From assembly GCA_943350395.1 (NCBI GenBank), contig CALRAD010000005.1:1-64000 (forward strand): a stretch of 64,000 bases of DNA, read 5' to 3'. A program made the position numbers and the translations under genes. Numbering within the stretch: position 1 is the first letter of the stretch; every line of letters begins with the position of its first letter. Positions 1 to 64,000 of the stretch are shown here, piece after piece. This stretch comes from Candidatus Peribacteria bacterium (GTDB lineage: Bacteria; Patescibacteriota; Gracilibacteria; Peribacterales; Peribacteraceae). The notes beneath the pieces were generated by a model. The model was not told where the DNA came from. It worked only from the letters and a program-made list of their open reading frames with translations, and did not search any database.

Positions 1-17
1 TGGCGGTGTTCTGAGCG

Positions 18-123
18 CCTCATCCCCTGACCCCTCCGGTCCTCTCTCGGCCCTGCGGGGCCACTCTCTCCGCTGAGGCGGAGAAAGAAGGCGGAGAATT
101 TTTTTCTGGAGAAGGGGAAGCCT
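18..123. repeat. GC-rich palindromic dispersed repeat, copy 1
   Basis: About 106 bp, closely similar to 49725-49834. Shared blocks include GGTCCTCTCTCGGCCC, CCACTCTCTCCGCTGAGGCG and TTTTTTTCTGGAGAAGGGG. It contains inner stems and lies inside the phosphomannomutase reading frame. Confidence 0.8.
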
Positions 124-535
124 CGATTCTTCTTCTTAACTCCTGCAAATCTTCTCCCGAAAACGCATCCGCATCGCGGGTGCATAATTTGATGCCATTA
201 TCTTCTTTCGGATTATGACTCGCGGTGATCTGCATTCCCGCATCGAATTTCTGTGTACAGATCGTGAAGTAGTTCACCGGACTCGGCGTCTGCCCGATAT
301 CAAAAACCTCACAGCCTGCGACAATCAATCCTTTCATCACCTCGGCTTGTAAAGCCAAGCTATGGGTACGCGCATCGCGACCGACAGCAACGGTCGGGGA
401 CGGATGTTCTTTGCCGTACTTCTCGATCAGCACCGTTCCGAATGCAAAACCGATCTGCAGGCATGCCTCCTCGGTGAGCTGCGTACCGGCAACGCCTCGG
501 ATGTCGTAGGCGCGAAAAATGCGTGGATCAATCAT
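20..535 (-). CDS. Phosphomannomutase/phosphoglucomutase, N-terminal part, truncated
   Basis: The enzyme family interconverts hexose-1- and hexose-6-phosphates for sugar-nucleotide and envelope synthesis. The protein begins MIDPRIFRAYDIRG, the typical N-terminus, has VGRDARTHS, and carries the phosphoserine loop ITASHNPKEDNG at about residues 103-114. It stops after 171 residues, whereas the family is usually near 450. The last 30 or so residues are translated from a GC-rich palindromic repeat (18-123), and the repeat itself supplies the TGA stop at 20-22. The same residue run (SFSASAERVAP) is potentially encoded by the second copy at 49.7 kb, so this C-terminus is not native. Either the gene is broken by the insertion or the rest lies beyond the window in another frame. 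The start is supported by TATACT (547-542, minus) six bases upstream. Confidence 0.8.
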   Translation of the reverse strand: MIDPRIFRAYDIRGVAGTQLTEEACLQIGFAFGTVLIEKYGKEHPSPTVAVGRDARTHSLALQAEVMKGLIVAGCEVFDIGQTPSPVNYFTICTQKFDAGMQITASHNPKEDNGIKLCTRDADAFSGEDLQELRRRIEASPSPEKNSPPSFSASAERVAPQGRERTGGVRG

Positions 536-541
536 GGAGAA

Positions 542-547
542 AGTATA
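542..547 (-). promoter_or_regulatory. -10 hexamer TATACT, leaderless start of the phosphomannomutase gene
   Basis: The hexamer reads TATACT on the minus strand and leaves six bases before the ATG at 535. The predicted transcription start is therefore at the start codon. No clear -35 was assigned. Confidence 0.55.
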
Positions 548-803
548 TAGAACAAAACCGCCTCGAGTATTGCTACCGGGACGGTGTTTGTTTTGATCAC
601 CAGGCGAGTAAAGGATGAGCTCTATTCACTTGATGACAAGAACAGTATAGCAAACTTTACATCAAAAGGCAAATGGATTATGAGCTGTCATGGAGGATCC
701 GCTGTTCCTGAGATTGTTATTCTCTTTGTCATTTGCTAGCCTAGTCGGGCTGCAGGTACGTCTGCGGCAACGTATTGATCCTTTGTGACACAGGTTTAAA
801 GAT
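548..803. other. Intergenic region before tRNA-Asp
   Basis: I see no supportable gene in these 256 bases. TTGATC at 775-780 could belong to the tRNA promoter, but the spacing to an A/T-rich -10 is poor. Confidence 0.4.
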
Positions 804-880
804 GGAGCCATAGCTCAGCTGGTTAGAGCGCTTCCCTGTCACGGAAGAGGTCGCGGGTTCGAATCCCGTTGGCTCCGCCA
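804..880 (+). tRNA. tRNA-Asp (GTC)
   Basis: Complete cloverleaf. Acceptor GGAGCCA pairs with TGGCTCC, the anticodon stem is CTTCC/GGAAG with loop CTGTCAC (anticodon GTC), the T arm contains GGTTCGAAT, the discriminator is G877 and CCA is encoded at 878-880. The last 14 bases through 881 recur at 5019-5032. Confidence 0.97.
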
Positions 881-923
881 TTCTCGAAGCAACTCCAAAT
901 CACACTACTTTTTTAGCAACTGA

Positions 924-974
924 GGAAACCCCGAGTGATCCGCCGAAGGCGGAGAGTCGCGGGGTTGGCTCCGC
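924..974. repeat. Palindromic repeat with tRNA-3'-end-like terminus, copy 1
   Basis: Begins GGAAACCCCGAGTGA (924-938), has the hairpin TCCGCCGAAGGCGGA and ends GGGTTGGCTCCGC (962-974). Both ends match the copy at 4966-5029; the middles differ. It lies just downstream of tRNA-Asp. Confidence 0.7.
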
Positions 975-990
975 TACAAACGTTCATCGA

Positions 991-2604
991 CTATACCAAA
1001 CTCATCGCTGCATCCATGGAGTCATCTAAACCCTGGTCCAACAGTTGTCGCGTATTTTGCGCATGCTTCTGTCCATGGATGACAGCCTCCGCATCCGTTG
1101 GAGCGTAATTCATTGTTTCCATATCCGCCGTGAATGCCGCTTCTCCATATGATTTTCCTTTAAGAAGAGCATCCATTAAGTGAAGGTAGTTTGCATCCGT
1201 AATGGGCATGCCCCCATTTAAATCCATTTTTCCAATGTTAGCTGCATCACCCTTTGCATGAGTAAAGACCGCTAAGCGAGATTGTAGGGTTTTGTCAGTT
1301 TGAAATTTTTTGTCTTTCATCAAGCCTTCGATCATTCCTCCGCCGTAACACGCAATGGTGTTCATCGTCAGCGTGCACTGAGGAAATTCTTGCAGCAGTT
1401 CGACAATATCTTTTGCATCGAGCGAATAGTCGCCGAAGCGAAAATTGTTCTCTTTTCCATGTGAGAAAACATCGAGACAAACATGGAACGGTTTGCCTTT
1501 ACATTGTAAGGCAACCGATTCAAATTCTCTGTGCAACATTTCTTTTGGGTTAGATTTTCCTGCAAAAAGAGGCGGGCGTGTAATGAGTTGAGGATGCGTT
1601 GATTGCAAGACTTTGTTGAGCATCGTTGAGTTGGCCAGTCCGGTTCGTGTCAGCGTAAAATGCTGACCATCAGATATGTCAACGACGCGAAGATGCGCGA
1701 CTGGTACATTTTTCGGTAGATCGTATTCTTTCATTGCTTTTTGATTAGTCCCCGATTGTGTCTGTTTGTACTCTTTCTCTGCCAATGCCGCTCGCTTTTC
1801 AAGAAGTATCGCATCATCCAACAGCATGCTGCGCATAACGACGAACATGACTTGAGGCGCATTTTTTTGGCGGAAAACTATGAGATGTTCATCGTTGAGG
1901 GATATGTCCCATTTTTCCTGATCCTGACGTGGTTGATAGGTTAAACGACCGTCATCAAACTGCATGAAGTTGGTTAATTTTGGGTACTGTTTTACAAACT
2001 CCCCCCACACGTACTTAGCAAGCTGCGTGGACTGCAGTTTTTGATTGGTTTTTGTAAAGTGATCAACGCCGGCGACTATAACACGATTAATTTCGTCCAA
2101 AGGTAAATTGAATCTCTTTTCAAAATTTAGGTAGGCAACAGCACATTCTCTGCGTGCCTCTTCTGTTAATTGTACCTCTGCGAATTGCATAAGAGAATTC
2201 GCCCTTTTTGTTAGAGATTCAGCTTTCGTTTCGAGTTTCTCCCCATAAATTGTTATCTTCTTTCGAGGGTCTACATTACCCAGATCTTGAAACGCGATTT
2301 GTAAAACATCTGCCGCGCGTTTTTCCAGCTCGTCTCGCGAAAAAGAATCGAACGTATGAACAACATGGGCTTTCTGGAACCATTGCAAAGCAGATTTAAG
2401 ATCATGCACAGGCAAAAGCAATGCTGCTTTAAAGCGGTTTACAACGGCATTTTTCAAATGGACATTCTGATCCTGCAGAAGCGATTTTTCCACAGCGGCG
2501 CTACCACTAAGGTGCAAATCTGCTTCTATTAAAGAAATTTGTTGTTCTATTTTCTGAGTTTGTGCAGCAGGATCCGTTGGTTTTTGTTCAAATTTTTCGG
2601 GCAT
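991..2604 (-). CDS. Putative caspase-like (clan CD) cysteine peptidase
   Basis: A 537-residue protein without signal peptide or membrane segment. The N-terminal two thirds are helical and charged and I do not recognise them. Residues about 373-425 match the catalytic core pattern of clan CD peptidases (caspases, legumain C13): a beta-strand leading to Ser-His-Gly (H382), then about 35 residues later a strand ending Ile-Ala-Cys-Tyr-Gly-Gly-Gly (C419). A His-Gly and Ala-Cys dyad followed by glycines is the family hallmark, but sequence similarity beyond it is low, so the assignment is inference. Substrate and pathway are unknown. The gene is divergent from the one at 2806. TATAAT at 2633-2628 (minus) lies 23 bases before the ATG. 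It is the largest gene of the tRNA-Asp island. Confidence 0.6.
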   Translation of the reverse strand: MPEKFEQKPTDPAAQTQKIEQQISLIEADLHLSGSAAVEKSLLQDQNVHLKNAVVNRFKAALLLPVHDLKSALQWFQKAHVVHTFDSFSRDELEKRAADVLQIAFQDLGNVDPRKKITIYGEKLETKAESLTKRANSLMQFAEVQLTEEARRECAVAYLNFEKRFNLPLDEINRVIVAGVDHFTKTNQKLQSTQLAKYVWGEFVKQYPKLTNFMQFDDGRLTYQPRQDQEKWDISLNDEHLIVFRQKNAPQVMFVVMRSMLLDDAILLEKRAALAEKEYKQTQSGTNQKAMKEYDLPKNVPVAHLRVVDISDGQHFTLTRTGLANSTMLNKVLQSTHPQLITRPPLFAGKSNPKEMLHREFESVALQCKGKPFHVCLDVFSHGKENNFRFGDYSLDAKDIVELLQEFPQCTLTMNTIACYGGGMIEGLMKDKKFQTDKTLQSRLAVFTHAKGDAANIGKMDLNGGMPITDANYLHLMDALLKGKSYGEAAFTADMETMNYAPTDAEAVIHGQKHAQNTRQLLDQGLDDSMDAAMSLV

Positions 2605-2805
2605 TTTTTTATTTCAGAATCTCTATAATTATAGCATGATTTTCGTTCTTTTGCCACATAACCCATGACCATTGCATTGGCAAGCAAGTGGTAGACCTCC
2701 GATGAGTCGACCTTCATCAGTTCTAAAATCATCGCGTCCAGCCCGCCACGTCGTTCGCGATTGCCATGATTCCGCCACAACTGCTACGATTCTACAATAG
2801 AGTGC

Positions 2806-3129
2806 ATGAGTGCCACTGAACAATTCTCGGAAACCATCGGCAATCTCAACGTCACGATCAATGCGTTTCATGCGGCAGGTACGGATGAGCGGGCTCTTGA
2901 TGACTCAGCAGCCGAAATCAGCTTAGCCGTACGTTCTTTAGGTCTCGATTATTTCACACATGAAATATTGAACGGTGTCGACGTCAATCTGCGAGAAGAA
3001 GTTGTGGCGTTGATGAAAAAAGCCCAGACAGCTGTAAGCAATCTTCCAAAATGGAGAGAAAGCATCGCAGACAAAATTAAGGATTTGTGCTTCTCCGGCA
3101 ACGCATCAATAAACTCCTCTGTAATCTAA
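2806..3129 (+). CDS. Hypothetical protein, 107 aa
   Basis: I do not recognise this small soluble protein. It is acidic and mostly helical by composition and has no signal peptide. The start is supported by TACAAT at 2793-2798, seven bases before the ATG, the spacing seen at many starts here. It is transcribed divergently from the caspase-like gene and convergently with the gene at 3220-3978, from which it is separated by a long hairpin. A role linked to the peptidase (inhibitor or regulator) is possible only by position. Confidence 0.6.
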   Translation: MSATEQFSETIGNLNVTINAFHAAGTDERALDDSAAEISLAVRSLGLDYFTHEILNGVDVNLREEVVALMKKAQTAVSNLPKWRESIADKIKDLCFSGNASINSSVI

Positions 3130-3150
3130 GCTACTGCAATATTGTGTTTG

Positions 3151-3219
3151 AACTGATTTTTTCGATGTGTATTCGAACCACATTCAGGATGTCGAGCCTC
3201 CTGAATGTGTGAATCAGTT
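3151..3219. terminator. Long hairpin between convergent genes
   Basis: AACTGATT (3151-3158) pairs with AATCAGTT (3212-3219), and an inner stem pairs CACATTCAGGA with TCCTGAATGTG. It sits immediately after the stop codons of both convergent genes, so a bidirectional terminator is likely. The inner part is also a copy of the ACATTCAGAATGT-type repeat. Confidence 0.5.
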
Positions 3220-3978
3220 CTATAGCATTCTGCGTGCTGCTGCATCATTGCGGATAGACACTGGAGATCCGAAGTATTTCCACACCGTTGGTTCCCCTTT
3301 CCTTTTCTGAGAATGGACCATGCTACGTCCATGCCCTGCGTCTGGGTCGATGATAACACCTGCAGCTCCATGTTGACTTAAGTCGACTTCGTAGAGGCCT
3401 CCTGCTGTCAGGATGCGTCTATGGAGATCTTGGATGAAATCCCCCAAAGGCGGACTTTCATCTGACCCTGCAAAGTCATCGAGCCTATTGAAGAGCGCTC
3501 TTGGATGTGCGGTATTCGGTGTTCTCTGTAAGATCTCGACAAGGGCATGGCGGATTCTCACGGAGCAAGAATCATCGATACTCATTTTCTCCAGTGTTGA
3601 TCGAACAACCGCATGTGAGAAAAATGCAGTCGGCGTTTCCGTCGGCTTGGGTGCCAGACTGCAATTCATGTACGGATGTACGTGAGGGATGGCATTCTTT
3701 TCCGATGTGGTATCCGCTTGATTCCATCGTGTATGTGTATAGCCTCTGTAGCTGCTGTATCGAGCCTTCCCTTCTGCAGAAACTGAGGAAAGAAATCCTT
3801 CATCGACGTCAGTCCTGGGAATAACAACGATGGTCTTGTCAGAGCAGAGACTGACGATCTGCATCAGATCCTGTCCGCACTCGATTCTTCCGCTGGAGAA
3901 CTGAGGACTGCAGATCGAAAACCCTTCCTCCTTCAGTGGGTGATCATTGGTCAGTCGTTCAAGTGAGACAAGATGCAT
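3220..3978 (-). CDS. Hypothetical protein, 252 aa
   Basis: No family recognised. The protein is soluble, with no signal peptide or membrane segment and several His and Cys residues scattered through it. The start is supported by TATAGT (3990-3985, minus) six bases before the ATG. It is divergent from the gene starting at 4123. It lies inside the candidate island, and both neighbours are also unrecognised. Confidence 0.6.
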   Translation of the reverse strand: MHLVSLERLTNDHPLKEEGFSICSPQFSSGRIECGQDLMQIVSLCSDKTIVVIPRTDVDEGFLSSVSAEGKARYSSYRGYTHTRWNQADTTSEKNAIPHVHPYMNCSLAPKPTETPTAFFSHAVVRSTLEKMSIDDSCSVRIRHALVEILQRTPNTAHPRALFNRLDDFAGSDESPPLGDFIQDLHRRILTAGGLYEVDLSQHGAAGVIIDPDAGHGRSMVHSQKRKGEPTVWKYFGSPVSIRNDAAARRML

Positions 3979-4051
3979 AAGAATACTATAAATATATTAT
4001 CACTTTTGTCAAAATTTTCGACAAAAATGCCTATTGCGGCTGCTGAAAAGT

Positions 4052-4079
4052 CGAACCACGTTCAGAATGTCCCGCCACA
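4052..4079 (+). repeat. 28-bp dyad repeat upstream of a promoter
   Basis: Matches 4897-4924 in 27 of 28 bases. The core is close to the perfect dyad ACATTC-A-GAATGT. It ends five bases before the -35 of the gene at 4123, a position that would suit an operator or activator site. Confidence 0.6.
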
Positions 4080-4084
4080 TATTA

Positions 4085-4113
4085 TTAGACAAAGATATAA
4101 AAAGTATTATAAT
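4085..4113 (+). promoter_or_regulatory. Sigma70-type promoter TTAGAC-17-TATAAT
   Basis: -35 TTAGAC at 4085-4090, 17-base spacer, consensus -10 TATAAT at 4108-4113, then nine bases to ATG 4123. It fixes the start of the downstream gene, which would have only a 1-4 base leader. Confidence 0.75.
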
Positions 4114-4122
4114 AAAAAAGTG

Positions 4123-4857
4123 ATGGACAAATTCTCCGAACTCTGTGAGGCTCGTATTCTGATCGGAGACTGTGTCTCTGAAGCTGAGCTTTTGTTCGAA
4201 GCACTTCTTGCTGAGGCGCAACAGTTGTCAAGCGGAGAAGATCGAGAATTTGTCTTAGCGGGGATGCATGAAGGAACTGCTGTAGAAACCCTCGCACATG
4301 TGATCGCCGTGAATCGCTCAGGAGGACATCCGACTATAGTGGCGCTTGCAAATACACATGACATTAGAAATAAGATTGCATATCTCACCCATGATAGCCG
4401 CGTCCTCCTGAACTGCGATCCCAAAGCTTGGGAAGGCGCTGCTATAGTAAATATGTGTACAGCTGCATGGGAAACTATGGAATTTTCTGCGGACACAGAA
4501 AGAAGGATACAAAGCCTCATCCTACGGGTACGAGGATCAAAACTCATTACAGCGATACATCATGCACGAACTGAAGTTATCCAAACGATTACTCAAAACT
4601 GTCTTCAGAATATGGAGAGGCCAAGCCCAAACAAATTGATCCCAAGAGATCAAATCATCATACAGGCCACAGAACATGGGCTTGATTCACTGCCCCTCTT
4701 GGAATTGCATAAACTATTGAATGACCATAAGCGACTTCAGCAATTAGCTGGGATCGTTAAATCCAGAGACGATAGCAATGTAGGCACACGACACCAAAGT
4801 TGGGATGCTGCGATGTTAGATTTGATAACTGATGACGATCCTACTTCCGTGCTCTAA
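4123..4857 (+). CDS. Hypothetical protein, 244 aa
   Basis: No family recognised. The frame is open from 3973, but the strong promoter at 4085-4113 and a 28-bp repeat at 4052-4079 lie inside the extension, so I place the start at ATG 4123 (MDKFSELCEAR). The protein is soluble and rich in helices. Residues about 85-130 (HPTIVALANTHDIRNKIAYL and following) alternate hydrophobic and polar residues as in a globular alpha/beta or helical-repeat fold. It is the last gene before the right boundary of the candidate island. The DNA is somewhat AT-richer than the housekeeping genes further on. Confidence 0.6.
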   Translation: MDKFSELCEARILIGDCVSEAELLFEALLAEAQQLSSGEDREFVLAGMHEGTAVETLAHVIAVNRSGGHPTIVALANTHDIRNKIAYLTHDSRVLLNCDPKAWEGAAIVNMCTAAWETMEFSADTERRIQSLILRVRGSKLITAIHHARTEVIQTITQNCLQNMERPSPNKLIPRDQIIIQATEHGLDSLPLLELHKLLNDHKRLQQLAGIVKSRDDSNVGTRHQSWDAAMLDLITDDDPTSVL

Positions 4858-4896
4858 GCAATCGTGCCACCGTGCTTGAGTAAATTTGCATGTACA

Positions 4897-4924
4897 CGAA
4901 CCACATTCAGAATGTCCCGCCACA
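4897..4924 (+). repeat. 28-bp dyad repeat, perfect-dyad copy
   Basis: Contains the perfect 13-bp dyad ACATTCAGAATGT. It lies downstream of the 4123 gene with no obvious promoter after it. Confidence 0.6.
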
Positions 4925-4965
4925 CTCAAAACAACATCCATTTTCACTACTTCAAAAACAACCTC

Positions 4966-5032
4966 GGAAACCCCGAGTGACTCCGAGCGAGCGTAGCGAG
5001 TCGAGGAGGAATCGAAGGGTTGGCTCCGCCAT
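4966..5032. repeat. Palindromic repeat with tRNA-Asp 3'-end-like terminus, copy 2
   Basis: Starts GGAAACCCCGAGTGA (4966-4980), holds the hairpin GAGCGAGCGTAGCGAGTC and ends with GTTGGCTCCGCCAT (5019-5032), identical to the tRNA-Asp 3' end. It may be the right attachment site of the island or a dispersed palindromic element. Confidence 0.65.
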
Positions 5033-5067
5033 CATTGAAAAGCCATATCCGTCAGCCTGTTCCCCGT

Positions 5068-5871
5068 TTAGGAAACACCACTGGCAAGTTTCGCAAACTC
5101 TGTGACCGGCACACTCGTGATAGATCCAGCCTGCCAACCCTCCGGATAGTTCGAAAGATATGCCTGACGCGCGTCTTCTTCGGTCGTAAACCCGACCATG
5201 CACTTATTCTCCGGATCATTCACTTGGACAGGGCTGCCATCCGGCTTCTGCAGTGTCTGCGGAATTTGCCGGATGATGAACACGGTCGAACTGTCGAGTG
5301 AGGATCCGAGAAAAATATCCAGAAATTCTCCGTCATCGGGATCAATGTTGTTCGGGAAAAATCCGTACGGATGTTTCACCGGACTGCCGTTGCGCATCAT
5401 CCCCGGTGTGTGTGTGAAAACGACCGGTGTACCCTGCAATAACTCACGAACAGTTGTTTGCATATTCTGCATCAGCTCAGTTGGATCATCCACACCCAAT
5501 GTGGCGAGCGGTGTGCCCCGGTTTGTCAGATCCAGTTCGAGCCTGCGGAGTTGATTACGCAGCGGGATGGCTGTTTCCGGAGACATTCCGCTCCGGGACA
5601 GGTCATCGAATTGTGCCCGTTGCTGTCGATACTCTGTCACCAATCTGCTCACCTCGCGGCCAATGGCACCGTTCAATTGAGAGACTGAACTTTCTGCAAA
5701 TTCTTTCGCATTCCCCGGATCTGCCATCTCAGAAGTTTTTGGTTTTTCGACGGGTACATCGGCACTATTTTTGTTCTGTTCCGGTGTAGAAAATCCCGGC
5801 GACTCGAAAGCACACAATCGCGCTTCGCCAAAGATCAATTCAAAAAGCCTGTGATGAGCCCATGGTCTCAT
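5068..5871 (-). CDS. Protein with C-terminal InPase-like (polyvalent-protein) domain
   Basis: 267 residues. Residues 1-60 are low in structure, 60-145 look like a helical coiled region, and 165-262 match the phage/plasmid 'inorganic pyrophosphatase' domain of polyvalent proteins: HPYGFFPNNIDPDDGEFLDIFLG, then VFIIRQ, then ENKCMVGF-TTEEDARQAYLSNYPEGW and a terminal EFAKLA. In that family the domain occurs in large proteins injected or carried by phages and conjugative elements; enzymatic activity is not certain. Here it stands as a short protein. Its ATG overlaps the stop of the upstream gene (ATGA at 5871-5868), indicating translational coupling. The link to a mobile element is inference. Confidence 0.65.
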   Translation of the reverse strand: MRPWAHHRLFELIFGEARLCAFESPGFSTPEQNKNSADVPVEKPKTSEMADPGNAKEFAESSVSQLNGAIGREVSRLVTEYRQQRAQFDDLSRSGMSPETAIPLRNQLRRLELDLTNRGTPLATLGVDDPTELMQNMQTTVRELLQGTPVVFTHTPGMMRNGSPVKHPYGFFPNNIDPDDGEFLDIFLGSSLDSSTVFIIRQIPQTLQKPDGSPVQVNDPENKCMVGFTTEEDARQAYLSNYPEGWQAGSITSVPVTEFAKLASGVS

Positions 5872-6218
5872 AGTGCCTGGATGCGGGATTCGATGAGGAC
5901 CAGTGTTTTCTGCTCTTCACCATGCCAGAGATGTTCAACGTACCGGAGTGCGGCGCGCGTATATCCTGCTACATTTTGATGCATCGCTGCCTGCACTTCC
6001 TGACTCCGCTTCGCATACAGCTCATAGGCTTGCGCATAGCGGCGTGCCCGGTTCTGACGCTCTTCCGGCGACTCGTTATGATACTTCTGCTCCAATTGTG
6101 TTACCGAAGGAAACGCCAGTTCCGGTTCGATCGCACCCATCATGGAGTTATACGCAGTCTCTCCGGACTGCGGAAGTCCTGGGAGAATCGGAGGTGGGAT
6201 ATTTATGTTTTCCAGCAT
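5868..6218 (-). CDS. Hypothetical protein, 116 aa, first gene of a two-gene unit
   Basis: No family recognised. The frame is open from 6362, but TATAAT (6231-6226, minus, with an extended TGG before it) lies seven bases before ATG 6218, so I start at MLENINIPPPIL. After a Pro-rich N-terminus, residues 45-116 are strongly helical and charged (EERQNRARRYAQAYELYAKR). It overlaps the InPase-domain gene by four bases (ATGA), so the two products are probably made together and may interact. Confidence 0.6.
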   Translation of the reverse strand: MLENINIPPPILPGLPQSGETAYNSMMGAIEPELAFPSVTQLEQKYHNESPEERQNRARRYAQAYELYAKRSQEVQAAMHQNVAGYTRAALRYVEHLWHGEEQKTLVLIESRIQAL

Positions 6219-6225
6219 TCTTCCC

Positions 6226-6234
6226 ATTATACCA
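6226..6234 (-). promoter_or_regulatory. Extended -10 promoter TGGTATAAT, leaderless
   Basis: On the minus strand TGG directly precedes a consensus TATAAT, which ends seven bases before ATG 6218. No good -35 is seen, in keeping with an extended -10 promoter. Confidence 0.7.
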
Positions 6235-6294
6235 GAAAATCTGCTGATTTGCATTCCGAGAAGGAAGAACTTCATCAGCTGACTACGCCATCTT

Positions 6295-6318
6295 CGAATC
6301 ACATTCAGCACGCCCGCC
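6295..6318 (+). repeat. Degenerate copy of the 28-bp dyad repeat
   Basis: CGAATCACATTCAGCACGCC matches the first half of the repeat well and the second half poorly. It lies 18 bases before the -35 at 6337. Confidence 0.35.
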
Positions 6319-6336
6319 CCCCCCATACACATATCA

Positions 6337-6365
6337 TTGACACACTGACACTTTTTGGACAAAAT
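6337..6365 (+). promoter_or_regulatory. Promoter TTGACA-17-CAAAAT, leaderless
   Basis: Consensus -35 TTGACA at 6337-6342, 17-base spacer, CAAAAT at 6360-6365, then eight bases to ATG 6374. Confidence 0.7.
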
Positions 6366-6373
6366 CTTCCACT

Positions 6374-7579
6374 ATGCCAAAGACTGAAGAAGCACCTCTT
6401 GCAGATCTGAAACCGGAACTGCAGCGAACGAACGCAATGAAAATTCGGGTCGTTGGCAATGCGAAGCAAGCCGCATCGGTGCTCCATACATTGAATGATA
6501 ACCGTACCCCCGCGAGAAATTACTCCATCACGAAAGGAGATGATGTGGAACATTCATGGATGATCACTGTCATGGAACCGCTCGAGAGTGCCGTCACGTT
6601 TGAAACGCATACGGGAGGAACAACCGAGAGGATCTTCGCAAAAAATAGCGCGGTGCTCGAATTTTCCGATGCACTGGATGTTTCACGTCGTCATTTCAGA
6701 GGAATCCCCAACCTCAGTCATCCCGATGCCGGATTTTTGCAGCAAGCAGTCTCCGATCTCGGCGGTCAAGTGCAAGGCAGACAGAAAAAAATGAAACTGA
6801 CGACTGACGCAGCGACCCTCAGCCAGCTTGAGGCCTTTGTTCGAGGCGCTCCGGAAATCCTCGAACGAGCAAAGGTGGGTTCACCGTTCATCAGCGCAGT
6901 AAAAGAAGAGCCGCGCCCGAGCGGAATGGACGTGACGAATGATCCGGATTTCGCACCGGAGGCCGTACGGCAAGTTCTAAAAATCGAAATTGCCGTTCCT
7001 CCCGATCTCGGTCACGACGCGACGATTCTCGATATCCTGGAACGTAGAGGCTTAAGTGTCTCCACTGTCGGCAGTCGCTTCTTCCATACGAAAACGGATG
7101 GAGAAATCCAGGAGTTGACGATCATGATGCACGGCGGCAGCAACGAAACAGTTCAGAAAGCAATTGCGGACATCACGATTCTCATCGGCGTTCGGCATGT
7201 GGACCGAATCGAAGAAGCAAATGCGGCTCAGTACATTCAGCTGGTTGTTCCTGAAAGCGGCGAACGTTCCATCCCCGAGATACGAGCTCATTACCGCGGC
7301 TTGCTTCGCGATAAAGGAGCGATGACGGACAGATTTCAGCATCTGGTCGCTGGAACGATGCCGCTCCATTTCGTTGCCGATCTTCGCAGGCGAGTGGCAA
7401 GCACATTCGGCAACAGACAGAACTCCGTCATTCTGCCAAACGACGGGAACATTGTGATGGCAACGGAGATGCGTGGCCTCGGCAACGACAACTACGCCGA
7501 ACTCATCCAGCAAGAATTCTCCGAGAGTCAGCGAAAAGGGCTGCGGTCTTTCATCGACGGAAGGAATCGGGATTTGTAG
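6374..7579 (+). CDS. Hypothetical protein with an ACT-like central segment, 401 aa
   Basis: Function unknown. Residues about 201-280 show a beta-alpha-beta-beta-alpha-beta pattern (VLKIEIAVPP, then ATILDILERRGLSVSTVGSRFF, then ELTIMMHGG, then ETVQKAIADI and VRHVDRIE) that resembles ACT or other ligand-binding regulatory domains. Residues 22-70 may be a weaker repeat of it. No signal peptide or membrane segment. Ends ...GRNRDL, a basic tail. A strong promoter at 6337-6365 gives a leaderless transcript, and a hairpin at 7631-7673 separates it from the convergent SLH gene. The ACT call is from pattern only. Confidence 0.6.
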   Translation: MPKTEEAPLADLKPELQRTNAMKIRVVGNAKQAASVLHTLNDNRTPARNYSITKGDDVEHSWMITVMEPLESAVTFETHTGGTTERIFAKNSAVLEFSDALDVSRRHFRGIPNLSHPDAGFLQQAVSDLGGQVQGRQKKMKLTTDAATLSQLEAFVRGAPEILERAKVGSPFISAVKEEPRPSGMDVTNDPDFAPEAVRQVLKIEIAVPPDLGHDATILDILERRGLSVSTVGSRFFHTKTDGEIQELTIMMHGGSNETVQKAIADITILIGVRHVDRIEEANAAQYIQLVVPESGERSIPEIRAHYRGLLRDKGAMTDRFQHLVAGTMPLHFVADLRRRVASTFGNRQNSVILPNDGNIVMATEMRGLGNDNYAELIQQEFSESQRKGLRSFIDGRNRDL

Positions 7580-7630
7580 CTCGAAACAATGATACAAGAT
7601 ATCACTTTCAACAAATACAATGACGCTTCA

Positions 7631-7673
7631 AAAAAAGAGGAAGCCTTGCGGCCTCCTCTGCGTCCTCTTTTTT
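7631..7673. terminator. Bidirectional terminator
   Basis: An A-tract, then AGAGGAAGCC pairing with GGCCTCCTCT around a TTGC loop (one mismatch), then further CT-rich sequence and a T-tract. It lies between convergent genes and can serve both. Confidence 0.65.
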
Positions 7674-7676
7674 CTC

Positions 7677-8357
7677 TCAGAGAGAGAAGTCGCTTAGGTG
7701 CAGTGACGGACGATTCGTCGTATTCGTCTTCAATCGGTAGAGAATCTCGGCAACCTCCGCTCTCGTGATCGGCTGATTCAGACGCCTGATGCTCGTCGGG
7801 ATGGCGTTGGCTGAGGACAATGTCTGCACATAGAGTGCGTACCAACGAGGATCTTGACCATCGCCCTGTTCCATACTGATCCTGAGAACGCGAGTGATCA
7901 TCTTGGCGGCCTCGACGAAATTGACGGCGCGTGTCGGACGAAAGTACCCGTCGGGATACCCGTGGATGAGATCGCTCACTTTCGCGTTGCAGATATCGGA
8001 TGCGTACGCGTCGTCATCCTGAATATCGTTGAATACGGATGTTCCAGCCATAGAATTGACACAACTGTTGTCGCGAGACGGCATGAAAAATTCGTTCGTC
8101 ATGAGCTGCGAGAGCTCATTGCGGCGCATACGCTGATTCGGACCGTAGGAACCGTCGTCGTAGCCTTTCAAAATATTGCGACTCCGAAGATACTCGATCG
8201 CTTCGTACGAGGAGCTTGTCATCGGCACATCGGTAAACGGTTTCGTGGAGAACGTCGGGGAAAAATTGACGGCAGCAAACGCCACTTCGGCGGTAAGCCA
8301 GAATAGTAATGCCGCAACAGGCATAGAAACTTTGAGGAGTGAACGTGTGTCTTCCAT
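7677..8357 (-). CDS. Small secreted SLH-domain protein
   Basis: 226 residues. Starting at MEDTRSLLKV (8357), residues 1-28 form a signal peptide ending AEVAFA. Three S-layer homology repeats follow: about 41-90 (FTDVP...SYEAIEYLRSRNILKGYDDGSYGPNQRMRRNELSQLM split over the repeat), 109-160 (FNDI...GYPDGYFRPTRAVNFVEAAKM) and 168-210 (WYALYVQTL...ITRAEVAEIL). SLH repeats bind secondary polymers of the cell wall, so this nearly all-SLH protein should sit on the cell surface. The longer open frame to 8738 has no support and overlaps the divergent lipoprotein gene. It is convergent with the 401-residue gene. Confidence 0.8.
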   Translation of the reverse strand: MEDTRSLLKVSMPVAALLFWLTAEVAFAAVNFSPTFSTKPFTDVPMTSSSYEAIEYLRSRNILKGYDDGSYGPNQRMRRNELSQLMTNEFFMPSRDNSCVNSMAGTSVFNDIQDDDAYASDICNAKVSDLIHGYPDGYFRPTRAVNFVEAAKMITRVLRISMEQGDGQDPRWYALYVQTLSSANAIPTSIRRLNQPITRAEVAEILYRLKTNTTNRPSLHLSDFSL

Positions 8358-8502
8358 GAAGGGATGGGGAAGGGATAGAGACAGAAGAGAAGACGCAACT
8401 ATGCTCTTTTTCTTACAAAGAAAGCGATTTCTCCTCAGGCAAGGCTCGCCTTCCGAATTTTTGAGATGGAGTACAATGCTGTCTGTTTCTTTCCTCGACT
8501 GC

Positions 8503-10176
8503 ATGAAAAGCACCATCACTCCCGTCATGATCGCGGCGATGTTCCTCCTTGCAAGCTGCGGGCCTTCGCCCTCACGCTCGCCTGCGCCTTCGGACTTCGA
8601 GAACCTGACCATGGAAGAGATTTCGGAGGCTATGGATGACAAGGAGCCCGCGCCGGTTATGGAGATGAAGAAAGAAGAACTGATGGCAATGATGGAAAAA
8701 TCCGGCAAACCGACACCGAATGAACCTCCGACTTTCAACTCCGTGCCAATCGACTTTGTCCACAGCTACAACAAAAGTATCCATGCGGTGGCCGGCGCAT
8801 CGCTCATCGACACGAACGGGGACGGGATCGATGAGATTTTCGTCGGCGGCGGCAAAGGTCAATCGGACGCGCTTTTTTTCTTTGACAACGGTGCATTCGT
8901 GAATCGGATAGACGAAAGTGGGCTTGCGAGTGCGGTTGGAACCTACGGCTCGACCTCGCTGGACATGGATAGCGATGGAGACACGGATTTGCTCGTTGCC
9001 CGTGAAGACGGACTCTATCTGCATCTGAATGACGCAGGGGCGTTTCGGGGTGGAAAGCTTGCAATAACGCTGCCACCGAATTCCATTCCCCTCGCAGTGA
9101 CTGCGAGTGACATCAATCGCGACGGATGGGCGGATCTTTACGTGAGCACGTTCATGGACACCGCCCATTTTACGGGCACATTCAACAATCCAGCAGATGC
9201 AACGCTCAACTTGCTGCTGCTGAATAATGGCGATAACACCTTCACGGATATCACGGAACGATCCGGGCTGATCGTGCGTCGGAATACATTTCTCGCCGTT
9301 TTTGTGGACTTAAACAACGACGGCTGGCAGGACCTTGCCGTTTCACCAGACACCGATACCGTGAAAATTTTCCGCAACAACGGCGATCAGACGTTCACCG
9401 AAATCCCCGATCTTTCCAAGTATGGTTTTTGGATGGGTCTTGCGGTCGGCGACATCGACCAGGATGGCGATCAGGACTTGCTGTTTAGCAACATCGGCAC
9501 AAGTATCCCCGTGTCGCTTGCTCGGGGAGACCTTCGTCCCGATCAAACACTGGTTTCAGAGTGGCTACTGCTACGGAACGAAAGCGATTTCCGCTTTACC
9601 GACGCGACAGCGGAGAAGAAACTTGCCGGATTTGAGTTCGGGTGGGGCGCCATCTTTGAGGACTTCAACCTCGACAACCGCCTGGATCTCGTGGTCATGG
9701 AGAGTTACATCAAGTGGCCGCCGCACAAACTGAAAAAGTTGCCTGGGCGGTTTTTTCTGCAGATGCAGGATGGTACATTCACACCGATTACGGACATTGC
9801 CGGTGTGGAAAACCGCTACTACGGGATGACTCCGTTGGCCTCCGACTTCAATCGCGACGGCTATCCGGATCTCGTGTTCATGAATCTTGCCGGACCTCTT
9901 CGCGCTTTCTTGAACAACGGCGGAACAAATTCCGCTCTGTCGGTCATCCTTCCTGATACCGCCGAATCACTCGGCGCACGAGTGAGCGTCACCACCGCCG
10001 ACGGGAAGAAGTTGCACAGGCAATTCGTCACGGGAGTTGGCATGCTGTCTGACCAGTCGCGAGCTCTCGTATTCGGATTGGGCGGCAACCCTGTCGTGCG
10101 CTGCGTAGAGGTTCTGTGGTCATCTGGTCGCAAGGAAATGCGGGAGAATGTCCAAGGAACAGTCCTGTTTCAGTGA
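8503..10176 (+). CDS. Lipoprotein with FG-GAP/VCBS repeats and ASPIC/UnbV domain
   Basis: 557 residues from M at 8503. The signal peptide ends in the lipobox LLASC (C19), so it is a lipid-anchored surface protein. From about residue 85 to 480 there are repeated Asp-rich FG-GAP/VCBS blades (DTNGDGIDEIFVGG, DMDSDGDTDLLVA, DINRDGWADLYVS, DLNNDGWQDLAVS, DIDQDGDQDLLFS, DFNRDGYPDLVFM), each a Ca-binding turn of a beta-propeller. The C-terminal 65 residues (LGARVSVTTADG...VLWSSGRKE) match the ASPIC/UnbV domain that closes such propellers. This architecture suits adhesion or carbohydrate binding. TACAAT at 8472-8477 may be the -10, giving a leader of about 20 bases. Confidence 0.85.
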   Translation: MKSTITPVMIAAMFLLASCGPSPSRSPAPSDFENLTMEEISEAMDDKEPAPVMEMKKEELMAMMEKSGKPTPNEPPTFNSVPIDFVHSYNKSIHAVAGASLIDTNGDGIDEIFVGGGKGQSDALFFFDNGAFVNRIDESGLASAVGTYGSTSLDMDSDGDTDLLVAREDGLYLHLNDAGAFRGGKLAITLPPNSIPLAVTASDINRDGWADLYVSTFMDTAHFTGTFNNPADATLNLLLLNNGDNTFTDITERSGLIVRRNTFLAVFVDLNNDGWQDLAVSPDTDTVKIFRNNGDQTFTEIPDLSKYGFWMGLAVGDIDQDGDQDLLFSNIGTSIPVSLARGDLRPDQTLVSEWLLLRNESDFRFTDATAEKKLAGFEFGWGAIFEDFNLDNRLDLVVMESYIKWPPHKLKKLPGRFFLQMQDGTFTPITDIAGVENRYYGMTPLASDFNRDGYPDLVFMNLAGPLRAFLNNGGTNSALSVILPDTAESLGARVSVTTADGKKLHRQFVTGVGMLSDQSRALVFGLGGNPVVRCVEVLWSSGRKEMRENVQGTVLFQ

Positions 10177-10209
10177 CAGAATCTCCTTTTCGATACGAGA
10201 GGAGAAATT

Positions 10210-10512
10210 ATGCCGTTTCACGCTCGCCATAACACACTGTCTTCCAGAGGAGAAATGACATCTGATCTAAAAATCATTTCACGCGGCACTGTTTTCTCAC
10301 TCAGCGAAGCAGCGAGTGTCAGACGTGAACTGACAGATGGCGGTATCCCTTTCCAGCAGCATCCCGTCATTGAACGCCGGAGTAACGGACAGCCGCTGCG
10401 ACCAGCGGAATACCATTGGGACAAGGAGGATAGTGCTGTTCTTCGGTCCGTGCAGCAACTTTTACAGCAAGGTTTGAAGGCGCGCGTCGAACGCCGGCAG
10501 AAGGATTTGTAA
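10210..10512 (+). CDS. Hypothetical protein, 100 aa
   Basis: Not recognised. A small, basic, soluble protein ending VERRQKDL. It follows the ASPIC lipoprotein by 33 bases and is probably co-transcribed. Unlike first genes of transcripts here it has a clear Shine-Dalgarno: GAGGAGA five bases before ATG 10210. A second ATG at 10255 also has GAGGAGAA before it, but too close. The short basic C-terminus resembles that of the 401-residue gene product (GRNRDL), possibly by chance. Confidence 0.55.
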   Translation: MPFHARHNTLSSRGEMTSDLKIISRGTVFSLSEAASVRRELTDGGIPFQQHPVIERRSNGQPLRPAEYHWDKEDSAVLRSVQQLLQQGLKARVERRQKDL

Positions 10513-10550
10513 TCGCTGATCACTGCAAGAAATCGCGATCTATAGATATC

Positions 10551-13500
10551 CTACTTCACGAGCTCCCTGAGTGTCGCGATGATTTTCGCGACTTCGGCTC
10601 TATTCATGGTGTCGTCCGGTCTGAAGGTATCGAGCGGCGAACCGTCGGAATCGGTATCGCCTTCGATGAGACCGTAGAATGCGGCAGTCGCGATGGCCTC
10701 GGCGTGAGGATGGCTGGACGGGATATCGGAGAATGGTGGCTTTTGATGTGCAATCGGCAGGGCAAGAATATCCAGAATCAGATGCACCACTTCGCCGCGT
10801 GCGGCGGCAGTATGAACGTTCAATGAAGAGGAAATCATCCTGAGCTGCCGTGACTCTGCTGCCGCAACATAGGGCGCGGCCCATGTGCCCTTTGCAGCAG
10901 TGTTCCTCGGGGGAAGCAATCCTTTCAGGGGAGTATGAATCGATTCGAATGCCATTTTCAACACCTCTGCATACGTCACCGACGTCGACACGCCGAATTC
11001 TCCCGTCGGACGATTGTCGGCATCACGATACCCGCTGGCAATACCGTCTTGTACAAGGCTGGCAACGTACGGAGCAAACCATGCATCGACAGGAACATCC
11101 CGATAGATGACGGCGTCATGACCAACCGTCGCATAGAGAAGACCTCGTTTTTCGGCTGCAATTTCCCGTTCACTCCGATTGAGGTCAATGATGCCCATCG
11201 CTTTTTTCAGTGCGCGCTGCAGTTGACGCTCCTCACCGGAAGCGTGAAAGACGGATGCATCACGATGCGGATCATTTTTCTTCCATAACCCTGCGAATCG
11301 AAAGGCGATATCATTCAGCGCTTTTGCAATACGCTGTGCCATGACGCCGACACTGTGACGCCGCCCGCCTCCTCCCGACAATGTTTGCACCGAGGTCGAT
11401 GAGGTATCGGATGAAGAGACGCTTGCCTCCGTGCCAACAATCGAGAAATCGGAGAAAGCGGTAGTGGTACATGTGACTGTCTTCGCGGAAATGTCGACCG
11501 TGCAACCGCTCAAGGCCGACCAGGAAGAACCATCATAACGGTAAATCCAGAGTGAAGATTCTTCCTTGCCATCAACGTCTGCATCCGTGTACTCGAGCGA
11601 CACCGTGATGGCGTCGGAAAAAGACGTCACTGCAGTCGTCGCACCGCTCAGGGCAAGAAGATTGAAGACGGATCCGATCAGCGCATACCCTGTCGGAGTT
11701 CCCGCCGATGTGGTCACGGAATTTTTGTTCAATTCTTTGATCTGAAAAACGGTGTCGTACGCAGTGGCACCTGAGGGAACCCTGATCATGGCACCGGTCG
11801 AACCGAGCCTTAAAGTCGTCGTGACACTGCGAGTGATAAGAACGCCCGTCTGAGCCTGCACGCTGGCTGACCCGGTGCAACCGGTTGTCGTGAAGGAAAG
11901 ATTACTCCCTGTTGCGGTATTGGAAGAACTGTCTGTGGAAATCACACGATAGTGGTACCGCGCGCATGTTTTCAGGCTGGCAATCGCAACGCTGTGACTG
12001 GTGACGCGAGGCGAGGTATCCGCAAGAGTGGTATACGAACCATATGATAATGTCGGTCCGAATTGCACTCGGCTCGATGCCGCTTCGTTCGTCGTCCACA
12101 CAATGGTCACGCCCGTCGATGTCGCGGTACTGCCTGTCCCGGACAACACCGGAGCCGTGGTGTCGGCGGTTGCGAAGTCCCATGTGGTCACGCCGGTGAA
12201 TCCTTTGTAATCATTACCGCGCGAGTCCTGGAAGGCATTCTTATTCACGATCACATAGTACGATGTGTTATCCGAAAGTGTAGTAGCCGGATTGATCGTG
12301 ATCAACGTTGTCCCCGAACCCGACACAAGATTCGTGTTATTCGCGGTGATCGTCTCGACAGCAGAATTATCGCTCGACTTTTTCACGACCACCGTCCCCG
12401 TTCCTCCCTGCACGATTTCATCGAAGATCAGTGTCAAATTCGCCGTACCGGCGACGCCCGTCGCTCCGTCGGCTGGTGACAACGAAACAAGAAGAGGCTT
12501 TGTCGTATCGCTCGAACTCGTGGTGAAGTTCCATGTGGTGGTCGTTGTGAACCCCGCGTAATCGCGACCAAAGGCATCCTGAAACGAGTTCTTGTTGATA
12601 AGAACATAATATGAGGTATTCAGAGCCAGTGCTCCAGAAAGATTCAAGGTGATTTGCGTGGTACCGGAACCGGAAACATAGGTCGTGTTGTTCGCTGTCA
12701 CGGTCTCCACAACGGAATTATCGCTTCCTTTTTTGACGACGATCGTTCCGGTGCCACCCTGCACGACTTCGCTGAAGTTCATCACGAGATTGACCGTATT
12801 CGATACGCCTGTGGAATTATCGGTCGGTGTTACGGATGAAAGGGTGGGATTGGTGAGATCCGCCGTCGTGAAATTCCACGTCGACGAAGAAGAAACGCCT
12901 GCAAATTTATTGCCTGCGCGATCCTTGAATGCATTCTGGTGAATCGTGATGTAATAGTCGACGTACGCGGTGAGCGTGCTCGCCGGATTGATCGTGATTT
13001 GGGTGGTACCGGAACCGGAAACATAGGTCGTGTTGTTCGCGGCAATGCTTTCGATCGTGGAACCGTCACTGGCTTGCTTGATGATGATCGTCCCGGTGCC
13101 TCCCTGCACGATTTCGCCAAACGTGATCACCAGATTCGCCGTTTGATTGATGCCTGTCGCATTATCCGCAGGCGAAAAAGTGGAAATGGTGGGTGCAATC
13201 GTATCCGTCGTCGTGAAATTCCACGTAGTGGCGTTGGCAATGCCGGCATAGTGCGGACTGTTTGCTCCCTTGAATACGTTCTTACCAATGTTGATATAAT
13301 AATCCGTGTCGGTTATGAGAGTGACGGAAGGATTGATTGTGATCTGCGTTGAACCGGAGCCGGATATGAGCCCCCCGGTCATCATGAGCGTTTCGACGAC
13401 GGAGTTATCGCTGGATTTCTTGATAGTGACCGCGCCGGTGCCCCCCTGCACCGTCTGATCGAACGTGATGACGAGATTCGCCGTTGTCGAGATGTTGTAT

Positions 13501-14675
13501 CCGCCATCCGCCGGCGAAAGCGTGGACACACTCGGCGCCGTCGGACCGGTGTTCTCCCACCATGTCACGTTGTCATTATTGTTAGTCAAACCTGCAGTCA
13601 CCAAATCCTGATCACTGTCGCCGTCGATATTAATCACCTGAATCCTGCCTGCCTGCTCAAAAGAAGAATTAACCGTTCGCAACGTGAAGGTTTCATTTCC
13701 GTCATTGTCATACCAAGCTACCGTGCTCGCATCGTATCCCGTCGCGGCAATATCCTTGTCTCCGTCTCCGTCTACGTCTCCGATCGCGACTCCCTCCGCG
13801 TCGGACAATGTCGCAACCGTCTGCTCCGTGAATGATTCGCTGCCGTCATTCTCGTAGAACACGACCGCGTTGTCGGAGTTCACGGCAGCCACGACATCCT
13901 TGTCTCCGTCGTCGTCCACGTCACCAACGACCATATACCAAGGCGTCGTCGCGGAACTGTCGATCGTTCGCTGTGTGAATGTCTCGCTGCCGTTGTTGTC
14001 GTACCAGAGAATTTTGTTCCCGGTCTGCCATGTGCTCACGATATCCATATCTCCGTCATCATCCAGGTCGACCGCTCGAACTTGAATAGGCGTCGTGTTC
14101 CCCGTGCTGACCGTGCGTTCGGTAAATACTTCACTGCCATCATTCTCGTACCATACGATTTTCTCACCGTAATCGCAGCCGACGATATCGATATCCAAAT
14201 CCCCATCGACGTCCCCTGCATCGACGCATGTCGCACTGTTGCCTGTTTGCACCGTGCGCTTCGTGAAGGTCTCGCTGCCATTGTTTTCGTACCACAACGT
14301 GACTAAGCTCGAATTCGGTGCTCCAGCAACAATATCCAAATCGTTGTCCTGATCGACATCGATCACCTTGATGTCGTAGATGGAATCGATGGATCCGTCG
14401 ATCGTCCGCTGCGTGAAGGATTCGCTGCCATTGTTGTCCCACCACGTCAGATCGTCGAGCACATCCGCAACGCTGACGATATCCACGTCGCCATCTTCAT
14501 CAAGATCGATCGCCTCCATCGCGCGCACCTGATCGTATGTGCTTCCGCCTATTTGATGCTCGGTAAAGTTGTGTGCGGCTGCAAAAATCAAAAACGGAAG
14601 AATTAGAAATGTGAAGCATACACAGGTAATAATGAAAACACGCGAGCGGGAAGAGCCTGAATACTTGAGTCTCAT
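10551..14675 (-). CDS. Large SLH surface protein with FG-GAP propeller and SbsA-type Ig domains
   Basis: 1374 residues. Residues 1-33 are a signal peptide. About 35-385 hold seven or so FG-GAP/VCBS blades (DLDEDGDVDIVSV, DVDQDNDLDIVAG, DVDGDGDKDIAAT). About 386-810 are four tandem SbsA/Big_5 Ig-like domains, each starting with a STLSPADG-like motif and ending TTWNFTT. About 811-905 is a fibronectin-like domain with a conserved GPTLSYGSYT segment. A linker with GGGGRRHS follows, and the last 190 residues carry three SLH repeats (DVPVDAWFAPYVASLVQDGIASGYRD, then two more, the last ending FRPDDTMNRAEVAKII). It should be anchored to the wall by SLH and display an elongated adhesive stalk and propeller. 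A decayed SLH remnant lies directly upstream. Confidence 0.9.
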   Translation of the reverse strand: MRLKYSGSSRSRVFIITCVCFTFLILPFLIFAAAHNFTEHQIGGSTYDQVRAMEAIDLDEDGDVDIVSVADVLDDLTWWDNNGSESFTQRTIDGSIDSIYDIKVIDVDQDNDLDIVAGAPNSSLVTLWYENNGSETFTKRTVQTGNSATCVDAGDVDGDLDIDIVGCDYGEKIVWYENDGSEVFTERTVSTGNTTPIQVRAVDLDDDGDMDIVSTWQTGNKILWYDNNGSETFTQRTIDSSATTPWYMVVGDVDDDGDKDVVAAVNSDNAVVFYENDGSESFTEQTVATLSDAEGVAIGDVDGDGDKDIAATGYDASTVAWYDNDGNETFTLRTVNSSFEQAGRIQVINIDGDSDQDLVTAGLTNNNDNVTWWENTGPTAPSVSTLSPADGGYNISTTANLVITFDQTVQGGTGAVTIKKSSDNSVVETLMMTGGLISGSGSTQITINPSVTLITDTDYYINIGKNVFKGANSPHYAGIANATTWNFTTTDTIAPTISTFSPADNATGINQTANLVITFGEIVQGGTGTIIIKQASDGSTIESIAANNTTYVSGSGTTQITINPASTLTAYVDYYITIHQNAFKDRAGNKFAGVSSSSTWNFTTADLTNPTLSSVTPTDNSTGVSNTVNLVMNFSEVVQGGTGTIVVKKGSDNSVVETVTANNTTYVSGSGTTQITLNLSGALALNTSYYVLINKNSFQDAFGRDYAGFTTTTTWNFTTSSSDTTKPLLVSLSPADGATGVAGTANLTLIFDEIVQGGTGTVVVKKSSDNSAVETITANNTNLVSGSGTTLITINPATTLSDNTSYYVIVNKNAFQDSRGNDYKGFTGVTTWDFATADTTAPVLSGTGSTATSTGVTIVWTTNEAASSRVQFGPTLSYGSYTTLADTSPRVTSHSVAIASLKTCARYHYRVISTDSSSNTATGSNLSFTTTGCTGSASVQAQTGVLITRSVTTTLRLGSTGAMIRVPSGATAYDTVFQIKELNKNSVTTSAGTPTGYALIGSVFNLLALSGATTAVTSFSDAITVSLEYTDADVDGKEESSLWIYRYDGSSWSALSGCTVDISAKTVTCTTTAFSDFSIVGTEASVSSSDTSSTSVQTLSGGGGRRHSVGVMAQRIAKALNDIAFRFAGLWKKNDPHRDASVFHASGEERQLQRALKKAMGIIDLNRSEREIAAEKRGLLYATVGHDAVIYRDVPVDAWFAPYVASLVQDGIASGYRDADNRPTGEFGVSTSVTYAEVLKMAFESIHTPLKGLLPPRNTAAKGTWAAPYVAAAESRQLRMISSSLNVHTAAARGEVVHLILDILALPIAHQKPPFSDIPSSHPHAEAIATAAFYGLIEGDTDSDGSPLDTFRPDDTMNRAEVAKIIATLRELVK

Positions 14676-14685
14676 GATAGTTAGG

Positions 14686-14871
14686 TTACTGCAAAATCTC
14701 TCTCAGCACAGCATTAATCTTTGCCGTCTCCGCGCGATTGATGGTGGCATCAGGGTGAAACGTATTTTTCGGAGTATCAACCACATTTGTATCGAACTGC
14801 AATGCCTGTGCATGCGAAAAAGTTATCGTAGAAACCGTTGTCGAATCTTCGCCTTCTCTTTGTACGCTCAA
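14686..14871 (-). pseudogene. Remnant of an SLH protein gene (C-terminal repeat)
   Basis: A 61-residue frame ends NTFHPDATINRAETAKINAVL-REILQ, clearly homologous to the last SLH repeat of the downstream 1374-residue protein (TFRPDDTMNRAEVAKIIATL-RELVK). The part before it has no signal peptide or second repeat. It lies in the same orientation 11 bases upstream of that gene. The simplest reading is a decayed tandem duplicate of which only the tail remains; a short expressed fragment cannot be excluded. Confidence 0.55.
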
Positions 14872-14919
14872 GTCTCATCGGAGTATATTCACTGCGTTTT
14901 TTATTCCCATCTTTTGCAC

Positions 14920-15420
14920 ATGCAATCTTCCAGAACATCGTCGCTCTCCCCAGTCATCATCACCGCACTTTTCACATTGCTTCTCGCAGGTTGCAATGCC
15001 GATGGCGGAGTGCAAATACCATCTGACGACGAAGGCATGATGCAATCGTCTCAGCAATCGGAAGCAAGTTCATCGGCGATGATGCAATCATCCGAAGCGG
15101 CAATCGTCCCGAAGCAGAAATACGAGGATGGAACGTTTGCTGCGGCAGGCGTCTACAAATCTCCCGCAGGGATGGAGGAAATTAAGGTATCGCTGATACT
15201 GAAGAACGGTGTCGTTTCCGCTGCAACCTACGAAGGAAAAGCTACAAATGCGAAGAGTGTGAAGTTTCAGGGTCTCTTCGGTCAGGGCTTTCAGGAAGCC
15301 GTCGTCGGGGCATCAATCGACAACTTGAATCTCACGGTCGTGAACGGCTCGTCTCTGACTCCTGCAGGATTCATGGATGCCCTCGCGAAGATCAAGGTCG
15401 AAGCGGCAATGAAAGCCTGA
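14920..15420 (+). CDS. Lipoprotein with FMN-binding-like domain
   Basis: 166 residues from M at 14920. The signal peptide ends in lipobox LLAGC (C25), followed by a Ser/Gln/Met-rich linker to about 65. Residues 67-166 resemble the FMN-binding domain (PF04205 type): KYEDGTFAAAGVYKSPAGMEEIKVSLILKNGVVSAATYE (in parts), and a C-terminal NGSSLTPAGFMDALAKI that aligns with the flavinylation motif region (SGATxTS-like), with Ser145 or Thr147 as possible acceptor. Such proteins carry covalently linked FMN outside the cytoplasm and pass electrons. The convergent neighbour is ApbE, the enzyme that attaches FMN, which strengthens the call. The acceptor motif is not canonical. Confidence 0.65.
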   Translation: MQSSRTSSLSPVIITALFTLLLAGCNADGGVQIPSDDEGMMQSSQQSEASSSAMMQSSEAAIVPKQKYEDGTFAAAGVYKSPAGMEEIKVSLILKNGVVSAATYEGKATNAKSVKFQGLFGQGFQEAVVGASIDNLNLTVVNGSSLTPAGFMDALAKIKVEAAMKA

Positions 15421-15437
15421 TTTTTTGATCAACGAGC

Positions 15438-15502
15438 GCAGGCAGAAAGCCTGCTCCCCTTACAATATATGAATGTAGAATGGGAGCGCCCTTTCTGGGC
15501 GC
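15438..15502. repeat. REP-like doublet
   Basis: Two palindromes, GCAGGCAGAAAGCCTGC (15438-15454) and GCGCCCTTTCTGGGCGC (15486-15502), 31 bases apart. The same doublet with the same spacing occurs at 51798-51862. It lies between the convergent FMN-binding lipoprotein and apbE genes and may also stop transcription. Confidence 0.8.
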
Positions 15503-15511
15503 GTTGATAGA

Positions 15512-16393
15512 TCAAAACAACTCAACCCGAAACCCAGCCGACCTCTTCACCCTCCGGTGCTTATTCATGATGCAGTATTCGAATTGAAAATCTTTCTGCA
15601 TTCTCTCGGGCTCGACGAAAAACAAACATGTTGCGAGTCCGTCTGCAATCGCAGCACGATCAGCAAGCACCCATACCGCAACGATCTCCTGCGGGGACGT
15701 CAGAGACTGAGGATCAAGTACATGATGAAATTTCCCCCATTTTCTCCTGTTGATGCCGGACGCACACATCGAGCCTTCGCGCATCTCGACGATACCGATC
15801 GCTTTCGTCGCATCGTCAGGGTCTTCGAGACCCGCACGGATTGTTTCTCCATTTCCTTGATAAAAAATATCACCGCTTCCGTCGACCAAAAACCGCTTCA
15901 CGCCTTTTTCCCTAAGGAACGATGAAATCCGGTCTACAAAGTATCCTTTCCCGAGCGCTCCTAGATCGAGGAGCACGGACTCGCGGAGCTCGATGTGCAT
16001 ATCATCAATGATGCTCAGTGCATTATGAAAATCCGGAACGGGTCGGATCTCCTGTTTCGGCTTCAGTGAATACTCGCTGTCATAGCCAAGATCACTAAGA
16101 GCAAACCCGACGAGCGGAGTGACGTTGCCATCTGTGCAATCGAGAAACTTTTCATACAGCCTGAGCATACCCACCAGATCGGTCGGCACTTCGACAATGC
16201 CTCGTTTCTCTGAGAGCGACCAAATTAGTGAAGTCTTGATGAAGCGCGAATAGGTTTGATCGAATGTAGAAGACTGCTTCAGAATCGAACGTTTAAGTTC
16301 TGCGAAAACAGAAGGATCAAGTTCGTCCCAGATCGAAATCTTCCACAGAGTCCCCATCGATTCGTAGCCGAAGGTGTGAGGGGTAGATGCCAT
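15512..16393 (-). CDS. apbE: FAD:protein FMN transferase (ApbE family)
   Basis: ApbE splits FAD and joins FMN through a phosphoester to Ser/Thr of target proteins. The 293-residue protein has the family signatures: FGYESMGTLWKI at the N-terminus, LDLGALGKGYFVD at 142-154, LVDGSGDIFYQG at 169-180 and the Mg-binding HHVLDP at 223-228. It has no evident signal peptide or lipobox, which is unusual because ApbE normally works outside the membrane; the start could be further upstream or export could be non-classical. Convergent with the FMN-binding-like lipoprotein, its probable substrate, across a REP doublet. Confidence 0.88.
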   Translation of the reverse strand: MASTPHTFGYESMGTLWKISIWDELDPSVFAELKRSILKQSSTFDQTYSRFIKTSLIWSLSEKRGIVEVPTDLVGMLRLYEKFLDCTDGNVTPLVGFALSDLGYDSEYSLKPKQEIRPVPDFHNALSIIDDMHIELRESVLLDLGALGKGYFVDRISSFLREKGVKRFLVDGSGDIFYQGNGETIRAGLEDPDDATKAIGIVEMREGSMCASGINRRKWGKFHHVLDPQSLTSPQEIVAVWVLADRAAIADGLATCLFFVEPERMQKDFQFEYCIMNKHRRVKRSAGFRVELF

Positions 16394-16401
16394 ACAATTT
16401 A

Positions 16402-16429
16402 TTGACTTTTACTTTTTTTATTATATTAT
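16402..16429 (+). promoter_or_regulatory. Promoter TTGACT-16-TATTAT, leaderless
   Basis: -35 TTGACT at 16402-16407, 16-base spacer, TATTAT at 16424-16429, five bases before ATG 16435. An alternative -10 TATATT lies at 16422-16427. Confidence 0.65.
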
Positions 16430-16434
16430 CTGTA

Positions 16435-17079
16435 ATGATGAAAGAGCCAATCTATCGAACACCGGAGATTGACGCTCTTCATACAGCGCTCCTCGCGGTG
16501 GATCATGGAGACATTACTGCAGATGCAATCAGCAGCATACGATGCCGCATGCTGATGGTCCATTCTCACCGAGGCCTTGGAAATGAGTGGAAAAGACAAT
16601 ATTCACTTGCACTTGCGCGAAGCGTACAACGACATGGCTGTACATTCGATCCGGAGGTTGTCGACATCGGCATCGATATTCTCTGGAATTATTTCCAGAG
16701 GCTCCATGAGCAACTGAAACAACATGACAAGGTATTGCAAGAGCACAGACAAGAAATCATGGTTGCGGTTTTAGAACTTGCACAGCACGGTGCAATGTTG
16801 AGCCAACAAAAGTTTCAATCCGTTGAGAAATCTGCAAGCGACCCGTCTGATCGGTTCAAGACAATTCGGGGCATTGATAGTCCATTCACCGTTTCTCTCG
16901 TAGAGGATGGATCGGTCTGCATACAGGCCGATCCTAAACTCCTCGATGCATGCAGAAGAATGAAAGAAGCTCTAATTATGGCAAATAGTAACTGCCCGGC
17001 CCTCGCAAGCATGGAGTACATTGTCGAAAGCATGTTCGATATTTTTTGTGATTACGTCGAAACCAATTCGCATACTTAA
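16435..17079 (+). CDS. Hypothetical protein, 214 aa
   Basis: Not recognised. Soluble, predominantly helical, with His and Gln-rich stretches (QLKQHDKVLQEHRQ at about 87-102) suggesting a coiled segment. No signal peptide. The start is set by the leaderless promoter at 16402-16429, with two in-frame ATGs in a row. It runs convergently into the sigma-like gene, overlapping its 3' end by four bases. Confidence 0.6.
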   Translation: MMKEPIYRTPEIDALHTALLAVDHGDITADAISSIRCRMLMVHSHRGLGNEWKRQYSLALARSVQRHGCTFDPEVVDIGIDILWNYFQRLHEQLKQHDKVLQEHRQEIMVAVLELAQHGAMLSQQKFQSVEKSASDPSDRFKTIRGIDSPFTVSLVEDGSVCIQADPKLLDACRRMKEALIMANSNCPALASMEYIVESMFDIFCDYVETNSHT

Positions 17080-18170
17080 AGTAAATCGTACACCGATCGC
17101 ATCGCAACCACGATCGGCTTGATGATCGTATTTTCGAATGCCGTATCGGCGCGCTTCAGCAGTTTCATGAGACGGTTGATATCCGCTTCTTGTTCCTGTT
17201 GCGTCTTCAAGGCCTCGAGAGCAGAGGCAAGACCGAGCGCGGTGAGATCTCGGGAAACACCGTAGGCGGCAATACGCTGCGTCTCGCTGAAAGTCGCACT
17301 GACGGCTTTCTTGGCGTCCCGAAGTTCCATTTCGCGCTTGAGGAGCACGGCATCGAGGGACGCCACCTCCGTGCGCGTACTGCGGAGCGACGTCGGAGGA
17401 GCGACAACGACCGTGAACGCAAGCACACTTGCAACGATCACGTTGCTGAGCACTGCAAAGATTCCTCCAATCACCACCCACTGGTACCGACGCATGCGGA
17501 GTTCATTGTATTTCTCGACGAGAGCGAAGCGGAGGGCTGTTTCAGCTGTAAGATCAAAACCCGGCTCGAAGACGAGCGATTGCAATTTGCTCTGAAGCGA
17601 AACGATCGGCTGCCAACGTGTGAGCAAAAGCTCTCTTGCCGCCTGGAGCCCCGACGTCACACGACCGACGGCCGTGCCGGTAAGCTCTGCGATACGCTCG
17701 TCGCTTAAACCCACAAGCATCGAGAGAATCAGCAAGCGCTGAGGCTCTTTCGGGAGCGTCCACAGAGACTCATGAAGTGTGGCGACGGATGCGCGTTCCT
17801 CCACCGTGAGCCAAACGAGACTCGGAATGTACACGGCATCGATGTCCGCATCGGCTGCAGAACGCTCGCGAATCGCAAGTTCAGCGCGATCCAGAAGCAC
17901 CGTCAGATTGAGCGACCCGAAATGCCAAACCGAGAGAGCCCCAGAGAGAGCATCCAGATAGATCTCGGAGAGGAGTGTCTTTGCAAGAGACACGGATCCA
18001 GCGCGGTGATAGAGGTATGCAAAGAAAATTTCTTTCGTCTCATCCGCAAAATCCAGATAGTCCTTGGCACCTCTCTTGAGTGTTGCCAGATCGATTGCCT
18101 TCGGCTGAGGGACAGCGACAGGGAGTGTCGCAGGAGGAACGCCGGTGACGGATGAAAGGACGTCGCTCAT
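17076..18170 (-). CDS. Membrane-tethered ECF-sigma-like protein
   Basis: 364 residues from MSDVLSSVTG (18170). Residues about 45-80 resemble sigma region 2 (FFAYLYHRAGSVSLAKTLLSEIYLDAL). Residues 138-185 are a sigma region 4 helix-turn-helix (LPKEPQRLLILSMLVGLSDERIAELTGTAVGRV-TSGLQAARELL). After a linker there is one membrane segment (232-258) and then a coiled-coil tail of about 100 residues that would face outside. So a transcription factor appears fused to a membrane anchor and an external sensor-like part. It overlaps the upstream DUF4215 gene by ATGA (18170-18167), implying coupled translation and joint function. Release from the membrane would probably be needed for activity; this is inference. 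The longer frame to 18302 overlaps the neighbour and is not supported. Confidence 0.7.
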   Translation of the reverse strand: MSDVLSSVTGVPPATLPVAVPQPKAIDLATLKRGAKDYLDFADETKEIFFAYLYHRAGSVSLAKTLLSEIYLDALSGALSVWHFGSLNLTVLLDRAELAIRERSAADADIDAVYIPSLVWLTVEERASVATLHESLWTLPKEPQRLLILSMLVGLSDERIAELTGTAVGRVTSGLQAARELLLTRWQPIVSLQSKLQSLVFEPGFDLTAETALRFALVEKYNELRMRRYQWVVIGGIFAVLSNVIVASVLAFTVVVAPPTSLRSTRTEVASLDAVLLKREMELRDAKKAVSATFSETQRIAAYGVSRDLTALGLASALEALKTQQEQEADINRLMKLLKRADTAFENTIIKPIVVAMRSVYDLL

Positions 18171-19840
18171 AAACCAATGCCGAAATAATCTTGTAGCTTT
18201 CCGATGATGTCCGAGAACACACTCTTGCCCCGCGCCGCTGCTTCCAGATCGCTCAGAAACTCCGCGCTGCATGCGAGAGCGTCCGGCATGGAATCGTCGC
18301 ACGCACTCTCCGTATCGATGTCCGTTCCGACATTCGTAGTCTGCTGCCTAAGATCTGCAAAGCGCGACGCAAAGTTTCCCTTCAGATCTTTCGGAAGTGA
18401 CGAGAGAATTCTTTGCAGACGTTCGTTCGTGTCAAGGAATGCAAGAAGCGACATCTTCTGCTCCTCGATGTTGCCGTTCTCGAATACCTCTTTGTACGCC
18501 GGAGGAGCATTCTCGGCGAGAGCATCCACATTCGTCTCCGCAGGAATCAGCGAAGCATGCGCAGCGGGATGAGACTCTTCTGTATTAATCGAAAGATCGC
18601 CGACTTCAATGACATTGCGACGCTCAAGAACAGTGAGCAGGCGATGCACTGCCGCAACGACTCGATCCGTCTCCTGCTTCGTCGTGTCTCGTGTCACCGC
18701 CTCGATATCGGAAAGCAATGCGGAAAGAACCTCCGAATCCAAATCGTACTCACGCTCGAACACGGGTAGAGCGTTTCGGAGAATTTCCGTCTGCTTGCGA
18801 AGAAGCTCCAATGAAGCACCCAGATCAATCGTGGCATGTTTCTCGGCAGCTTCTTTGATGATCTTCAGCGTCTCAAAAACATTCACCGAGCGCGCGTCTT
18901 CACCGAGTGCCGAAGCATAATCCGTCGGGAGATCCGACTCGATGTCGAGACCCTGACGACGAAGTTTTGCAATATCCAGGAGAACCCTGCTCCGGAGCTC
19001 TCCGCGCTCGATGATCGAAATTGCCTGATTCAACTCGTCTACAGCGATCGGAATTGAGACATCGACCAAGCGAGCTTCGGTCAACTCTTGCTCCGTGACC
19101 ACCTCGCTGCTGATGGGGGTTTTAATGAATTGCTTGAGAAGATCGGTATACCGATCCCGCTCGGCTGCTTTGGCCGCAGCAAGAGTCGCAAGCAATTCCT
19201 CAGCCCACACTTTTTCCTGTGCTGTCAGCGGAACCCCTGATTCTATTTGATGCATGATTTGAAGCAGCTGATCCTGCTGCCCCTCTGTCATGTATGGCTT
19301 ATAGCCATCGCTCTCGGGGCTCAGAATAAATTGCACCGCTTCGGTCGCCTGAGGAATGATGGGAAGCGCGAGAAATACATCGGTAATCTCCGGAACCTCA
19401 TCGGGAGCCGCCGAATGCATTTCGCTGGAGGCAAGGGAAGAAGAAGCTTCGCTTGCCGCGGACTGTGACGTGCTCGAAGACGATGAAGATGCAGCCTGAT
19501 TTTCGCTCTTGCAGAGCGAAGAGCAACCATCGCCGCTCAATCTGTTTCCGTCATCGCATTGCTCTCCAATTTGCGATTGCGTCACGCTGTCTCCGCAAAA
19601 CTCAATGCGGCAGATGTCGCTGCAACCGTCCCCTTGCCGGTCATTTCCGTCGTCGCATTGCTCGCTGTCGTCCACCGTACCGTTACCACAACGCTCGAGC
19701 GTACAGACATTAGAACAACTGTCGCCGTTGCTGAGGTTCCCGTCATCGCACTGTTCGCCATCATCTCTGACAAGATCTCCACACACGCCGTCTGCGTGGC
19801 TGAGTCTGCCAAACAGTGCAGCGAGAGCAACGATGACCAC
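18167..19840 (-). CDS. Secreted protein with three DUF4215 Cys-rich repeats
   Basis: 557 residues from a GTG at 19840. Residues about 18-110 hold three DUF4215 repeats, each with the pattern C-G-D/N...GEQCDDGN...GDGCS..C; these are disulfide-stabilised surface modules. A Ser-rich linker follows, and residues 130-557 are a long helical region with no membrane segment. From GTG 19840 the signal peptide lacks a basic N-terminus. The frame is open to about 19911 and reads QKRHRQLLSVTLAVVIVALAAL, a better signal peptide but without ATG, GTG or TTG, so an unusual start (ATT or ATA) is possible. First gene of a pair with the membrane sigma-like factor. Confidence 0.78.
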   Translation of the reverse strand: MVIVALAALFGRLSHADGVCGDLVRDDGEQCDDGNLSNGDSCSNVCTLERCGNGTVDDSEQCDDGNDRQGDGCSDICRIEFCGDSVTQSQIGEQCDDGNRLSGDGCSSLCKSENQAASSSSSSTSQSAASEASSSLASSEMHSAAPDEVPEITDVFLALPIIPQATEAVQFILSPESDGYKPYMTEGQQDQLLQIMHQIESGVPLTAQEKVWAEELLATLAAAKAAERDRYTDLLKQFIKTPISSEVVTEQELTEARLVDVSIPIAVDELNQAISIIERGELRSRVLLDIAKLRRQGLDIESDLPTDYASALGEDARSVNVFETLKIIKEAAEKHATIDLGASLELLRKQTEILRNALPVFEREYDLDSEVLSALLSDIEAVTRDTTKQETDRVVAAVHRLLTVLERRNVIEVGDLSINTEESHPAAHASLIPAETNVDALAENAPPAYKEVFENGNIEEQKMSLLAFLDTNERLQRILSSLPKDLKGNFASRFADLRQQTTNVGTDIDTESACDDSMPDALACSAEFLSDLEAAARGKSVFSDIIGKLQDYFGIGL

Positions 19841-19990
19841 CGCAAGCGTTACCGAGAGTAATTGTCTGTGCCGTTTCTGGAATGTGTGTATGGGTATTGG
19901 AATTCGTAAAAATCATGTAATTATAGCAGAAATTCGTGATTCTGACATGACACAGAAGATGACAAAATACTGGAATATGTTTTTATATTT

Positions 19991-20350
19991 TCAGTAGAAA
20001 TCTGACCCAAGATCTTTGATGTGTTCAACGACTCTGCCTTCACACACTGAAAGCATATCGATCCTTCCTGAGCCTTCGTACCTGTGCAGATTCACCCAAC
20101 GTGCGACCGCACGTCGCATCGCCTTCCACTTTCGTCGGTCGATCGCCGTATGAATCGGATACTGCTCCGAATGATGCCCCCTCGTCTTCACCTCAGCAAA
20201 CACCATCATTTTCTCGGTACGGTCGTATGCCACGATATCAATTTCAAGCTTCTGAAAATGAACATTCCGCTCGCGAATTTCGTATTGTTTCGACGCAAGA
20301 TACGAAGCTGCAATTTCCTCTCCGAGAGAACCGGTTTGCTGCGTAGTCAT
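19991..20350 (-). CDS. yraN: YraN/UPF0102 family nuclease-like protein
   Basis: 119 residues matching the YraN family: TGSLGEEIAASYLASKQYEIRERNVH, EIDIVAYD, VFAEVKTR and a C-terminal RIDMLSV. These are the E...D...ExK residues of the restriction-endonuclease-like (PD-D/ExK, Holliday-junction-resolvase-like) fold. Its exact role is not settled, though it is often found near DNA uptake or RNase HII genes. Here it is divergent from the comM-like gene, with about 107 bases between them. Confidence 0.9.
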   Translation of the reverse strand: MTTQQTGSLGEEIAASYLASKQYEIRERNVHFQKLEIDIVAYDRTEKMMVFAEVKTRGHHSEQYPIHTAIDRRKWKAMRRAVARWVNLHRYEGSGRIDMLSVCEGRVVEHIKDLGSDFY

Positions 20351-20457
20351 GATGCGAAAAAAATTGAATAAAACATAATTTCTTCTTCTGTCTGCTCGGG
20401 AGTATTGCAGAAAGGTGTACGAAAGTACACCATAGGTTCACTTCTTCCCCGTATCCC

Positions 20458-21957
20458 ATGCTCACCCAGTTGACGTCCTTCACCACACTCGGCATCAAAG
20501 CCTACCCTGTCCATGTCGAAGTCGGCGTGACTCCCACGTCGAGCGAAGGCAAATTTTTTATCGTGGGACTCGGTGACGCCGCGATCCAGGAGAGCAAGCA
20601 ACGCGTCATCATGGCGATGAAATCCTCGGGATATAAAACGCCAATGGGGCGGGTGATGACCGTGAACCTTGCTCCCGCGCACATCCGAAAAACCGGTTCG
20701 CGGTTCGACCTCCCGATCGCGCTCGGACTTCTCGTCGGAAACGGAACCGTTGAACTTCCGTCCGAAGCTCTCGAAAAAACAGCGTTTCTCGGCGAACTCG
20801 CCTTCGATGGATCGCTTCGTCACATCACAGGAGTGCTGTCGTGCGTGCTTGCGGCACGGGAAATGGGGCTCACGACAGTCGTGGTTCCCGAACTCAACGG
20901 CCCCGAAGCGGCGCTCGTCCCCGGCATGAAGATCCTCGCGCTGAAAACGCTGCGCGATGCAATCGCATGTTTACGCGGCGAGATGGAAGCCCCGAGGATC
21001 GATCCTCCGGCATGCGCTGCTCCCACCATTTCACATGTCGATTTCGCAGATGTTCGAGGACAGACGCAAGCGAAACGCGCACTGGAAATTGCCGCAGCAG
21101 GCGGACACAATGTTCTGCTGTCAGGAACGCCCGGATCGGGGAAAACGCTTCTGGCCAATGCGCTTCGAGGCATTCTGCCACCACTCACACGCGATGAATC
21201 GCTCGAGGTGACAGGGATTTACTCCGTCGCAAATTTGCTGCCGGGTTCCACTCCGCTTATTCAGGAAAGACCGCTTCGCACCGTGCATCACACGGCAAGC
21301 GGCATCGCAATCGTCGGAGGAGGGCAACATCCTGCTCCCGGGGAAATTTCACTTGCTCATCGCGGCGTTCTCTTCCTCGACGAACTCGCAGAATTTCCTC
21401 CTCAAGTCTTAGAGGTACTCAGGCAACCGATGGAAGATCGACGCATTACGATCAATAGAGCACAGGGAACCGTCACATTCCCGTCGGATTTTATCCTCGT
21501 CGCCGCAATGAATCCGCCGAAGTTCAGCGCCCTATCAGCCGAGCGAATCAAGAGACGCATTTCGGCTCCACTCCTCGACCGCATCGACCTCACAATCGAC
21601 GTGCAGCCAGTCGAAATTGCGGATCTGCAGAAGAAAGGAAATGCCGGTGCCGAAACGAGTGCCGTCATTCGGGCGCGTGTTGCGGATGCAAGAGAAAGGC
21701 AAGTGCAAAGATTCCAAGGCAGACAAATTCAGACCAACAAAGAAATGAGTGTGAAAGACCTCGAAGAACTTTGCCCCCTCGACACCCAGAGCGCTGCACT
21801 CCTTCGACAGGCTGCTGAAAAACTTTCGTTTTCGGCTCGCACGTATCACCGCACGATCAAAGTGGCACGGACAATCGCGGATTTGGCAGGATGCGACTCA
21901 ATCGGCATCACGCATGTCGCGGAAGCGTTGCAGTATCGGCAAAGCGTTGGGGTGTAA
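20458..21957 (+). CDS. comM: ComM/YifB-family Mg-chelatase-like AAA+ ATPase
   Basis: 499 residues, the full family length. Residues 1-165 form the N-terminal Lon-protease-like S5 domain (LTSFTTLGIKAYPVHVEV). Residues 190-400 form the AAA+ domain with Walker A GTPGSGKT (223-230), Walker B VLFLDEL (304-310) and a sensor MNPPKF. The C-terminal Mg-chelatase helical domain ends SIGITHVAEALQYR. In naturally competent bacteria ComM is a branch-migration helicase that helps integrate taken-up DNA. Divergent from yraN; together they hint at DNA uptake or recombination. Confidence 0.92.
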   Translation: MLTQLTSFTTLGIKAYPVHVEVGVTPTSSEGKFFIVGLGDAAIQESKQRVIMAMKSSGYKTPMGRVMTVNLAPAHIRKTGSRFDLPIALGLLVGNGTVELPSEALEKTAFLGELAFDGSLRHITGVLSCVLAAREMGLTTVVVPELNGPEAALVPGMKILALKTLRDAIACLRGEMEAPRIDPPACAAPTISHVDFADVRGQTQAKRALEIAAAGGHNVLLSGTPGSGKTLLANALRGILPPLTRDESLEVTGIYSVANLLPGSTPLIQERPLRTVHHTASGIAIVGGGQHPAPGEISLAHRGVLFLDELAEFPPQVLEVLRQPMEDRRITINRAQGTVTFPSDFILVAAMNPPKFSALSAERIKRRISAPLLDRIDLTIDVQPVEIADLQKKGNAGAETSAVIRARVADARERQVQRFQGRQIQTNKEMSVKDLEELCPLDTQSAALLRQAAEKLSFSARTYHRTIKVARTIADLAGCDSIGITHVAEALQYRQSVGV

Positions 21958-22000
21958 GAATTGTTCGCAATGCCATTCCATAATCCAGCGCGATTCCAGT

Positions 22001-22017
22001 GCGGCCTTCCAGGCCGC
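22001..22017. repeat. REP palindrome upstream of the transposase
   Basis: GCGGCCTTCCAGGCCGC, a perfect palindrome apart from its centre, 51 bases before the transposase start. Related palindromes follow the gene. Confidence 0.75.
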
Positions 22018-22067
22018 GTTGGCTGCAAGCCACGATAAAATGCACAATTGCATCCTGCACAATCCTT

Positions 22068-22511
22068 ATGACTCAAAGGCATCCATTCCAAAATAATGAA
22101 CTAATGTTCGTGACAACAAATACAACGTATCGAAGACCTATTTTCAAAAATCCTGCACATGCATCTGAAGCAATCGATCGATTGTACCGAATCCAGAACC
22201 TCCATCCATTTTTTATCTTTGCCTTTGTGATCATGCCGGATCACTGTCATTTTCTTTTGAATGTTCCCGAGCCCTATACCATCTCAAAGCTCATGAACAC
22301 CTATAAGACCGGTCTGACATTCGATATAGGGATCGGTGCTTTTTGGCAGCCGAGATTTGATGTACGTGTGCCGGACAATGGATACAAAACAATTCAGTAC
22401 ATTCATGAAAACCCTGTCAAAGCAGACCTTGCATCCTCTGCACAGGAATATCCCTGGTCATCGGCATCGGGAAAATATGATGTCACAGATTTGGATTGGT
22501 CACCGACCTAA
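22068..22511 (+). CDS. REP-associated tyrosine transposase (RAYT, Y1/IS200-like)
   Basis: 147 residues from MTQRHPFQNN. It shows the Y1 HUH nuclease pattern: FVTTNTTYRRPIF at the start, MPDHCHFLL (H59, H61) and YIHENPVKADL with the probable catalytic Tyr111, then YPWSSA. It is flanked by GC-rich palindromes at 22001-22017, 22516-22535 and 22537-22555, the arrangement expected for a domesticated RAYT acting on REP sequences. The usual WQ..F.dH motif is FWQPRFDVR, lacking the final His, so activity is uncertain. There are no IS ends. Confidence 0.85.
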   Translation: MTQRHPFQNNELMFVTTNTTYRRPIFKNPAHASEAIDRLYRIQNLHPFFIFAFVIMPDHCHFLLNVPEPYTISKLMNTYKTGLTFDIGIGAFWQPRFDVRVPDNGYKTIQYIHENPVKADLASSAQEYPWSSASGKYDVTDLDWSPT

Positions 22512-22515
22512 ATCA

Positions 22516-22555
22516 GCGCGCCCTTCCAGGGCGCGTCGCGGCCAGGATGGCCGCG
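22516..22555. repeat. REP doublet downstream of the transposase
   Basis: GCGCGCCCTTCCAGGGCGCG (22516-22535) followed by CGCGGCCAGGATGGCCGCG (22537-22555). The second palindrome recurs exactly at 23323-23341. Confidence 0.8.
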
Positions 22556-22723
22556 CTGGGAAAATGATGTACATGGACACGAATATATCTACAATGCATT
22601 TTGTCACCTTTCATCTATGGAACCTCACCTTTCACGTCCTAGAAGTATCAGCAAAAAAATCTTGCTGCAAGAACTATTATCACAGGTACATGACAAAAAT
22701 ATCCACAAAGAAACCGATTGGGG

Positions 22724-23284
22724 CTATATCCCTATGGATACCAAGACTGCATCTCTCAAAAGCGGAAATGTCTGAAATCCCGCATCGCCATTCAAGTGCT
22801 TTCCGCCTGCAATGATCGTAAGCGATGCATCGAGATTATTCGCGAGACTTCGGGCATGTGAAAGCGGAATGTACGGATCGTCATCTGCATGAAAGACTTT
22901 GATTGTTTTCACATGATTTTTTATTTCCGCCCATCGAAAAGCATGATTGATAAAAGTGGAAACAAGAGAATCAAAATCATTGCCCATAATTTCAGAAACC
23001 GGTGCAACTAAGAAACATGCACGAACGGTACAAGACAGTTGTTCCAAAATTCGAAGCGCTAGTGTTCCGCCGAGACTGTGACCGATGAGAATCGTATTTT
23101 CATCCACTGAATTCATGGATTGTTTTGCACTCTGCATCCAAGCGACAAGATTCGGATGACCAGACGAGGGAAGAGTAGGAACGATCACCGTATGACCTCT
23201 CTCCTCCAACTCTTTTTTAAGCCACGGGAACCAGTTCCCATTCGGCGTGCCGCCTGTGCCATGAAACATGAAGATCTTTGTCAT
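22724..23284 (-). CDS. RBBP9/YdeN-family serine hydrolase
   Basis: 186 residues from MTKIFMFHGTGG (23284). Alpha/beta hydrolase of the RBBP9/YdeN type: nucleophile elbow GHSLGG with S70, acid in FHADDDPYIP (D136) and base in GGKHLNGDAGF (H163). Substrate unknown; relatives hydrolyse small esters. The start is supported by TATTCT (23297-23292, minus) seven bases before the ATG. Divergent from pyrF, with a REP palindrome lying between the two -10 elements. Confidence 0.87.
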   Translation of the reverse strand: MTKIFMFHGTGGTPNGNWFPWLKKELEERGHTVIVPTLPSSGHPNLVAWMQSAKQSMNSVDENTILIGHSLGGTLALRILEQLSCTVRACFLVAPVSEIMGNDFDSLVSTFINHAFRWAEIKNHVKTIKVFHADDDPYIPLSHARSLANNLDASLTIIAGGKHLNGDAGFQTFPLLRDAVLVSIGI

Positions 23285-23322
23285 CGAACACAGAATACTC
23301 TTTTCCCCACTTTCAGATGAAT

Positions 23323-23341
23323 CGCGGCCAGGATGGCCGCG
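23323..23341. repeat. REP palindrome between divergent promoters
   Basis: CGCGGCCAGGATGGCCGCG, identical to 22537-22555. It sits between the -10 of the hydrolase gene (23297-23292, minus) and the -10 of pyrF (23358-23363). Confidence 0.8.
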
Positions 23342-23370
23342 CTGGAGCAAATTCTGGTACACTTTGTTTC

Positions 23371-24213
23371 ATGCACTATGCTGACAGGCTCACTGCGCGC
23401 ATCCAAAAAACTTCTCCCGTCTGCGTCGGGCTTGACCCCATGCTCGGATCACTGCCCGAAGGAATCGAGAAGAACGTCGCAGGCGTCGAAAAATTCTGCA
23501 AAGGCATCGTCGATGCCGTGAAAGACACCGCCTGTGCGGTGAAGCCGCAGCTCGCATACTTCGAGCTTCTCGGATGGGAAGGAATGAAAGTATTCTTCGA
23601 GATCTGCGCCTATGCACAGAAACAGAATCTAATCGTGATCGCGGACGGCAAACGAAACGACATCGGATCGACATGCGAAGCATACGCCGAAGCCTATCTG
23701 GGGGAGGGGAAACCGATCGATGCGCTCACCGTCTCTCCCTATCTCGGCTCCGACGGTATCGTTCCGTTCACCAAGCTTTGCGCGCAGAATGAGCGAGGAA
23801 TCTATGTCCTCGTGAAAACCAGCAATCCGAGTTCCGGCGAACTGCAGGATCTGCCGACCGGAGACGAGGCCGTCCATGAACACCTCGCACAACTCGTCGA
23901 AGGCTGGGCGGCGACAATCATTGGAGAAGATTCCTCTCTTTCCTGCATCGGCGCCGTCGTTGGTGCGACATATCCTGAGGAACTCAAGTACCTGCGTACG
24001 CTCATGCCACACGTCCCATTTTTGATCCCCGGCTACGGCGCTCAAGGAGGAACAGCCGCAGACTGCAGGGCGGGCTTCCTCGGAAACGGCACAGGTGCGA
24101 TCGTAAATGCGGCGCGATCAATTTTGTATGCATCCAAGAAATCCGATTGGCAAAAAGAGGCGGCAAAAGCGGCAACGCTGATGGCAACCGATCTGCAAAA
24201 AGTGATCGCCTAA
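23371..24213 (+). CDS. pyrF: Orotidine 5'-phosphate decarboxylase, type 2
   Basis: Catalyses the last step of UMP synthesis (OMP to UMP). 280 residues from MHYADRLTARI; the longer frame to 23278 runs through the REP element and is rejected. Motifs: SPVCVGLDPMLGSLP at the N-terminus, KPQLAYFE, the catalytic IADGKRNDIGST (Asp-Lys-Asp triad), VSPYLGSDG, and IPGYGAQGG for phosphate binding, which fits the longer type-2 subfamily. TACACT at 23358-23363 lies seven bases before the ATG. No other pyrimidine genes are nearby. Confidence 0.92.
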   Translation: MHYADRLTARIQKTSPVCVGLDPMLGSLPEGIEKNVAGVEKFCKGIVDAVKDTACAVKPQLAYFELLGWEGMKVFFEICAYAQKQNLIVIADGKRNDIGSTCEAYAEAYLGEGKPIDALTVSPYLGSDGIVPFTKLCAQNERGIYVLVKTSNPSSGELQDLPTGDEAVHEHLAQLVEGWAATIIGEDSSLSCIGAVVGATYPEELKYLRTLMPHVPFLIPGYGAQGGTAADCRAGFLGNGTGAIVNAARSILYASKKSDWQKEAAKAATLMATDLQKVIA

Positions 24214-24219
24214 ACACAA

Positions 24220-25920
24220 TCATTCCCCGAACCTCGTCCCCTTGGAGACCGGACTACTTCCTTCGATCCATCGGAAATCTCCAGCCTGATCCGTCCACTG
24301 AATGCTTCCGAAATCAGATGGAGACCCTGCCTGATGCAGATCGATCTCCAGACTACCGCCGACTGACCCTTTTGGAATGAAGATCGTCGCAATCACCTCC
24401 ATGACGAGAGCTTTCTCGGATGGCAGTGCCGCTATCGAACTGAGATTCGGACAACTCAACATATTTTTTTCTTGATTCACACTACAAGGAAGAGAGAACT
24501 CGGAACCAGCTTTTCGAATGCTCCAATCTTTCACCGATGCATTGCCTGCGGAAAAAATCGAAAAAGTAAGCTGCTCGAGAGAAAGCGTCTTCCCCGGCAG
24601 TGCGCTGCCGCTGAAGGCGAAGGAACTGACGATTGTTCCGGTCCCCGACACAAGCGGAGCGGTGGCGGGAGATGTTCGGAAAACGCTCAGAATGCGCCCG
24701 AAGGCAGTCTGATGCCTGGGAAACGGCGCAACAGCCGGAACATTGACGGTTTCATGGGACATATCCGTGTAGTACGTGACGGAGAATGTGCGGACTTCGA
24801 GAAGTTGCTCCGACGATCCCCCTGTTTCTCTGCCGCGAATGTTCGCGCGAACCACAATGCGAACATTCTGATCCGCCGCAATGGCATAGCGATTGGGCTC
24901 GATGAACTGCGCCTCATAGGTCCTTAGATAATCGGCTGTATCACTCGTTGCTCGTCTTTGCAGCGTGGCGATGATTTCTCCGTTCGCTGCATTCACGAGT
25001 TCCAACGTGTCAACGGACGTGACTTCGGTTGCCAATTTCACCTGAGCCGAAATTATTTTTGCGGCTTCTCCGGCACTGCGCAGGGTCATATCGGCAATCG
25101 CATCCGATTTCTGTCCGACGATGAGGAAATGGCTGACTGAAGGAAGTGTAAAAAGAGACACGGGAACTGCGGAAGACGATGCGCTGCTGACTATGGAAGA
25201 TGAAGACGATGAGCTCGATGAACTGCTGCTCGTGCTGGACACCGACGATGCCATCGAATACTCGCCCGCCTCGGCGAGTCGAAGTTTCTGCAGCATTCCC
25301 TCGGACTCCGCCAAAAATGCGGCGGTGAGCCTTGCTGCAAGACCGCGCGTCAACGGCGTATCAAACCGAATCGTGATCGGAAGATCCACGTTTTTTGTAG
25401 CGGCAGCTTGATAGTACGGCTCCGGCCAATCCGCCGATTCAACAAACGGGATGTCGTAATCAAAGAGCAACGTCAGCATCTTCAGTGCCTCGGCATAGTT
25501 CACTGTGCGCTCAGGATGAAAAAAACCGTCGGGATTTCCTCGGACGACTCCTTTGGAAAAAGCAAAACAGACCGAAGGACTGAACCAATCGCCGATGCGA
25601 ACGTCGGGGAAACAGTAGGGATCGGTTGCTGCGCCTACTTGCGGGACATCAAGCTCCGGACGCATGTCCAATTCCGGATGACGACCGAGTGCGGCAATCG
25701 CCATCTTCAAAAATTCCGCACGGTTGATCTGTCTGCTATAGCCGAAGAGACCGCTTCCATACCCCTGAACAATGCCTTCGCGGCTAAGCATATTGATACC
25801 CGCGGCTTCTGGGTTATTTGCACGGACGTCCGGGTAAAGATTGCCCGGCTGGATTGTCAGTGCGAATGCAATCGTCGGAACCAGAACGAATGAAAGCAGT
25901 GGAAGAGTGAGTTTGTGCAT
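24220..25920 (-). CDS. SLH-domain surface protein
   Basis: 566 residues from MHKLTLPLLSF (25920); TATACT (25933-25928, minus) is seven bases upstream. A signal peptide ends about residue 20 (TIAFA). Three SLH repeats fill about 25-220 (LYPDVRANNPEAAGINMLSREGIVQGYG, FPDVRIGDWFSPSVCFAFSKGVVRGNPDGFFHPERTVNYAEAL in parts, and a weaker third). A Ser-rich linker at about 233-262 (runs of Ser) precedes an unrecognised beta-rich C-terminal domain of about 300 residues that should face outside. SLH at the N-terminus contrasts with the C-terminal SLH of the two giant proteins. It is convergent with pyrF. Confidence 0.85.
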   Translation of the reverse strand: MHKLTLPLLSFVLVPTIAFALTIQPGNLYPDVRANNPEAAGINMLSREGIVQGYGSGLFGYSRQINRAEFLKMAIAALGRHPELDMRPELDVPQVGAATDPYCFPDVRIGDWFSPSVCFAFSKGVVRGNPDGFFHPERTVNYAEALKMLTLLFDYDIPFVESADWPEPYYQAAATKNVDLPITIRFDTPLTRGLAARLTAAFLAESEGMLQKLRLAEAGEYSMASSVSSTSSSSSSSSSSSSIVSSASSSAVPVSLFTLPSVSHFLIVGQKSDAIADMTLRSAGEAAKIISAQVKLATEVTSVDTLELVNAANGEIIATLQRRATSDTADYLRTYEAQFIEPNRYAIAADQNVRIVVRANIRGRETGGSSEQLLEVRTFSVTYYTDMSHETVNVPAVAPFPRHQTAFGRILSVFRTSPATAPLVSGTGTIVSSFAFSGSALPGKTLSLEQLTFSIFSAGNASVKDWSIRKAGSEFSLPCSVNQEKNMLSCPNLSSIAALPSEKALVMEVIATIFIPKGSVGGSLEIDLHQAGSPSDFGSIQWTDQAGDFRWIEGSSPVSKGTRFGE

Positions 25921-25998
25921 ACCTGGAAGTATACAGGACATAGAAACATTTGGGTGGCTGTGCCATGAAGCGTGTTTGCCGCAGCAAACTCTGCTTCG

Positions 25999-26084
25999 TG
26001 GTGCCCAGGAGAGGACTTGAACCTCCATACCCTTGCGGGTACCAGCTCCTAAGGCTGGCGCGTCTGCCATTTCGCCACCTGGGC
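25999..26084 (-). tRNA. tRNA-Leu (TAG)
   Basis: 86 bases with a long variable arm typical of a class II tRNA. Acceptor GCCCAGG pairs with CCTGGGC, the anticodon loop is CTTAGGA (anticodon TAG), the variable arm is ACCCGCAAGGGT, the T loop is GGTTCAAGTCC, the discriminator is A and CCA is encoded. Confidence 0.96.
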
Positions 26085-26103
26085 ACGAGAGCATTGTACT
26101 GTG

Positions 26104-27057
26104 CTACCCCTTCCGATCGTAGTGCTTCGTCACGTACTCACGAGCAATGTCATTCAGGCATTCGCCATAGCGCTGCTCCGCTAGGCGGATGGCATGCTGC
26201 CTGTCCCGCGCCGCTTCTCTTCGTTTTTCCTGCGCCTCCGTATCGACGGATGCACGCTTTCGACGATCCTCCGCTTCGATGGATTGCTTCTTCCCTGTCA
26301 TTTCCGCATCGATATGTCGACGCTTCGAGCGCATGAAGAGTTCAAGCGATGCCTTCTTTCCCTGCTGCTCGTACGCAGTCTTCTCCTGCTCCCGGATCTC
26401 GGAAAGCCTCCGGTGCATGTCATTCTCGATCTCCTGCGTCTTCATGCGTTCCTCTGCCTCCCACTTGTAGAGAGCGGCACGCGTATCCATATCGATGAGG
26501 GACTTTCGCGCTCTCACTTCCTGCTCGATATCCTGCCCCGCGAGGCGCTCCTTCTCCGTCGCAGCAGCAACGGCTGCGTCCAAAACTCTCGTCGCTTTCT
26601 TTCTTTCCTCTTCGATCAATTTCTTGAGCTCATTCTCTTTGTGCTCACGCGCAATTTTGGATCCTGCCGCGAGGCGCAGATCATGAAAATACTCATTCTG
26701 CTTCTTCAGTTCCTCCTCGTGCTTCTTCTTGCGTGCCGCTTCCCGCTCTTCCAATTTTCTCTGCCTCTCTTTATCCGCCGCAATCTCCTTCTCATTCATC
26801 AATCGAACGGTGCGAAATTTTTTCGCATGCACAGACTTCTCCCTGCGCTGTGTCTCAAGCCCGAGTGCAGCCTTTTTCGACTTCTTCTCTTCACCGAGAC
26901 GTTTCTGCTCCAACGCTTCATGCAAGGCAACTTCTTTCGCGATCTGCTCCTGACCGAGTTCCGTCACATGCCTGAGCTCATCTTCGCGCAAAACGAGAAG
27001 ATCTTTCTCCGCAGAATTTTCCGGAAGAGGAGATGTTGGCTGAGGATCTTGCATCAT
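26104..27057 (-). CDS. Charged coiled-coil protein, 317 aa
   Basis: No family recognised. From MMQDPQPTSPLP (27057) almost the whole protein (residues 25-310) is Glu/Lys/Arg-rich helix with heptad character (ELGQEQIAKEVALHEALEQKRLGEEKK, EEREAARKKKHEEELKKQ), a long coiled coil without signal peptide or membrane segment. A cytoskeletal or scaffold role is possible but unproven. TATCAT (27069-27064, minus) is six bases before the ATG. A degenerate copy of the 28-bp dyad repeat lies at 27094-27113, just upstream of where the -35 would be. It precedes tRNA-Leu on the same strand. Confidence 0.7.
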   Translation of the reverse strand: MMQDPQPTSPLPENSAEKDLLVLREDELRHVTELGQEQIAKEVALHEALEQKRLGEEKKSKKAALGLETQRREKSVHAKKFRTVRLMNEKEIAADKERQRKLEEREAARKKKHEEELKKQNEYFHDLRLAAGSKIAREHKENELKKLIEEERKKATRVLDAAVAAATEKERLAGQDIEQEVRARKSLIDMDTRAALYKWEAEERMKTQEIENDMHRRLSEIREQEKTAYEQQGKKASLELFMRSKRRHIDAEMTGKKQSIEAEDRRKRASVDTEAQEKRREAARDRQHAIRLAEQRYGECLNDIAREYVTKHYDRKG

Positions 27058-27140
27058 CTCCTTATGATAGCAGAAAAACTGCTTTTTCTCCATACCACAA
27101 CCAGAATGCCCGCTCTCCGCAGACACGAAGGGCTGCTGCT

Positions 27141-28895
27141 TTAGAGATGTAACCCGAGCTCTTTCAGCTGCTCGCCTGCTATCGGTGCCGGTGCACCGAG
27201 CATCAGATCTTTCGCTTTCTGATCCTTCGGGAATGGCGTCACTTCGCGGATATTGGGTTCACCGGCAAGAATCATCACCACGCGATCGATACCGTACGCA
27301 AACCCGCCATGCGGGGGAGCTCCGTACTCGAATGCATGCAAAATATGTCCAAAACGTTTCTGCTGATCCTCTGTGCTAATCCCGAGCATTTCGAAGACTT
27401 CCGCTTGGAGCACGGGATCGTGAATACGGATCGATCCGGAGCCGAGTTCATACCCATCGAGCACAAGATCGTAACAAACCGAATGCACCTTCATGGGTTC
27501 TTCTTTTCGCTTCTTCCACTGCTCGATATTGGGGCTTGTGAACGGGTGATGACTGAAGGTCAGTGATCCGTCGTCATTCTCCTCGAACATCGGAAAATCC
27601 GTCACCCAGAATAGTGCGTGCGTCGCCGTATCGATGAGATTGAATCTCTTGGCCGCTTCGCTTCTGATTCGTCCAAGACTTGCGCAGACGATCTTGAATG
27701 TGTCGGCTCCGAAGAACAGTGCGTCGCCTGTTTTTACTCCGGTCTTTGCAATAAGTTTGTCGAGAAAACCATCTTTGAAAAACTTCAGGAGCGGCGACTG
27801 GGGTCCTTCGGGCTTGAACAAAATGTACGCGAGTCCTTTGGCCTTCAGCTCTTTGCTGAGCTCGGTCCATGCGTCGATCTCGCTTCTCGAAAGTTCGGCA
27901 CCACCCGGAACTCTGAGTGCTCGAACCGTACCGCGCTTCAACTTTAAGGCTTCTTCGAACACTTTAAAGCCGCAACCGGGTACAAGATCCGAAACGTCCG
28001 TCATCGGAAGATCGAATCGAAGATCAGGCTTATCGGAACCGTAGGTATCCATGACGTGCTGCCACGTAAACGATTCTACCTTGCCCCATTTAAGCAACTT
28101 CCCGCTGCACTTGCTGATGATCTGCTCGATCGATCCCTGGATGATCTTCTGAACGTCTTTCTGCTCGCAGAAGCTCATCTCGAAGTCGAGCTGCAGAAAC
28201 TCCGGCTGCCTGTCTCCACGCAGATCTTCGTCTCGAAAGCAGCGAGCAATCTGAAAATAACGGTCGAGCCCGCCGACCATGCACAGCTGCTTCAGTTGCT
28301 GCGGACTCTGGGGGAGAACGAAAAAACTGCCGGGATACACACGAGATGGAACGACGTACTCTCTCGCTCCCTCCGGCGTTCCCTTGATAAGACACGGCGT
28401 ATCGATCTCAAGGCAATCCTGCTCCGTGAAATACTTCCTGATGATCTGAAATACTTTCGATCGCAGAGCTAAATTTCTTTGCATCTGCGCGCGTCGCATA
28501 TCCAAGTATCTATACTGCAGGCGGAGTTCTTCATTCACCTGCTTGTCGGAGTCTATTTCGAATGGAGGAGTCTTCGCACGACTTAAAACTTCCAGCGCTG
28601 TTGCGACGACTTCGATCTGCCCCGTAGGCATCTTTGCATTCTCCGTACCATCAATTCTTTTCGACACTGTTCCCGTCACCCGAAGCACCCACTCAGGACG
28701 AATCGTTTCGGCAAGTGCAAAAACTTCTTTGTCAGATTCAGGATGAAAAACAATCTGCGTCAGTCCGTAGCGATCCCGAAGATCGAAGAAGATCAGCCCA
28801 CCGTGATCCCTGCGCACATTCACCCAACCGCAGAGCGTGACTGTTGTATCAGCATTCTTTGCAGTGAGTTCGCCGCAGGTGTGGGTACGGAGCAT
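27141..28895 (-). CDS. aspS: Aspartyl-tRNA synthetase, bacterial type
   Basis: Charges tRNA-Asp (or tRNA-Asp and tRNA-Asn if non-discriminating; the sequence alone does not settle this). 584 residues from MLRTHTCGEL (28895), the bacterial length. N-terminal OB anticodon-binding domain (CGWVNVRRDHGGLIFFDLRDRYGLTQIV), class II motif 2 around FRDEDLRGDRQPEFLQLDFEMSF, an inserted GAD domain near 300-410, and motif 3 GGFAYGIDRVVMIL. TATACT (28907-28902, minus) is six bases before the ATG, which rules out the longer frame to 29021. nrdR ends just upstream on the same strand. Confidence 0.95.
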   Translation of the reverse strand: MLRTHTCGELTAKNADTTVTLCGWVNVRRDHGGLIFFDLRDRYGLTQIVFHPESDKEVFALAETIRPEWVLRVTGTVSKRIDGTENAKMPTGQIEVVATALEVLSRAKTPPFEIDSDKQVNEELRLQYRYLDMRRAQMQRNLALRSKVFQIIRKYFTEQDCLEIDTPCLIKGTPEGAREYVVPSRVYPGSFFVLPQSPQQLKQLCMVGGLDRYFQIARCFRDEDLRGDRQPEFLQLDFEMSFCEQKDVQKIIQGSIEQIISKCSGKLLKWGKVESFTWQHVMDTYGSDKPDLRFDLPMTDVSDLVPGCGFKVFEEALKLKRGTVRALRVPGGAELSRSEIDAWTELSKELKAKGLAYILFKPEGPQSPLLKFFKDGFLDKLIAKTGVKTGDALFFGADTFKIVCASLGRIRSEAAKRFNLIDTATHALFWVTDFPMFEENDDGSLTFSHHPFTSPNIEQWKKRKEEPMKVHSVCYDLVLDGYELGSGSIRIHDPVLQAEVFEMLGISTEDQQKRFGHILHAFEYGAPPHGGFAYGIDRVVMILAGEPNIREVTPFPKDQKAKDLMLGAPAPIAGEQLKELGLHL

Positions 28896-28911
28896 GGGTG
28901 GAGTATAGCTG

Positions 28912-29358
28912 CTACTTGAACAGTCGCCCAAGCTCCTCCTTAAACTCCTCCACATCTTTAAACTCTCGATGTACGGAGGCGAAGCGAATATAGGCGACTT
29001 TATCGAGCTTACTGAGGGCATTCATCACGTCGCTCCCGATCGTCGTACTCTCGACTTCCTCCTTGTTCTTCCCCCACTTCTCTTCGAGGTCACTGAGCAT
29101 CTTATCGATATTCTTTTGGGAAACAGGTCGCTTCGTGCAGGCAATCCAGATGCCCCGTTCGAGTTTCTCCCGACTATAAGGTTCACGAGTCTTATCGCGC
29201 TTTACGACAATGAGTGAGGCAAGTTCCTGCCTCTCGAATGTGGTAAACCGATGTTCGCACTTCTCGCATTCGCGCCTTCGTCTGATGGCACGTCCATCTT
29301 CGGTGAGACGAGAATCGATCACAGCCGTATCATCGTATTTGCAGCGAGGGCAACGCAT
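28912..29358 (-). CDS. nrdR: Transcriptional repressor NrdR
   Basis: Represses ribonucleotide reductase genes in response to nucleotide state. 148 residues, full length. N-terminal zinc ribbon with CPRC (residues 3-6) and CEKC (31-34), then an ATP-cone domain (IVVKRDKTREPYSREKLERGIWIACTKRPVS). Upstream of aspS on the same strand by 17 bases, and divergent from the gene at 29405. No NrdR boxes were assigned in the window. Confidence 0.95.
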   Translation of the reverse strand: MRCPRCKYDDTAVIDSRLTEDGRAIRRRRECEKCEHRFTTFERQELASLIVVKRDKTREPYSREKLERGIWIACTKRPVSQKNIDKMLSDLEEKWGKNKEEVESTTIGSDVMNALSKLDKVAYIRFASVHREFKDVEEFKEELGRLFK

Positions 29359-29370
29359 AGGAGTAAATAT

Positions 29371-29398
29371 TTGACAAAGTCATTTTAGCATCCATAAT
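29371..29398 (+). promoter_or_regulatory. Promoter TTGACA-16-CATAAT, leaderless
   Basis: Consensus -35 at 29371-29376 and CATAAT at 29393-29398, six bases before ATG 29405. Confidence 0.7.
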
Positions 29399-29404
29399 AT
29401 CCTT

Positions 29405-29827
29405 ATGGAAGCAAGTATAACGCACTTGATTCATGCAAGTTGGGACAGACCGGGAAAGTCCGAGGATTCTTCTGTGGCAATAACGATGCCGGTCGGTGCA
29501 CTCCTGAATAAAATCGATGAGTTGGAATCGACAAATTCCTCGCTCGGGGATTTAGTATCGAAAGCCAATCAAGTATTACCGCAACTTCAAAAAGATTTAC
29601 ATCTTTCCCAGGAACAAGCGCATTCATTATGCATTGGTATGAATCATTGGATGGAAAAATTTCATGAAGTGAATGCATCGAAGAGAAAGTGGATCGCAGC
29701 AACCATCGTCCTTGCGATCTATGCGGTTCTTTCAGGCATCGAATTCGGCGCATCCGTCGTGGAGAAAATAAAAGAAGACGGCATCAGGCAAACTGCGGCC
29801 CCGGACGGTGAACAAAAAAACCAGTAG
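29405..29827 (+). CDS. Small membrane protein, 140 aa
   Basis: Not recognised. Residues 30-90 are helical (LLNKIDELESTNSSLGDLVSKANQVL), and one membrane segment lies at about 98-120 (WIAATIVLAIYAVLSGIEFG) with a short charged tail. A cytoplasmic helical domain anchored by a C-terminal membrane helix is likely. The start is set by the leaderless promoter at 29371-29398. Divergent from nrdR and convergent with tsaC. Confidence 0.65.
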   Translation: MEASITHLIHASWDRPGKSEDSSVAITMPVGALLNKIDELESTNSSLGDLVSKANQVLPQLQKDLHLSQEQAHSLCIGMNHWMEKFHEVNASKRKWIAATIVLAIYAVLSGIEFGASVVEKIKEDGIRQTAAPDGEQKNQ

Positions 29828-29863
29828 AGAGCATCTGTAAACACAGACACCATACTGCAGCGC

Positions 29864-30484
29864 CTAGCAGTGTACGTCCCCCTGTCTGAGCACATTGATA
29901 CGCTCACCGATGACTTCGACTACGGTTGATGCGGGGAACTCTGGGATTACTCCTGAATCGAGAAGAAGATCTGGCTGCAGTTCTTCCGATGCATACTGGT
30001 CGATGATGTGCTGTGCACTGTACGTATTCGGCTGCCCATGAAGATTGGCGGACGTCGTCGCGATCGGAGCTCCGAATATCTTCACAAGTTCCTGTGCGAG
30101 AGGGGAGGAAGATATTCTGATTCCGATTGCAGGGTGAGAGATGGGAGGTTGGGCTAAGGGGCACACGTGAATCTGAAACGGTGCGTCCGATCGTACGGGA
30201 AGCACAAGCGTGAGCGGACCCGGCATATACTTCTCCGCAAGGGCAAGTGCTCTCTCCGAGAAGATGACAAACTGCTTCGCGTCTTCAATCGAAGAAAATA
30301 ATGCGCTCACCGGCTGATCAAGCGGTCGTTTTTTGATTGCAAACAAACGTGCGACGGCTTTCGGATTTTTCAAGTCGCACGCAAGACCGTAACACGTCTC
30401 TGTCGCATGGGCGATGACGCCGCCGGCACGGAGAACCTCGATTGCGCGTGCGATGCCTTCGGTGGATGTAGGAAGGATGTTCAT
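29864..30484 (-). CDS. tsaC: L-threonylcarbamoyladenylate synthase (TsaC/Sua5/YrdC)
   Basis: Makes threonylcarbamoyl-AMP for the t6A37 modification of ANN-decoding tRNAs. 206 residues from MNILPTSTEGI. YrdC signatures: GGVIAHATETCYGLACD, KKRPLDQPVSAL, MPGPLTLVLPV, IGIRIS and PIATTSANLHGQ. No C-terminal Sua5 domain. It follows dnaE; the spacer and the dnaE 3' end are made of an AT-rich inverted repeat (30490-30548). Confidence 0.92.
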   Translation of the reverse strand: MNILPTSTEGIARAIEVLRAGGVIAHATETCYGLACDLKNPKAVARLFAIKKRPLDQPVSALFSSIEDAKQFVIFSERALALAEKYMPGPLTLVLPVRSDAPFQIHVCPLAQPPISHPAIGIRISSSPLAQELVKIFGAPIATTSANLHGQPNTYSAQHIIDQYASEELQPDLLLDSGVIPEFPASTVVEVIGERINVLRQGDVHC

Positions 30485-30489
30485 AAAAA

Positions 30490-30548
30490 AGCCAAATTCC
30501 AAAAATCAAATTCCCATTGGATTTTGGTTTTTAGATTCTGGAATTTCG
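30490..30548. repeat. AT-rich inverted repeat at the dnaE 3' end
   Basis: CCAAATTCCAAAAATC faces GATTCTGGAATTTCG across a short centre, giving an imperfect inverted repeat. It encodes the last dozen or so residues of DnaE (ESKNQNPMGI). Related sequence (TTGGAATTTCG, TTTTTGGAATTTGG) occurs inside dnaE at about 30768-30796. Confidence 0.65.
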
Positions 30549-33500
30549 TATGTTCGGATCGCCTCTTCCACTCTCCTCTCAAGGAGAGGAGACATCGTAA
30601 TCGTAAGCCCGACCGGCAAAATCTTATCGCCGATTTTGAGCTGCACTTTTTCGTTCCCGGAAAACATTTCAAAAATCGCTTTGATGTCGAGGAGCAGCTG
30701 CCTTGGAGCGCGTTCGGGGAGCGTAATGGTATGAATAGAGATCGAAGGTTGATGGCTTGGACTAGGGCTTGGAATTTCGTTTTTGGAATTTGGTTTTTCG
30801 TCCAACGAATATTGAGCAAGACCGACTTTTGTAAGAGGTTCTGCAGTCTCCATGCCGCTCTGTATCCATTGTGTCAGAGGACCAGGGACCGCGTTTTTCG
30901 GAGAAAATTCCTCTATCGCTTGCGGAGAAATTTCCGATGCCACAACGTCCTCAGCGGTCACACCATCTTGGACATCCTGATTGCGTCTTCTGCCTCCGGC
31001 GCTCCACTGCTTCGCTTCTTCCTCGTTGAACATTCCCTCCTGCTTGGCCTTCGCGACCATGATTTCAAGAGATACCCGTTTCAGCGCTTCGGCTTTCAAT
31101 TGCGGCTGCCCCATGCGCATGTCGAGCGTGCCCGCGATCACCAAAATGGAATCCGGTTTCTCGAGGATGTCTTTGCACTGCGCATGCACGCGCGGGAACA
31201 GTGTCACTTCCATGCGACCGGTGGGATCTTCAATCGTCAAAATCGCCATCGTGTCGCCTTTCTTGGTATGAATGATCTTGGTTTGCTCGACGATGCCCGC
31301 AACGGTGATCTTCCTGTTCATATCGTCCCCCGTGAGACTGTCGATGAGGCGCGCTTTCTTGCTGATGTATTTCTTGAGACCCGCAAGCGGATGACTGGAA
31401 ACATACAGACCGAGCGTCTCTTTCTCCCACATCAGTTTCCGGTACGCGCTCGCCGGTTCTGTCGCATCAAATTCGATGCCGGCCCCCGTGCTCAGAGCCC
31501 CCAAAGATTCGAACATATCGCTCTGCGATGCGCTTTTGTCACCGGCGGATTTGCTGAATTCCGCGATCTTTTCATACTGCGACACAAGCATCGCACGTTC
31601 CCCAAGCGAATCGAATGCACCTGCTTTCGCGAGTGATTCGAGTAATTTTTTATTAAGAAGTTTACTCGGAACCCGAAGCGCGAGATCTTCGATGCTTGCA
31701 AAGGGCGTGCGGTCTTTTCCCGCCACCCCGTCTCTGATCGCAAGAATCTGACGGATGGAGCTTTCCCCAACGCCTTTGATGCCAAGTAAGCCAAAACGTA
31801 TTTTCCCATTTGGGAGAGATGTGAAATGAGCGAGCGACTCGTTGATGTCTGGCGGCAGCACGTCGATCCCCATTGCTCTCGATTCCTCGATCTCGATGGC
31901 GATGCGATCGGTGTCGCCATCCTCGCTGCTTAAGAGTGCCGCCATGAAGTCCGTCGGATAGTGCGCTTTCAGATACGCAGTTTCATAGGCGATACGCGCG
32001 TAGCAAGCACCGTGCGATTTGTTAAAACCGTAATTCGCAAACGGCGTGATGACGTCGTCAAACAGCGTCTTTGCAAGCTTCTCCGTATATTTCCTCGCAA
32101 CGGTGCCTCGGATGAATTTCTCTCGCTGAGCATCCAGCTCTCTCTTGATCTTCTTGCCGATGGCACGACGGAGAAGATCCGCTTCGCCGAGGGAAAATCC
32201 GGCGAATATTTTCGCCATTTCGAGAATCTGCTCCTGATAGATGCCAACGCCGTACGTCGGCTTCAGGATGGGCTCAAGATCTTTATGAAGATACGTCACT
32301 TCTTTCTCGCCATGCTTGCATTTGATGTAATCGGGGATCTTGTCCATCGGACCCGGTCGATAGAGAGATACCATGGCCGTGATATCGTCGACGGTCGTCG
32401 GCTTCAATTGTTTGAGGTACCTCCGCATGCCGCCGGATTCGAGCTGAAACACACCCGTTGTTTCTCCACGGGAGAGTAATTCAAATGTCTTTTTGTCATC
32501 CGTGGGAATGGTCGCAATATCGATCTTCACTCCATGCATGCGCTCGATGATCAAAAGCGCCGTCTGAATGATCGTGAGGTTCTTGAGTCCGAGGAAATCC
32601 ATCTTGAGAAGCCCAAGCGATTCGAGCGGCTTGGCATCGTACTGCGTGATGACGATGTTCTCGTCTTTCGGAGCGCGTTGCAACGCCGTATAGCGCACAG
32701 CAGGCTCCGGTGTAATCACGACGCCGCACGCGTGCACGGACACATGTCGAGCCTTCCCCTCGAGCTTGAGTGCAATGTCCAGAATTTTCCGGTACGTGTC
32801 GTTCCCTTTGATACCGTCTAAAAGTTCGTCCGTGAGAAGCGCATCCTTCAGTTCGGTACCCGGTCTGTCGGAGATGAGTTTTGCAAGCGCATTCATTTCC
32901 GCAAACGACACACCGAAGGCTCTGCCGACATCTTTCACCGCGGCGCGGGCGGCAAGTGTTCCGAATGTGCAAATTTGAATCACTCGATCGGCTCCGTACT
33001 TCTGGCGCACGTACTCCAGCACTTCATCGCGACGAGTATCGGCAAAATCGATATCGATATCGGGCATGCTGATGCGTTCCGGATTCAGAAAGCGTTCGAA
33101 GAGGAGTCCGTGCTCCAACGGATCGAGGGTTGTGATATCGAGCACGTAACTCACGATCGATCCCGCCGCAGAACCGCGCCCCGGCCCCACGGTGATGCCT
33201 CTGCGCTTCGCTTCAGCGATAAAGTCAGCGACGATCAGGAAGTACCCCGAAAATCCCATCTTATTGATCACCTCGATCTCATAGCTCAAGCGATCATTGA
33301 TTTCTTTCTCTCGCTCAGGATTCTTCTTGAGAATATGCGAGTAGCGCTTGGAAAGACCTGCCTCGCATTGCTCGCGCAAAAGCGACTCTTCGGTCTGTCC
33401 TTTTTCCACAGGAAAACTTGGGATTTTGTACTGTCCAAAAGGAACTGTGACATTGCAGCGCTCCGCAATGACACGCGTATTCTCGAGCGCCTCCGGAACG

Positions 33501-34279
33501 TGTGAAAATGCAGCCTGCATTTCCTCAAATGGTCGCATCGACATGTCGCTATCTCGCATGGTGAAGCGTCCCGTATCCGACACATTGGAATTTTTCTGAA
33601 TGCAGAGAAGAACATCGTGGGCTTCCGCATCTTCGAGTCTGCAGTAGTGACTGTTACAAGTCGCGACGAGCGGCACATCGTATTCTTTCGCCGCACGGAT
33701 CAACTGCTGGTTCACCTCGGACTGCCCGGGGACATTCGGCAGATCCATCAGTTCAAAGTAGAAATTTTCTTTGCCGAAAAACGATCGGTACTGATCGATC
33801 AGCAATTTCAATCTCTCCTCATCCTCCGCCATCGCCGCCTGAGGGATCGCTCCGCTGATCGGACCCGAGAGTGCAATCAACCCTTTGCCATACTGTTTCA
33901 GAAGTTCGCTGTCCACGCGTGGTTTGTAGTACATGCCCTCGAGCGCCGCTTTCGTCGCAAGCTCCAGAAGATTGTGGTATCCCTCTTCGCTCTGAGCGAG
34001 GAGGACGAGAGGATAACGACGCGTATCGACTCCCGTTTCCTTGTCGAAACGCGTACGAGAGGCAACGTACGTCTCGAGACCGAGAATGGGCTTCAAGTCG
34101 TGTTCTTTGCATGCTTTATAAAACTCGATGAGTCCATAGGTGTATCCCTTGTCGGCAAGTCCGACCGAAGACTGACCCAGTTCTTTTGCTCTCAGGACAA
34201 TTTCTTCCGGAGTCGGAACCGCCTCGAGAAGAGAGAACGTTGAGTGACAATGGAGGTGAACGAATTCCGAAGATTTCAT
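30506..34279 (-). CDS. dnaE: DNA polymerase III alpha subunit (DnaE)
   Basis: Replicative polymerase catalytic subunit, 1257 residues. PHP domain at the N-terminus with intact FVHLHCHSTFSLLE. Polymerase active site RISMPDIDIDFADTRRDEVLEYV at about 400, then GRGSAAGSIVSYVL nearby and an FQLESGGMRRYLKQLKP segment. The helix-hairpin-helix and OB regions follow (KITVAGIVEQTKIIHTKKGDTMAILTIEDPTGRMEVTLF). The tail is longer than usual; a stretch EKPNSKNEIPSPSPS and the terminal ESKNQNPMGI look like translated dispersed repeat. Downstream of the secreted-protein operon gene at 34296 in opposite gene context order on the same strand; tsaC follows. Confidence 0.95.
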   Translation of the reverse strand: MKSSEFVHLHCHSTFSLLEAVPTPEEIVLRAKELGQSSVGLADKGYTYGLIEFYKACKEHDLKPILGLETYVASRTRFDKETGVDTRRYPLVLLAQSEEGYHNLLELATKAALEGMYYKPRVDSELLKQYGKGLIALSGPISGAIPQAAMAEDEERLKLLIDQYRSFFGKENFYFELMDLPNVPGQSEVNQQLIRAAKEYDVPLVATCNSHYCRLEDAEAHDVLLCIQKNSNVSDTGRFTMRDSDMSMRPFEEMQAAFSHVPEALENTRVIAERCNVTVPFGQYKIPSFPVEKGQTEESLLREQCEAGLSKRYSHILKKNPEREKEINDRLSYEIEVINKMGFSGYFLIVADFIAEAKRRGITVGPGRGSAAGSIVSYVLDITTLDPLEHGLLFERFLNPERISMPDIDIDFADTRRDEVLEYVRQKYGADRVIQICTFGTLAARAAVKDVGRAFGVSFAEMNALAKLISDRPGTELKDALLTDELLDGIKGNDTYRKILDIALKLEGKARHVSVHACGVVITPEPAVRYTALQRAPKDENIVITQYDAKPLESLGLLKMDFLGLKNLTIIQTALLIIERMHGVKIDIATIPTDDKKTFELLSRGETTGVFQLESGGMRRYLKQLKPTTVDDITAMVSLYRPGPMDKIPDYIKCKHGEKEVTYLHKDLEPILKPTYGVGIYQEQILEMAKIFAGFSLGEADLLRRAIGKKIKRELDAQREKFIRGTVARKYTEKLAKTLFDDVITPFANYGFNKSHGACYARIAYETAYLKAHYPTDFMAALLSSEDGDTDRIAIEIEESRAMGIDVLPPDINESLAHFTSLPNGKIRFGLLGIKGVGESSIRQILAIRDGVAGKDRTPFASIEDLALRVPSKLLNKKLLESLAKAGAFDSLGERAMLVSQYEKIAEFSKSAGDKSASQSDMFESLGALSTGAGIEFDATEPASAYRKLMWEKETLGLYVSSHPLAGLKKYISKKARLIDSLTGDDMNRKITVAGIVEQTKIIHTKKGDTMAILTIEDPTGRMEVTLFPRVHAQCKDILEKPDSILVIAGTLDMRMGQPQLKAEALKRVSLEIMVAKAKQEGMFNEEEAKQWSAGGRRRNQDVQDGVTAEDVVASEISPQAIEEFSPKNAVPGPLTQWIQSGMETAEPLTKVGLAQYSLDEKPNSKNEIPSPSPSHQPSISIHTITLPERAPRQLLLDIKAIFEMFSGNEKVQLKIGDKILPVGLTITMSPLLERRVEEAIRTYEIPESKNQNPMGI

Positions 34280-34295
34280 GCCGACAGCTTACACC

Positions 34296-35972
34296 TCAGA
34301 AACTCGGTGCGCTGCTCGAAGAAGATGGCGGCGGGCGGACTTCTCCACAACGGATTTCTTCGGGATCACCCGGAGGACTCTGGTTCCCGTTGCAAAAATC
34401 CGCGCTCTGGAACCCATTCCTGCAAAAACATTTGTCCGCCAACTGTTCATCCGTATATTTCCCTGAGACATAAGGGTGACAGTACGGATTAAATGACCTT
34501 TTCGCGATGGATTCGAGAAGCGTATTGCAGTGGCCGTCGACGCAGGAACGACGCAGGAAATAGGCGACGCTCGGAATGTACTCGTTCGGGAGAAATCCTT
34601 CCGTGACATCCGAGAGAGACTTCACCGCATCTTCGAGAGGCTTGACTGCCTCGAGTGTTCGTTCGTAGGAATCGCGGAAGATTGCATCGGTCGTACCCAT
34701 GTGTCTCTCACTGTCCTTCATGATACCTCGAAGAGCTCTCGTTGCCTGAAACTTATACATGAACGCAGCCTGCTGTTCTTCGTCAGCCGGAGCAAGCTCC
34801 TTCGGGAGCGGACGATCTGCACCCTTCTCGCCTTTCCGCTCGTCGAATGCCCTGCTCAGAACGAGCGCATTCGGCAACGTAAAGAAGAAATCGTAGGACG
34901 GCCGAAACAGTGCACCGATCGGAAGAACCCGACCGACCGGGGGAGTGTACGTGAAATCGCCGCTGTCCAGTTTCCGAAGATTTGGAGTTCGAAAATAATC
35001 CGGAAATGCGCTGAGTACCGCATGAAACGACGCAGCATTCGGAGGTGCTTGACCCTCAGGCTCGGGTGATGGCGGAAGCAGACAGCCGACTTCCGTCGCA
35101 TGCGGAGGCGCAGTGGCAGAATTCTCCAGGGGTTCCGGAGACGTTGCTCCCGTAATCGCGGCAATTGCCGCTTCGATATTCCAAAGCGCTTCCCTGACAA
35201 CGGTGTAGATATCGGACGCCAAAGTATTGGATTGGTTCAAAAAATCTCTTAAGTCGTCGGCTTCGATCTTGAGAGCTGGGGGAAGATTAGGGCGGATCTG
35301 CAAAAGCACACCGGAAGCACAACCATACGTCTTGATATCCGGCGGAGCATCGGGGTCCGGCGGAGGATCCTCATCCGGTTGCGGCGGAAGATATCCAATA
35401 AAATGCGGGCTGTAATCTGTCGTGTACGCACACATCGGCGCATCTCGATGAGCACTGTCCAGTTTCGGTTCAGCCATCGAATCGAAGTCCGATGCGCTCT
35501 CGAACGGGTAATGATAACGCAGAATATTGCCGGAGAATGAGGAGTCAACGGAACCGCGGAGGAACATCTTGTACGCATCGAGCGTGAAAGCGTGCACGGT
35601 GCGAAGAAGCATCGACGCCTTGATGTTGCAGGATTGTGTCGCCACCTCCATTGCATTTTGAATGGCGTTCAGTTTGTACTGAAACTGAAGTCGATCACTT
35701 TCGAAGCACAGAGTCCTTTCACGCAGAAACTGGGATTCGAGACCGAGATCCATTGCGATGCTACGCTCCTGCCGCACCATCGAAAGGTTGTTGGCAACTT
35801 CTTGGATATTCGCTTCGCTGTCGCACGGACGCGGAGGCAGGGGAAGTCCCTTGGCTACGAGGACACCCATGTCCGCACGCTCCAAGGCATTCTGCACCCA
35901 TGGAGACAGTGCAGTGGCTGCAGCGGTTTGCGGGAGGAGAACGAGGCCGATCAGGATAAGAAATTTCTTCAT
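34296..35972 (-). CDS. Unknown secreted protein, fifth gene of the secreted operon
   Basis: 558 residues, no family recognised. Signal peptide 1-19 (FLILIGLVLLPQTAAAT). The mature part has paired Cys residues, a Pro/Asp-rich linker (DEDPPPDPDAPPD at about 205-218), a second Pro/Glu-rich linker near 300, a Cys cluster at about 490-540 (CVDGHCNTLL, CHPY, CFCRNGF, CNGN) and a Ser-rich end. No membrane segment, so it is probably exported and disulfide-linked. It follows the 607-residue gene by three bases and ends 17 bases before dnaE begins. Confidence 0.7.
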   Translation of the reverse strand: MKKFLILIGLVLLPQTAAATALSPWVQNALERADMGVLVAKGLPLPPRPCDSEANIQEVANNLSMVRQERSIAMDLGLESQFLRERTLCFESDRLQFQYKLNAIQNAMEVATQSCNIKASMLLRTVHAFTLDAYKMFLRGSVDSSFSGNILRYHYPFESASDFDSMAEPKLDSAHRDAPMCAYTTDYSPHFIGYLPPQPDEDPPPDPDAPPDIKTYGCASGVLLQIRPNLPPALKIEADDLRDFLNQSNTLASDIYTVVREALWNIEAAIAAITGATSPEPLENSATAPPHATEVGCLLPPSPEPEGQAPPNAASFHAVLSAFPDYFRTPNLRKLDSGDFTYTPPVGRVLPIGALFRPSYDFFFTLPNALVLSRAFDERKGEKGADRPLPKELAPADEEQQAAFMYKFQATRALRGIMKDSERHMGTTDAIFRDSYERTLEAVKPLEDAVKSLSDVTEGFLPNEYIPSVAYFLRRSCVDGHCNTLLESIAKRSFNPYCHPYVSGKYTDEQLADKCFCRNGFQSADFCNGNQSPPGDPEEIRCGEVRPPPSSSSSAPSF

Positions 35973-35975
35973 GCG

Positions 35976-37799
35976 TCAGGGGCCGAAGGTTTTAAAAGGC
36001 CCAGTCCACGGACAAGCGGTTTTCGTGATGGGGGCGCGCTTCAGTTCCAAAAGAAGATCCGCCATCGTACGGATGAATTTCGCCATGATCGCAAAGAGTT
36101 TCTGTTCAACAGTGATCGTCTGATCGTGCGACGCTCTGTGGCCGATTTCGATTGCTCGAGAGAGGAAATCCGCCTGATTGATCGAAATTTCCGTCGCATT
36201 ATCAAGAATCAGCTTCATGGTGCCGGCTCCGTCTTGGGTCGGCGCTTTCACGAGCGTTTCGGTGCGGAAAACACAGTCACCGAACATCGGTCGCGGCGCA
36301 TCGCCATTCTTCAAGCAGTATTCACGCTCGAAATCCTGCACGAGCAGATGGCCCATGTACGAAGGGAGAATAAACGAAGGGTCATGTCCGGTCTCCGTAT
36401 ACAAACCGAGCTGCGGATCGGCGCGGATACAAGAAAGATAGGGTGACGTCGCCTCGTTTGTCACGACGGTGTTGCGATTCGGCACAAGCGTATGCCCGCT
36501 CATCGACTGCGCCAGACAGCGACCGATGTAACAGGCATGCGTGGTGATGTCATCTTTGTATTGCACTTGTGATCCGGAAGAACACAGCTTCGTCATATCG
36601 GCAGGCGTCAATTCCGGATTGAGATGCTCGGCATTCTCCGGATCGACGAGAGGAGTCCCGTCATCCAGATACAAATTTTTGAGACCACCGCAAATATCCG
36701 GACCCTGAAGCGTTTCCTTCGTCGTGACAGAACATTCAATCAGCGAGATCGCTCCGGTATTGGTATTGATGCATGTGTCAGGCGGAACGGGGACTTTACG
36801 ACATAAATACCCTTGTTTTCCGACCGTACGACTGCAAAGTGGTGAATGAATGTAGGTGCCTTCACGAGACACCGTTCCTGTGTACTCGAAAGGATACGCA
36901 AGCACCGATCCGCTCGACCCTCTACGATTGATCGGATACTGATCAGCCCTCTTGATATCGAAACGCGTGAAGTGAGGAGGGTAAATCCAGTGAATGCCGA
37001 GATCATCTTTCCGTGCCCAAAACGCAACGTTCTTTGTCCTCTTCAGTGCGGGTGTCGAAAATTCCCCCACCATTGCCCCGCTGCCGATGATGCCGAGTGT
37101 TGATGCGATATCTCCCAGTGCCGTTTCAACTGCCGGACTTAATCCTGAAAATCTCGGATCTTGTTCGTCGATGTCACGGAAATATCCGAAATGAAAACGT
37201 AGAATGACTTTCTCCAATTCTTCCTGACCGAGTCCTGATAGAGCTGTATCCAAGGCAAGCAGCTCCGCATCTGCCGTGCCATCCCACGGAATGATGCCAA
37301 CACCCGTTCCGGACCACACGCGCTTGAGAAGTAAGCTGAGTGTCCCGAGCGCCACCGGACGATGAGTTTCGTCCGCAATGGACAGCTCCGAGCCGTTTGC
37401 CGCCATGAGAAGATCATCTCCAAGACTTTCGGCGTCTTTTTCTGCCGTGATGAGCGAGAGAATACTCGTTCGCAAATCAAGACAGCCGCTGTCCGAGGCG
37501 CCCAATACGAAGTTGATCTCCTGACCCGAGGTGTTCAATTTCGCCTGACACAATCCGTCATCTTCTGCGGTCCAGAGAATACCGAGAACGGCGTTCTTGA
37601 TGTCGGCATAAGAAAGATAAATGCCGTTCTTGCCCCAGCCCTGCATTTCATTGATGATAAAATCCATGAGCTTGTTACTCGGATAGGCGCTTTCGCCGGT
37701 TTTCTGTAGGTCATCAAAATGCAGATCGAACACGGACGCATGACCGACTTCAGGAAAGAAGATGAGACACGCCAGGAGGAGAGAGAGAAGGCGCTTCAT
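35976..37799 (-). CDS. Unknown secreted protein, fourth gene of the secreted operon
   Basis: 607 residues, not recognised. Signal peptide 1-22 (LLSLLLACLIFFPEVGHAS). The mature protein has many Cys, concentrated at about 320-470 (PLCSRTVGKQGYLCRK, CINTNTGAISLIECS, DICGG, HACYIGRCLAQS), and a helical C-terminus (EQKLFAIMAKFIRTMADLLLELKRA). The motif NEMQGW near residue 50 also occurs in the 1076-residue first gene product. It starts by ATGA overlap with the preceding gene (37799-37796), so translation is coupled. Confidence 0.7.
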   Translation of the reverse strand: MKRLLSLLLACLIFFPEVGHASVFDLHFDDLQKTGESAYPSNKLMDFIINEMQGWGKNGIYLSYADIKNAVLGILWTAEDDGLCQAKLNTSGQEINFVLGASDSGCLDLRTSILSLITAEKDAESLGDDLLMAANGSELSIADETHRPVALGTLSLLLKRVWSGTGVGIIPWDGTADAELLALDTALSGLGQEELEKVILRFHFGYFRDIDEQDPRFSGLSPAVETALGDIASTLGIIGSGAMVGEFSTPALKRTKNVAFWARKDDLGIHWIYPPHFTRFDIKRADQYPINRRGSSGSVLAYPFEYTGTVSREGTYIHSPLCSRTVGKQGYLCRKVPVPPDTCINTNTGAISLIECSVTTKETLQGPDICGGLKNLYLDDGTPLVDPENAEHLNPELTPADMTKLCSSGSQVQYKDDITTHACYIGRCLAQSMSGHTLVPNRNTVVTNEATSPYLSCIRADPQLGLYTETGHDPSFILPSYMGHLLVQDFEREYCLKNGDAPRPMFGDCVFRTETLVKAPTQDGAGTMKLILDNATEISINQADFLSRAIEIGHRASHDQTITVEQKLFAIMAKFIRTMADLLLELKRAPITKTACPWTGPFKTFGP

Positions 37800-38737
37800 T
37801 CGGGTCGGAGGGAATCATCGGGGTCATGGAGCGAGGTCAGCGCATCCCAAATTTTCGGCATGCAACTCGTCGTATCAGCGAGCAAACCGAGTTCGTTTCG
37901 AAGATCCAAAGACGCACGCTGAAAACACACCAGTTGCTTTACATACGCATAGTTCAATTCGAAAGATCGAAGTGTGTGGAATGTCCGAAGAACAGCGAGT
38001 CTTGCACGCTCTTTTTCGCTCTGGATACGGACGCGAAAAGCAGTCAGGCGCGTCGTAAGAACTTCGTCCATCGTCCCCACTCTGCAAAAACCTCCGCACG
38101 TTGAATCGTTCGTCGGAATCGTGGAGCACGATGTATCGGCTGTTTGCTTTTCACAAAGATCAAAAGAGCTGCAGCAAAACATGAAAGATGGGTCATCAAG
38201 ATCCCGATTGGATGCCACCATATCATCGGCAGTTTGGTCGAATTCGGACAACTTGCACTCATACTCGCGCACGAATTCTGCGACCACCGAATTGAAGGAC
38301 GTGAATGTGACGGGAAGAAGTTTCGGGTCTCCCATCGCAGGCCTGTAGTACCAGCCCGGCATTTCCTCCGCAAGCTTTTTGAGCTCACCGATGCCGCCTT
38401 CGACCCCTGGAGTGCAGGGCCACGATGAAGGAGCTTTCAGAAACTCTTCACGCTCCCCAACGACTCCCGATATGCGCTTCCGGAAGAGATCTGTTGTTTC
38501 CCTCAAGGTCTTCAGGTTACCAAAAATGGTTCCCGTTGAGGTACACGCACGCGGGTCGGCTCCCGACTCGAAATATACGGAAACCGGTGGAGGCAAGCCG
38601 AGAATCGCTCCACGGAGAAATCGAGATGATCCCGCAACGATGCTAAGGACGAAGAGAAGAACGATAAGCATCTGGTGCCTGTGCCAGAACGAGAGCCACT
38701 GACGTTTGATCCCGATGATGGAACGAGGCATGTTCAA
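37796..38737 (-). CDS. Unknown membrane-anchored protein, third gene of the secreted operon
   Basis: 313 residues, not recognised. A single membrane segment at about 21-40 (HQMLIVLLFVLSIVAGSS) after a basic N-terminus, so the rest is external. A Cys group at about 190-225 (FMFCCSSFDLCEKQTADTSCS, CGGFC) and a helical tail (ARLAVLRTFHTLRSFELNYAYVKQLVCF). Four-base overlaps with both neighbours in the operon. Confidence 0.7.
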   Translation of the reverse strand: MNMPRSIIGIKRQWLSFWHRHQMLIVLLFVLSIVAGSSRFLRGAILGLPPPVSVYFESGADPRACTSTGTIFGNLKTLRETTDLFRKRISGVVGEREEFLKAPSSWPCTPGVEGGIGELKKLAEEMPGWYYRPAMGDPKLLPVTFTSFNSVVAEFVREYECKLSEFDQTADDMVASNRDLDDPSFMFCCSSFDLCEKQTADTSCSTIPTNDSTCGGFCRVGTMDEVLTTRLTAFRVRIQSEKERARLAVLRTFHTLRSFELNYAYVKQLVCFQRASLDLRNELGLLADTTSCMPKIWDALTSLHDPDDSLRPE

Positions 38738-39489
38738 AATCCGTCAAGGGGAACGATGATCTTCGACGTATCCGGTCGATCGCACTGACCGATGAAGCAG
38801 GGGATTTCATGCAATTTGCCAAGCATGTTGACCATGTCGCGGATTGGAGTGAGCACACGATCCGGAAAATCTCCCTGCAACCAATCGATGATTCCCGCTG
38901 TCTGAAGCATACTTCGGTACCCGCTGTCATAGGCAAATGCGAGTTTCAACACCGCCTTCTCCGCACTCAGACTTGACTCCGACATTCCGCTGCATTCGGC
39001 CTCCAGACCCATCCGATCGGTCGGAAGAAACCCCGTATCGACGAAGCTGCAGGAAGGATAACTGTCGATTGTTTGCTCGGCACATCCGAGCTGTTTGATT
39101 GTGAGTGATGTACCGGCATTCACGTCGAAAGACTGCTTCATTGCAAGACAGATCGCATTCGTTCTGCAACGGAGAATGCGATAACTTTCAACCGCCGGCC
39201 ACACAAGTTCGGATGTGAGCCGTGCTTTTGTTTCCATAATGCCGGTACCCGTCTGTGACGCAAGTCCACCGGTCAGCACTTCGAAATCTCCTTCCTCGTT
39301 TTCCCTCGCGCCAAAGATACGCGAACGATACTCATCGTGAATGATGCTCATCCTGTCGATCACATGCCGACGGCAATCGTCGGGGGTGGTGGCATCGGCG
39401 CCGCGCACAGATTCCGGATTCGACCACTGAAGCAATACCAAAGTCATCAGGAGGATGCCGGTGCCGAGAAAGAAGAATCGTACTTTCAT
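38734..39489 (-). CDS. Unknown exported or anchored protein, second gene of the secreted operon
   Basis: 251 residues, not recognised. The N-terminal hydrophobic segment (4-22, RFFFLGTGILLMTLVLLQW) is a signal peptide or anchor. Conserved-looking Cys pairs: CRTNAICLAM, CAEQTIDSYPSC, and IPCFIGQC near the end. Helical overall. Its start overlaps the 1076-residue gene by ATGA (39489-39486) and its end overlaps the next gene likewise. Confidence 0.7.
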   Translation of the reverse strand: MKVRFFFLGTGILLMTLVLLQWSNPESVRGADATTPDDCRRHVIDRMSIIHDEYRSRIFGARENEEGDFEVLTGGLASQTGTGIMETKARLTSELVWPAVESYRILRCRTNAICLAMKQSFDVNAGTSLTIKQLGCAEQTIDSYPSCSFVDTGFLPTDRMGLEAECSGMSESSLSAEKAVLKLAFAYDSGYRSMLQTAGIIDWLQGDFPDRVLTPIRDMVNMLGKLHEIPCFIGQCDRPDTSKIIVPLDGF

Positions 39490-42400
39490 AGAGAAATATT
39501 GGGGCGAAGATCGATTTCAATCGGCGGAGTGAGCCAAGGGAAGAGGCGTTCCAATACCGGAAGCGTTGCATTCTCATACGGATTTGTCGATGCACTGCCA
39601 GGGAGTGTCGTGAATCTCAGGGTATCCGTGATATCCGTAAAGTCACTCTCCTCCACCGGAAGGAATGTCGCCCACTTCGCCGTCGTCGTTCTTTGACGCG
39701 GCAAAAACATACAAACGACATCTTCTTTGCATTTAGGAACTACCGGTAGCGGAAATTGATTTCGGACACGCAGCGTTCTGCCTGCGATATCCTCCGTGCG
39801 TTCCGGAAGCCACCGCGAATACAGCCTTGCAACACGCTCTTTGAGATCATTTTCAACGTGGACAATTCTCTCGGGATCGCCTTTGTCGGGATTCGACGGG
39901 ATGAGGACACTCTTGATGAAGCGGCAGTACGAACCGCGCATATTATTGCGATCGAGACTGAAGTTCGTTCCTTCATCGGCAACGATGCCGTCATTCTCTT
40001 CCTCTTCCCACTGCGACTGAAATTCCTGATCCCCGATCTGTGTGCCGTCGATCATGACGCGGAATTTCATAAGCGTATCGATTGCGGCGGCGAGATCCAT
40101 CGATGGTGGCAGATCGAGCACTCTCTCAGCAGGAAGATTCACGGTTGGTGCATCGAATTCATCGAAAACCGCTGCATCGGGAAGAGTCGGCAGTGACGGA
40201 AAATCTCCAGGAGATTCCGGTTTCGTGCCGAGCAGTGGAGGATGCGGTAACTTGATTTTCACCTGGATCGGCCACAACACGGGGATTTTGAATTCGCCTC
40301 TGGCCGGAGCGAGGAACGAGAAGTCATAGAGCTGATCTTTCGGCGGGTTACCGACCAAGCTTCGAAGGTCATCCGGCGGCACATATCCCGCATTTCGCGG
40401 AGACCGAAGCGGTGCGTCCCCCCACCATTTGTCGAGGAGCGAATATACGGCAATCGAGTACCGCATATTGGAACACCACTGCAATTGGCACTGATCTGCT
40501 TGCAGCATCGAATTTTGAATATGTCTCCAAACGCGTTTCAGTCTCAGACGCAAAACATTTTGCATTGCTGCCTCTTTAAGCTTCTGCGTGTTGTCCCGAT
40601 ACCAATTCGCCATGAATCGGTCGATTTGCTTGAGAGGGGAAAGGAACCCAATCAACTCCTTGTCGAGCGCATTCCGGAGCTTGCGCTGGCTCAGGATTGC
40701 ACCGCTGTACTCTTGCAACTTCGCAAGAATCGGATCGGCGTCGCCCGAGAAGGAAGCGCGGGGAGGAATTGCGGCGAGCGCATCCGCATCCTCGAGCTGC
40801 TTCCAGTGCTTCCATTCGAAAATTAATTTGTCGATCTCTCCCTTCGATGCAAGCGGAACGAGAATGGGAATGCGCACTTCGCTTACAGGCATGATGTAAC
40901 TTCTCTTGAACGTCGACAGCACGTTCCCGATGTCTTCGGGTCCTGCACGAAGCGTCAGCTCCACGGTGCCGTTTGGTTTCGACACCCGCGCCTGCACGTA
41001 CTGGAACAGAGGATTCTCATCATCGAGTCCCGCAATGAAACGAGCTGGCATGATGAGGCGCACCGTCGGAGCGCGCGTAAGCACGAGGAGCGCTTTCTCC
41101 TGGGCTTCCCAGTAGGCACTCAAACTCCGATGATCGGCATCATCGAACATATCGGTTCGAATATTGTCACGCGTCGTTTTGCTTGCGCGCTGCTTCGCCT
41201 CGACGATCGATCCGACCACTCCTGTGATATCCCCGGGGTCGTCGAAATCTTTCTGCAATTCTTTCAGCCTTTTAATGTCGATGACGGAGAGATTCGTATC
41301 GGGATCGAGTATCCACGGATCTGCCGCATTTCTGGAGGGATGAGGAGGGTCAATCGGAGGTGGAGGAGTGGTAGGGTCAGGGCGAACATTCTCTTTCTGC
41401 TTGTGACCGACAAGATCCGGCCAGCCCTGCATCTCATTCGTCAGAACAAGCTCGCACTGCTCGTCGTTGTCCTTTCCTCCACCGTCACCTCTGCCCGCCG
41501 TCACCGTCGTCTGCGGATCGAAATCTGAGAAGTCCCTGTTGGTTTCCTTATAGTATTCATAGCACTCTCCGCGAAGCGTCCCGAGTGCGCCCGTTCCAAA
41601 CCGCACATGCACTCCAGGTTGCATGAACCCGCCTGCATAGTGACGATAAATCGAGCTCGGAAGCGAGAGATGCTCACCCTGACGCTTCACATTCAGAAGC
41701 CCGTACGGACCTAAAATCGTAATAACGGTCGTATAACTGCACTCCGTAACTTTATTGTAGTGAACCGGAAGCCAATCTGTACGACAGGTATCGTTTCTCG
41801 GGATCTCCGCTGCAGCGGGAATTTCAGGAACTCCTTCCGGAGTATCAATCATCGTTGTCTCCATGATCGCATCAATAAAACCATACCGAGCGCTCGTACC
41901 CGTGCATATGAACGTATTGATAGGATCGAAACAATATCGTTTTCTCGGCCGAGTCGGACACTTGTCGTGAGGAATCCCTGATACCGATTCGCAATCGCAC
42001 ACCGATTGGACGGGGATATGGATTCCGGGAAGCTGCGACATCGCACGCCACGCCGAAGCAAGTTGTCTGCAATGCTTCGGTGTTGCGTTGTCCCAGCGAA
42101 TGCACCAGCCGTACGGATTGATCTGTATTTTCCCATTCCCGTCGACGAGCCTCACAGAACCGCCGTCAAAATCAACGCAGGGGTCGGGGCCGGCACACGG
42201 AACGTTCTTGAAGTGAATGTCTTTATGAAGAATTTTATCGAGATCCTCGTCATACATCGTCTGAGCCTCCGTATGAGGGCCGGGGGGAACCGCAAGCAAA
42301 TCGCCTGAACTCGTGATGTACATGTCGCAAGCGGATGCAAATCCGAATGCCGTATCAGGAAACTGAAACCCTCCACGCGTACCGACTCCCGTCGTCGAAG

Positions 42401-42716
42401 AACCGAGGGGATTGAAATTATCACGACCGGGAATGGCAATCGGATCTTCCGTGCCATCCGGAAACAACGCATAAATCTCAGGAATCGGCACATCTCCTCC
42501 AACGATCGTGCCACCAAGAACGCGAGCATTCGTGCCGCTCGCCCATCCTCCGCACTGCACCGTAGCAATATTATTTTTCACCTCTTCTACACCAGCCTGA
42601 AAATCTGTGAAATTTTTCGGCACGCTGATCTTCGGACGAAATTCGTCGGCACGTACGGCGGTCGCAAAGGCGAATGTGACAAACGCCAGAGAAGTGAGCG
42701 CGATCCGCTGAAGCAT
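39486..42716 (-). CDS. Large unknown secreted protein, first gene of the secreted operon
   Basis: 1076 residues, no family recognised. Signal peptide 1-23 ending AVRA|DEF. Residues about 50-450 are Cys-rich and beta-like (VQCGGWASGTN, CAGPDPCVDFDGGSVRLVDG, WCIRWD, SVCDCESV, RYCFDP, TFICTGTS). A Pro-rich linker (RPDPTTPPPPIDPPHPS) lies near 460, and 500-1076 is largely helical (e.g. DKELIGFLSPLKQIDRFMANWY) with basic patches. No later membrane segment. Its promoter is TACAAT (42733-42728, minus), 11 bases before the ATG, divergent from ssb. The size, export signals and tight overlaps suggest an extracellular assembly built with the next four products; the function is unknown. Confidence 0.72.
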   Translation of the reverse strand: MLQRIALTSLAFVTFAFATAVRADEFRPKISVPKNFTDFQAGVEEVKNNIATVQCGGWASGTNARVLGGTIVGGDVPIPEIYALFPDGTEDPIAIPGRDNFNPLGSSTTGVGTRGGFQFPDTAFGFASACDMYITSSGDLLAVPPGPHTEAQTMYDEDLDKILHKDIHFKNVPCAGPDPCVDFDGGSVRLVDGNGKIQINPYGWCIRWDNATPKHCRQLASAWRAMSQLPGIHIPVQSVCDCESVSGIPHDKCPTRPRKRYCFDPINTFICTGTSARYGFIDAIMETTMIDTPEGVPEIPAAAEIPRNDTCRTDWLPVHYNKVTECSYTTVITILGPYGLLNVKRQGEHLSLPSSIYRHYAGGFMQPGVHVRFGTGALGTLRGECYEYYKETNRDFSDFDPQTTVTAGRGDGGGKDNDEQCELVLTNEMQGWPDLVGHKQKENVRPDPTTPPPPIDPPHPSRNAADPWILDPDTNLSVIDIKRLKELQKDFDDPGDITGVVGSIVEAKQRASKTTRDNIRTDMFDDADHRSLSAYWEAQEKALLVLTRAPTVRLIMPARFIAGLDDENPLFQYVQARVSKPNGTVELTLRAGPEDIGNVLSTFKRSYIMPVSEVRIPILVPLASKGEIDKLIFEWKHWKQLEDADALAAIPPRASFSGDADPILAKLQEYSGAILSQRKLRNALDKELIGFLSPLKQIDRFMANWYRDNTQKLKEAAMQNVLRLRLKRVWRHIQNSMLQADQCQLQWCSNMRYSIAVYSLLDKWWGDAPLRSPRNAGYVPPDDLRSLVGNPPKDQLYDFSFLAPARGEFKIPVLWPIQVKIKLPHPPLLGTKPESPGDFPSLPTLPDAAVFDEFDAPTVNLPAERVLDLPPSMDLAAAIDTLMKFRVMIDGTQIGDQEFQSQWEEEENDGIVADEGTNFSLDRNNMRGSYCRFIKSVLIPSNPDKGDPERIVHVENDLKERVARLYSRWLPERTEDIAGRTLRVRNQFPLPVVPKCKEDVVCMFLPRQRTTTAKWATFLPVEESDFTDITDTLRFTTLPGSASTNPYENATLPVLERLFPWLTPPIEIDLRPNISL

Positions 42717-42886
42717 GATTGTCGTTCATTGTACTGCAACACATGATTTTTCGCGCGCGAACGGAATAAAAAAAGTATCATAAAAAAATATAATTATTTT
42801 CCATCAACTCTTTTCTCTTGCCCGACAAAAAGCATGGGTGTACGTTCGTTCACGAGACCTCCTCTACTTCCATTCCCCCCTCAGAG

Positions 42887-43762
42887 ATGTTCTCTCTCAA
42901 CAGAGTCGAAATCATCGGCTATCAGACGCAACCAGTTGTCACCCGCCAGACGCCGGGAGGTGCCAGCGTGACGGATTTAAACGTCGTCGTACCCTACGCC
43001 TTCCAGTCGAACAAAGGCGACATGATTCAAGGCAAGAGCTTCCACACTGTCACGATCTGGGGAAGTATGGCGGACGTTGCCGCCCAGTACCTTCGCCCGG
43101 GTTCCCAAGTGTACCTCTCCGGACGATTGCAAACAGACAACTGGGACGATGAAAAAACGAAGGAGAAAAGATCGAAAACCAAAATCGTCGCCATGGACAT
43201 GATCATGCTCGACCCCAAAGACGGACAGGGTGAAGCTCCGGCAAGTGCTGCTTCCCTTGTGAATTACCTAAACCGTGCGGAAGTGATCGGCAATGTCACG
43301 CGCGAACCAGAGATGCGCACGACTACCGGCGGACAGAGCGTCCTCACGATCGGAGTGGCCACAAACGAACGCTGGAAAGACAAAGCCACAGGCGAAACGA
43401 AAGAACGTGCCGAGTTCCACAACATCGTGATCTGGGGCGATCTCGCCAAAGCTGTGCAGTCATCTGTGAAGAAAGGTCAGCGTCTCTTCGCCTCGGGCCG
43501 CGTGCAAACGCGCACCTGGGAAACGAAAGAAGGCCAAAAGCGTGCAACAACTGAGATCATCGCGGACCACGTCACAATGCTTGGACTCAAGAACGCCGAT
43601 GCAATGAGCGCGGTATCAAACGATGCAACGCGTGCAGGAATGCCCGCTCCCGTACGCTCTGAGCAAAACGAGCATGCAGAACCCGCCCTTGTTGCCGCGT
43701 CGAGTTCCGTGCCCGAAATAAAGTATGAATCCGAAATCAAAGCGGAAGATTTGCCGTTTTAA
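42887..43762 (+). CDS. ssb: Single-stranded DNA-binding protein with two OB folds
   Basis: 291 residues from MFSLNRVEIIGYQTQP (42887). Two SSB-type OB domains lie in one chain: about 1-115 (TIWGSMADVAAQYLRPGSQVYLSGRLQT) and 125-230 (NRAEVIGNVTREPEMRTTTGGQSVLTIGVATNE, then IVIWGDLAKAVQSSVKKGQRLFASGRVQT). The acidic tip EDLPF at the C-terminus is the usual partner-binding tail. The two-domain form, known from Deinococcus-Thermus, should work as a dimer. The frame is open from 42818, but that region lacks homology. TATAAT at 42789-42794 is a possible -10. A strong terminator follows. Confidence 0.9.
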   Translation: MFSLNRVEIIGYQTQPVVTRQTPGGASVTDLNVVVPYAFQSNKGDMIQGKSFHTVTIWGSMADVAAQYLRPGSQVYLSGRLQTDNWDDEKTKEKRSKTKIVAMDMIMLDPKDGQGEAPASAASLVNYLNRAEVIGNVTREPEMRTTTGGQSVLTIGVATNERWKDKATGETKERAEFHNIVIWGDLAKAVQSSVKKGQRLFASGRVQTRTWETKEGQKRATTEIIADHVTMLGLKNADAMSAVSNDATRAGMPAPVRSEQNEHAEPALVAASSSVPEIKYESEIKAEDLPF

Positions 43763-43787
43763 TCATCCTCGCGAGAACAAACGAAGA

Positions 43788-43812
43788 CCCCGCCATTGGT
43801 GCGGGGTTTTTT
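43788..43812. terminator. Rho-independent terminator between ssb and murB
   Basis: CCCCGC pairs with GCGGGG around CATTGGT, followed by six T. It ends ssb; the murB stop codon lies at its edge. Confidence 0.9.
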
Positions 43813-44743
43813 AAAATCTTATTTTTCCATTTTCTTCTACGAATCGCATCTCCACTTCAAGTCCCTGCGGAATTTTGTCTTTCACTGTCTGAATAACATT
43901 CACCGCATCTGCAAATGTAGCTTCACCTGTATTGATGAGAAAATTCGCATGCTTCGGTGAGATCTCAACACCGCCGATCTTCAGTCCGCGAAGACCGACT
44001 GCATCGATCAGTTGCCATGCAGGGGTGTCGCCGACTGCTTTGAAACAAGAGCCTGCCGTTTTCATGTGCGGCTGCGTCTCGATGCGTTTTTTGAGGAGTG
44101 ATTCAATATTGGCTTTGATAGTAGAAGAATCGCCGGAAGGAACGACAAGAGTAGCTTCCCAAATAAGTGCCCCCACCCCCGCCTTCGCCAAGGCTACGGT
44201 GGGCAGGCCTAACCCCTCCCCCGAGGGGGGAGGGGAACTCTTGAAACGACTTTCTCTGTACGAAAATCCAAACTCTTCTTTTTTCAAAGTTCTCCACTCG
44301 CCATCAACATATGCCGTCACCGATTCCACGAACGAATCAATCCATACACCTTTTGGACCTTGCCCTGCATTCCCGAAGATCGCACCCCCGACAGTGCCCG
44401 GAATTCCGGTGAGAGAGGAGAGATCGAGACCAAGAAGGGCAAGTTCATTGATGAGCATCGCAAGATTTTTCCCCGCACCGACCGTAATGCGACTGCCATC
44501 CACTGTCACTGCTTCATGCTTTACCTGGACAATCAGCGCATCGATCTCGCCATCCGCAAAGATCGTATTCGATCCGCTGCCAAGAGGAATGATCGACAGT
44601 TTCTGTTCTTGAGCAAATTTCACCGCTTCTTCAGCATCTTCTCTCGTTCTGAGTTCCGCGAAATATCTCGCAGTTCCACCGATGCGCATCGTTGTTTTTG
44701 GCCGAAGCGGTACGTGTTCCCGGATGTCCATCGTCTCTATCAT
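43811..44743 (-). CDS. murB: UDP-N-acetylenolpyruvoylglucosamine reductase (MurB) with repeat insertion
   Basis: FAD enzyme that reduces UDP-GlcNAc-enolpyruvate to UDP-MurNAc for peptidoglycan. 310 residues with RPKTTMRIGGTARYF, LGSGSNTIF, LTGIPGTVGGAIFGNAGQ, FGFSYRESRFK, the catalytic-region KTAGSCFKAVGDTPAW and a C-terminal LEVEMRFVEENG. Between SYRESRFK and LIWEATLVV about 25 residues (SSPPPSGEGLGLPTVALAK and on) come from an in-frame GC-rich dispersed repeat at 44161-44240. The site is a surface loop before a strand in the family, so the enzyme may tolerate it. Confidence 0.93.
   Translation of the reverse strand: MIETMDIREHVPLRPKTTMRIGGTARYFAELRTREDAEEAVKFAQEQKLSIIPLGSGSNTIFADGEIDALIVQVKHEAVTVDGSRITVGAGKNLAMLINELALLGLDLSSLTGIPGTVGGAIFGNAGQGPKGVWIDSFVESVTAYVDGEWRTLKKEEFGFSYRESRFKSSPPPSGEGLGLPTVALAKAGVGALIWEATLVVPSGDSSTIKANIESLLKKRIETQPHMKTAGSCFKAVGDTPAWQLIDAVGLRGLKIGGVEISPKHANFLINTGEATFADAVNVIQTVKDKIPQGLEVEMRFVEENGKIRF
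44161..44240. repeat. GC-rich dispersed repeat inside murB
   Basis: CCCCACCCCCGCCTTCGCC then a short spacer and TAACCCCTCCCCCGAGGGGG-type hairpin. The style is that of the CTCACCCC/GGGGTGAG elements at 49.7 kb. It keeps the murB frame. Confidence 0.65.
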
Positions 44744-44760
44744 GCCATAGAGTTGCCGGA

Positions 44761-45216
44761 CTATCTCGTAACGAGATCTGTGACTTTCTCCATCGATTCG
44801 TACAGTTTCTCCTTGAGCCCCTTCTTCTTTTGCGCACCTTGGAGCATCACAACGACGACCGCAACGAAAGCAAGTGCAGCAAGCGTAATCAGGAGGTCCT
44901 GCATCACCGGTTGAATGCCGAAGAGCATCAGCGCAACAAAAATAGCCACTGTAAGAAAGAGTCCGACGATCACGCCTACTCCCATCGTGACGAGCACGAG
45001 TTTCGCCCGATCTTCTTGCCGATCGTCCGGTGCGCTCGCAAGTGACGTGAGAAGCTCGCTGCTCACGATCACCGGTTCATCCTGACATTTCTTGAAGATC
45101 GTCTGCACCTTGCGTTGAAGAATAAGGCTCACGAATGTGCGAAACGGCACTGACGTTTTATCCTCAATCACCGCTCTGCCACCCTCGTTGCTGATATCGA
45201 CTTCGACGTCGGACAT
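44761..45216 (-). CDS. Two-helix membrane protein, 151 aa
   Basis: Not recognised. Residues 1-70 form a soluble acidic domain (a short globular part with LILQRKVQTIFKKC), then two membrane helices at about 72-97 (LVLVTMGVGVIVGLFLTVAIFVALML) and 103-123, and a basic-acidic helical tail. TACACT (45230-45225, minus) is eight bases before the ATG. It lies between gltX and murB on the same strand. Confidence 0.65.
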   Translation of the reverse strand: MSDVEVDISNEGGRAVIEDKTSVPFRTFVSLILQRKVQTIFKKCQDEPVIVSSELLTSLASAPDDRQEDRAKLVLVTMGVGVIVGLFLTVAIFVALMLFGIQPVMQDLLITLAALAFVAVVVVMLQGAQKKKGLKEKLYESMEKVTDLVTR

Positions 45217-45242
45217 ATGGAAACAGTGTAGCAGAAATTGAA

Positions 45243-46703
45243 CTATGCAACCGCAGCGAGTCTTCTGATCGTCTCCTCTTTCCCGAGAAGTGTCGCCACC
45301 TCGTACGCACCGGGAGAGTACTCGCGACCGGTGAGGGCTGCCCGAAGCGGCCAGAGAATCTGGCCCTTCTTCATGCCTGACGAAGCGATCAGTGACTCAA
45401 GCGCTGTTGTAATTGCTGTTTGCGACCAATCGGCATCCGAAACTCCCGAGAGTGCCTCATGAATCATCGCAAGAATCTTCGGTACGTCTTCTCGTGCTAT
45501 TTTTTGCTTCGGATTCGCGATCAGATCGAGAGAGACATTCGGTATTTCGTAGAAATAGGAGAGCATGTCGGGGGCTTCCGGGAAGAACGTGATGCGTTCC
45601 TGAATAAGTGAAGCGCGCTCCAAAAACTTCGGATCGGTTCCGGCTGCAGGAAATTTTTCAACGACAAGAGGTTTGATGCGCGAAACAAATTCCTGCGGTG
45701 GAATTTTTCGCATCCATTGGCCCTGCAGCCAATCAAGCTTCTGCAGATCGAAGACAGCACCTGCTTTCTGCACGCGTTCCAAAGAAAATGCTTCGATCAA
45801 TTCATTCAATGAAAAAAGTTCTTGTTCGGTTCCCGGATTCCATCCGAGAAGTGCGAGAAAATTCAAGAGCGCTTCCGGGAGATAGCCCTTCGCAAGATAA
45901 TCGGTAACTGCTACGGAGTTCTTTCTCTTGCTGAGTTTCGTACGATCGGGATTCAGAATAAGTGGCATGTGCGCATACTGCGGCGGCGTCCAGCCGAGAA
46001 ACTTGAAGAGAATCAGATGTTTTGGAAGAGAGCTCAGCCACTCTTCGCCTCTGTTCACAAGATCGACCTTCATGAGATGATCATCGACAACGTGCGCAAG
46101 GTGATAGGTCGGAAATCCGTCGGATTTGAGGAGAACCTGATCATCAACCGTGTGACCTTTGAACGTGAGAGAACCGTAAATCAGATCGTCATACACGATG
46201 ATCTCCTCACGCGGAACCTTTAGGCGAATTACGTGTTTCTCGCCGGCTTCGATGCGGTTCTTCACTTCTTCCGGAGAGAGATTGCAACACGTGCGATCGT
46301 ACATCGGAGCCTGCCTGCGCTTCTCTTGATCTTTGCGCATCAGATCCAACCGTTCTGCGGTGCAGAAGCATGGATAGGCTTGACCGCCCGCAAGCAGTTG
46401 ATCCGCATATTGTCGGTAGAGATCGAGACGATCCGACTGGTGATAAGGACCGAAGGGACCGCGCTCGCAGATTTCGCCGTTCTGATCCAGATGCACACCT
46501 TCGTCGGGTTTCAAGCCGACCGCAACAAGTGTTCGTATGATGTTCTCCGTCGCACCTGCCATCTCTCGTGCCTGATCCGTATCTTCGATTCTCAGAATAA
46601 ACGTCCCTTTTGTTTTTCTTGCCACAAGCCACGCGAAAAGCGCCGTGCGAAGAGCGCCAACGTGGAGCAAGCCTGTCGGTGAAGGCGGAAAGCGCGTACG
46701 CAT
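45243..46703 (-). CDS. gltX: Glutamyl-tRNA synthetase
   Basis: 486 residues, class I synthetase. Starts MRTRFPPSPTGLLHVGALRTALF with HVGA as the HIGH motif; catalytic-domain RIEDTDQAR; KLSKRKNSV as the KMSKR loop; YLAKGYLPEALLNFLALLGWNPG; and a C-terminal helical anticodon-binding domain. Whether it also charges tRNA-Gln (with an amidotransferase) cannot be told here. TAAGCT lies nine bases upstream of the ATG on the minus strand, a weak -10 candidate. Confidence 0.95.
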   Translation of the reverse strand: MRTRFPPSPTGLLHVGALRTALFAWLVARKTKGTFILRIEDTDQAREMAGATENIIRTLVAVGLKPDEGVHLDQNGEICERGPFGPYHQSDRLDLYRQYADQLLAGGQAYPCFCTAERLDLMRKDQEKRRQAPMYDRTCCNLSPEEVKNRIEAGEKHVIRLKVPREEIIVYDDLIYGSLTFKGHTVDDQVLLKSDGFPTYHLAHVVDDHLMKVDLVNRGEEWLSSLPKHLILFKFLGWTPPQYAHMPLILNPDRTKLSKRKNSVAVTDYLAKGYLPEALLNFLALLGWNPGTEQELFSLNELIEAFSLERVQKAGAVFDLQKLDWLQGQWMRKIPPQEFVSRIKPLVVEKFPAAGTDPKFLERASLIQERITFFPEAPDMLSYFYEIPNVSLDLIANPKQKIAREDVPKILAMIHEALSGVSDADWSQTAITTALESLIASSGMKKGQILWPLRAALTGREYSPGAYEVATLLGKEETIRRLAAVA

Positions 46704-46720
46704 AGCGCAACGAGCTTACA

Positions 46721-47368
46721 CTACTTTGCGACGTTCACCGTAAAAGTCACCTTCTTCTTCGGCATGTCATTGCTCGGGTCTCTGTCGACATTTGCAATGG
46801 CATTCACGATGTCTTGTCCTTTCGTGACGCGACCGAAGATCGTGTAGCTCGCAGGCAACGGATAATCCTTGTCCATGATGAAGAATTGACTCCCGTTCGT
46901 ATTCGGACCGCGGTTGGCCATCGCGATCGAGCCTGCCTTGTATCCGCCCGCGTAGACAGCCGAATCCGGATCAATCTCATCCTCAAACATCTCGCCATAG
47001 ATACTCCTCCCGCCCGTACCATTTCCCGTCGGATCTCCGCCCTGGATCATGAAACCCGGGATCACACGGTGAAATATAAGGTTGTCGTAGTAACCGGAAT
47101 TCGCAAGCACGATGAAATTCGTAACAGTCTTCGGCGCCATCTTGGCATCGAGTTCAAGAGTAACGTCACCTTTGCTGGTGACAAGTGTGACTGTGTGTTT
47201 TCCCGTGAGAAGTTTTCCGTCCCACATTGCGGAGCCTGAGGAGTTTTGGAGAGCCATTGAAGAGGAGGAAGTGGATGGAGAACCGGGAGCAGGAGCAGGA
47301 GTGCCCGCGCATGCGGAGAGAATCGAAAGAAAGAGAACCAGGCCGGATACTTTGATCGCAGAAATCAT
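46721..47368 (-). CDS. Cyclophilin-type peptidyl-prolyl isomerase lipoprotein
   Basis: 215 residues. Signal peptide with lipobox LSAC (C20), Ser/Pro-rich linker to about 45, then a full cyclophilin domain: VTLELDAKMAPKTVTNFIVLA, FHRVIPGFMIQGGDPTGNGTGG, the GSIAMANRGPNTNGSQFFI block, and YTIFGRVTKGQDIV. A lipid-anchored isomerase probably helps fold exported proteins on the outer face of the membrane. Between gltX and murG on the same strand. Confidence 0.93.
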   Translation of the reverse strand: MISAIKVSGLVLFLSILSACAGTPAPAPGSPSTSSSSMALQNSSGSAMWDGKLLTGKHTVTLVTSKGDVTLELDAKMAPKTVTNFIVLANSGYYDNLIFHRVIPGFMIQGGDPTGNGTGGRSIYGEMFEDEIDPDSAVYAGGYKAGSIAMANRGPNTNGSQFFIMDKDYPLPASYTIFGRVTKGQDIVNAIANVDRDPSNDMPKKKVTFTVNVAK

Positions 47369-47388
47369 AAGAAAAGTGGGAAGACGGG

Positions 47389-48483
47389 TCAGGATAGTAC
47401 CTTTGATGCCCGAAGATCGGCAAGGAGGATTGTTGCTATTTTTTTTGCGGCATCGGTGGGGAAAGAATCGCGAAGAGCCATCCCAAGATGCTCCCGAAGA
47501 GCGCCGTTTTGAAGCAAGCTCTTCACAACAGAAGGAAGTGTCGAAAGCTGCTCCTGCGAAAGAAGAACGAGTGCGTGTTTCGACAAGAGAAACTCGGCAT
47601 TTTTCAGTTGATGATTGTGCGCAACCCCCGTGAGCGGCACCGCAATGACTGCTTTTGAGAGAGCACCAAGCTCCGACAGCGTTCCGGCCCCGGCGCGGGT
47701 CACCACAAGACTTGCAAGCGCATAAAGATGCGGCAATTCTTCGCTCACGGTTTCCCGAACAAAGTATCTGGCATGGCTGACGCCCGGATTTTTACCCACA
47801 CCCGTGATGTGAATGATATCCGCGCTCTCCAAAAGTTCTGAAAGCGAATGCATCACGGCATCATTGAGCGCAACCGATCCCTGGCTTCCTCCAATAATCA
47901 TCAGAACCGGACGACGCCCCGAAAAACCGGTGATTCTCCGTCCGGCGGCCTCGGATCCCGCAAAAATTTCCGTACGAACGGGATTTCCCGTGTGATACGT
48001 GAGAGAAGAAAATTTCTCGGGTAATCCGATTGACGGAAAGCCCGTACAAATGGATTTTGCAAATCGTACAACGAGTCGAGCACTCGCACTCATCACGCTG
48101 TCTGATTCATGTAATACGATCGGGATGCCCATCTGACGTGCCATCAGACAAACCGGCACGCTCACGAAGCCGCCTTTCGAAAAAATAAGATCTGGCTTCT
48201 CCTGTTTGAGAATTTTTCTCGCCTGCAAGCAAGCTGCGATGAAAAGAGGCGGGAATGCCATCGCACCAAGAGAGAGACGATGCGGGAGCTTTGGAGCACG
48301 GAGCGGATAGAAATGCTGCTTCTGTTCTTGCAGTCTCCGTATTTCCTCCGAGCGATCGGAACACACGAACACCGCCCTGAGATCCGGACGGATTTTTTTT
48401 GCCTCGGCGGCAACGGCAAGAGAAGGCACAAGGTGCCCGAAGCTCCCGCCGCCACAAAAGAGAATGGTATAAGATTTCTGCAT
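47389..48483 (-). CDS. murG: MurG, UDP-GlcNAc:lipid II N-acetylglucosaminyltransferase
   Basis: Transfers GlcNAc to lipid I, making lipid II at the inner membrane face. 364 residues from MQKSYTILFCGGGSFGHLVPSLAVA (48483), with the GGGS/T-GHL donor-side loop, LIFSKGGFVSVPVCL, PIVLHESDSVM, LMIIGGSQGSVALND and VVTRAGAGTLSELGAL, VAHNHQLKNAEFL. The longer frame to 48552 overlaps ftsW and is not needed. It begins one base after the ftsW stop, so the two are coupled. Confidence 0.94.
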   Translation of the reverse strand: MQKSYTILFCGGGSFGHLVPSLAVAAEAKKIRPDLRAVFVCSDRSEEIRRLQEQKQHFYPLRAPKLPHRLSLGAMAFPPLFIAACLQARKILKQEKPDLIFSKGGFVSVPVCLMARQMGIPIVLHESDSVMSASARLVVRFAKSICTGFPSIGLPEKFSSLTYHTGNPVRTEIFAGSEAAGRRITGFSGRRPVLMIIGGSQGSVALNDAVMHSLSELLESADIIHITGVGKNPGVSHARYFVRETVSEELPHLYALASLVVTRAGAGTLSELGALSKAVIAVPLTGVAHNHQLKNAEFLLSKHALVLLSQEQLSTLPSVVKSLLQNGALREHLGMALRDSFPTDAAKKIATILLADLRASKVLS

Positions 48484-48484
48484 A

Positions 48485-49696
48485 TCAGGGTTGAATGAAG
48501 CGTCGAAGCGAACCAAGTTCCGACTGACGCGCACGCCTTCGGATGCTGACATCCTCCTGCGTCGAATGCATTGAAATATTCAAGAGAATGCCGATACCCG
48601 AGAGTGTCGCAAGAAGCGACGATCCTCCGTAACTGATAAAAGGAAGCGTGAGACCGGTGATCGGAAACAAGGAAAGATTCACGCAGATATTGAGTAGCGT
48701 CTGGAAAGCAATCCCGGTCGTGATACCCGTTGCGACCAAAAGCCCGAAACGATCCGGGGCGTGACGCGCAATCCTGAGCCCGCGATAGATGAGAATGCCG
48801 TAGAGTCCAAGAACGATCAGCAGTCGAAAGAATCCTAGTTCTTCCGCCATCGCGGCAAAGATCGTGTCCGACTGAACCTCCGGGAGATACCCGAATTTCT
48901 GAATCGATTTTCCGTATCCGACGCCGAAGAGTCCTCCGCTGCCGATTGCGATCAGAGCCTGATACACCTGGAACCCGATCCCTTCGCGGTACGTCTGATC
49001 GTCGGGCCGAAACAGGATATGCAGGAACACCGTGAATCTATTGCGGACATACTCCTGATTCAAGATCACAGGTAGCCCGAGAATTGCTGCGGCTGCAGCT
49101 CCCAATGCAATATGAAGTACGTTGCCGCCGCCAACAAAAAACATCGTGGAAGCGATGGCGGAGAACACGAGAAACGAACCGAGATCCGGCTGAATGGCGA
49201 CCAAAAATGTCGAGAGACAAAGGAGAATGACAAAAGGAACAAAGCCGTCATGAAATGTCGCGATGAGTGACTCTTTTTTCTGGAGCCACACCGCGAGGTA
49301 GAAAATGAGCGTGAGCTTCAGGAATTCCGACGGTTGCACCGAGAAAATGGAAAACTGCAACCAGCTTTTCGCAGTTCCGTACTCGTTGCCGATTCCCGGA
49401 ATGAAGAGCGTCAGCAGGAGTGCGAGATTCGCAAGGAACAGCACCTTCGCGTGCTTCTCCCAAAAGTGATACGGCACAATGGTCGTCACGGTGAGCGCGC
49501 CAAGCGCCACCAACATGTGGAGAAAGCTCCTCCACAGATAGAACGCGTTCGAAGGCGCTTCCCATGTGCCGGCATCGACGAATTTCTGGGTGAGCTGGTA
49601 GCTCTGATACACGCTCACGCTCGCAATCATGGCAAGCCCGAAGAGGCTTAAGCCAAGCGCTATGCCGAGAAGCAAGAAATCTGCACGCTTGAACAT
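48485..49696 (-). CDS. ftsW: SEDS peptidoglycan polymerase (FtsW/RodA family)
   Basis: 403 residues with about ten membrane helices. Family motifs: FSIFSVQPSEFLKLTLIFYLAVWL, VAIQPDLGSFLVF, the segment AMAEELGFFRLLIVLGLYG, and the signature GLTLPFISYGGSSLLATLSGIGILLNIS. SEDS proteins polymerise lipid II. Its place directly before murG favours FtsW (division), but RodA cannot be excluded. The soluble C-terminal tail is short and basic. Confidence 0.88.
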   Translation of the reverse strand: MFKRADFLLLGIALGLSLFGLAMIASVSVYQSYQLTQKFVDAGTWEAPSNAFYLWRSFLHMLVALGALTVTTIVPYHFWEKHAKVLFLANLALLLTLFIPGIGNEYGTAKSWLQFSIFSVQPSEFLKLTLIFYLAVWLQKKESLIATFHDGFVPFVILLCLSTFLVAIQPDLGSFLVFSAIASTMFFVGGGNVLHIALGAAAAAILGLPVILNQEYVRNRFTVFLHILFRPDDQTYREGIGFQVYQALIAIGSGGLFGVGYGKSIQKFGYLPEVQSDTIFAAMAEELGFFRLLIVLGLYGILIYRGLRIARHAPDRFGLLVATGITTGIAFQTLLNICVNLSLFPITGLTLPFISYGGSSLLATLSGIGILLNISMHSTQEDVSIRRRARQSELGSLRRFIQP

Positions 49697-49724
49697 GAGG
49701 TAACTATGATAGCAGGAATCCGCA

Positions 49725-49918
49725 CCTCATCCCCTCACCCCTTCTCCGGTCCTCTCTCGGCCCCACGGGGCCACTCTCTCCGCTGAGGCGGAGAAAGACA
49801 GCGGAAAAATTTTTTTCTGGAGAAGGGGGAGCCTATGGATTTCTTTGCACAAACTCTTGTTCCTAAAAAACAGAGCACCCCTCTCCCAAGCATCAGCGCG
49901 GGAGAGGGGACGGGGGTG
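49725..49918. repeat. GC-rich palindromic repeat, copy 2, with a second element
   Basis: 49725-49834 closely matches 18-123, with CCTCATCCCC at one end and GGAGAAGGGGGAGCC at the other. After about 35 bases a second hairpin follows (ACCCCTCTCCC facing GGGAGAGGGG) and GGGGGTGAGG ends it. The block fills the ftsW-lspA divergent spacer; the lspA -10 lies about 36 bases further. Confidence 0.8.
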
Positions 49919-49967
49919 AGGCGCAGGAAGCAAACATTTCGGCTCGCAAGCCTGTATCCTATCTACC

Positions 49968-50393
49968 ATGCAAATCTTGATCATCTCCGCTCTCGCCACA
50001 ATCGCATCTCTTCTCGCTTCCTTCGGTGCCGAACATCTCACCGAGCCTGTCGCTGTCATCGGAGATTTTTTGCGACTCACACTTTCTTACAATCCAAACA
50101 TCGCCTTCGGTATCGCTCTTCCATTCCCGCTCAAAGAACTGCTGATCGCAGGAGCACTCGTCGCTGTTCTCGTTCTCGCGTACCGCTCCAGACAGGAAAA
50201 ATTCTGCGCGCTCGGCTTCGGGCTGATCATCGGCGGAGCAATTGCAAACCTCATCGACAGAATCCCCGATGGAGTCGTCACGGACTACATCTCAGTCGGC
50301 ACGTTCCCTATTTTCAATCTTCCCGATGCATGCATCACCATCGGTGCCGGGGTACTGCTTCTGGAAAGTTTGATGAAAAAGAAGTATCATTGA
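49968..50393 (+). CDS. lspA: Lipoprotein signal peptidase (LspA)
   Basis: Aspartyl membrane protease that cleaves lipoprotein signal peptides. 141 residues, four membrane segments. Family motifs: YNPNIAFGI (41-49), GGAIANLIDRI (89-99) and the two catalytic Asp in VVTDYI (D106) and FNLPDACIT (D120). It would mature the lipoproteins encoded here. TATCCT at 49955-49960 is seven bases before the ATG. Confidence 0.93.
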   Translation: MQILIISALATIASLLASFGAEHLTEPVAVIGDFLRLTLSYNPNIAFGIALPFPLKELLIAGALVAVLVLAYRSRQEKFCALGFGLIIGGAIANLIDRIPDGVVTDYISVGTFPIFNLPDACITIGAGVLLLESLMKKKYH

Positions 50394-50522
50394 GCAATGA
50401 AAAAGCCCGTGCGTGTGATTCGCGCTTCTTTGGCTTCGGAACGTGCTATACTCACTCCTCTGGTAAGCGCAAAGAGGCTTGCTCGGGATGCTGCTGCATC
50501 GATCTCTTCCGATTCCTCAACC

Positions 50523-51788
50523 ATGAACATCCGCTACAGAATCCAGGGGGGTAAACGTCTCTCGGGCACCGTGCAAATCAGCGGCTCCAAGAATGCGGCG
50601 CTGCCGCTCCTTGCCGCATCGGTCCTCACGAAAGGAGATTGCGTTTTTCAGAATGTTCCGCGCCTCCGCGACACGGAAACGATGCTTGCGATTCTCGATT
50701 TTCTCGGTGCGAAAACATCGGTGGATGAAACAACCGTGACGATCAATGCCGATGCAATTGTTTCAAAACCCATCCCACATGAGCTTGTCAGTAAACTTCG
50801 AGGTTCGATCGTACTTCTCGGCTCCCTTCTCGCCCGCTTCGGCGAAGTGGAAATGGCGTACCCCGGAGGATGCGTTCTCGGAAAGCGCCCCGTCGGCGCA
50901 CACACCGATGCCTTCCTGCAGATGGGCATTCTCGACCTGAGCACGAACGACAAGATGCATTTTAAGGGCAACCCGAAATCTTCACATGTCGTCCTCTCGG
51001 AATTTTCCGTAACGGCAACCGAGAACGTCCTCCTCGCTGCCGCTCTTTCGGAAGGCGAAACAACGATCGAACTGGCAGCTGCGGAACCGCATGTCCAAGA
51101 CGTCTGCAAATTCCTGATGGAACGTGGCATTTCTATCGAGGGAGTGGGGTCTCACACGCTTGTGATTCACGGCAAAAAAGGCCTGCTCCAAGGGAAAAAT
51201 CACACAGTGACTCCCGATTATTTGGAAGCCGGTATTTTCCTCCTCGCGGGGGTTCTCACGAAAGGGAAGGTGACGCTTCAAGGCGCAGACAGCACGCATC
51301 TCACGTCATTCATCGGCGCGCTCAGGAGAGCAGGAGTCGCTTGTACGGCACAGAAAAGCGGCGAGATCACCGTCGACGGAACCGACTGTTCGTTGCAGGC
51401 TACGCGCATTCAGACGAATATTTTCCCGGGATTCCCGACCGATTTGCAGGCACCGTTTGGGGTGCTTTTGACGCAGGCGAGCGGAGTCAGCCGCATCTTC
51501 GAAGTGCTCTTCGAGGGTCGTATGGCATACCTCTACGAACTCGAAAAAATGGGAGCGAAGATTGAAATCTTAAACTCCCACCAGGCACTCGTCATCGGGC
51601 CTACGACGCTTCAGGGCCGGCAAGTTGCCAGCAACGATATCCGCGCCGGTGCTGCAATGGTGCTCGCAGGGCTCGTGGCGCAAGGCGAAACAATCGTCAC
51701 GGATGTCCGCTACATCGAACGCGGATACGACAGGCTTGAGGAGAAGTTGAAGGCTCTAGGAGCGGATATTGTGAGAGAAGAGGAATAG
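50523..51788 (+). CDS. murA: UDP-N-acetylglucosamine 1-carboxyvinyltransferase (MurA)
   Basis: First committed step of peptidoglycan synthesis, adding enolpyruvate to UDP-GlcNAc. 421 residues from MNIRYRIQGGKRLSGTV, matching the family length; the frame open from 50397 lacks homology. Motifs: ISGSKNAALPLLAASVLT, the active-site loop YPGGCVLGKRPVGAH with the PEP-binding Cys (the fosfomycin target), and FPTDLQAPFGVLL, IEILNSHQALVI. TATACT at about 50449-50454 within TGCTATACT could be an extended -10, giving a leader of some 60 bases, unlike most starts here. Confidence 0.94.
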   Translation: MNIRYRIQGGKRLSGTVQISGSKNAALPLLAASVLTKGDCVFQNVPRLRDTETMLAILDFLGAKTSVDETTVTINADAIVSKPIPHELVSKLRGSIVLLGSLLARFGEVEMAYPGGCVLGKRPVGAHTDAFLQMGILDLSTNDKMHFKGNPKSSHVVLSEFSVTATENVLLAAALSEGETTIELAAAEPHVQDVCKFLMERGISIEGVGSHTLVIHGKKGLLQGKNHTVTPDYLEAGIFLLAGVLTKGKVTLQGADSTHLTSFIGALRRAGVACTAQKSGEITVDGTDCSLQATRIQTNIFPGFPTDLQAPFGVLLTQASGVSRIFEVLFEGRMAYLYELEKMGAKIEILNSHQALVIGPTTLQGRQVASNDIRAGAAMVLAGLVAQGETIVTDVRYIERGYDRLEEKLKALGADIVREEE

Positions 51789-51797
51789 TTATCTCCC

Positions 51798-51862
51798 GCA
51801 GGCAGAATGCCTGCTCCTGTTGCTATCCATATTTCATGAAAAGGAGCGCCCATTCTGGGCGC
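51798..51862. repeat. REP-like doublet, second copy
   Basis: GCAGGCAGAATGCCTGC (51798-51814) and GCGCCCATTCTGGGCGC (51846-51862), with the same 31-base spacing as at 15438-15502. Lies after murA. Confidence 0.8.
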
Positions 51863-51907
51863 GTCAGCTCTTCCTTGAAGGGCATCCCTTCTCTATACTT
51901 TCATCAT

Positions 51908-52438
51908 ATGATCACGTTCTCCGCGAAAACAGGCGGCGCTTGCAGTGTCACCACCTCTACAGTCACCTTCGACGTTTTTCCGTCCAAAGTCGAGAAAGAT
52001 ACCTGGACGTTCCTCAGTCATCCGGAGGAGGAAAGAGGGAATAAAAAGATCGTCAGTTGGCCGGGGGAATATGATTTTTCAGGAATTTCCGTGCGTGGTG
52101 TTGGGCAGGAGGCAGGAAGACAAGTCTCCTACGTCTGCCATACAGAAAGCGTACGCACCGCCTTCATCGACGGTCCGATTCTGGACTGGACGGACAGCGA
52201 CATCGAGAAGATTGGCGATGTTGATGTTTTGGTCGTTGCCGCTGATGCTCCGAAGAAAGTTTTGGCACTTGTCGAAGCCGTCGATCCGCGCGTCATCATT
52301 CTCTTTGAAATAGAGAAAGGAGACCTCGCAGGAACAGCAAAAGCCTGCGGAGTCACGAGTGTACAGAAAGTCTCCGAGTTCAAGGCGAAAGCAGGAAGTC
52401 TACCCCAAGACAGCAGGCAGGTCGTGGTGCTCGGGTAG
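51908..52438 (+). CDS. Metallo-beta-lactamase-fold-like protein lacking metal ligands
   Basis: 176 residues from MITFSAKTGGAC (51908); TATACT at 51894-51899 is eight bases upstream. The strand order and the motif VSWPGEYDFSGISVRGVG resemble UlaG-like MBL-fold hydrolases, followed by SDIEKIGDVDVLVVAAD and PRVIILFE. The HxHxDH metal-binding motif is absent, so it is probably a degenerate, non-catalytic or differently acting member. Convergent with the DUF1697 gene, the two stops being one base apart. Confidence 0.55.
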   Translation: MITFSAKTGGACSVTTSTVTFDVFPSKVEKDTWTFLSHPEEERGNKKIVSWPGEYDFSGISVRGVGQEAGRQVSYVCHTESVRTAFIDGPILDWTDSDIEKIGDVDVLVVAADAPKKVLALVEAVDPRVIILFEIEKGDLAGTAKACGVTSVQKVSEFKAKAGSLPQDSRQVVVLG

Positions 52439-52439
52439 T

Positions 52440-52973
52440 TCAGGCAATCAGTTTCATCACTGTATTCCAGTTTCTGGTCGTGATGTTCTTGCCGAATTCT
52501 TTCTCAAGAATATCCATCGCTTTTACCGTATTCGCTTTCGGACTGAGTGTGAGCACGCTGCAGACTTCGTGCTCGAACACCCGAAGAATCCTGAAGCCAC
52601 CATCGGGAGATGTATACGGAATTGTCAGTGTGCTTCCTGGCTTCCCGGAGAGAAATGTAACGTAGAGGCGCGTATCGGGCGTGACGCTGATGGCCTTGAA
52701 CGGTTCTGATTGTACGAGCTCTTCGATCTGCTTCGTTGTTCGCACGATCATGTGTGAATCGAAACCGAACGTCTTCTCGAATTTTTTTCCAATCGCTTCT
52801 GCAAGTTGTTCCGCCTTCTTCTCTTCCGCCTCCAAAAGCACATTTCCGCTCGCAAGAAGCGTCTTCACGTTTCTGTAGCCCGACTTCTCAAGCATCTTCT
52901 TTAGATCAGCCATGGGCACAATCTTGTTGCCACCAACATTGATGCCGCGAAGGAGGAGGACGTATTTCATCAT
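52440..52973 (-). CDS. DUF1697 family protein
   Basis: 177 residues. Begins MMKYVLLLRGINVGGNKIVPMADLKKML and continues GYRNVKTLLASGNVLLE, the DUF1697 signature (YyaL-independent small alpha/beta fold), and ends EFGKNITTRNWNTVMKLI, also conserved. Function unknown in all bacteria. Two in-frame ATGs stand in a row; TATACT (52985-52980, minus) is six bases before the first. Confidence 0.9.
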   Translation of the reverse strand: MMKYVLLLRGINVGGNKIVPMADLKKMLEKSGYRNVKTLLASGNVLLEAEEKKAEQLAEAIGKKFEKTFGFDSHMIVRTTKQIEELVQSEPFKAISVTPDTRLYVTFLSGKPGSTLTIPYTSPDGGFRILRVFEHEVCSVLTLSPKANTVKAMDILEKEFGKNITTRNWNTVMKLIA

Positions 52974-53013
52974 GTCTCCAGTATAAAGCAGTTTGCTGTA
53001 TCCTTACTCGCGT

Positions 53014-53088
53014 GGTCCTGTAGTTCAATGGATAGAACGACCCTCTCCTAAGGGGTAAATGCAGGTTCGACTCCCGCCGGGACCACCA
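53014..53088 (+). tRNA. tRNA-Arg (CCT)
   Basis: Acceptor GGTCCTG pairs with CGGGACC, the anticodon stem is ACCCT/GGGGT with loop CTCCTAA (anticodon CCT), the T loop has GGTTCGACTCC, the discriminator is A, and CCA is encoded at 53086-53088. Confidence 0.95.
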
Positions 53089-53090
53089 AA

Positions 53091-53119
53091 CCAAGCCCCG
53101 TGCAGTGGACGAGGCTTGG
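53091..53119. terminator. Hairpin between tRNA-Arg and the giant SLH gene
   Basis: CCAAGCC (53091-53097) pairs with GGCTTGG (53113-53119). There is no T tract after it, so termination is probable but weak on sequence alone. Confidence 0.5.
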
Positions 53120-53134
53120 TCAGAGATTAATCTC

Positions 53135-56100
53135 TCAGCGTATGTAATCCAGTTCCATCAACTTTGAAAAGATTTTCGCGACTTCTGCGCGGTTGATGGA
53201 AGCATTCGGTCGAAATCTACCTGTGGCATTTCCTTTTTTGTCAGTATCACCGCTCACAATTCCGAGTGCGGCAGCCAAATTAATTGCGTTCGCATACTCA
53301 GATGTATCAGGGACATCATTGAAATGAACATCTTTCAGGATGATCGGAACAGCGTCGCTGATTACGGTTCCAGATGCCGTCTTCAGCGTGCCGCTGCCTG
53401 TGACCACTCCTGAGCCGCTGAGAATTTTACCGGAGTCTGATACCACTGCTCCTGATGCGGAGAGCGTTCCTGTGCCACTCTGTTGCGAGATAGAAACAGG
53501 TTTTGTGATTTGCAATACCTCTACAAGGGTTTGTATAACGGCACCGCGTAAAGCGGGAATCGTAATATTCAGCTTTGGGTCGAACACAGAAATATGCTTG
53601 GTCTCAGCCATAGCAATATAGTCAGCGGACCAGTGGCCATGTGCAAAACGATTTTTGGGAGACGCGATTCCGATACTCGGCGTACGAGCTGCTTCGAATG
53701 CCATCTTCGCCAATTCTGCATAGGTGATGGGATTGTTCGGTCCAAATTCTCCTGTGAGTTCGCCCCGCGCATCCCGGTAACCTGATGCAATCCCAGATTG
53801 GATGAGCGTTGCGACGGATGCTGCGTACCAATCTTTCACAGGCACATCCCTAAAGACAACGTCCTTACCCGAAATCTTCACTTTCAGGAAAGTTCGAGCA
53901 CTCCTGACCATTCCCTTCGTAAGTACGATAGCAGGTGGCAAATCCGTCTTTTTCCACTCCACTCTTCCACTCGCATCGCGCGTGATTGTGAACAGAGTTC
54001 TGCGTCCGCCTCCACCACCACGGCTGCCACCAGATGTCGATGTGCTGGTCGTTGTAGTCGTCGTAGTCGAGGTCGTGCCTCCTCCGATCGGAGCAACGAC
54101 CGCAAATGTCGAGAAGTGTGATGTGCTTGCCGTGAGGACTTTGTTCACCGTATCAACGGTTGTTGAAAGAGAATCCCAGTTCCCCGTTGAATCATTCCAT
54201 ACGCTGACCACCAAATTACTGGCAGACACTCCAGCTGCAGTGAGATCTGCATCGGCATATGGTAAGGTGACTGTCGCATTCGCCCCAAGCGTGGAAATAG
54301 CGACTCCGTCAGAATCCACCGGTGTGATTTCAACAGCTGATGTGCCGATGACTTGTGATGTCGTCGTCTGGCTTACGAATGCAGTGGTCGCATTACTCGT
54401 AATCGTTGCCGCATTCGAATCGGTGCTGGAAAGTGCATTCTGCGGAAGATTCACGGAAAAATTCGAACCGATGGAAGCATTCTTTACGATGCCTCCGGCA
54501 GTCGGTGTAATCTGTGTGGATTGCGGTTCTTGTCTGGTGTATCCCGAAATCGCCGTGAGCGTCAGGTTGGCCGTTCCCCCTGCAGCAACCGATGTCTCGG
54601 AAGACGTATAGCCATCGGAACGCGCGAAGACAGACCATGTTCCCGCCGTTACATTCAACACATAACTTCCTGAGCTCACATCGGTAAACACATAGGTGCC
54701 ATCGCTGCTCCGGCCAACCACTTTGGTCGAAAGAGTGACCGGTGTACCGCTCAAGGTAACACGTCCTGTTATCGTCTGATCCGTCGCTGTCATCGTGCGA
54801 TTTCCACCCGTACTGAGCGCTGCCCCATTCACGGTGATCTCCGAAGGAGCAGCACTGTCCACACATCCCGCTTTGCCCGCGCTGATGCGATAGGTGCCGT
54901 TGGGCAGTTTGATAGTATAAGAGCCGGTACTGGATGCGCTGGCAATCGTGACACGACCGTTCGTGGAATCCGCAAATGCAACACCCACACCGTTCACACA
55001 TGTCGTCGAACTACTGCTGATAAGCCCCGTCACATTGTACGTGGTTGCAGGGGTGAACGAAGCAGTGGTAGTTGAATCGCCCGTAATGACGACAGATTGT
55101 GAGCCGATTTGACCCAGACGAGGGCTATTGGCCTTGAGTGTATACGTTCCGGCCGGAAGATTGATTGAGTACACACCATCCGTATTTACGTTTGTTCCAT
55201 TGCCTTGTCCACTACTATCACGGGCTTCAATAAATGCGTCCGTGACTCCGGTGATCGTGACAGACAGAGTGCCGGCTTGACCAAGGGTAAGATTTTTCCC
55301 CGTCAATGAATCCCCGCCGGCGACAACAACGCTTGTGAGCTTTGTTGTGGGGCCGGAGCCCGGTACGAATCCTTCAATGGTATACGTCCCCGCCTGCACC
55401 TTGAGTGTATAGACGCCTCCGGAAGCCGTGACGGCCTGATTGCCTCCACTAGTGCCGTAGGCATTCACGAATGCTCCCACGACACCGGTACCGTTCTGTT
55501 TTACAGTACCGGTAATGCTGCCGAAATTTGCTGCGCTTGCCTGCAGATTCTGCGTGGCACTCGTCGTGGTGATCGTGACTGCTGTGGTCGGGAGTTGTCC
55601 ATATCCCGGAGCGAATGCACTGACATCCCATGTGCCGGCTTCAACATAGACGGTGTACGATCCTGCTGAGTTCGCAGGTGCGGAGACGAATCGTCCGCCG
55701 AACGATCCGCCGGAATCTCGAAGCTGCGCACGGACGTTGGCATACGGAATCGGATTGCCGGACTCGTCCATTACTTTGCCGGAAATCGTGAGACGACCTT
55801 GTGAGATAATCAAACGAAGATTTACGACAGATGTCCCCCCGGCATTCGTAATCAAGACGCCGTTCACATACACATCGGCCGTTGCATTATTATCGGCATT
55901 GCTGACATTGGTTTTCACTTCAACGGGAATCGGTGCCGATGGCGGCATGCCCGGCATGAATGCCTGAAGCGTGTAATTACCAGTTGCGGAAGGAATCGAG
56001 AACACGCCGCCGCTTCCGGATTGTGCTTGTCCTTCGCTTCCCTGCGCACTGGTTTGGGTACGGGCAACCACGAACGCATTGGAAATTCCGGTCCCTTCAT

Positions 56101-58945
56101 TGTTGACGACCTTACCTTTGATCGCATTCGATGCACTCTGCAATGCGATACTCACTGCGGCATCGCCGGACGTCACGACGACCTGCTGCGGCGGCGGAGA
56201 AATAAATGTTGCAACCGGCATCGTTGAGCCGCCTAAAGAGGGGTCGGAATTCATATGTGGACCGACTCCCACGAAATACGTTCCTGCCGGAGCCGGAAGC
56301 GTTACCGTTGCCGTTGCCCCCGCATAGGTGACTGTACGCACGTTTCCGCCTCCTCCTCTTGCATTCGGATCGAAGGCAAAGACATCCAGATCCGTATTAG
56401 CCGGTATGCCGCTCAAGCTCACAACGATGTTCGTGGTCGACACCGTCAATGCAAAGTCGACTTTTGACTTGCTAACTCCACCGGCAAGATTCACATCCTG
56501 TTGTGACGTTGCAGCAATGAAACTGCCCGAAGATGTGGGCGGAAGGACGACTTTGTAAAATCCATTGGAAAGAGATGTAACGAGGTAGGCACCCGTACTG
56601 CTGGTCGTTGCACATGTGGAACCTTGATACCCGCTCACACACACCTTCATGTTTTGGACGCCGGGTTCTGAGCCATCCTTGATCCCGTTACCTGCAGTTC
56701 CGCCTCCGAGACCATTGTCCTTGAAGACTGTTCCGAGAATCGATTGAGACCCCGCCTGCGACAGATAGAAAGGCATCGCTGTTTTACTGTCAAGCTGTGA
56801 TCCTGCGACGTCTCTCAAACCGACATCGACCGAATAGCCCTGCGTCGTCGGATCTTTGGGAATGGGAGAGTTATTGATTCCTTGTATTGTAAACCGCACG
56901 AGATTTCCTGTTCCTGTTGCGGCACCACCAGTGGTGACGGTGACGATGCGCGTATTACTGTTACATGCAACTGATGCAATAGTCACTGTGCCTGTTGCAG
57001 GTCCATTGATATCTGCATTGTCGGGTCCGGTAACCGCAGTCGCGCACGTTCCGCCAAAAGAAAATCCTGTCGGAAAACCGAACGTGAAAGATCCGCCTGA
57101 GGGTACCGATCTCGATGTCGTAACCTGAATGCGATAATAGACAGCTGTTGCGCCAGCTAGAGGAGTCACCGGAAGCACTTCTGTTCTGTTCTGTTGATTC
57201 GACGCAAAATCAAAATTTGCTCCCCCTTGTCCACCCATGTCCATAACGCTCTTCACCTGCCCTTGCGCAGTATTTCCTGGGGGCGTTCCCGCCGTATCCA
57301 CAATATTATTTGAAAGATCTTTGACACGGACTGCACCGGTATTCGTTGCGACTTTCACTTTGAAATCCTGATTCGGAGGCAAGGTAAGATTGCCGATTTG
57401 GACCGTCAATTTCCCTGGTATATACCGGACACTTTTCCCTGTCATATTCACCGCAACACCTGGGGGAGACTCTACTCTCCAGTTATTGATATTATTCGCA
57501 TCAAAAGGGTTGGTGCTTGTCGTTTGCAGCAGATTTGCAGCCAAGTTGAATTGTACGGGTTCGGAGAACGCGACCGAGATTTCAAAGTTATTGGCGGTGG
57601 CACTTACGATGGTGGGCAGTGTCGTATCCGATGCCTGTCCATTCACCGTTGTTGTGGTCGTAAAACTAAGAATTTTATCAGCGGCAAATGTATTCCCGGC
57701 CAAATCCTTCACGCCAGTGGTGACGACGACAAAATACTTCGTACTCGACACAAGAATTGCATTGGGAGACAGATACGCTGTTCCTTCATCGGAAAAATAA
57801 TCGACGCTTGTCCCGGTTACGAGTGTATCGTCTGCTCCGCCACTATCGTAGGTTCCATTTCCTCCGTCCTGATATAGCTTCACATTGGTCGTGGTAATCG
57901 TTGCAGGGTCCACTGACTCACTGAAGCCGATATTGATATTGTAGATCGCACGATTCACGCCAGTCGCTGCATCCTGAGGGAAAGATCCTTTGACTGTCGG
58001 AGCAGTGGAATCCGTTGCAGATGCCGTAAATGGCACCATGAAACTCGATTGACTGCCCGGTAAGGCAAGAGGACTGTTGTCTGTATTCTTCACACCAACC
58101 ACGGCTTGGAACCCGCCTTTCACCACCAAAATATAGGAAGTACCGGATACCATTGAAGAACCACCAGTTGAAGCAGTCGTTCCGGCAGGAGCTTTTTTAC
58201 CCGGTGTGATGATCAGCTCATTATTCGTTGCATTCCAGGACATGTTGCAATCATTGGATGTGTTGGCGCATGCGAGCAAATTGCCACCTGTCGGCTGTCC
58301 GTTCGATGCGGCAAAGAGTTGGATATTCGTAGGACTCAACACAGATCCGGTGCCCACAGTCGCCATCGTCGTTCCGGTGCTGCTTCCGCCGGGACGAAAG
58401 TAGACGCGGATTTTTGAGTTGACGGCAAATGCTGATGTTCCGGCGGTTGGAACGGTACCGCGGATCATCGCAGGAGGAATAAAATTTCCGCCCCCTGAAA
58501 AAGAACTTGTCTTGAAACGGTAGGTAGCATTTGTACCGAGCGCTACGCCCGTACTTGTCTTGATGCCCGTGGTAAACGTCGCAGTAAACCATGTCGAACC
58601 GGAGAGTGTGGCATGCTGACACGCAACCATCTGTTTCGGACTCGACGTGGTGAAGATATTGAATTGAGTACACAAATTGCTTCCGGTGACTGCCCCCGTC
58701 ATGGTGTTGCCCGCATTCGCCTTGAGAATCACGGTATTCGCATTCACGGTTGCACCGCTCAGACTGGTATCGAATTCGCGATCGATAGACGCATCGGGAG
58801 GGACGTTGACTTGCGTATCACCTGGACCCCCCATGGAAGTGGGACTCAGGGCGAATGCAGTGAGCGTGTAGAGCGAGCAACTCCCGACAAAAACAAGAAG
58901 AGCAATTGCTACTTTTCGTAAACAAAACGAAGAGGAAGTAACCAT
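53135..58945 (-). CDS. Giant SLH surface protein with Ig-like and carboxypeptidase-regulatory-like repeats
   Basis: 1936 residues. Signal peptide about 1-32. About 33-580 are several SbsA/Big_5-like domains (SFPQDAATGVNRAIYNINIGFSESVDP, ILSFTTTT). About 590-760 is a beta domain without clear assignment, then an SdrD-type B unit (GNGIKDGSEPGVQNMKVCVSG). About 850-1500 hold repeated CarboxypepD_reg-like domains (ISGKVMDESGNPIPYANVRAQL, SITGTVKQNGTGVVGAFVNAYG). Then a ZU5-like strand region, a Thr/Ser-rich and GGSRGGGGGRR linker, and three SLH repeats in the last 280 residues, ending FRPNASINRAEVAKIF. The SLH module parallels that of the 1374-residue protein. A low-complexity Ser/Gly/Thr insert separates SLH 2 and 3. 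Probable function: wall-anchored stalk or adhesin. Confidence 0.88.
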   Translation of the reverse strand: MVTSSSFCLRKVAIALLVFVGSCSLYTLTAFALSPTSMGGPGDTQVNVPPDASIDREFDTSLSGATVNANTVILKANAGNTMTGAVTGSNLCTQFNIFTTSSPKQMVACQHATLSGSTWFTATFTTGIKTSTGVALGTNATYRFKTSSFSGGGNFIPPAMIRGTVPTAGTSAFAVNSKIRVYFRPGGSSTGTTMATVGTGSVLSPTNIQLFAASNGQPTGGNLLACANTSNDCNMSWNATNNELIITPGKKAPAGTTASTGGSSMVSGTSYILVVKGGFQAVVGVKNTDNSPLALPGSQSSFMVPFTASATDSTAPTVKGSFPQDAATGVNRAIYNINIGFSESVDPATITTTNVKLYQDGGNGTYDSGGADDTLVTGTSVDYFSDEGTAYLSPNAILVSSTKYFVVVTTGVKDLAGNTFAADKILSFTTTTTVNGQASDTTLPTIVSATANNFEISVAFSEPVQFNLAANLLQTTSTNPFDANNINNWRVESPPGVAVNMTGKSVRYIPGKLTVQIGNLTLPPNQDFKVKVATNTGAVRVKDLSNNIVDTAGTPPGNTAQGQVKSVMDMGGQGGANFDFASNQQNRTEVLPVTPLAGATAVYYRIQVTTSRSVPSGGSFTFGFPTGFSFGGTCATAVTGPDNADINGPATGTVTIASVACNSNTRIVTVTTGGAATGTGNLVRFTIQGINNSPIPKDPTTQGYSVDVGLRDVAGSQLDSKTAMPFYLSQAGSQSILGTVFKDNGLGGGTAGNGIKDGSEPGVQNMKVCVSGYQGSTCATTSSTGAYLVTSLSNGFYKVVLPPTSSGSFIAATSQQDVNLAGGVSKSKVDFALTVSTTNIVVSLSGIPANTDLDVFAFDPNARGGGGNVRTVTYAGATATVTLPAPAGTYFVGVGPHMNSDPSLGGSTMPVATFISPPPQQVVVTSGDAAVSIALQSASNAIKGKVVNNEGTGISNAFVVARTQTSAQGSEGQAQSGSGGVFSIPSATGNYTLQAFMPGMPPSAPIPVEVKTNVSNADNNATADVYVNGVLITNAGGTSVVNLRLIISQGRLTISGKVMDESGNPIPYANVRAQLRDSGGSFGGRFVSAPANSAGSYTVYVEAGTWDVSAFAPGYGQLPTTAVTITTTSATQNLQASAANFGSITGTVKQNGTGVVGAFVNAYGTSGGNQAVTASGGVYTLKVQAGTYTIEGFVPGSGPTTKLTSVVVAGGDSLTGKNLTLGQAGTLSVTITGVTDAFIEARDSSGQGNGTNVNTDGVYSINLPAGTYTLKANSPRLGQIGSQSVVITGDSTTTASFTPATTYNVTGLISSSSTTCVNGVGVAFADSTNGRVTIASASSTGSYTIKLPNGTYRISAGKAGCVDSAAPSEITVNGAALSTGGNRTMTATDQTITGRVTLSGTPVTLSTKVVGRSSDGTYVFTDVSSGSYVLNVTAGTWSVFARSDGYTSSETSVAAGGTANLTLTAISGYTRQEPQSTQITPTAGGIVKNASIGSNFSVNLPQNALSSTDSNAATITSNATTAFVSQTTTSQVIGTSAVEITPVDSDGVAISTLGANATVTLPYADADLTAAGVSASNLVVSVWNDSTGNWDSLSTTVDTVNKVLTASTSHFSTFAVVAPIGGGTTSTTTTTTTSTSTSGGSRGGGGGRRTLFTITRDASGRVEWKKTDLPPAIVLTKGMVRSARTFLKVKISGKDVVFRDVPVKDWYAASVATLIQSGIASGYRDARGELTGEFGPNNPITYAELAKMAFEAARTPSIGIASPKNRFAHGHWSADYIAMAETKHISVFDPKLNITIPALRGAVIQTLVEVLQITKPVSISQQSGTGTLSASGAVVSDSGKILSGSGVVTGSGTLKTASGTVISDAVPIILKDVHFNDVPDTSEYANAINLAAALGIVSGDTDKKGNATGRFRPNASINRAEVAKIFSKLMELDYIR

Positions 58946-59095
58946 GGAGGGGGGAGATGAAGGAGATGAAACTTTGGAACCGTACCAAGTTAATTTGGCT
59001 AGTGATACAAAAACGGCTTTCTATTTTTCACTTTTCTCATTTTTATTATGTTTTTGTGCATTCCACTTATTATTCCCCAGAAAACCCACGCTCAT
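58946..59095. other. Intergenic, upstream of the giant SLH gene
   Basis: About 150 bases with no gene; AT-rich. It should hold the promoter of the SLH gene, but I found no convincing -10 at the short distance seen for other genes. Confidence 0.4.
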
Positions 59096-59138
59096 CCAAA
59101 ACCCAAACAAATAGTAACCTTGTGGCAAGCACGCACCA
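59096..59138 (+). repeat. 43-bp direct repeat, left copy
   Basis: Matches 60668-60710 in 40 of 43 bases (core ACCCAAACAAATAGTAACCT then GGCAAGCACGCACCA). ATTATTCCCCA also precedes both copies. It bounds the AT-rich patch with the GIY-YIG gene. Confidence 0.85.
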
Positions 59139-59220
59139 TCCTTCGCAACGCGAAGGATGCCGACCGTAGCACTTGAGCTCAGTGCTATTTTCCCATGCAC
59201 AAAGGCGCGTTGACTACGGA

Positions 59221-59302
59221 TGGCAAGCCATCAAGTGCGAAGGTTGGCTAAATCATGAATACTTCGTACAAATGGCAAGCCATCAAGCACAAAGGATGGC
59301 TA
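59221..59302 (+). repeat. Two 30-bp direct repeats, period 52
   Basis: TGGCAAGCCATCAAG plus 15 further bases at 59221-59250 recur at 59273-59302 in 26 of 30 positions. The second copy ends GGATGGCTA, and its last two bases start the -10 of the GIY-YIG gene. Confidence 0.75.
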
Positions 59303-59313
59303 TACTACTATGC

Positions 59314-59568
59314 ATGTGGCACTACACGTACATTCTCGAAAATCAGAAAGGGTATCAGTACATTGGTCTAACAGATGACCTTGATGATCGATTGATGCGA
59401 CACAACAGAGGTGAGATTTCATCGACAGCGAAATATCGTCCTTGGCAGATCGTTAATTTCACGGCATTTCCTACGCGTGAGCTAGCATCAACATACGAGA
59501 AGTATTTGAAGTCCGGTTCTGGTACTACTTTCCGACATAAACACTTGGCTCCTAAGAAGCTTGTCTAA
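59314..59568 (+). CDS. GIY-YIG nuclease-domain protein
   Basis: 84 residues from MWHYTYILENQKGYQYIGLT. The GIY-YIG core is read as YTYI...YQYIGLT, followed by DLDDRLMRHNRGEISSTAKYRPWQIV and a conserved Glu region ELASTYEKYLKSGSG. Such single-domain proteins are common in CPR genomes, often next to repeats, and resemble the UvrC N-terminal nuclease. The start is set by TATACT (59301-59306) seven bases before the ATG; the -10 overlaps a direct repeat. The longer frame to 59173 is translated repeat. Confidence 0.82.
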   Translation: MWHYTYILENQKGYQYIGLTDDLDDRLMRHNRGEISSTAKYRPWQIVNFTAFPTRELASTYEKYLKSGSGTTFRHKHLAPKKLV

Positions 59569-59732
59569 TATTTCTCACGGTCATGGCGCTGTCACTCCGC
59601 CTCGTAAGCCCGCACCGAAAGCGAAGGGCCATACTCATTTGAAAGTAACCTTTGTCGGCTCCGCAGACTGGCATTACAAACGAGCAATCTATCCGATGGT
59701 GAGGTGGGGATGCTTGAGGAATAACATCCTCA

Positions 59733-60143
59733 TTATTGCGTAATTGAATTTCGTATGGCACTAGAAGTGCCCTCGCACGTATCGAGAATTGCTCTATCAC
59801 TAGATTTTTCTTCTTGTTTTTCAATGATCCCACACAAAACGTATCTTTCTAGATCACGTGATGTGCAATCGCCCAAATCTTTTGGTACATAAGCGAAAAT
59901 TGTACGTACTATGTCTATTAATTCCCAATTTGGAGTCTTTTTTCCAACCTTTTTTATCATAACAGTAAATTTAGCTACCAATTCGTCAAAAAGCTCTTCA
60001 TCTTCTCCATTTTCTTCAAAAGCTGCTACATATTGTTTTACTAAAAAATTAGCAGCACTGCTAATTCCTGAATGTTCAGAAAGGTGGTATAGATCAGGAA
60101 TATCCTTTAAACGCATAGTCCTGTCTTCTTTGATTGGTTTCAT
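59733..60143 (-). CDS. Hypothetical AT-rich gene, 136 aa
   Basis: Not recognised. From MKPIKEDRTMRLKDI (60143) it is soluble and helical, with an acidic stretch ENGEDEELFDELVAKF. A further ATG at 60176 would sit only four bases after the -10, so 60143 is my choice, though a leaderless start at 60176 is possible. The gene is clearly AT-richer than its neighbours and has a consensus promoter, as expected for recent arrival. It lies between the 43-bp direct repeats. Confidence 0.6.
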   Translation of the reverse strand: MKPIKEDRTMRLKDIPDLYHLSEHSGISSAANFLVKQYVAAFEENGEDEELFDELVAKFTVMIKKVGKKTPNWELIDIVRTIFAYVPKDLGDCTSRDLERYVLCGIIEKQEEKSSDRAILDTCEGTSSAIRNSITQ

Positions 60144-60180
60144 AATGTATGTGTGGTAGAAAATAAATATCTTCATATAC

Positions 60181-60209
60181 ATTATATATATAAATTTAAT
60201 TATTGTCAA
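60181..60209 (-). promoter_or_regulatory. Perfect consensus promoter TTGACA-17-TATAAT
   Basis: On the minus strand TTGACA is at 60209-60204 and TATAAT at 60186-60181, with exactly 17 bases between. It drives the AT-rich gene at 59733-60143. Confidence 0.85.
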
Positions 60210-60252
60210 CCGCCTGTAATGGTTCAATAGCTTCGCAACACCCACATGCATA

Positions 60253-60624
60253 ATGCCTTACATGCCCTACACCACCAATCCTCATCTTCTTCGCCTCCTC
60301 ATAGAGGCCATCAGCCTTGTCTGTAAGGGCTGGGGGCTTTGTCAGGTCTCTCGTCACACAGGGTTTGCTCCCGGCACGATTAGTAAATGGATGAAGCGTG
60401 CTCCGTCGCACAGTAACCATCATCTTCCGACAAAAAGTTCCCGTACCGATTCACACCCTCGTTTGCTCCCCAGAGCAACCGTTCGAGTAATCGTGGATCG
60501 TGCGAAGTTGTTCGACGGGATCGATCATTCCAATATCAGTGCCAAATTTACTGGAGAGCTCCTAGATGACACGGGATTGCATGGCAGAATCATACCATCT
60601 ACCGAGTCTCTGTATTTCTTGTAG
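60253..60624 (+). pseudogene. Transposase remnant, N-terminal HTH
   Basis: A 123-residue frame. Residues 9-50 (LLRLLIEAISLVCKGWGLCQVSRHTGFAPGTISKWMKRAP) match the N-terminal helix-turn-helix of IS481/integrase-type transposases. After about residue 85 the sequence no longer fits and there is no DDE catalytic domain before the stop. Probably a broken insertion sequence, lying inside the 43-bp direct repeats. Confidence 0.65.
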
Positions 60625-60667
60625 AAGTTCTCCTCCACTGATTATTCCCCAAGAAATTGATCTTTGT

Positions 60668-60710
60668 CCCAAACCCAAACAAATAGTAACCTAGGGGCAA
60701 GCACGCACCA
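60668..60710 (+). repeat. 43-bp direct repeat, right copy
   Basis: Partner of 59096-59138 (40 of 43 identical). Between this and 60862 is AT-rich DNA in which I see only a TATAAT at 60751-60756 without a good -35. Confidence 0.85.
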
Positions 60711-60861
60711 CGAAGATTGCCAAATACTATCTATATTTTTAATTATATTGTATAATAATACTTAGTCTGTTGCCGTTGCGCAGCAGGCTTGTGCTCTCTG
60801 GAATCAACGGTTTCTATCTCTTCTCGAACGGTCGCCTATACGGTGACAAAGGACAACGATC

Positions 60862-61527
60862 ATGAAAGCTCGACTCCTGTTTCTGGTGCTGACCCTCATC
60901 CCGTCGGTAACGATGGGGCAACCTCTCCCAAAGCCGATGATCGACAAAGTGAATTGGGGTGGGCGAACGTGGAACGTGAAATACCCCGACGCACTGTCGG
61001 GACTCACGCTCTATGGAAACAAAGAGCTGGTTGGCGTCTCCAACCGAACCTACTTGCAAACTTCGTGGGAAAAGCCGGGAGAAATCGAGTTCGGATGGTC
61101 GAACATTCCAACCAAAAATTTCCCCACCCAGAAGTTGCAGGACTCCTACGCCGATCACTTGCTTATCGGATTACGGGGGAAAGGTGAGTACTGGGAGAAG
61201 CGATCCTTCGAACTCAAAGGCGATCTCATTCTGCGCATCCGCGCGGGATCGGGTGAGTTCCGATTCGAAGTTCCGCCAAAAGAGAAGGATGGTGAAGCAA
61301 AAATTCTCAAAGAAGCGACTCTTGGCGAGAGAATAGCCCCAGGGCAATTCAAGTTGATCAAGATCGTTGATGCGGGAAACAGCGTCACTGTGTTCTTCCA
61401 GGATAAGGAAATCCTCACCTGTGACTGCAAGGAAGCAGGTGAGGGAAATATTTTGTCCATCGGAAACCGCGACGTGAATGGTGGATTGAATTACTCGATT
61501 CTGTGGGCCAAGCCGACATTGGATTGA
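60862..61527 (+). CDS. Secreted protein, 221 aa, unknown
   Basis: Signal peptide 1-19 (LLFLVLTLIPSVTMG|Q). The rest (20-221) has alternating strands, as in beta-sandwich lectin-like or LamG/DUF1080-like folds (GDLILRIRAGSGEFRFEVPP, FKLIKIVDAGNSVTVFFQDKEIL), but no family is certain. It has a Shine-Dalgarno-like AAAGGA about 10 bases before the ATG and thus differs from the leaderless genes. A strong hairpin follows at 61552. Just outside the direct-repeat patch, so it may be acquired. Confidence 0.65.
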   Translation: MKARLLFLVLTLIPSVTMGQPLPKPMIDKVNWGGRTWNVKYPDALSGLTLYGNKELVGVSNRTYLQTSWEKPGEIEFGWSNIPTKNFPTQKLQDSYADHLLIGLRGKGEYWEKRSFELKGDLILRIRAGSGEFRFEVPPKEKDGEAKILKEATLGERIAPGQFKLIKIVDAGNSVTVFFQDKEILTCDCKEAGEGNILSIGNRDVNGGLNYSILWAKPTLD

Positions 61528-61551
61528 GATGGAAACTGTCACCAGCGAGCC

Positions 61552-61581
61552 AAGGACCGGTGCATCATGCACCGGTCCTTT
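61552..61581. terminator. Strong hairpin after the secreted-protein gene
   Basis: AAGGACCGGTGCA faces TGCACCGGTCCTT with a TCA centre, nearly perfect over 13 pairs. Only three T follow. It lies between convergent genes. Confidence 0.65.
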
Positions 61582-61614
61582 GGACATGCAAAAAAACGAG
61601 AGTGCTATTCGCTA

Positions 61615-64000
61615 TCACTCGCTTACAGCTTCTTGCTTCAACTTCTTCACCGGTTTCTTCTTCATCAGTGCCCCCACGTGTTTCGTGAGTTCCGAAAGCC
61701 AATCATCTCCGCCGGCACGCTCTCTCATGGCGTCCTCGGAAAGACGCAAGGTAGCCCCCACGATGCGCCACTGCGGACAGATCGCAATGAGCTGCATGAT
61801 CTCCGTCGCCGTCACCCTTGCGGTAAGACTGATGACGATGTCTCTCTTCTCTTTCGAGACCGTATCCATCTTGATGCGCAACACTCCTGCCCTGCGGCAG
61901 GCCATTTTGAGACGAATAACAGAGAGAAGATTCTCGGCTTGCCTCGGGAGAGGTCCAAATTCCTCTCGAAGATCCGACTCGAGCTCGGCAAGAATTTTCT
62001 CGTCCTCGCTACCTGCAAGCTTCTGGTACGCGCCGATCTTCTCCTGCTCGTCGGGGATATAGAACGACGGAAGGAGCGCTTCAAACGGCAAAATGATTTC
62101 GATCGCGCTGCCCAAATCCTCATCTTCCGCTCTACCACCAGCTTTCATCTCCTCCACCGCATTTTTAAGAAGGCGCAGATAATGGCTGACACCCACAGTC
62201 TGCATGCTGCCGGATTGCGATGCGCCGAGAATTTCTCCCGCTCCACGGATCTCGAGATCGCGCATGGCAATCTGGAAGCCGGAACCGAGTTCGCTCGCTT
62301 CGACAATGGCTCTCAGGCGTTTCTTGGCATCATCTTTGAGGCGCTGCGAGTGATACAGGAAATACGAGTACGCCTGCACGGTTCCGCGACCGACGCGACC
62401 TCGAAGCTGATAGAGCTGAGAGAGGCCAAACTTCTCGGCTTCGTTGACGATGAGTGTGTTCGCCCTCGGAAGGTCGATCCCGTTCTCGATGATCGTCGAG
62501 CTCACGAGCACCTGATACTTGCCCTCCTTGAAGCCAAGGATCCGCTCTTCGAGTACGTCCGGCTTCAGTTGCCCATGAGTCACGACGAACGTCGCCTGTG
62601 GCACGAGGGCACGAAGTTTCATAGCGAACGCATCAATCGTCTCAACGCGGTTATGGAGCATATAGACCTGTCCGCCACGCGAGATCTCCTTCAGGATGCC
62701 GTCTTTAACGAGCGCATCGGAATACTTGCGCACCTCGGTAATGATCGGAAGGCGACCGGGAGGCGGAGTGGTGATCGTCGTGATGTCTCTGAGTTTATGA
62801 AGACCCAAGTTCAACGTTCGCGGAATCGGCGTTGCGGTCATCGTAAGAATGTCGACGGAAGAACGCAGTGATTTCAATTTCTCTTTCTGCTTCACACCGA
62901 ATCGCTGCTCTTCATCGATGATCACGAGACCGAGATTACTGAACTCGATGTCATCGGATAGCAATCGATGTGTTCCGACGATAATGTCGATCTTGCCTTC
63001 GCGAAGCTTCTCCAGTGTTTCCGCTTGTTCTTTCGGCGATCGAAAACGAGAGAGCATGTCGATGCGGACATGAAAGCCTTCTGTACGCTTGAGGAGACTT
63101 TGGTAATGCTGATCCGTCAGAATGGTGATCGGAGAGAGAAAAGCCACCTGCTTGCCCCCTTGCACAGCCTTAAATGCGGCGCGCATGGCAACCTCGGTCT
63201 TCCCGAAGCCGACGTCTCCGCAGACGAGACGATCCATGGGGTGTCCGCTCTCCATGTCATGCTTGATGTCCTCGATCGCTTTAATCTGCCCCGGTGTCTC
63301 GGTGTAGGGGAACGCATCGTCAAATTTGCGCTGCATTTCGGTGTCATCGGGATACTGAAAGCCTTTTGCCTTGGCACGTTTCGCATAAATTTCGAGGAGT
63401 TCTTTGGCGATTTTCTCCGTCTCTTCGTTCACTTTCTTCGTAATCTTCTTCCACTCCACCGAACCGAGCCTCGTGAGCGTCGGTTCGTCACCCTCTTCGT
63501 AGACGAATTTGCTCAGCTTGTCGGCTTGATCGACCGGCACGAACAGTTTGTCATTTTCTGCGTAGGTGATCTCCAGATACTCGCGCTCAAGATCGTCGAC
63601 GACTTTTCCGGTCATCCCTTCAAAACGCCCAATGCCGTGCTCCATATGCACGACGAAATCGCCCATCTGGAGCGAGGTGATGAAATCGAGCGAAAGCCGC
63701 TGCACCGAACGCTGTTTCGCCTCACGTCTGAGGGAAAAAATTTCTCTGTCCGTGATCAGCGCACACTTGAGGTCGGGATTTTGGAGTGAGTGCGGGAGCA
63801 ACTCATCATCATCCGCAGGAACGATCGTAATGCTCCCGGGCCTTCGCTCCGGAGTATCGAGAAAAGAAATCATTTCCTCCTTCAGAGCCCCTTTCAAATC
63901 GGCGCTCCGCTTGCTGACGATAATCAAAACCCAACCCTGATGCAATTTGTCACGCACGTCGTTGATGAAATCCTGCAAAGTATAAAACTTCAGCACCGAA
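61615..64000 (-). CDS. mfd: Transcription-repair coupling factor Mfd, C-terminal part (continues beyond the window)
   Basis: Mfd displaces stalled RNA polymerase at lesions and recruits UvrA. About 790 residues are visible; the N-terminal UvrB-like domains lie outside the window. In order: the RNA-polymerase-interacting CarD-like domain (MGDFVVHMEHGIGRFEGM), the SF2 translocase with Walker A GDVGFGKTEVA, DEEQ box VIIDEEQRFGV and TATPIPRTL, the second RecA lobe (IIENGIDLPRANTLIV, QLYQLRGRVGRG), and the C-terminal TRCF domain (LPSFYIPDEQEKIGAYQKLA). It ends with a Lys-rich tail. No C-terminal truncation is seen. Confidence 0.95.
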   Translation of the reverse strand, partial: SVLKFYTLQDFINDVRDKLHQGWVLIIVSKRSADLKGALKEEMISFLDTPERRPGSITIVPADDDELLPHSLQNPDLKCALITDREIFSLRREAKQRSVQRLSLDFITSLQMGDFVVHMEHGIGRFEGMTGKVVDDLEREYLEITYAENDKLFVPVDQADKLSKFVYEEGDEPTLTRLGSVEWKKITKKVNEETEKIAKELLEIYAKRAKAKGFQYPDDTEMQRKFDDAFPYTETPGQIKAIEDIKHDMESGHPMDRLVCGDVGFGKTEVAMRAAFKAVQGGKQVAFLSPITILTDQHYQSLLKRTEGFHVRIDMLSRFRSPKEQAETLEKLREGKIDIIVGTHRLLSDDIEFSNLGLVIIDEEQRFGVKQKEKLKSLRSSVDILTMTATPIPRTLNLGLHKLRDITTITTPPPGRLPIITEVRKYSDALVKDGILKEISRGGQVYMLHNRVETIDAFAMKLRALVPQATFVVTHGQLKPDVLEERILGFKEGKYQVLVSSTIIENGIDLPRANTLIVNEAEKFGLSQLYQLRGRVGRGTVQAYSYFLYHSQRLKDDAKKRLRAIVEASELGSGFQIAMRDLEIRGAGEILGASQSGSMQTVGVSHYLRLLKNAVEEMKAGGRAEDEDLGSAIEIILPFEALLPSFYIPDEQEKIGAYQKLAGSEDEKILAELESDLREEFGPLPRQAENLLSVIRLKMACRRAGVLRIKMDTVSKEKRDIVISLTARVTATEIMQLIAICPQWRIVGATLRLSEDAMRERAGGDDWLSELTKHVGALMKKKPVKKLKQEAVSE

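Follow-up and report, generated by a model that had tools for sequence, protein, structure and literature searches.

Large Cys-rich extracellular proteins with possible roles in attachment and with variation between strains have been reported for genomes of Peribacteria, in the parts of the published account considered here (PMC4736985), and giant surface proteins, which have integrin-type domains and reach 4,163 aa, have been proposed to serve host recognition and attachment in Vampirococcus lugosii, likewise in the parts of that account considered here (PMC8080830). The general theme of large Cys-rich or giant surface proteins is already known. The way in which most CPR bacteria recognize their partners and keep hold of them is still an open question; the lineages are uncultured. 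Here, we analyzed an operon of five genes (P1-P5) in a window, i.e. the whole stretch of 64,000 nucleotides at the start of contig CALRAD010000005.1 from a Candidatus Peribacteria bacterium. The family of the window is called f1 here, and f9 is another family within the same class. The reading we prefer, which we give about even chances, is that the products of the operon form an extracellular complex that is associated with the wall, linked by disulfides and fitted with display modules that can be exchanged; its probable purpose is contact with other cells or particles.

All five genes are located on the minus strand: P1 (39486..42716) encodes a secreted protein of 1076 aa with 20 Cys, P2 (38734..39489) a secreted protein of 251 aa with 8 Cys, P3 (37796..38737) a protein with a single N-terminal anchor and 313 aa when read from TTG or 311 aa from the ATG at 38731, P4 (35976..37799) a secreted protein of 607 aa with 13 conserved Cys, and P5 (34296..35972) a secreted protein of 558 aa with 8 conserved Cys. 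The genes are genuine and lie together in a compact operon, and the coordinates and lengths given for them in the preliminary description were confirmed, that of P3 with the TTG start. For the junctions, three ATGA overlaps and one 3-base gap had been described. Two ATGA overlaps, at P1/P2 and P3/P4, and the 3-base gap at P4/P5 were found; the P2/P3 junction is a TTGA overlap instead, or a 2-base gap if P3 starts at ATG. Upstream of P1, the tandem-domain ssb (42845..43762, plus strand) is a divergent neighbor conserved across f1, and the intergenic stretch separating P1 from the divergent ssb (42717..42844) offers the only room for the main operon promoter. Scans for promoters and terminators gave no excess over shuffled sequences, and the same holds for a promoter-like signal in this intergenic region. 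On the other side, dnaE (30506..34279, minus strand) is the conserved downstream neighbor of P5; it starts 16 bases past the P5 stop and is possibly co-transcribed with the operon. No tandem repeats were found in the operon.

A hydropathy scan revealed an N-terminal hydrophobic signal in each of P1, P2, P4 and P5 and one hydrophobic segment in P3 (residues ~20-41), which reads as an anchor, and nothing downstream of the N-terminal segment reached a transmembrane-level score in P1-P5. The earlier view that each product bears a signal peptide or a single anchor and no further membrane segments was thereby upheld. Several P3 homologues carry a lipobox-like LSAC, LASC or TASC, so that P3 is probably a membrane-tethered subunit. 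Conserved elements were also found in P1, with an N-terminal QCGGW...PGR...PLG segment and a core with a long helical region (~residues 525-850), and in P5, which has the C-terminal motif YFLRRSC..CN..L..C.PY.

Cys conservation spans about 40 genomes and all five proteins. Alignment columns in which 80% or more of the homologues have Cys number 13 in P1, 8 in P2, 5 in P3, 13 in P4 and 8 in P5 (47 in total); in P2, 8/8 Cys are invariant in 36 homologues, and the 5 Cys of P3, an odd number, are invariant as well. The odd numbers of conserved Cys in P1, P3 and P4 would leave room for inter-chain disulfides, which is suggestive only. No VKOR was found in the genome of the window as a disulfide-forming partner. 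DsbB was considered for the same role and rejected, as it occurs in only 6 of 15 tested genomes and its presence does not track the operon. The hexapeptide NEMQGW, on which a link between P1 and P4 had been built, is indeed present in both proteins of the window; in a 90% identical relative (L021) it occurs in P1 only, and in four other relatives checked it occurs in neither. With a motif that is not conserved and profiles of P1 and P4 that are not homologous, a shared domain was ruled out, and the match is a coincidence.

By simple sequence search, P1 was found in 57 of the 68 genomes of f1, own genome included, and in 0 of 47 genomes outside f1; iterated profiles recovered all P2 and nearly all P3-P5. 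The order ssb (divergent)-P1-P2-P3-P4-P5-dnaE is present in nearly every f1 locus long enough to judge, the neighbors of the operon in f1 being ssb, murB, gltX and dnaE. The five-gene order is kept in more than 50 loci, i.e. the genes co-occur in related genomes. At L051 (~11845), ssb lies on the strand of the operon, unlike in other loci, as if locally inverted. Empty sites with ssb beside dnaE and the operon absent were detected in G006, G009 and G043, and in G025 with one small extra gene. For G049, G056 and G057 (L121, L122 and L123), the contig ends ~0.25-0.8 kb from ssb on the side where P1 is expected, which was perhaps caused by strain variation in the operon breaking the assembly. In G053, P4 and P2 were found by profile, and G016 and G034 are incomplete assemblies among the f1 genomes without a P1 match. 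Early matches of the P1 profile to ORFs antisense to ssb were discarded, since they most likely arose from ORFs extended too far and from the way fragments were handled, and the profiles were rebuilt with fragthresh 0.

Trees of the operon (P1-P5) and of the flanking genes (ssb, dnaE, murB-like and gltX), calculated with FastTree and rooted at the midpoint, have 24 of 43 splits in common, compared with a mean of 0.23 and a maximum of 2 by chance (200 label shuffles), and 21 of the well supported splits agree between them. Distances in the operon are ~3.7 times those of the flanking genes. Parsimony places the presence of the operon at the ancestral state with two inferred losses. The tree agreement together with the ancestral presence points to a vertically inherited, fast-changing family trait and not to a recent acquisition. 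The stable inheritance between ssb and dnaE that had been suggested thus holds within f1; the location itself is specific to f1, because in f9 the operon is followed downstream by genes whose N-terminal sequences read as murD and often murJ.

The operon of f9 was revealed by the P2 profile, which matched 11 genomes of this family at E ~1e-5. Its loci encode a giant protein followed by proteins of ~260, ~260, ~650 and ~450 aa. In profile-profile comparison of f9 with f1, proteins at the same position scored 97.7% (P1), 93.4% (P2), 88.7% (P3), 74.6% (P5) and 2.5% (P4), and all 20 mismatched pairs scored at most 8%. P4 of f9 is not detectably homologous to P4 of f1 and was equated with it solely on the grounds of position, length and Cys content. 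In P1, the match spans the core and includes the common motifs PTvRLilP, IPvxVPl, C.NxRF and DFSxLK, so the core described above is common to the window's P1 and the giant SLH/FG-GAP protein of f9. This giant has a length of ~3,700-4,300 aa, and the one scanned (L128) has C-terminal SLH (5.1e-24) and FG-GAP (1.5e-7) domains. As judged from these sequence comparisons, f9 carries the same five-gene operon in the same order as f1. Among 380 genomes of the phylum, the P5 profile matched none beyond f1, and among 288 of the class, the P4 profile likewise matched none beyond f1; since the P2 profile reveals the f9 operon, these negatives mean only that the divergence is too great for the P4 and P5 profiles. 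On present data (f1 and f9), the operon is a class-level feature, and its earlier designation as generally CPR-specific was dropped. The fixed order, the co-inheritance and the recurrence in f9 argue strongly that the five products act as a single unit outside the cytoplasm; to this extent the machine proposed in the preliminary description was retained, and for the proteins of the window neither of the outcomes named there as refuting it was observed. A fibre or an attachment or secretion structure is a putative form of it.

In G041, another f1 genome without a match in the simple P1 search, a diverged operon was found with the order P1-P2-P3-P4-P5-murD-small ORF-dnaE. P4, located between P3 and P5 (L087 12008-19501, L137 1-5376), is expanded here to over 2,600 aa; it contains over 250 Cys and carries DUF4215 repeats. 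DUF4215 was found in one P5 homologue too, and Pfam detected none in P1-P5 of the window. Elsewhere in the window, a 557-residue protein (18170-19840, minus strand) carries DUF4215 (Myxococcus-type Cys-rich) repeats and resembles proteins of very high Cys content in G006 and G041.

The surroundings in f9 and G041 bear on the main rival to a contact complex, namely that the proteins form an extracytoplasmic scaffold assembling or remodelling peptidoglycan or the S-layer, without cell contact. The operon adjoins murD in f9 and in G041, with murJ also near in f9, SLH domains that bind the wall lie at the end of P1 in f9, P3 acts as a membrane anchor, and envelope assembly could just as well be the task of a Cys-rich exported operon that evolves fast. 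However, most operons of f1 adjoin neither murD nor murJ, the operon was lost at least twice while its neighbors were kept, and evolution ~3.7 times faster than that of the flanking genes, combined with module swaps, is unusual for core wall machinery. Weighing both sides, we regard a role in envelope biogenesis as unlikely, if still the best placed of the alternatives.

In Pfam and NCBIfam, P1-P5 matched no family at E <= 1 except for chance matches far below cut-off, including no Tra/VirB family of conjugation or type IV secretion systems. The phage and defence libraries PHROGs and PADLOC gave no match for P1-P5 either, PDB profile searches with P1-P5 and with the alignment of the zincin-like domain described below yielded nothing meaningful, and no relative of P1 was found in viral contigs. 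For P1-P5 of the window, the earlier statement that no described family is recognised was therefore sustained; it does not extend to the relatives, which carry a zincin-like domain and S-layer anchors. Structure models were calculated for P1 and P4 following the suggestion made with the preliminary description; with shallow alignments from few close relatives, their mean pLDDT was 36, and a fold search with the P1 model (pLDDT 36) gave nothing significant, a result with no bearing on novelty.

F-type conjugation systems typically have operons that encode exported proteins with multiple Cys. The operon resembles these in this respect, with homology assessed by Pfam and NCBIfam only, and a T2SSE-type ATPase is encoded in the genome of the window, so the proteins could belong to a machine for secretion, conjugation or pilus formation (type II secretion or type IV pilus) whose ATPase is encoded elsewhere. 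Against this stand the lack of any match of P1-P5 in Pfam, NCBIfam, PHROGs or PDB profiles, the persistence of the ATPase in G006, G043 and G025, all of which are without the operon, and the finding, in line with what had been noted before, that neither an ATPase nor a channel adjoins the operon in any locus inspected, f1 or f9. We consider such a machine improbable. G009 is without the operon and without any T2SSE-type ATPase.

The zincin-like domain was first seen by profile comparison as shared between P4 and three P1 homologues. It comprises ~165 residues with the pattern HELvHAqq.C...CCa.E..AY..qC and has nine invariant columns, seven of which are Cys. Among the loci, it is located in P4 of 33 and in P1 of four and is absent in 14 including the window; its insert site in the P4 homologues lies between window residues 391 and 402. 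The best match of Peptidase_M76 (Pfam) reached 5.6e-5, one copy scoring 16.6 bits against a curated cut-off of 25.2, and no PDB sequence matched the insert. In P4 of L055, L052, L065, L041 and L049, HExxH is lost and the invariant Cys are kept, which suggests a structural or binding role after catalysis was lost. No HExxH is present in P1-P5 of the window. On the midpoint-rooted flank tree, the zincin state changed at least seven times, counted irrespective of direction. Gain, absence and placement in either P4 or P1 characterize the domain as an optional, movable module, and its occurrence in both P4 and P1 supports the idea that these two proteins work in the same place. In G006, where the operon was lost, a stand-alone, unlinked protein of 1,076 residues with 66 Cys (L086 9229-12456) bears a zincin-like domain. 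A secreted proteolytic complex in which the zincin digests or processes protein and the other subunits are carriers is slightly less probable still than a secretion machine, for although HExxH and the downstream CCxxE are intact in 28/33 P4-resident and 4/4 P1-resident copies and 8/30 copies weakly resemble Peptidase_M76, the domain is missing from 14 loci including the window, five copies have lost the motif and kept the Cys, and no zincin copy was found elsewhere in the window's genome in a search without an internal positive control.

Surface proteins are numerous in the window. Four SLH proteins are encoded in it (10554-14675, 53138-58945, 24223-26094, 7680-8738 (-)), two of which are large and contain Ig-like, FG-GAP or CarboxypepD_reg domains. 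With several SLH proteins encoded, the surface of the organism is of the S-layer type.

Returning to the contact complex, we propose that P1-P5 would assemble outside the membrane as one exported, disulfide-stabilised complex, presumably at the cell surface in the window's organism as well. P3 would be the anchor to the cytoplasmic membrane by its single transmembrane segment, or as a lipoprotein in some relatives, and P1 the large outward-facing body giving reach and wall contact. In f9, the giant P1 would be fixed to the S-layer or wall via its SLH domains; Pfam detected neither SLH nor FG-GAP in P1 of the window, and the anchoring role is thus transferred to it from f9 by core homology only. 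P2 and P5 may be Cys-linked structural partners, and P4, sometimes P1, the putative display subunit taking lineage-specific modules: most relatives have the zincin-like domain, another has Cys-rich DUF4215 repeats, and the lineage of the window has none. Such a complex would most likely mediate contact with other cells or particles, and surface proteolysis would be expected only in lineages with an intact HExxH, the version of the window being presumably non-proteolytic.

A bolder version, which we advance tentatively and with somewhat less than even chances, is a class-wide five-protein disulfide-linked surface machine, undescribed so far, that is armed per lineage with a zincin, Cys-rich repeats or an FG-GAP/SLH giant arm for recognition or processing of partner cells. 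With the operon come five new families of proteins and specific targets for imaging, expression and tagging. Also, its presence, its empty site and its module type can be used as a marker to correlate with host association in metagenomes.

In the literature searched, the 2016 supplement aside, neither the five-gene operon nor its conservation in two families, the movable zincin or the SLH giant form was found. Judged by the absent sequence matches, the operon appears new in kind, with a remote kinship to a known system possible until good structures exist. Compared with SLH proteins, of which the window also encodes several, P1 of f9 is SLH-ended likewise, whereas P1 of the window is without a detectable SLH domain and P2-P5 match no S-layer family. 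The insert in P4 or P1 of the relatives resembles the zincins Peptidase M76 (Atp23) and DUF6782 by the motif HELxHA..C...CC.xE and by weak Pfam similarity; unlike them, it is exported and Cys-rich, has lost the motif in some copies and is absent from the window. The giants of Vampirococcus lugosii are CPR surface proteins, as the operon products presumably are, and the two are likened here by description only, the parts of that account considered here describing no five-gene operon (PMC8080830). In Ca. Peribacter riflensis, the Cys-rich proteins have a mean Cys content of 7.2% and a mean length of 1,655 aa, in contrast to 1.9-3.5% Cys in the five proteins of the window, and the five-gene operon is not described in the parts of that account considered here, its supplement aside (PMC4736985). 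The Cys-rich proteins of that organism are otherwise like the operon products in belonging to the same lineage, in being large and exported with many Cys and in their suspected role in attachment, and they have DUF4215-like repeats, as do some members of the operon (PMC4736985).
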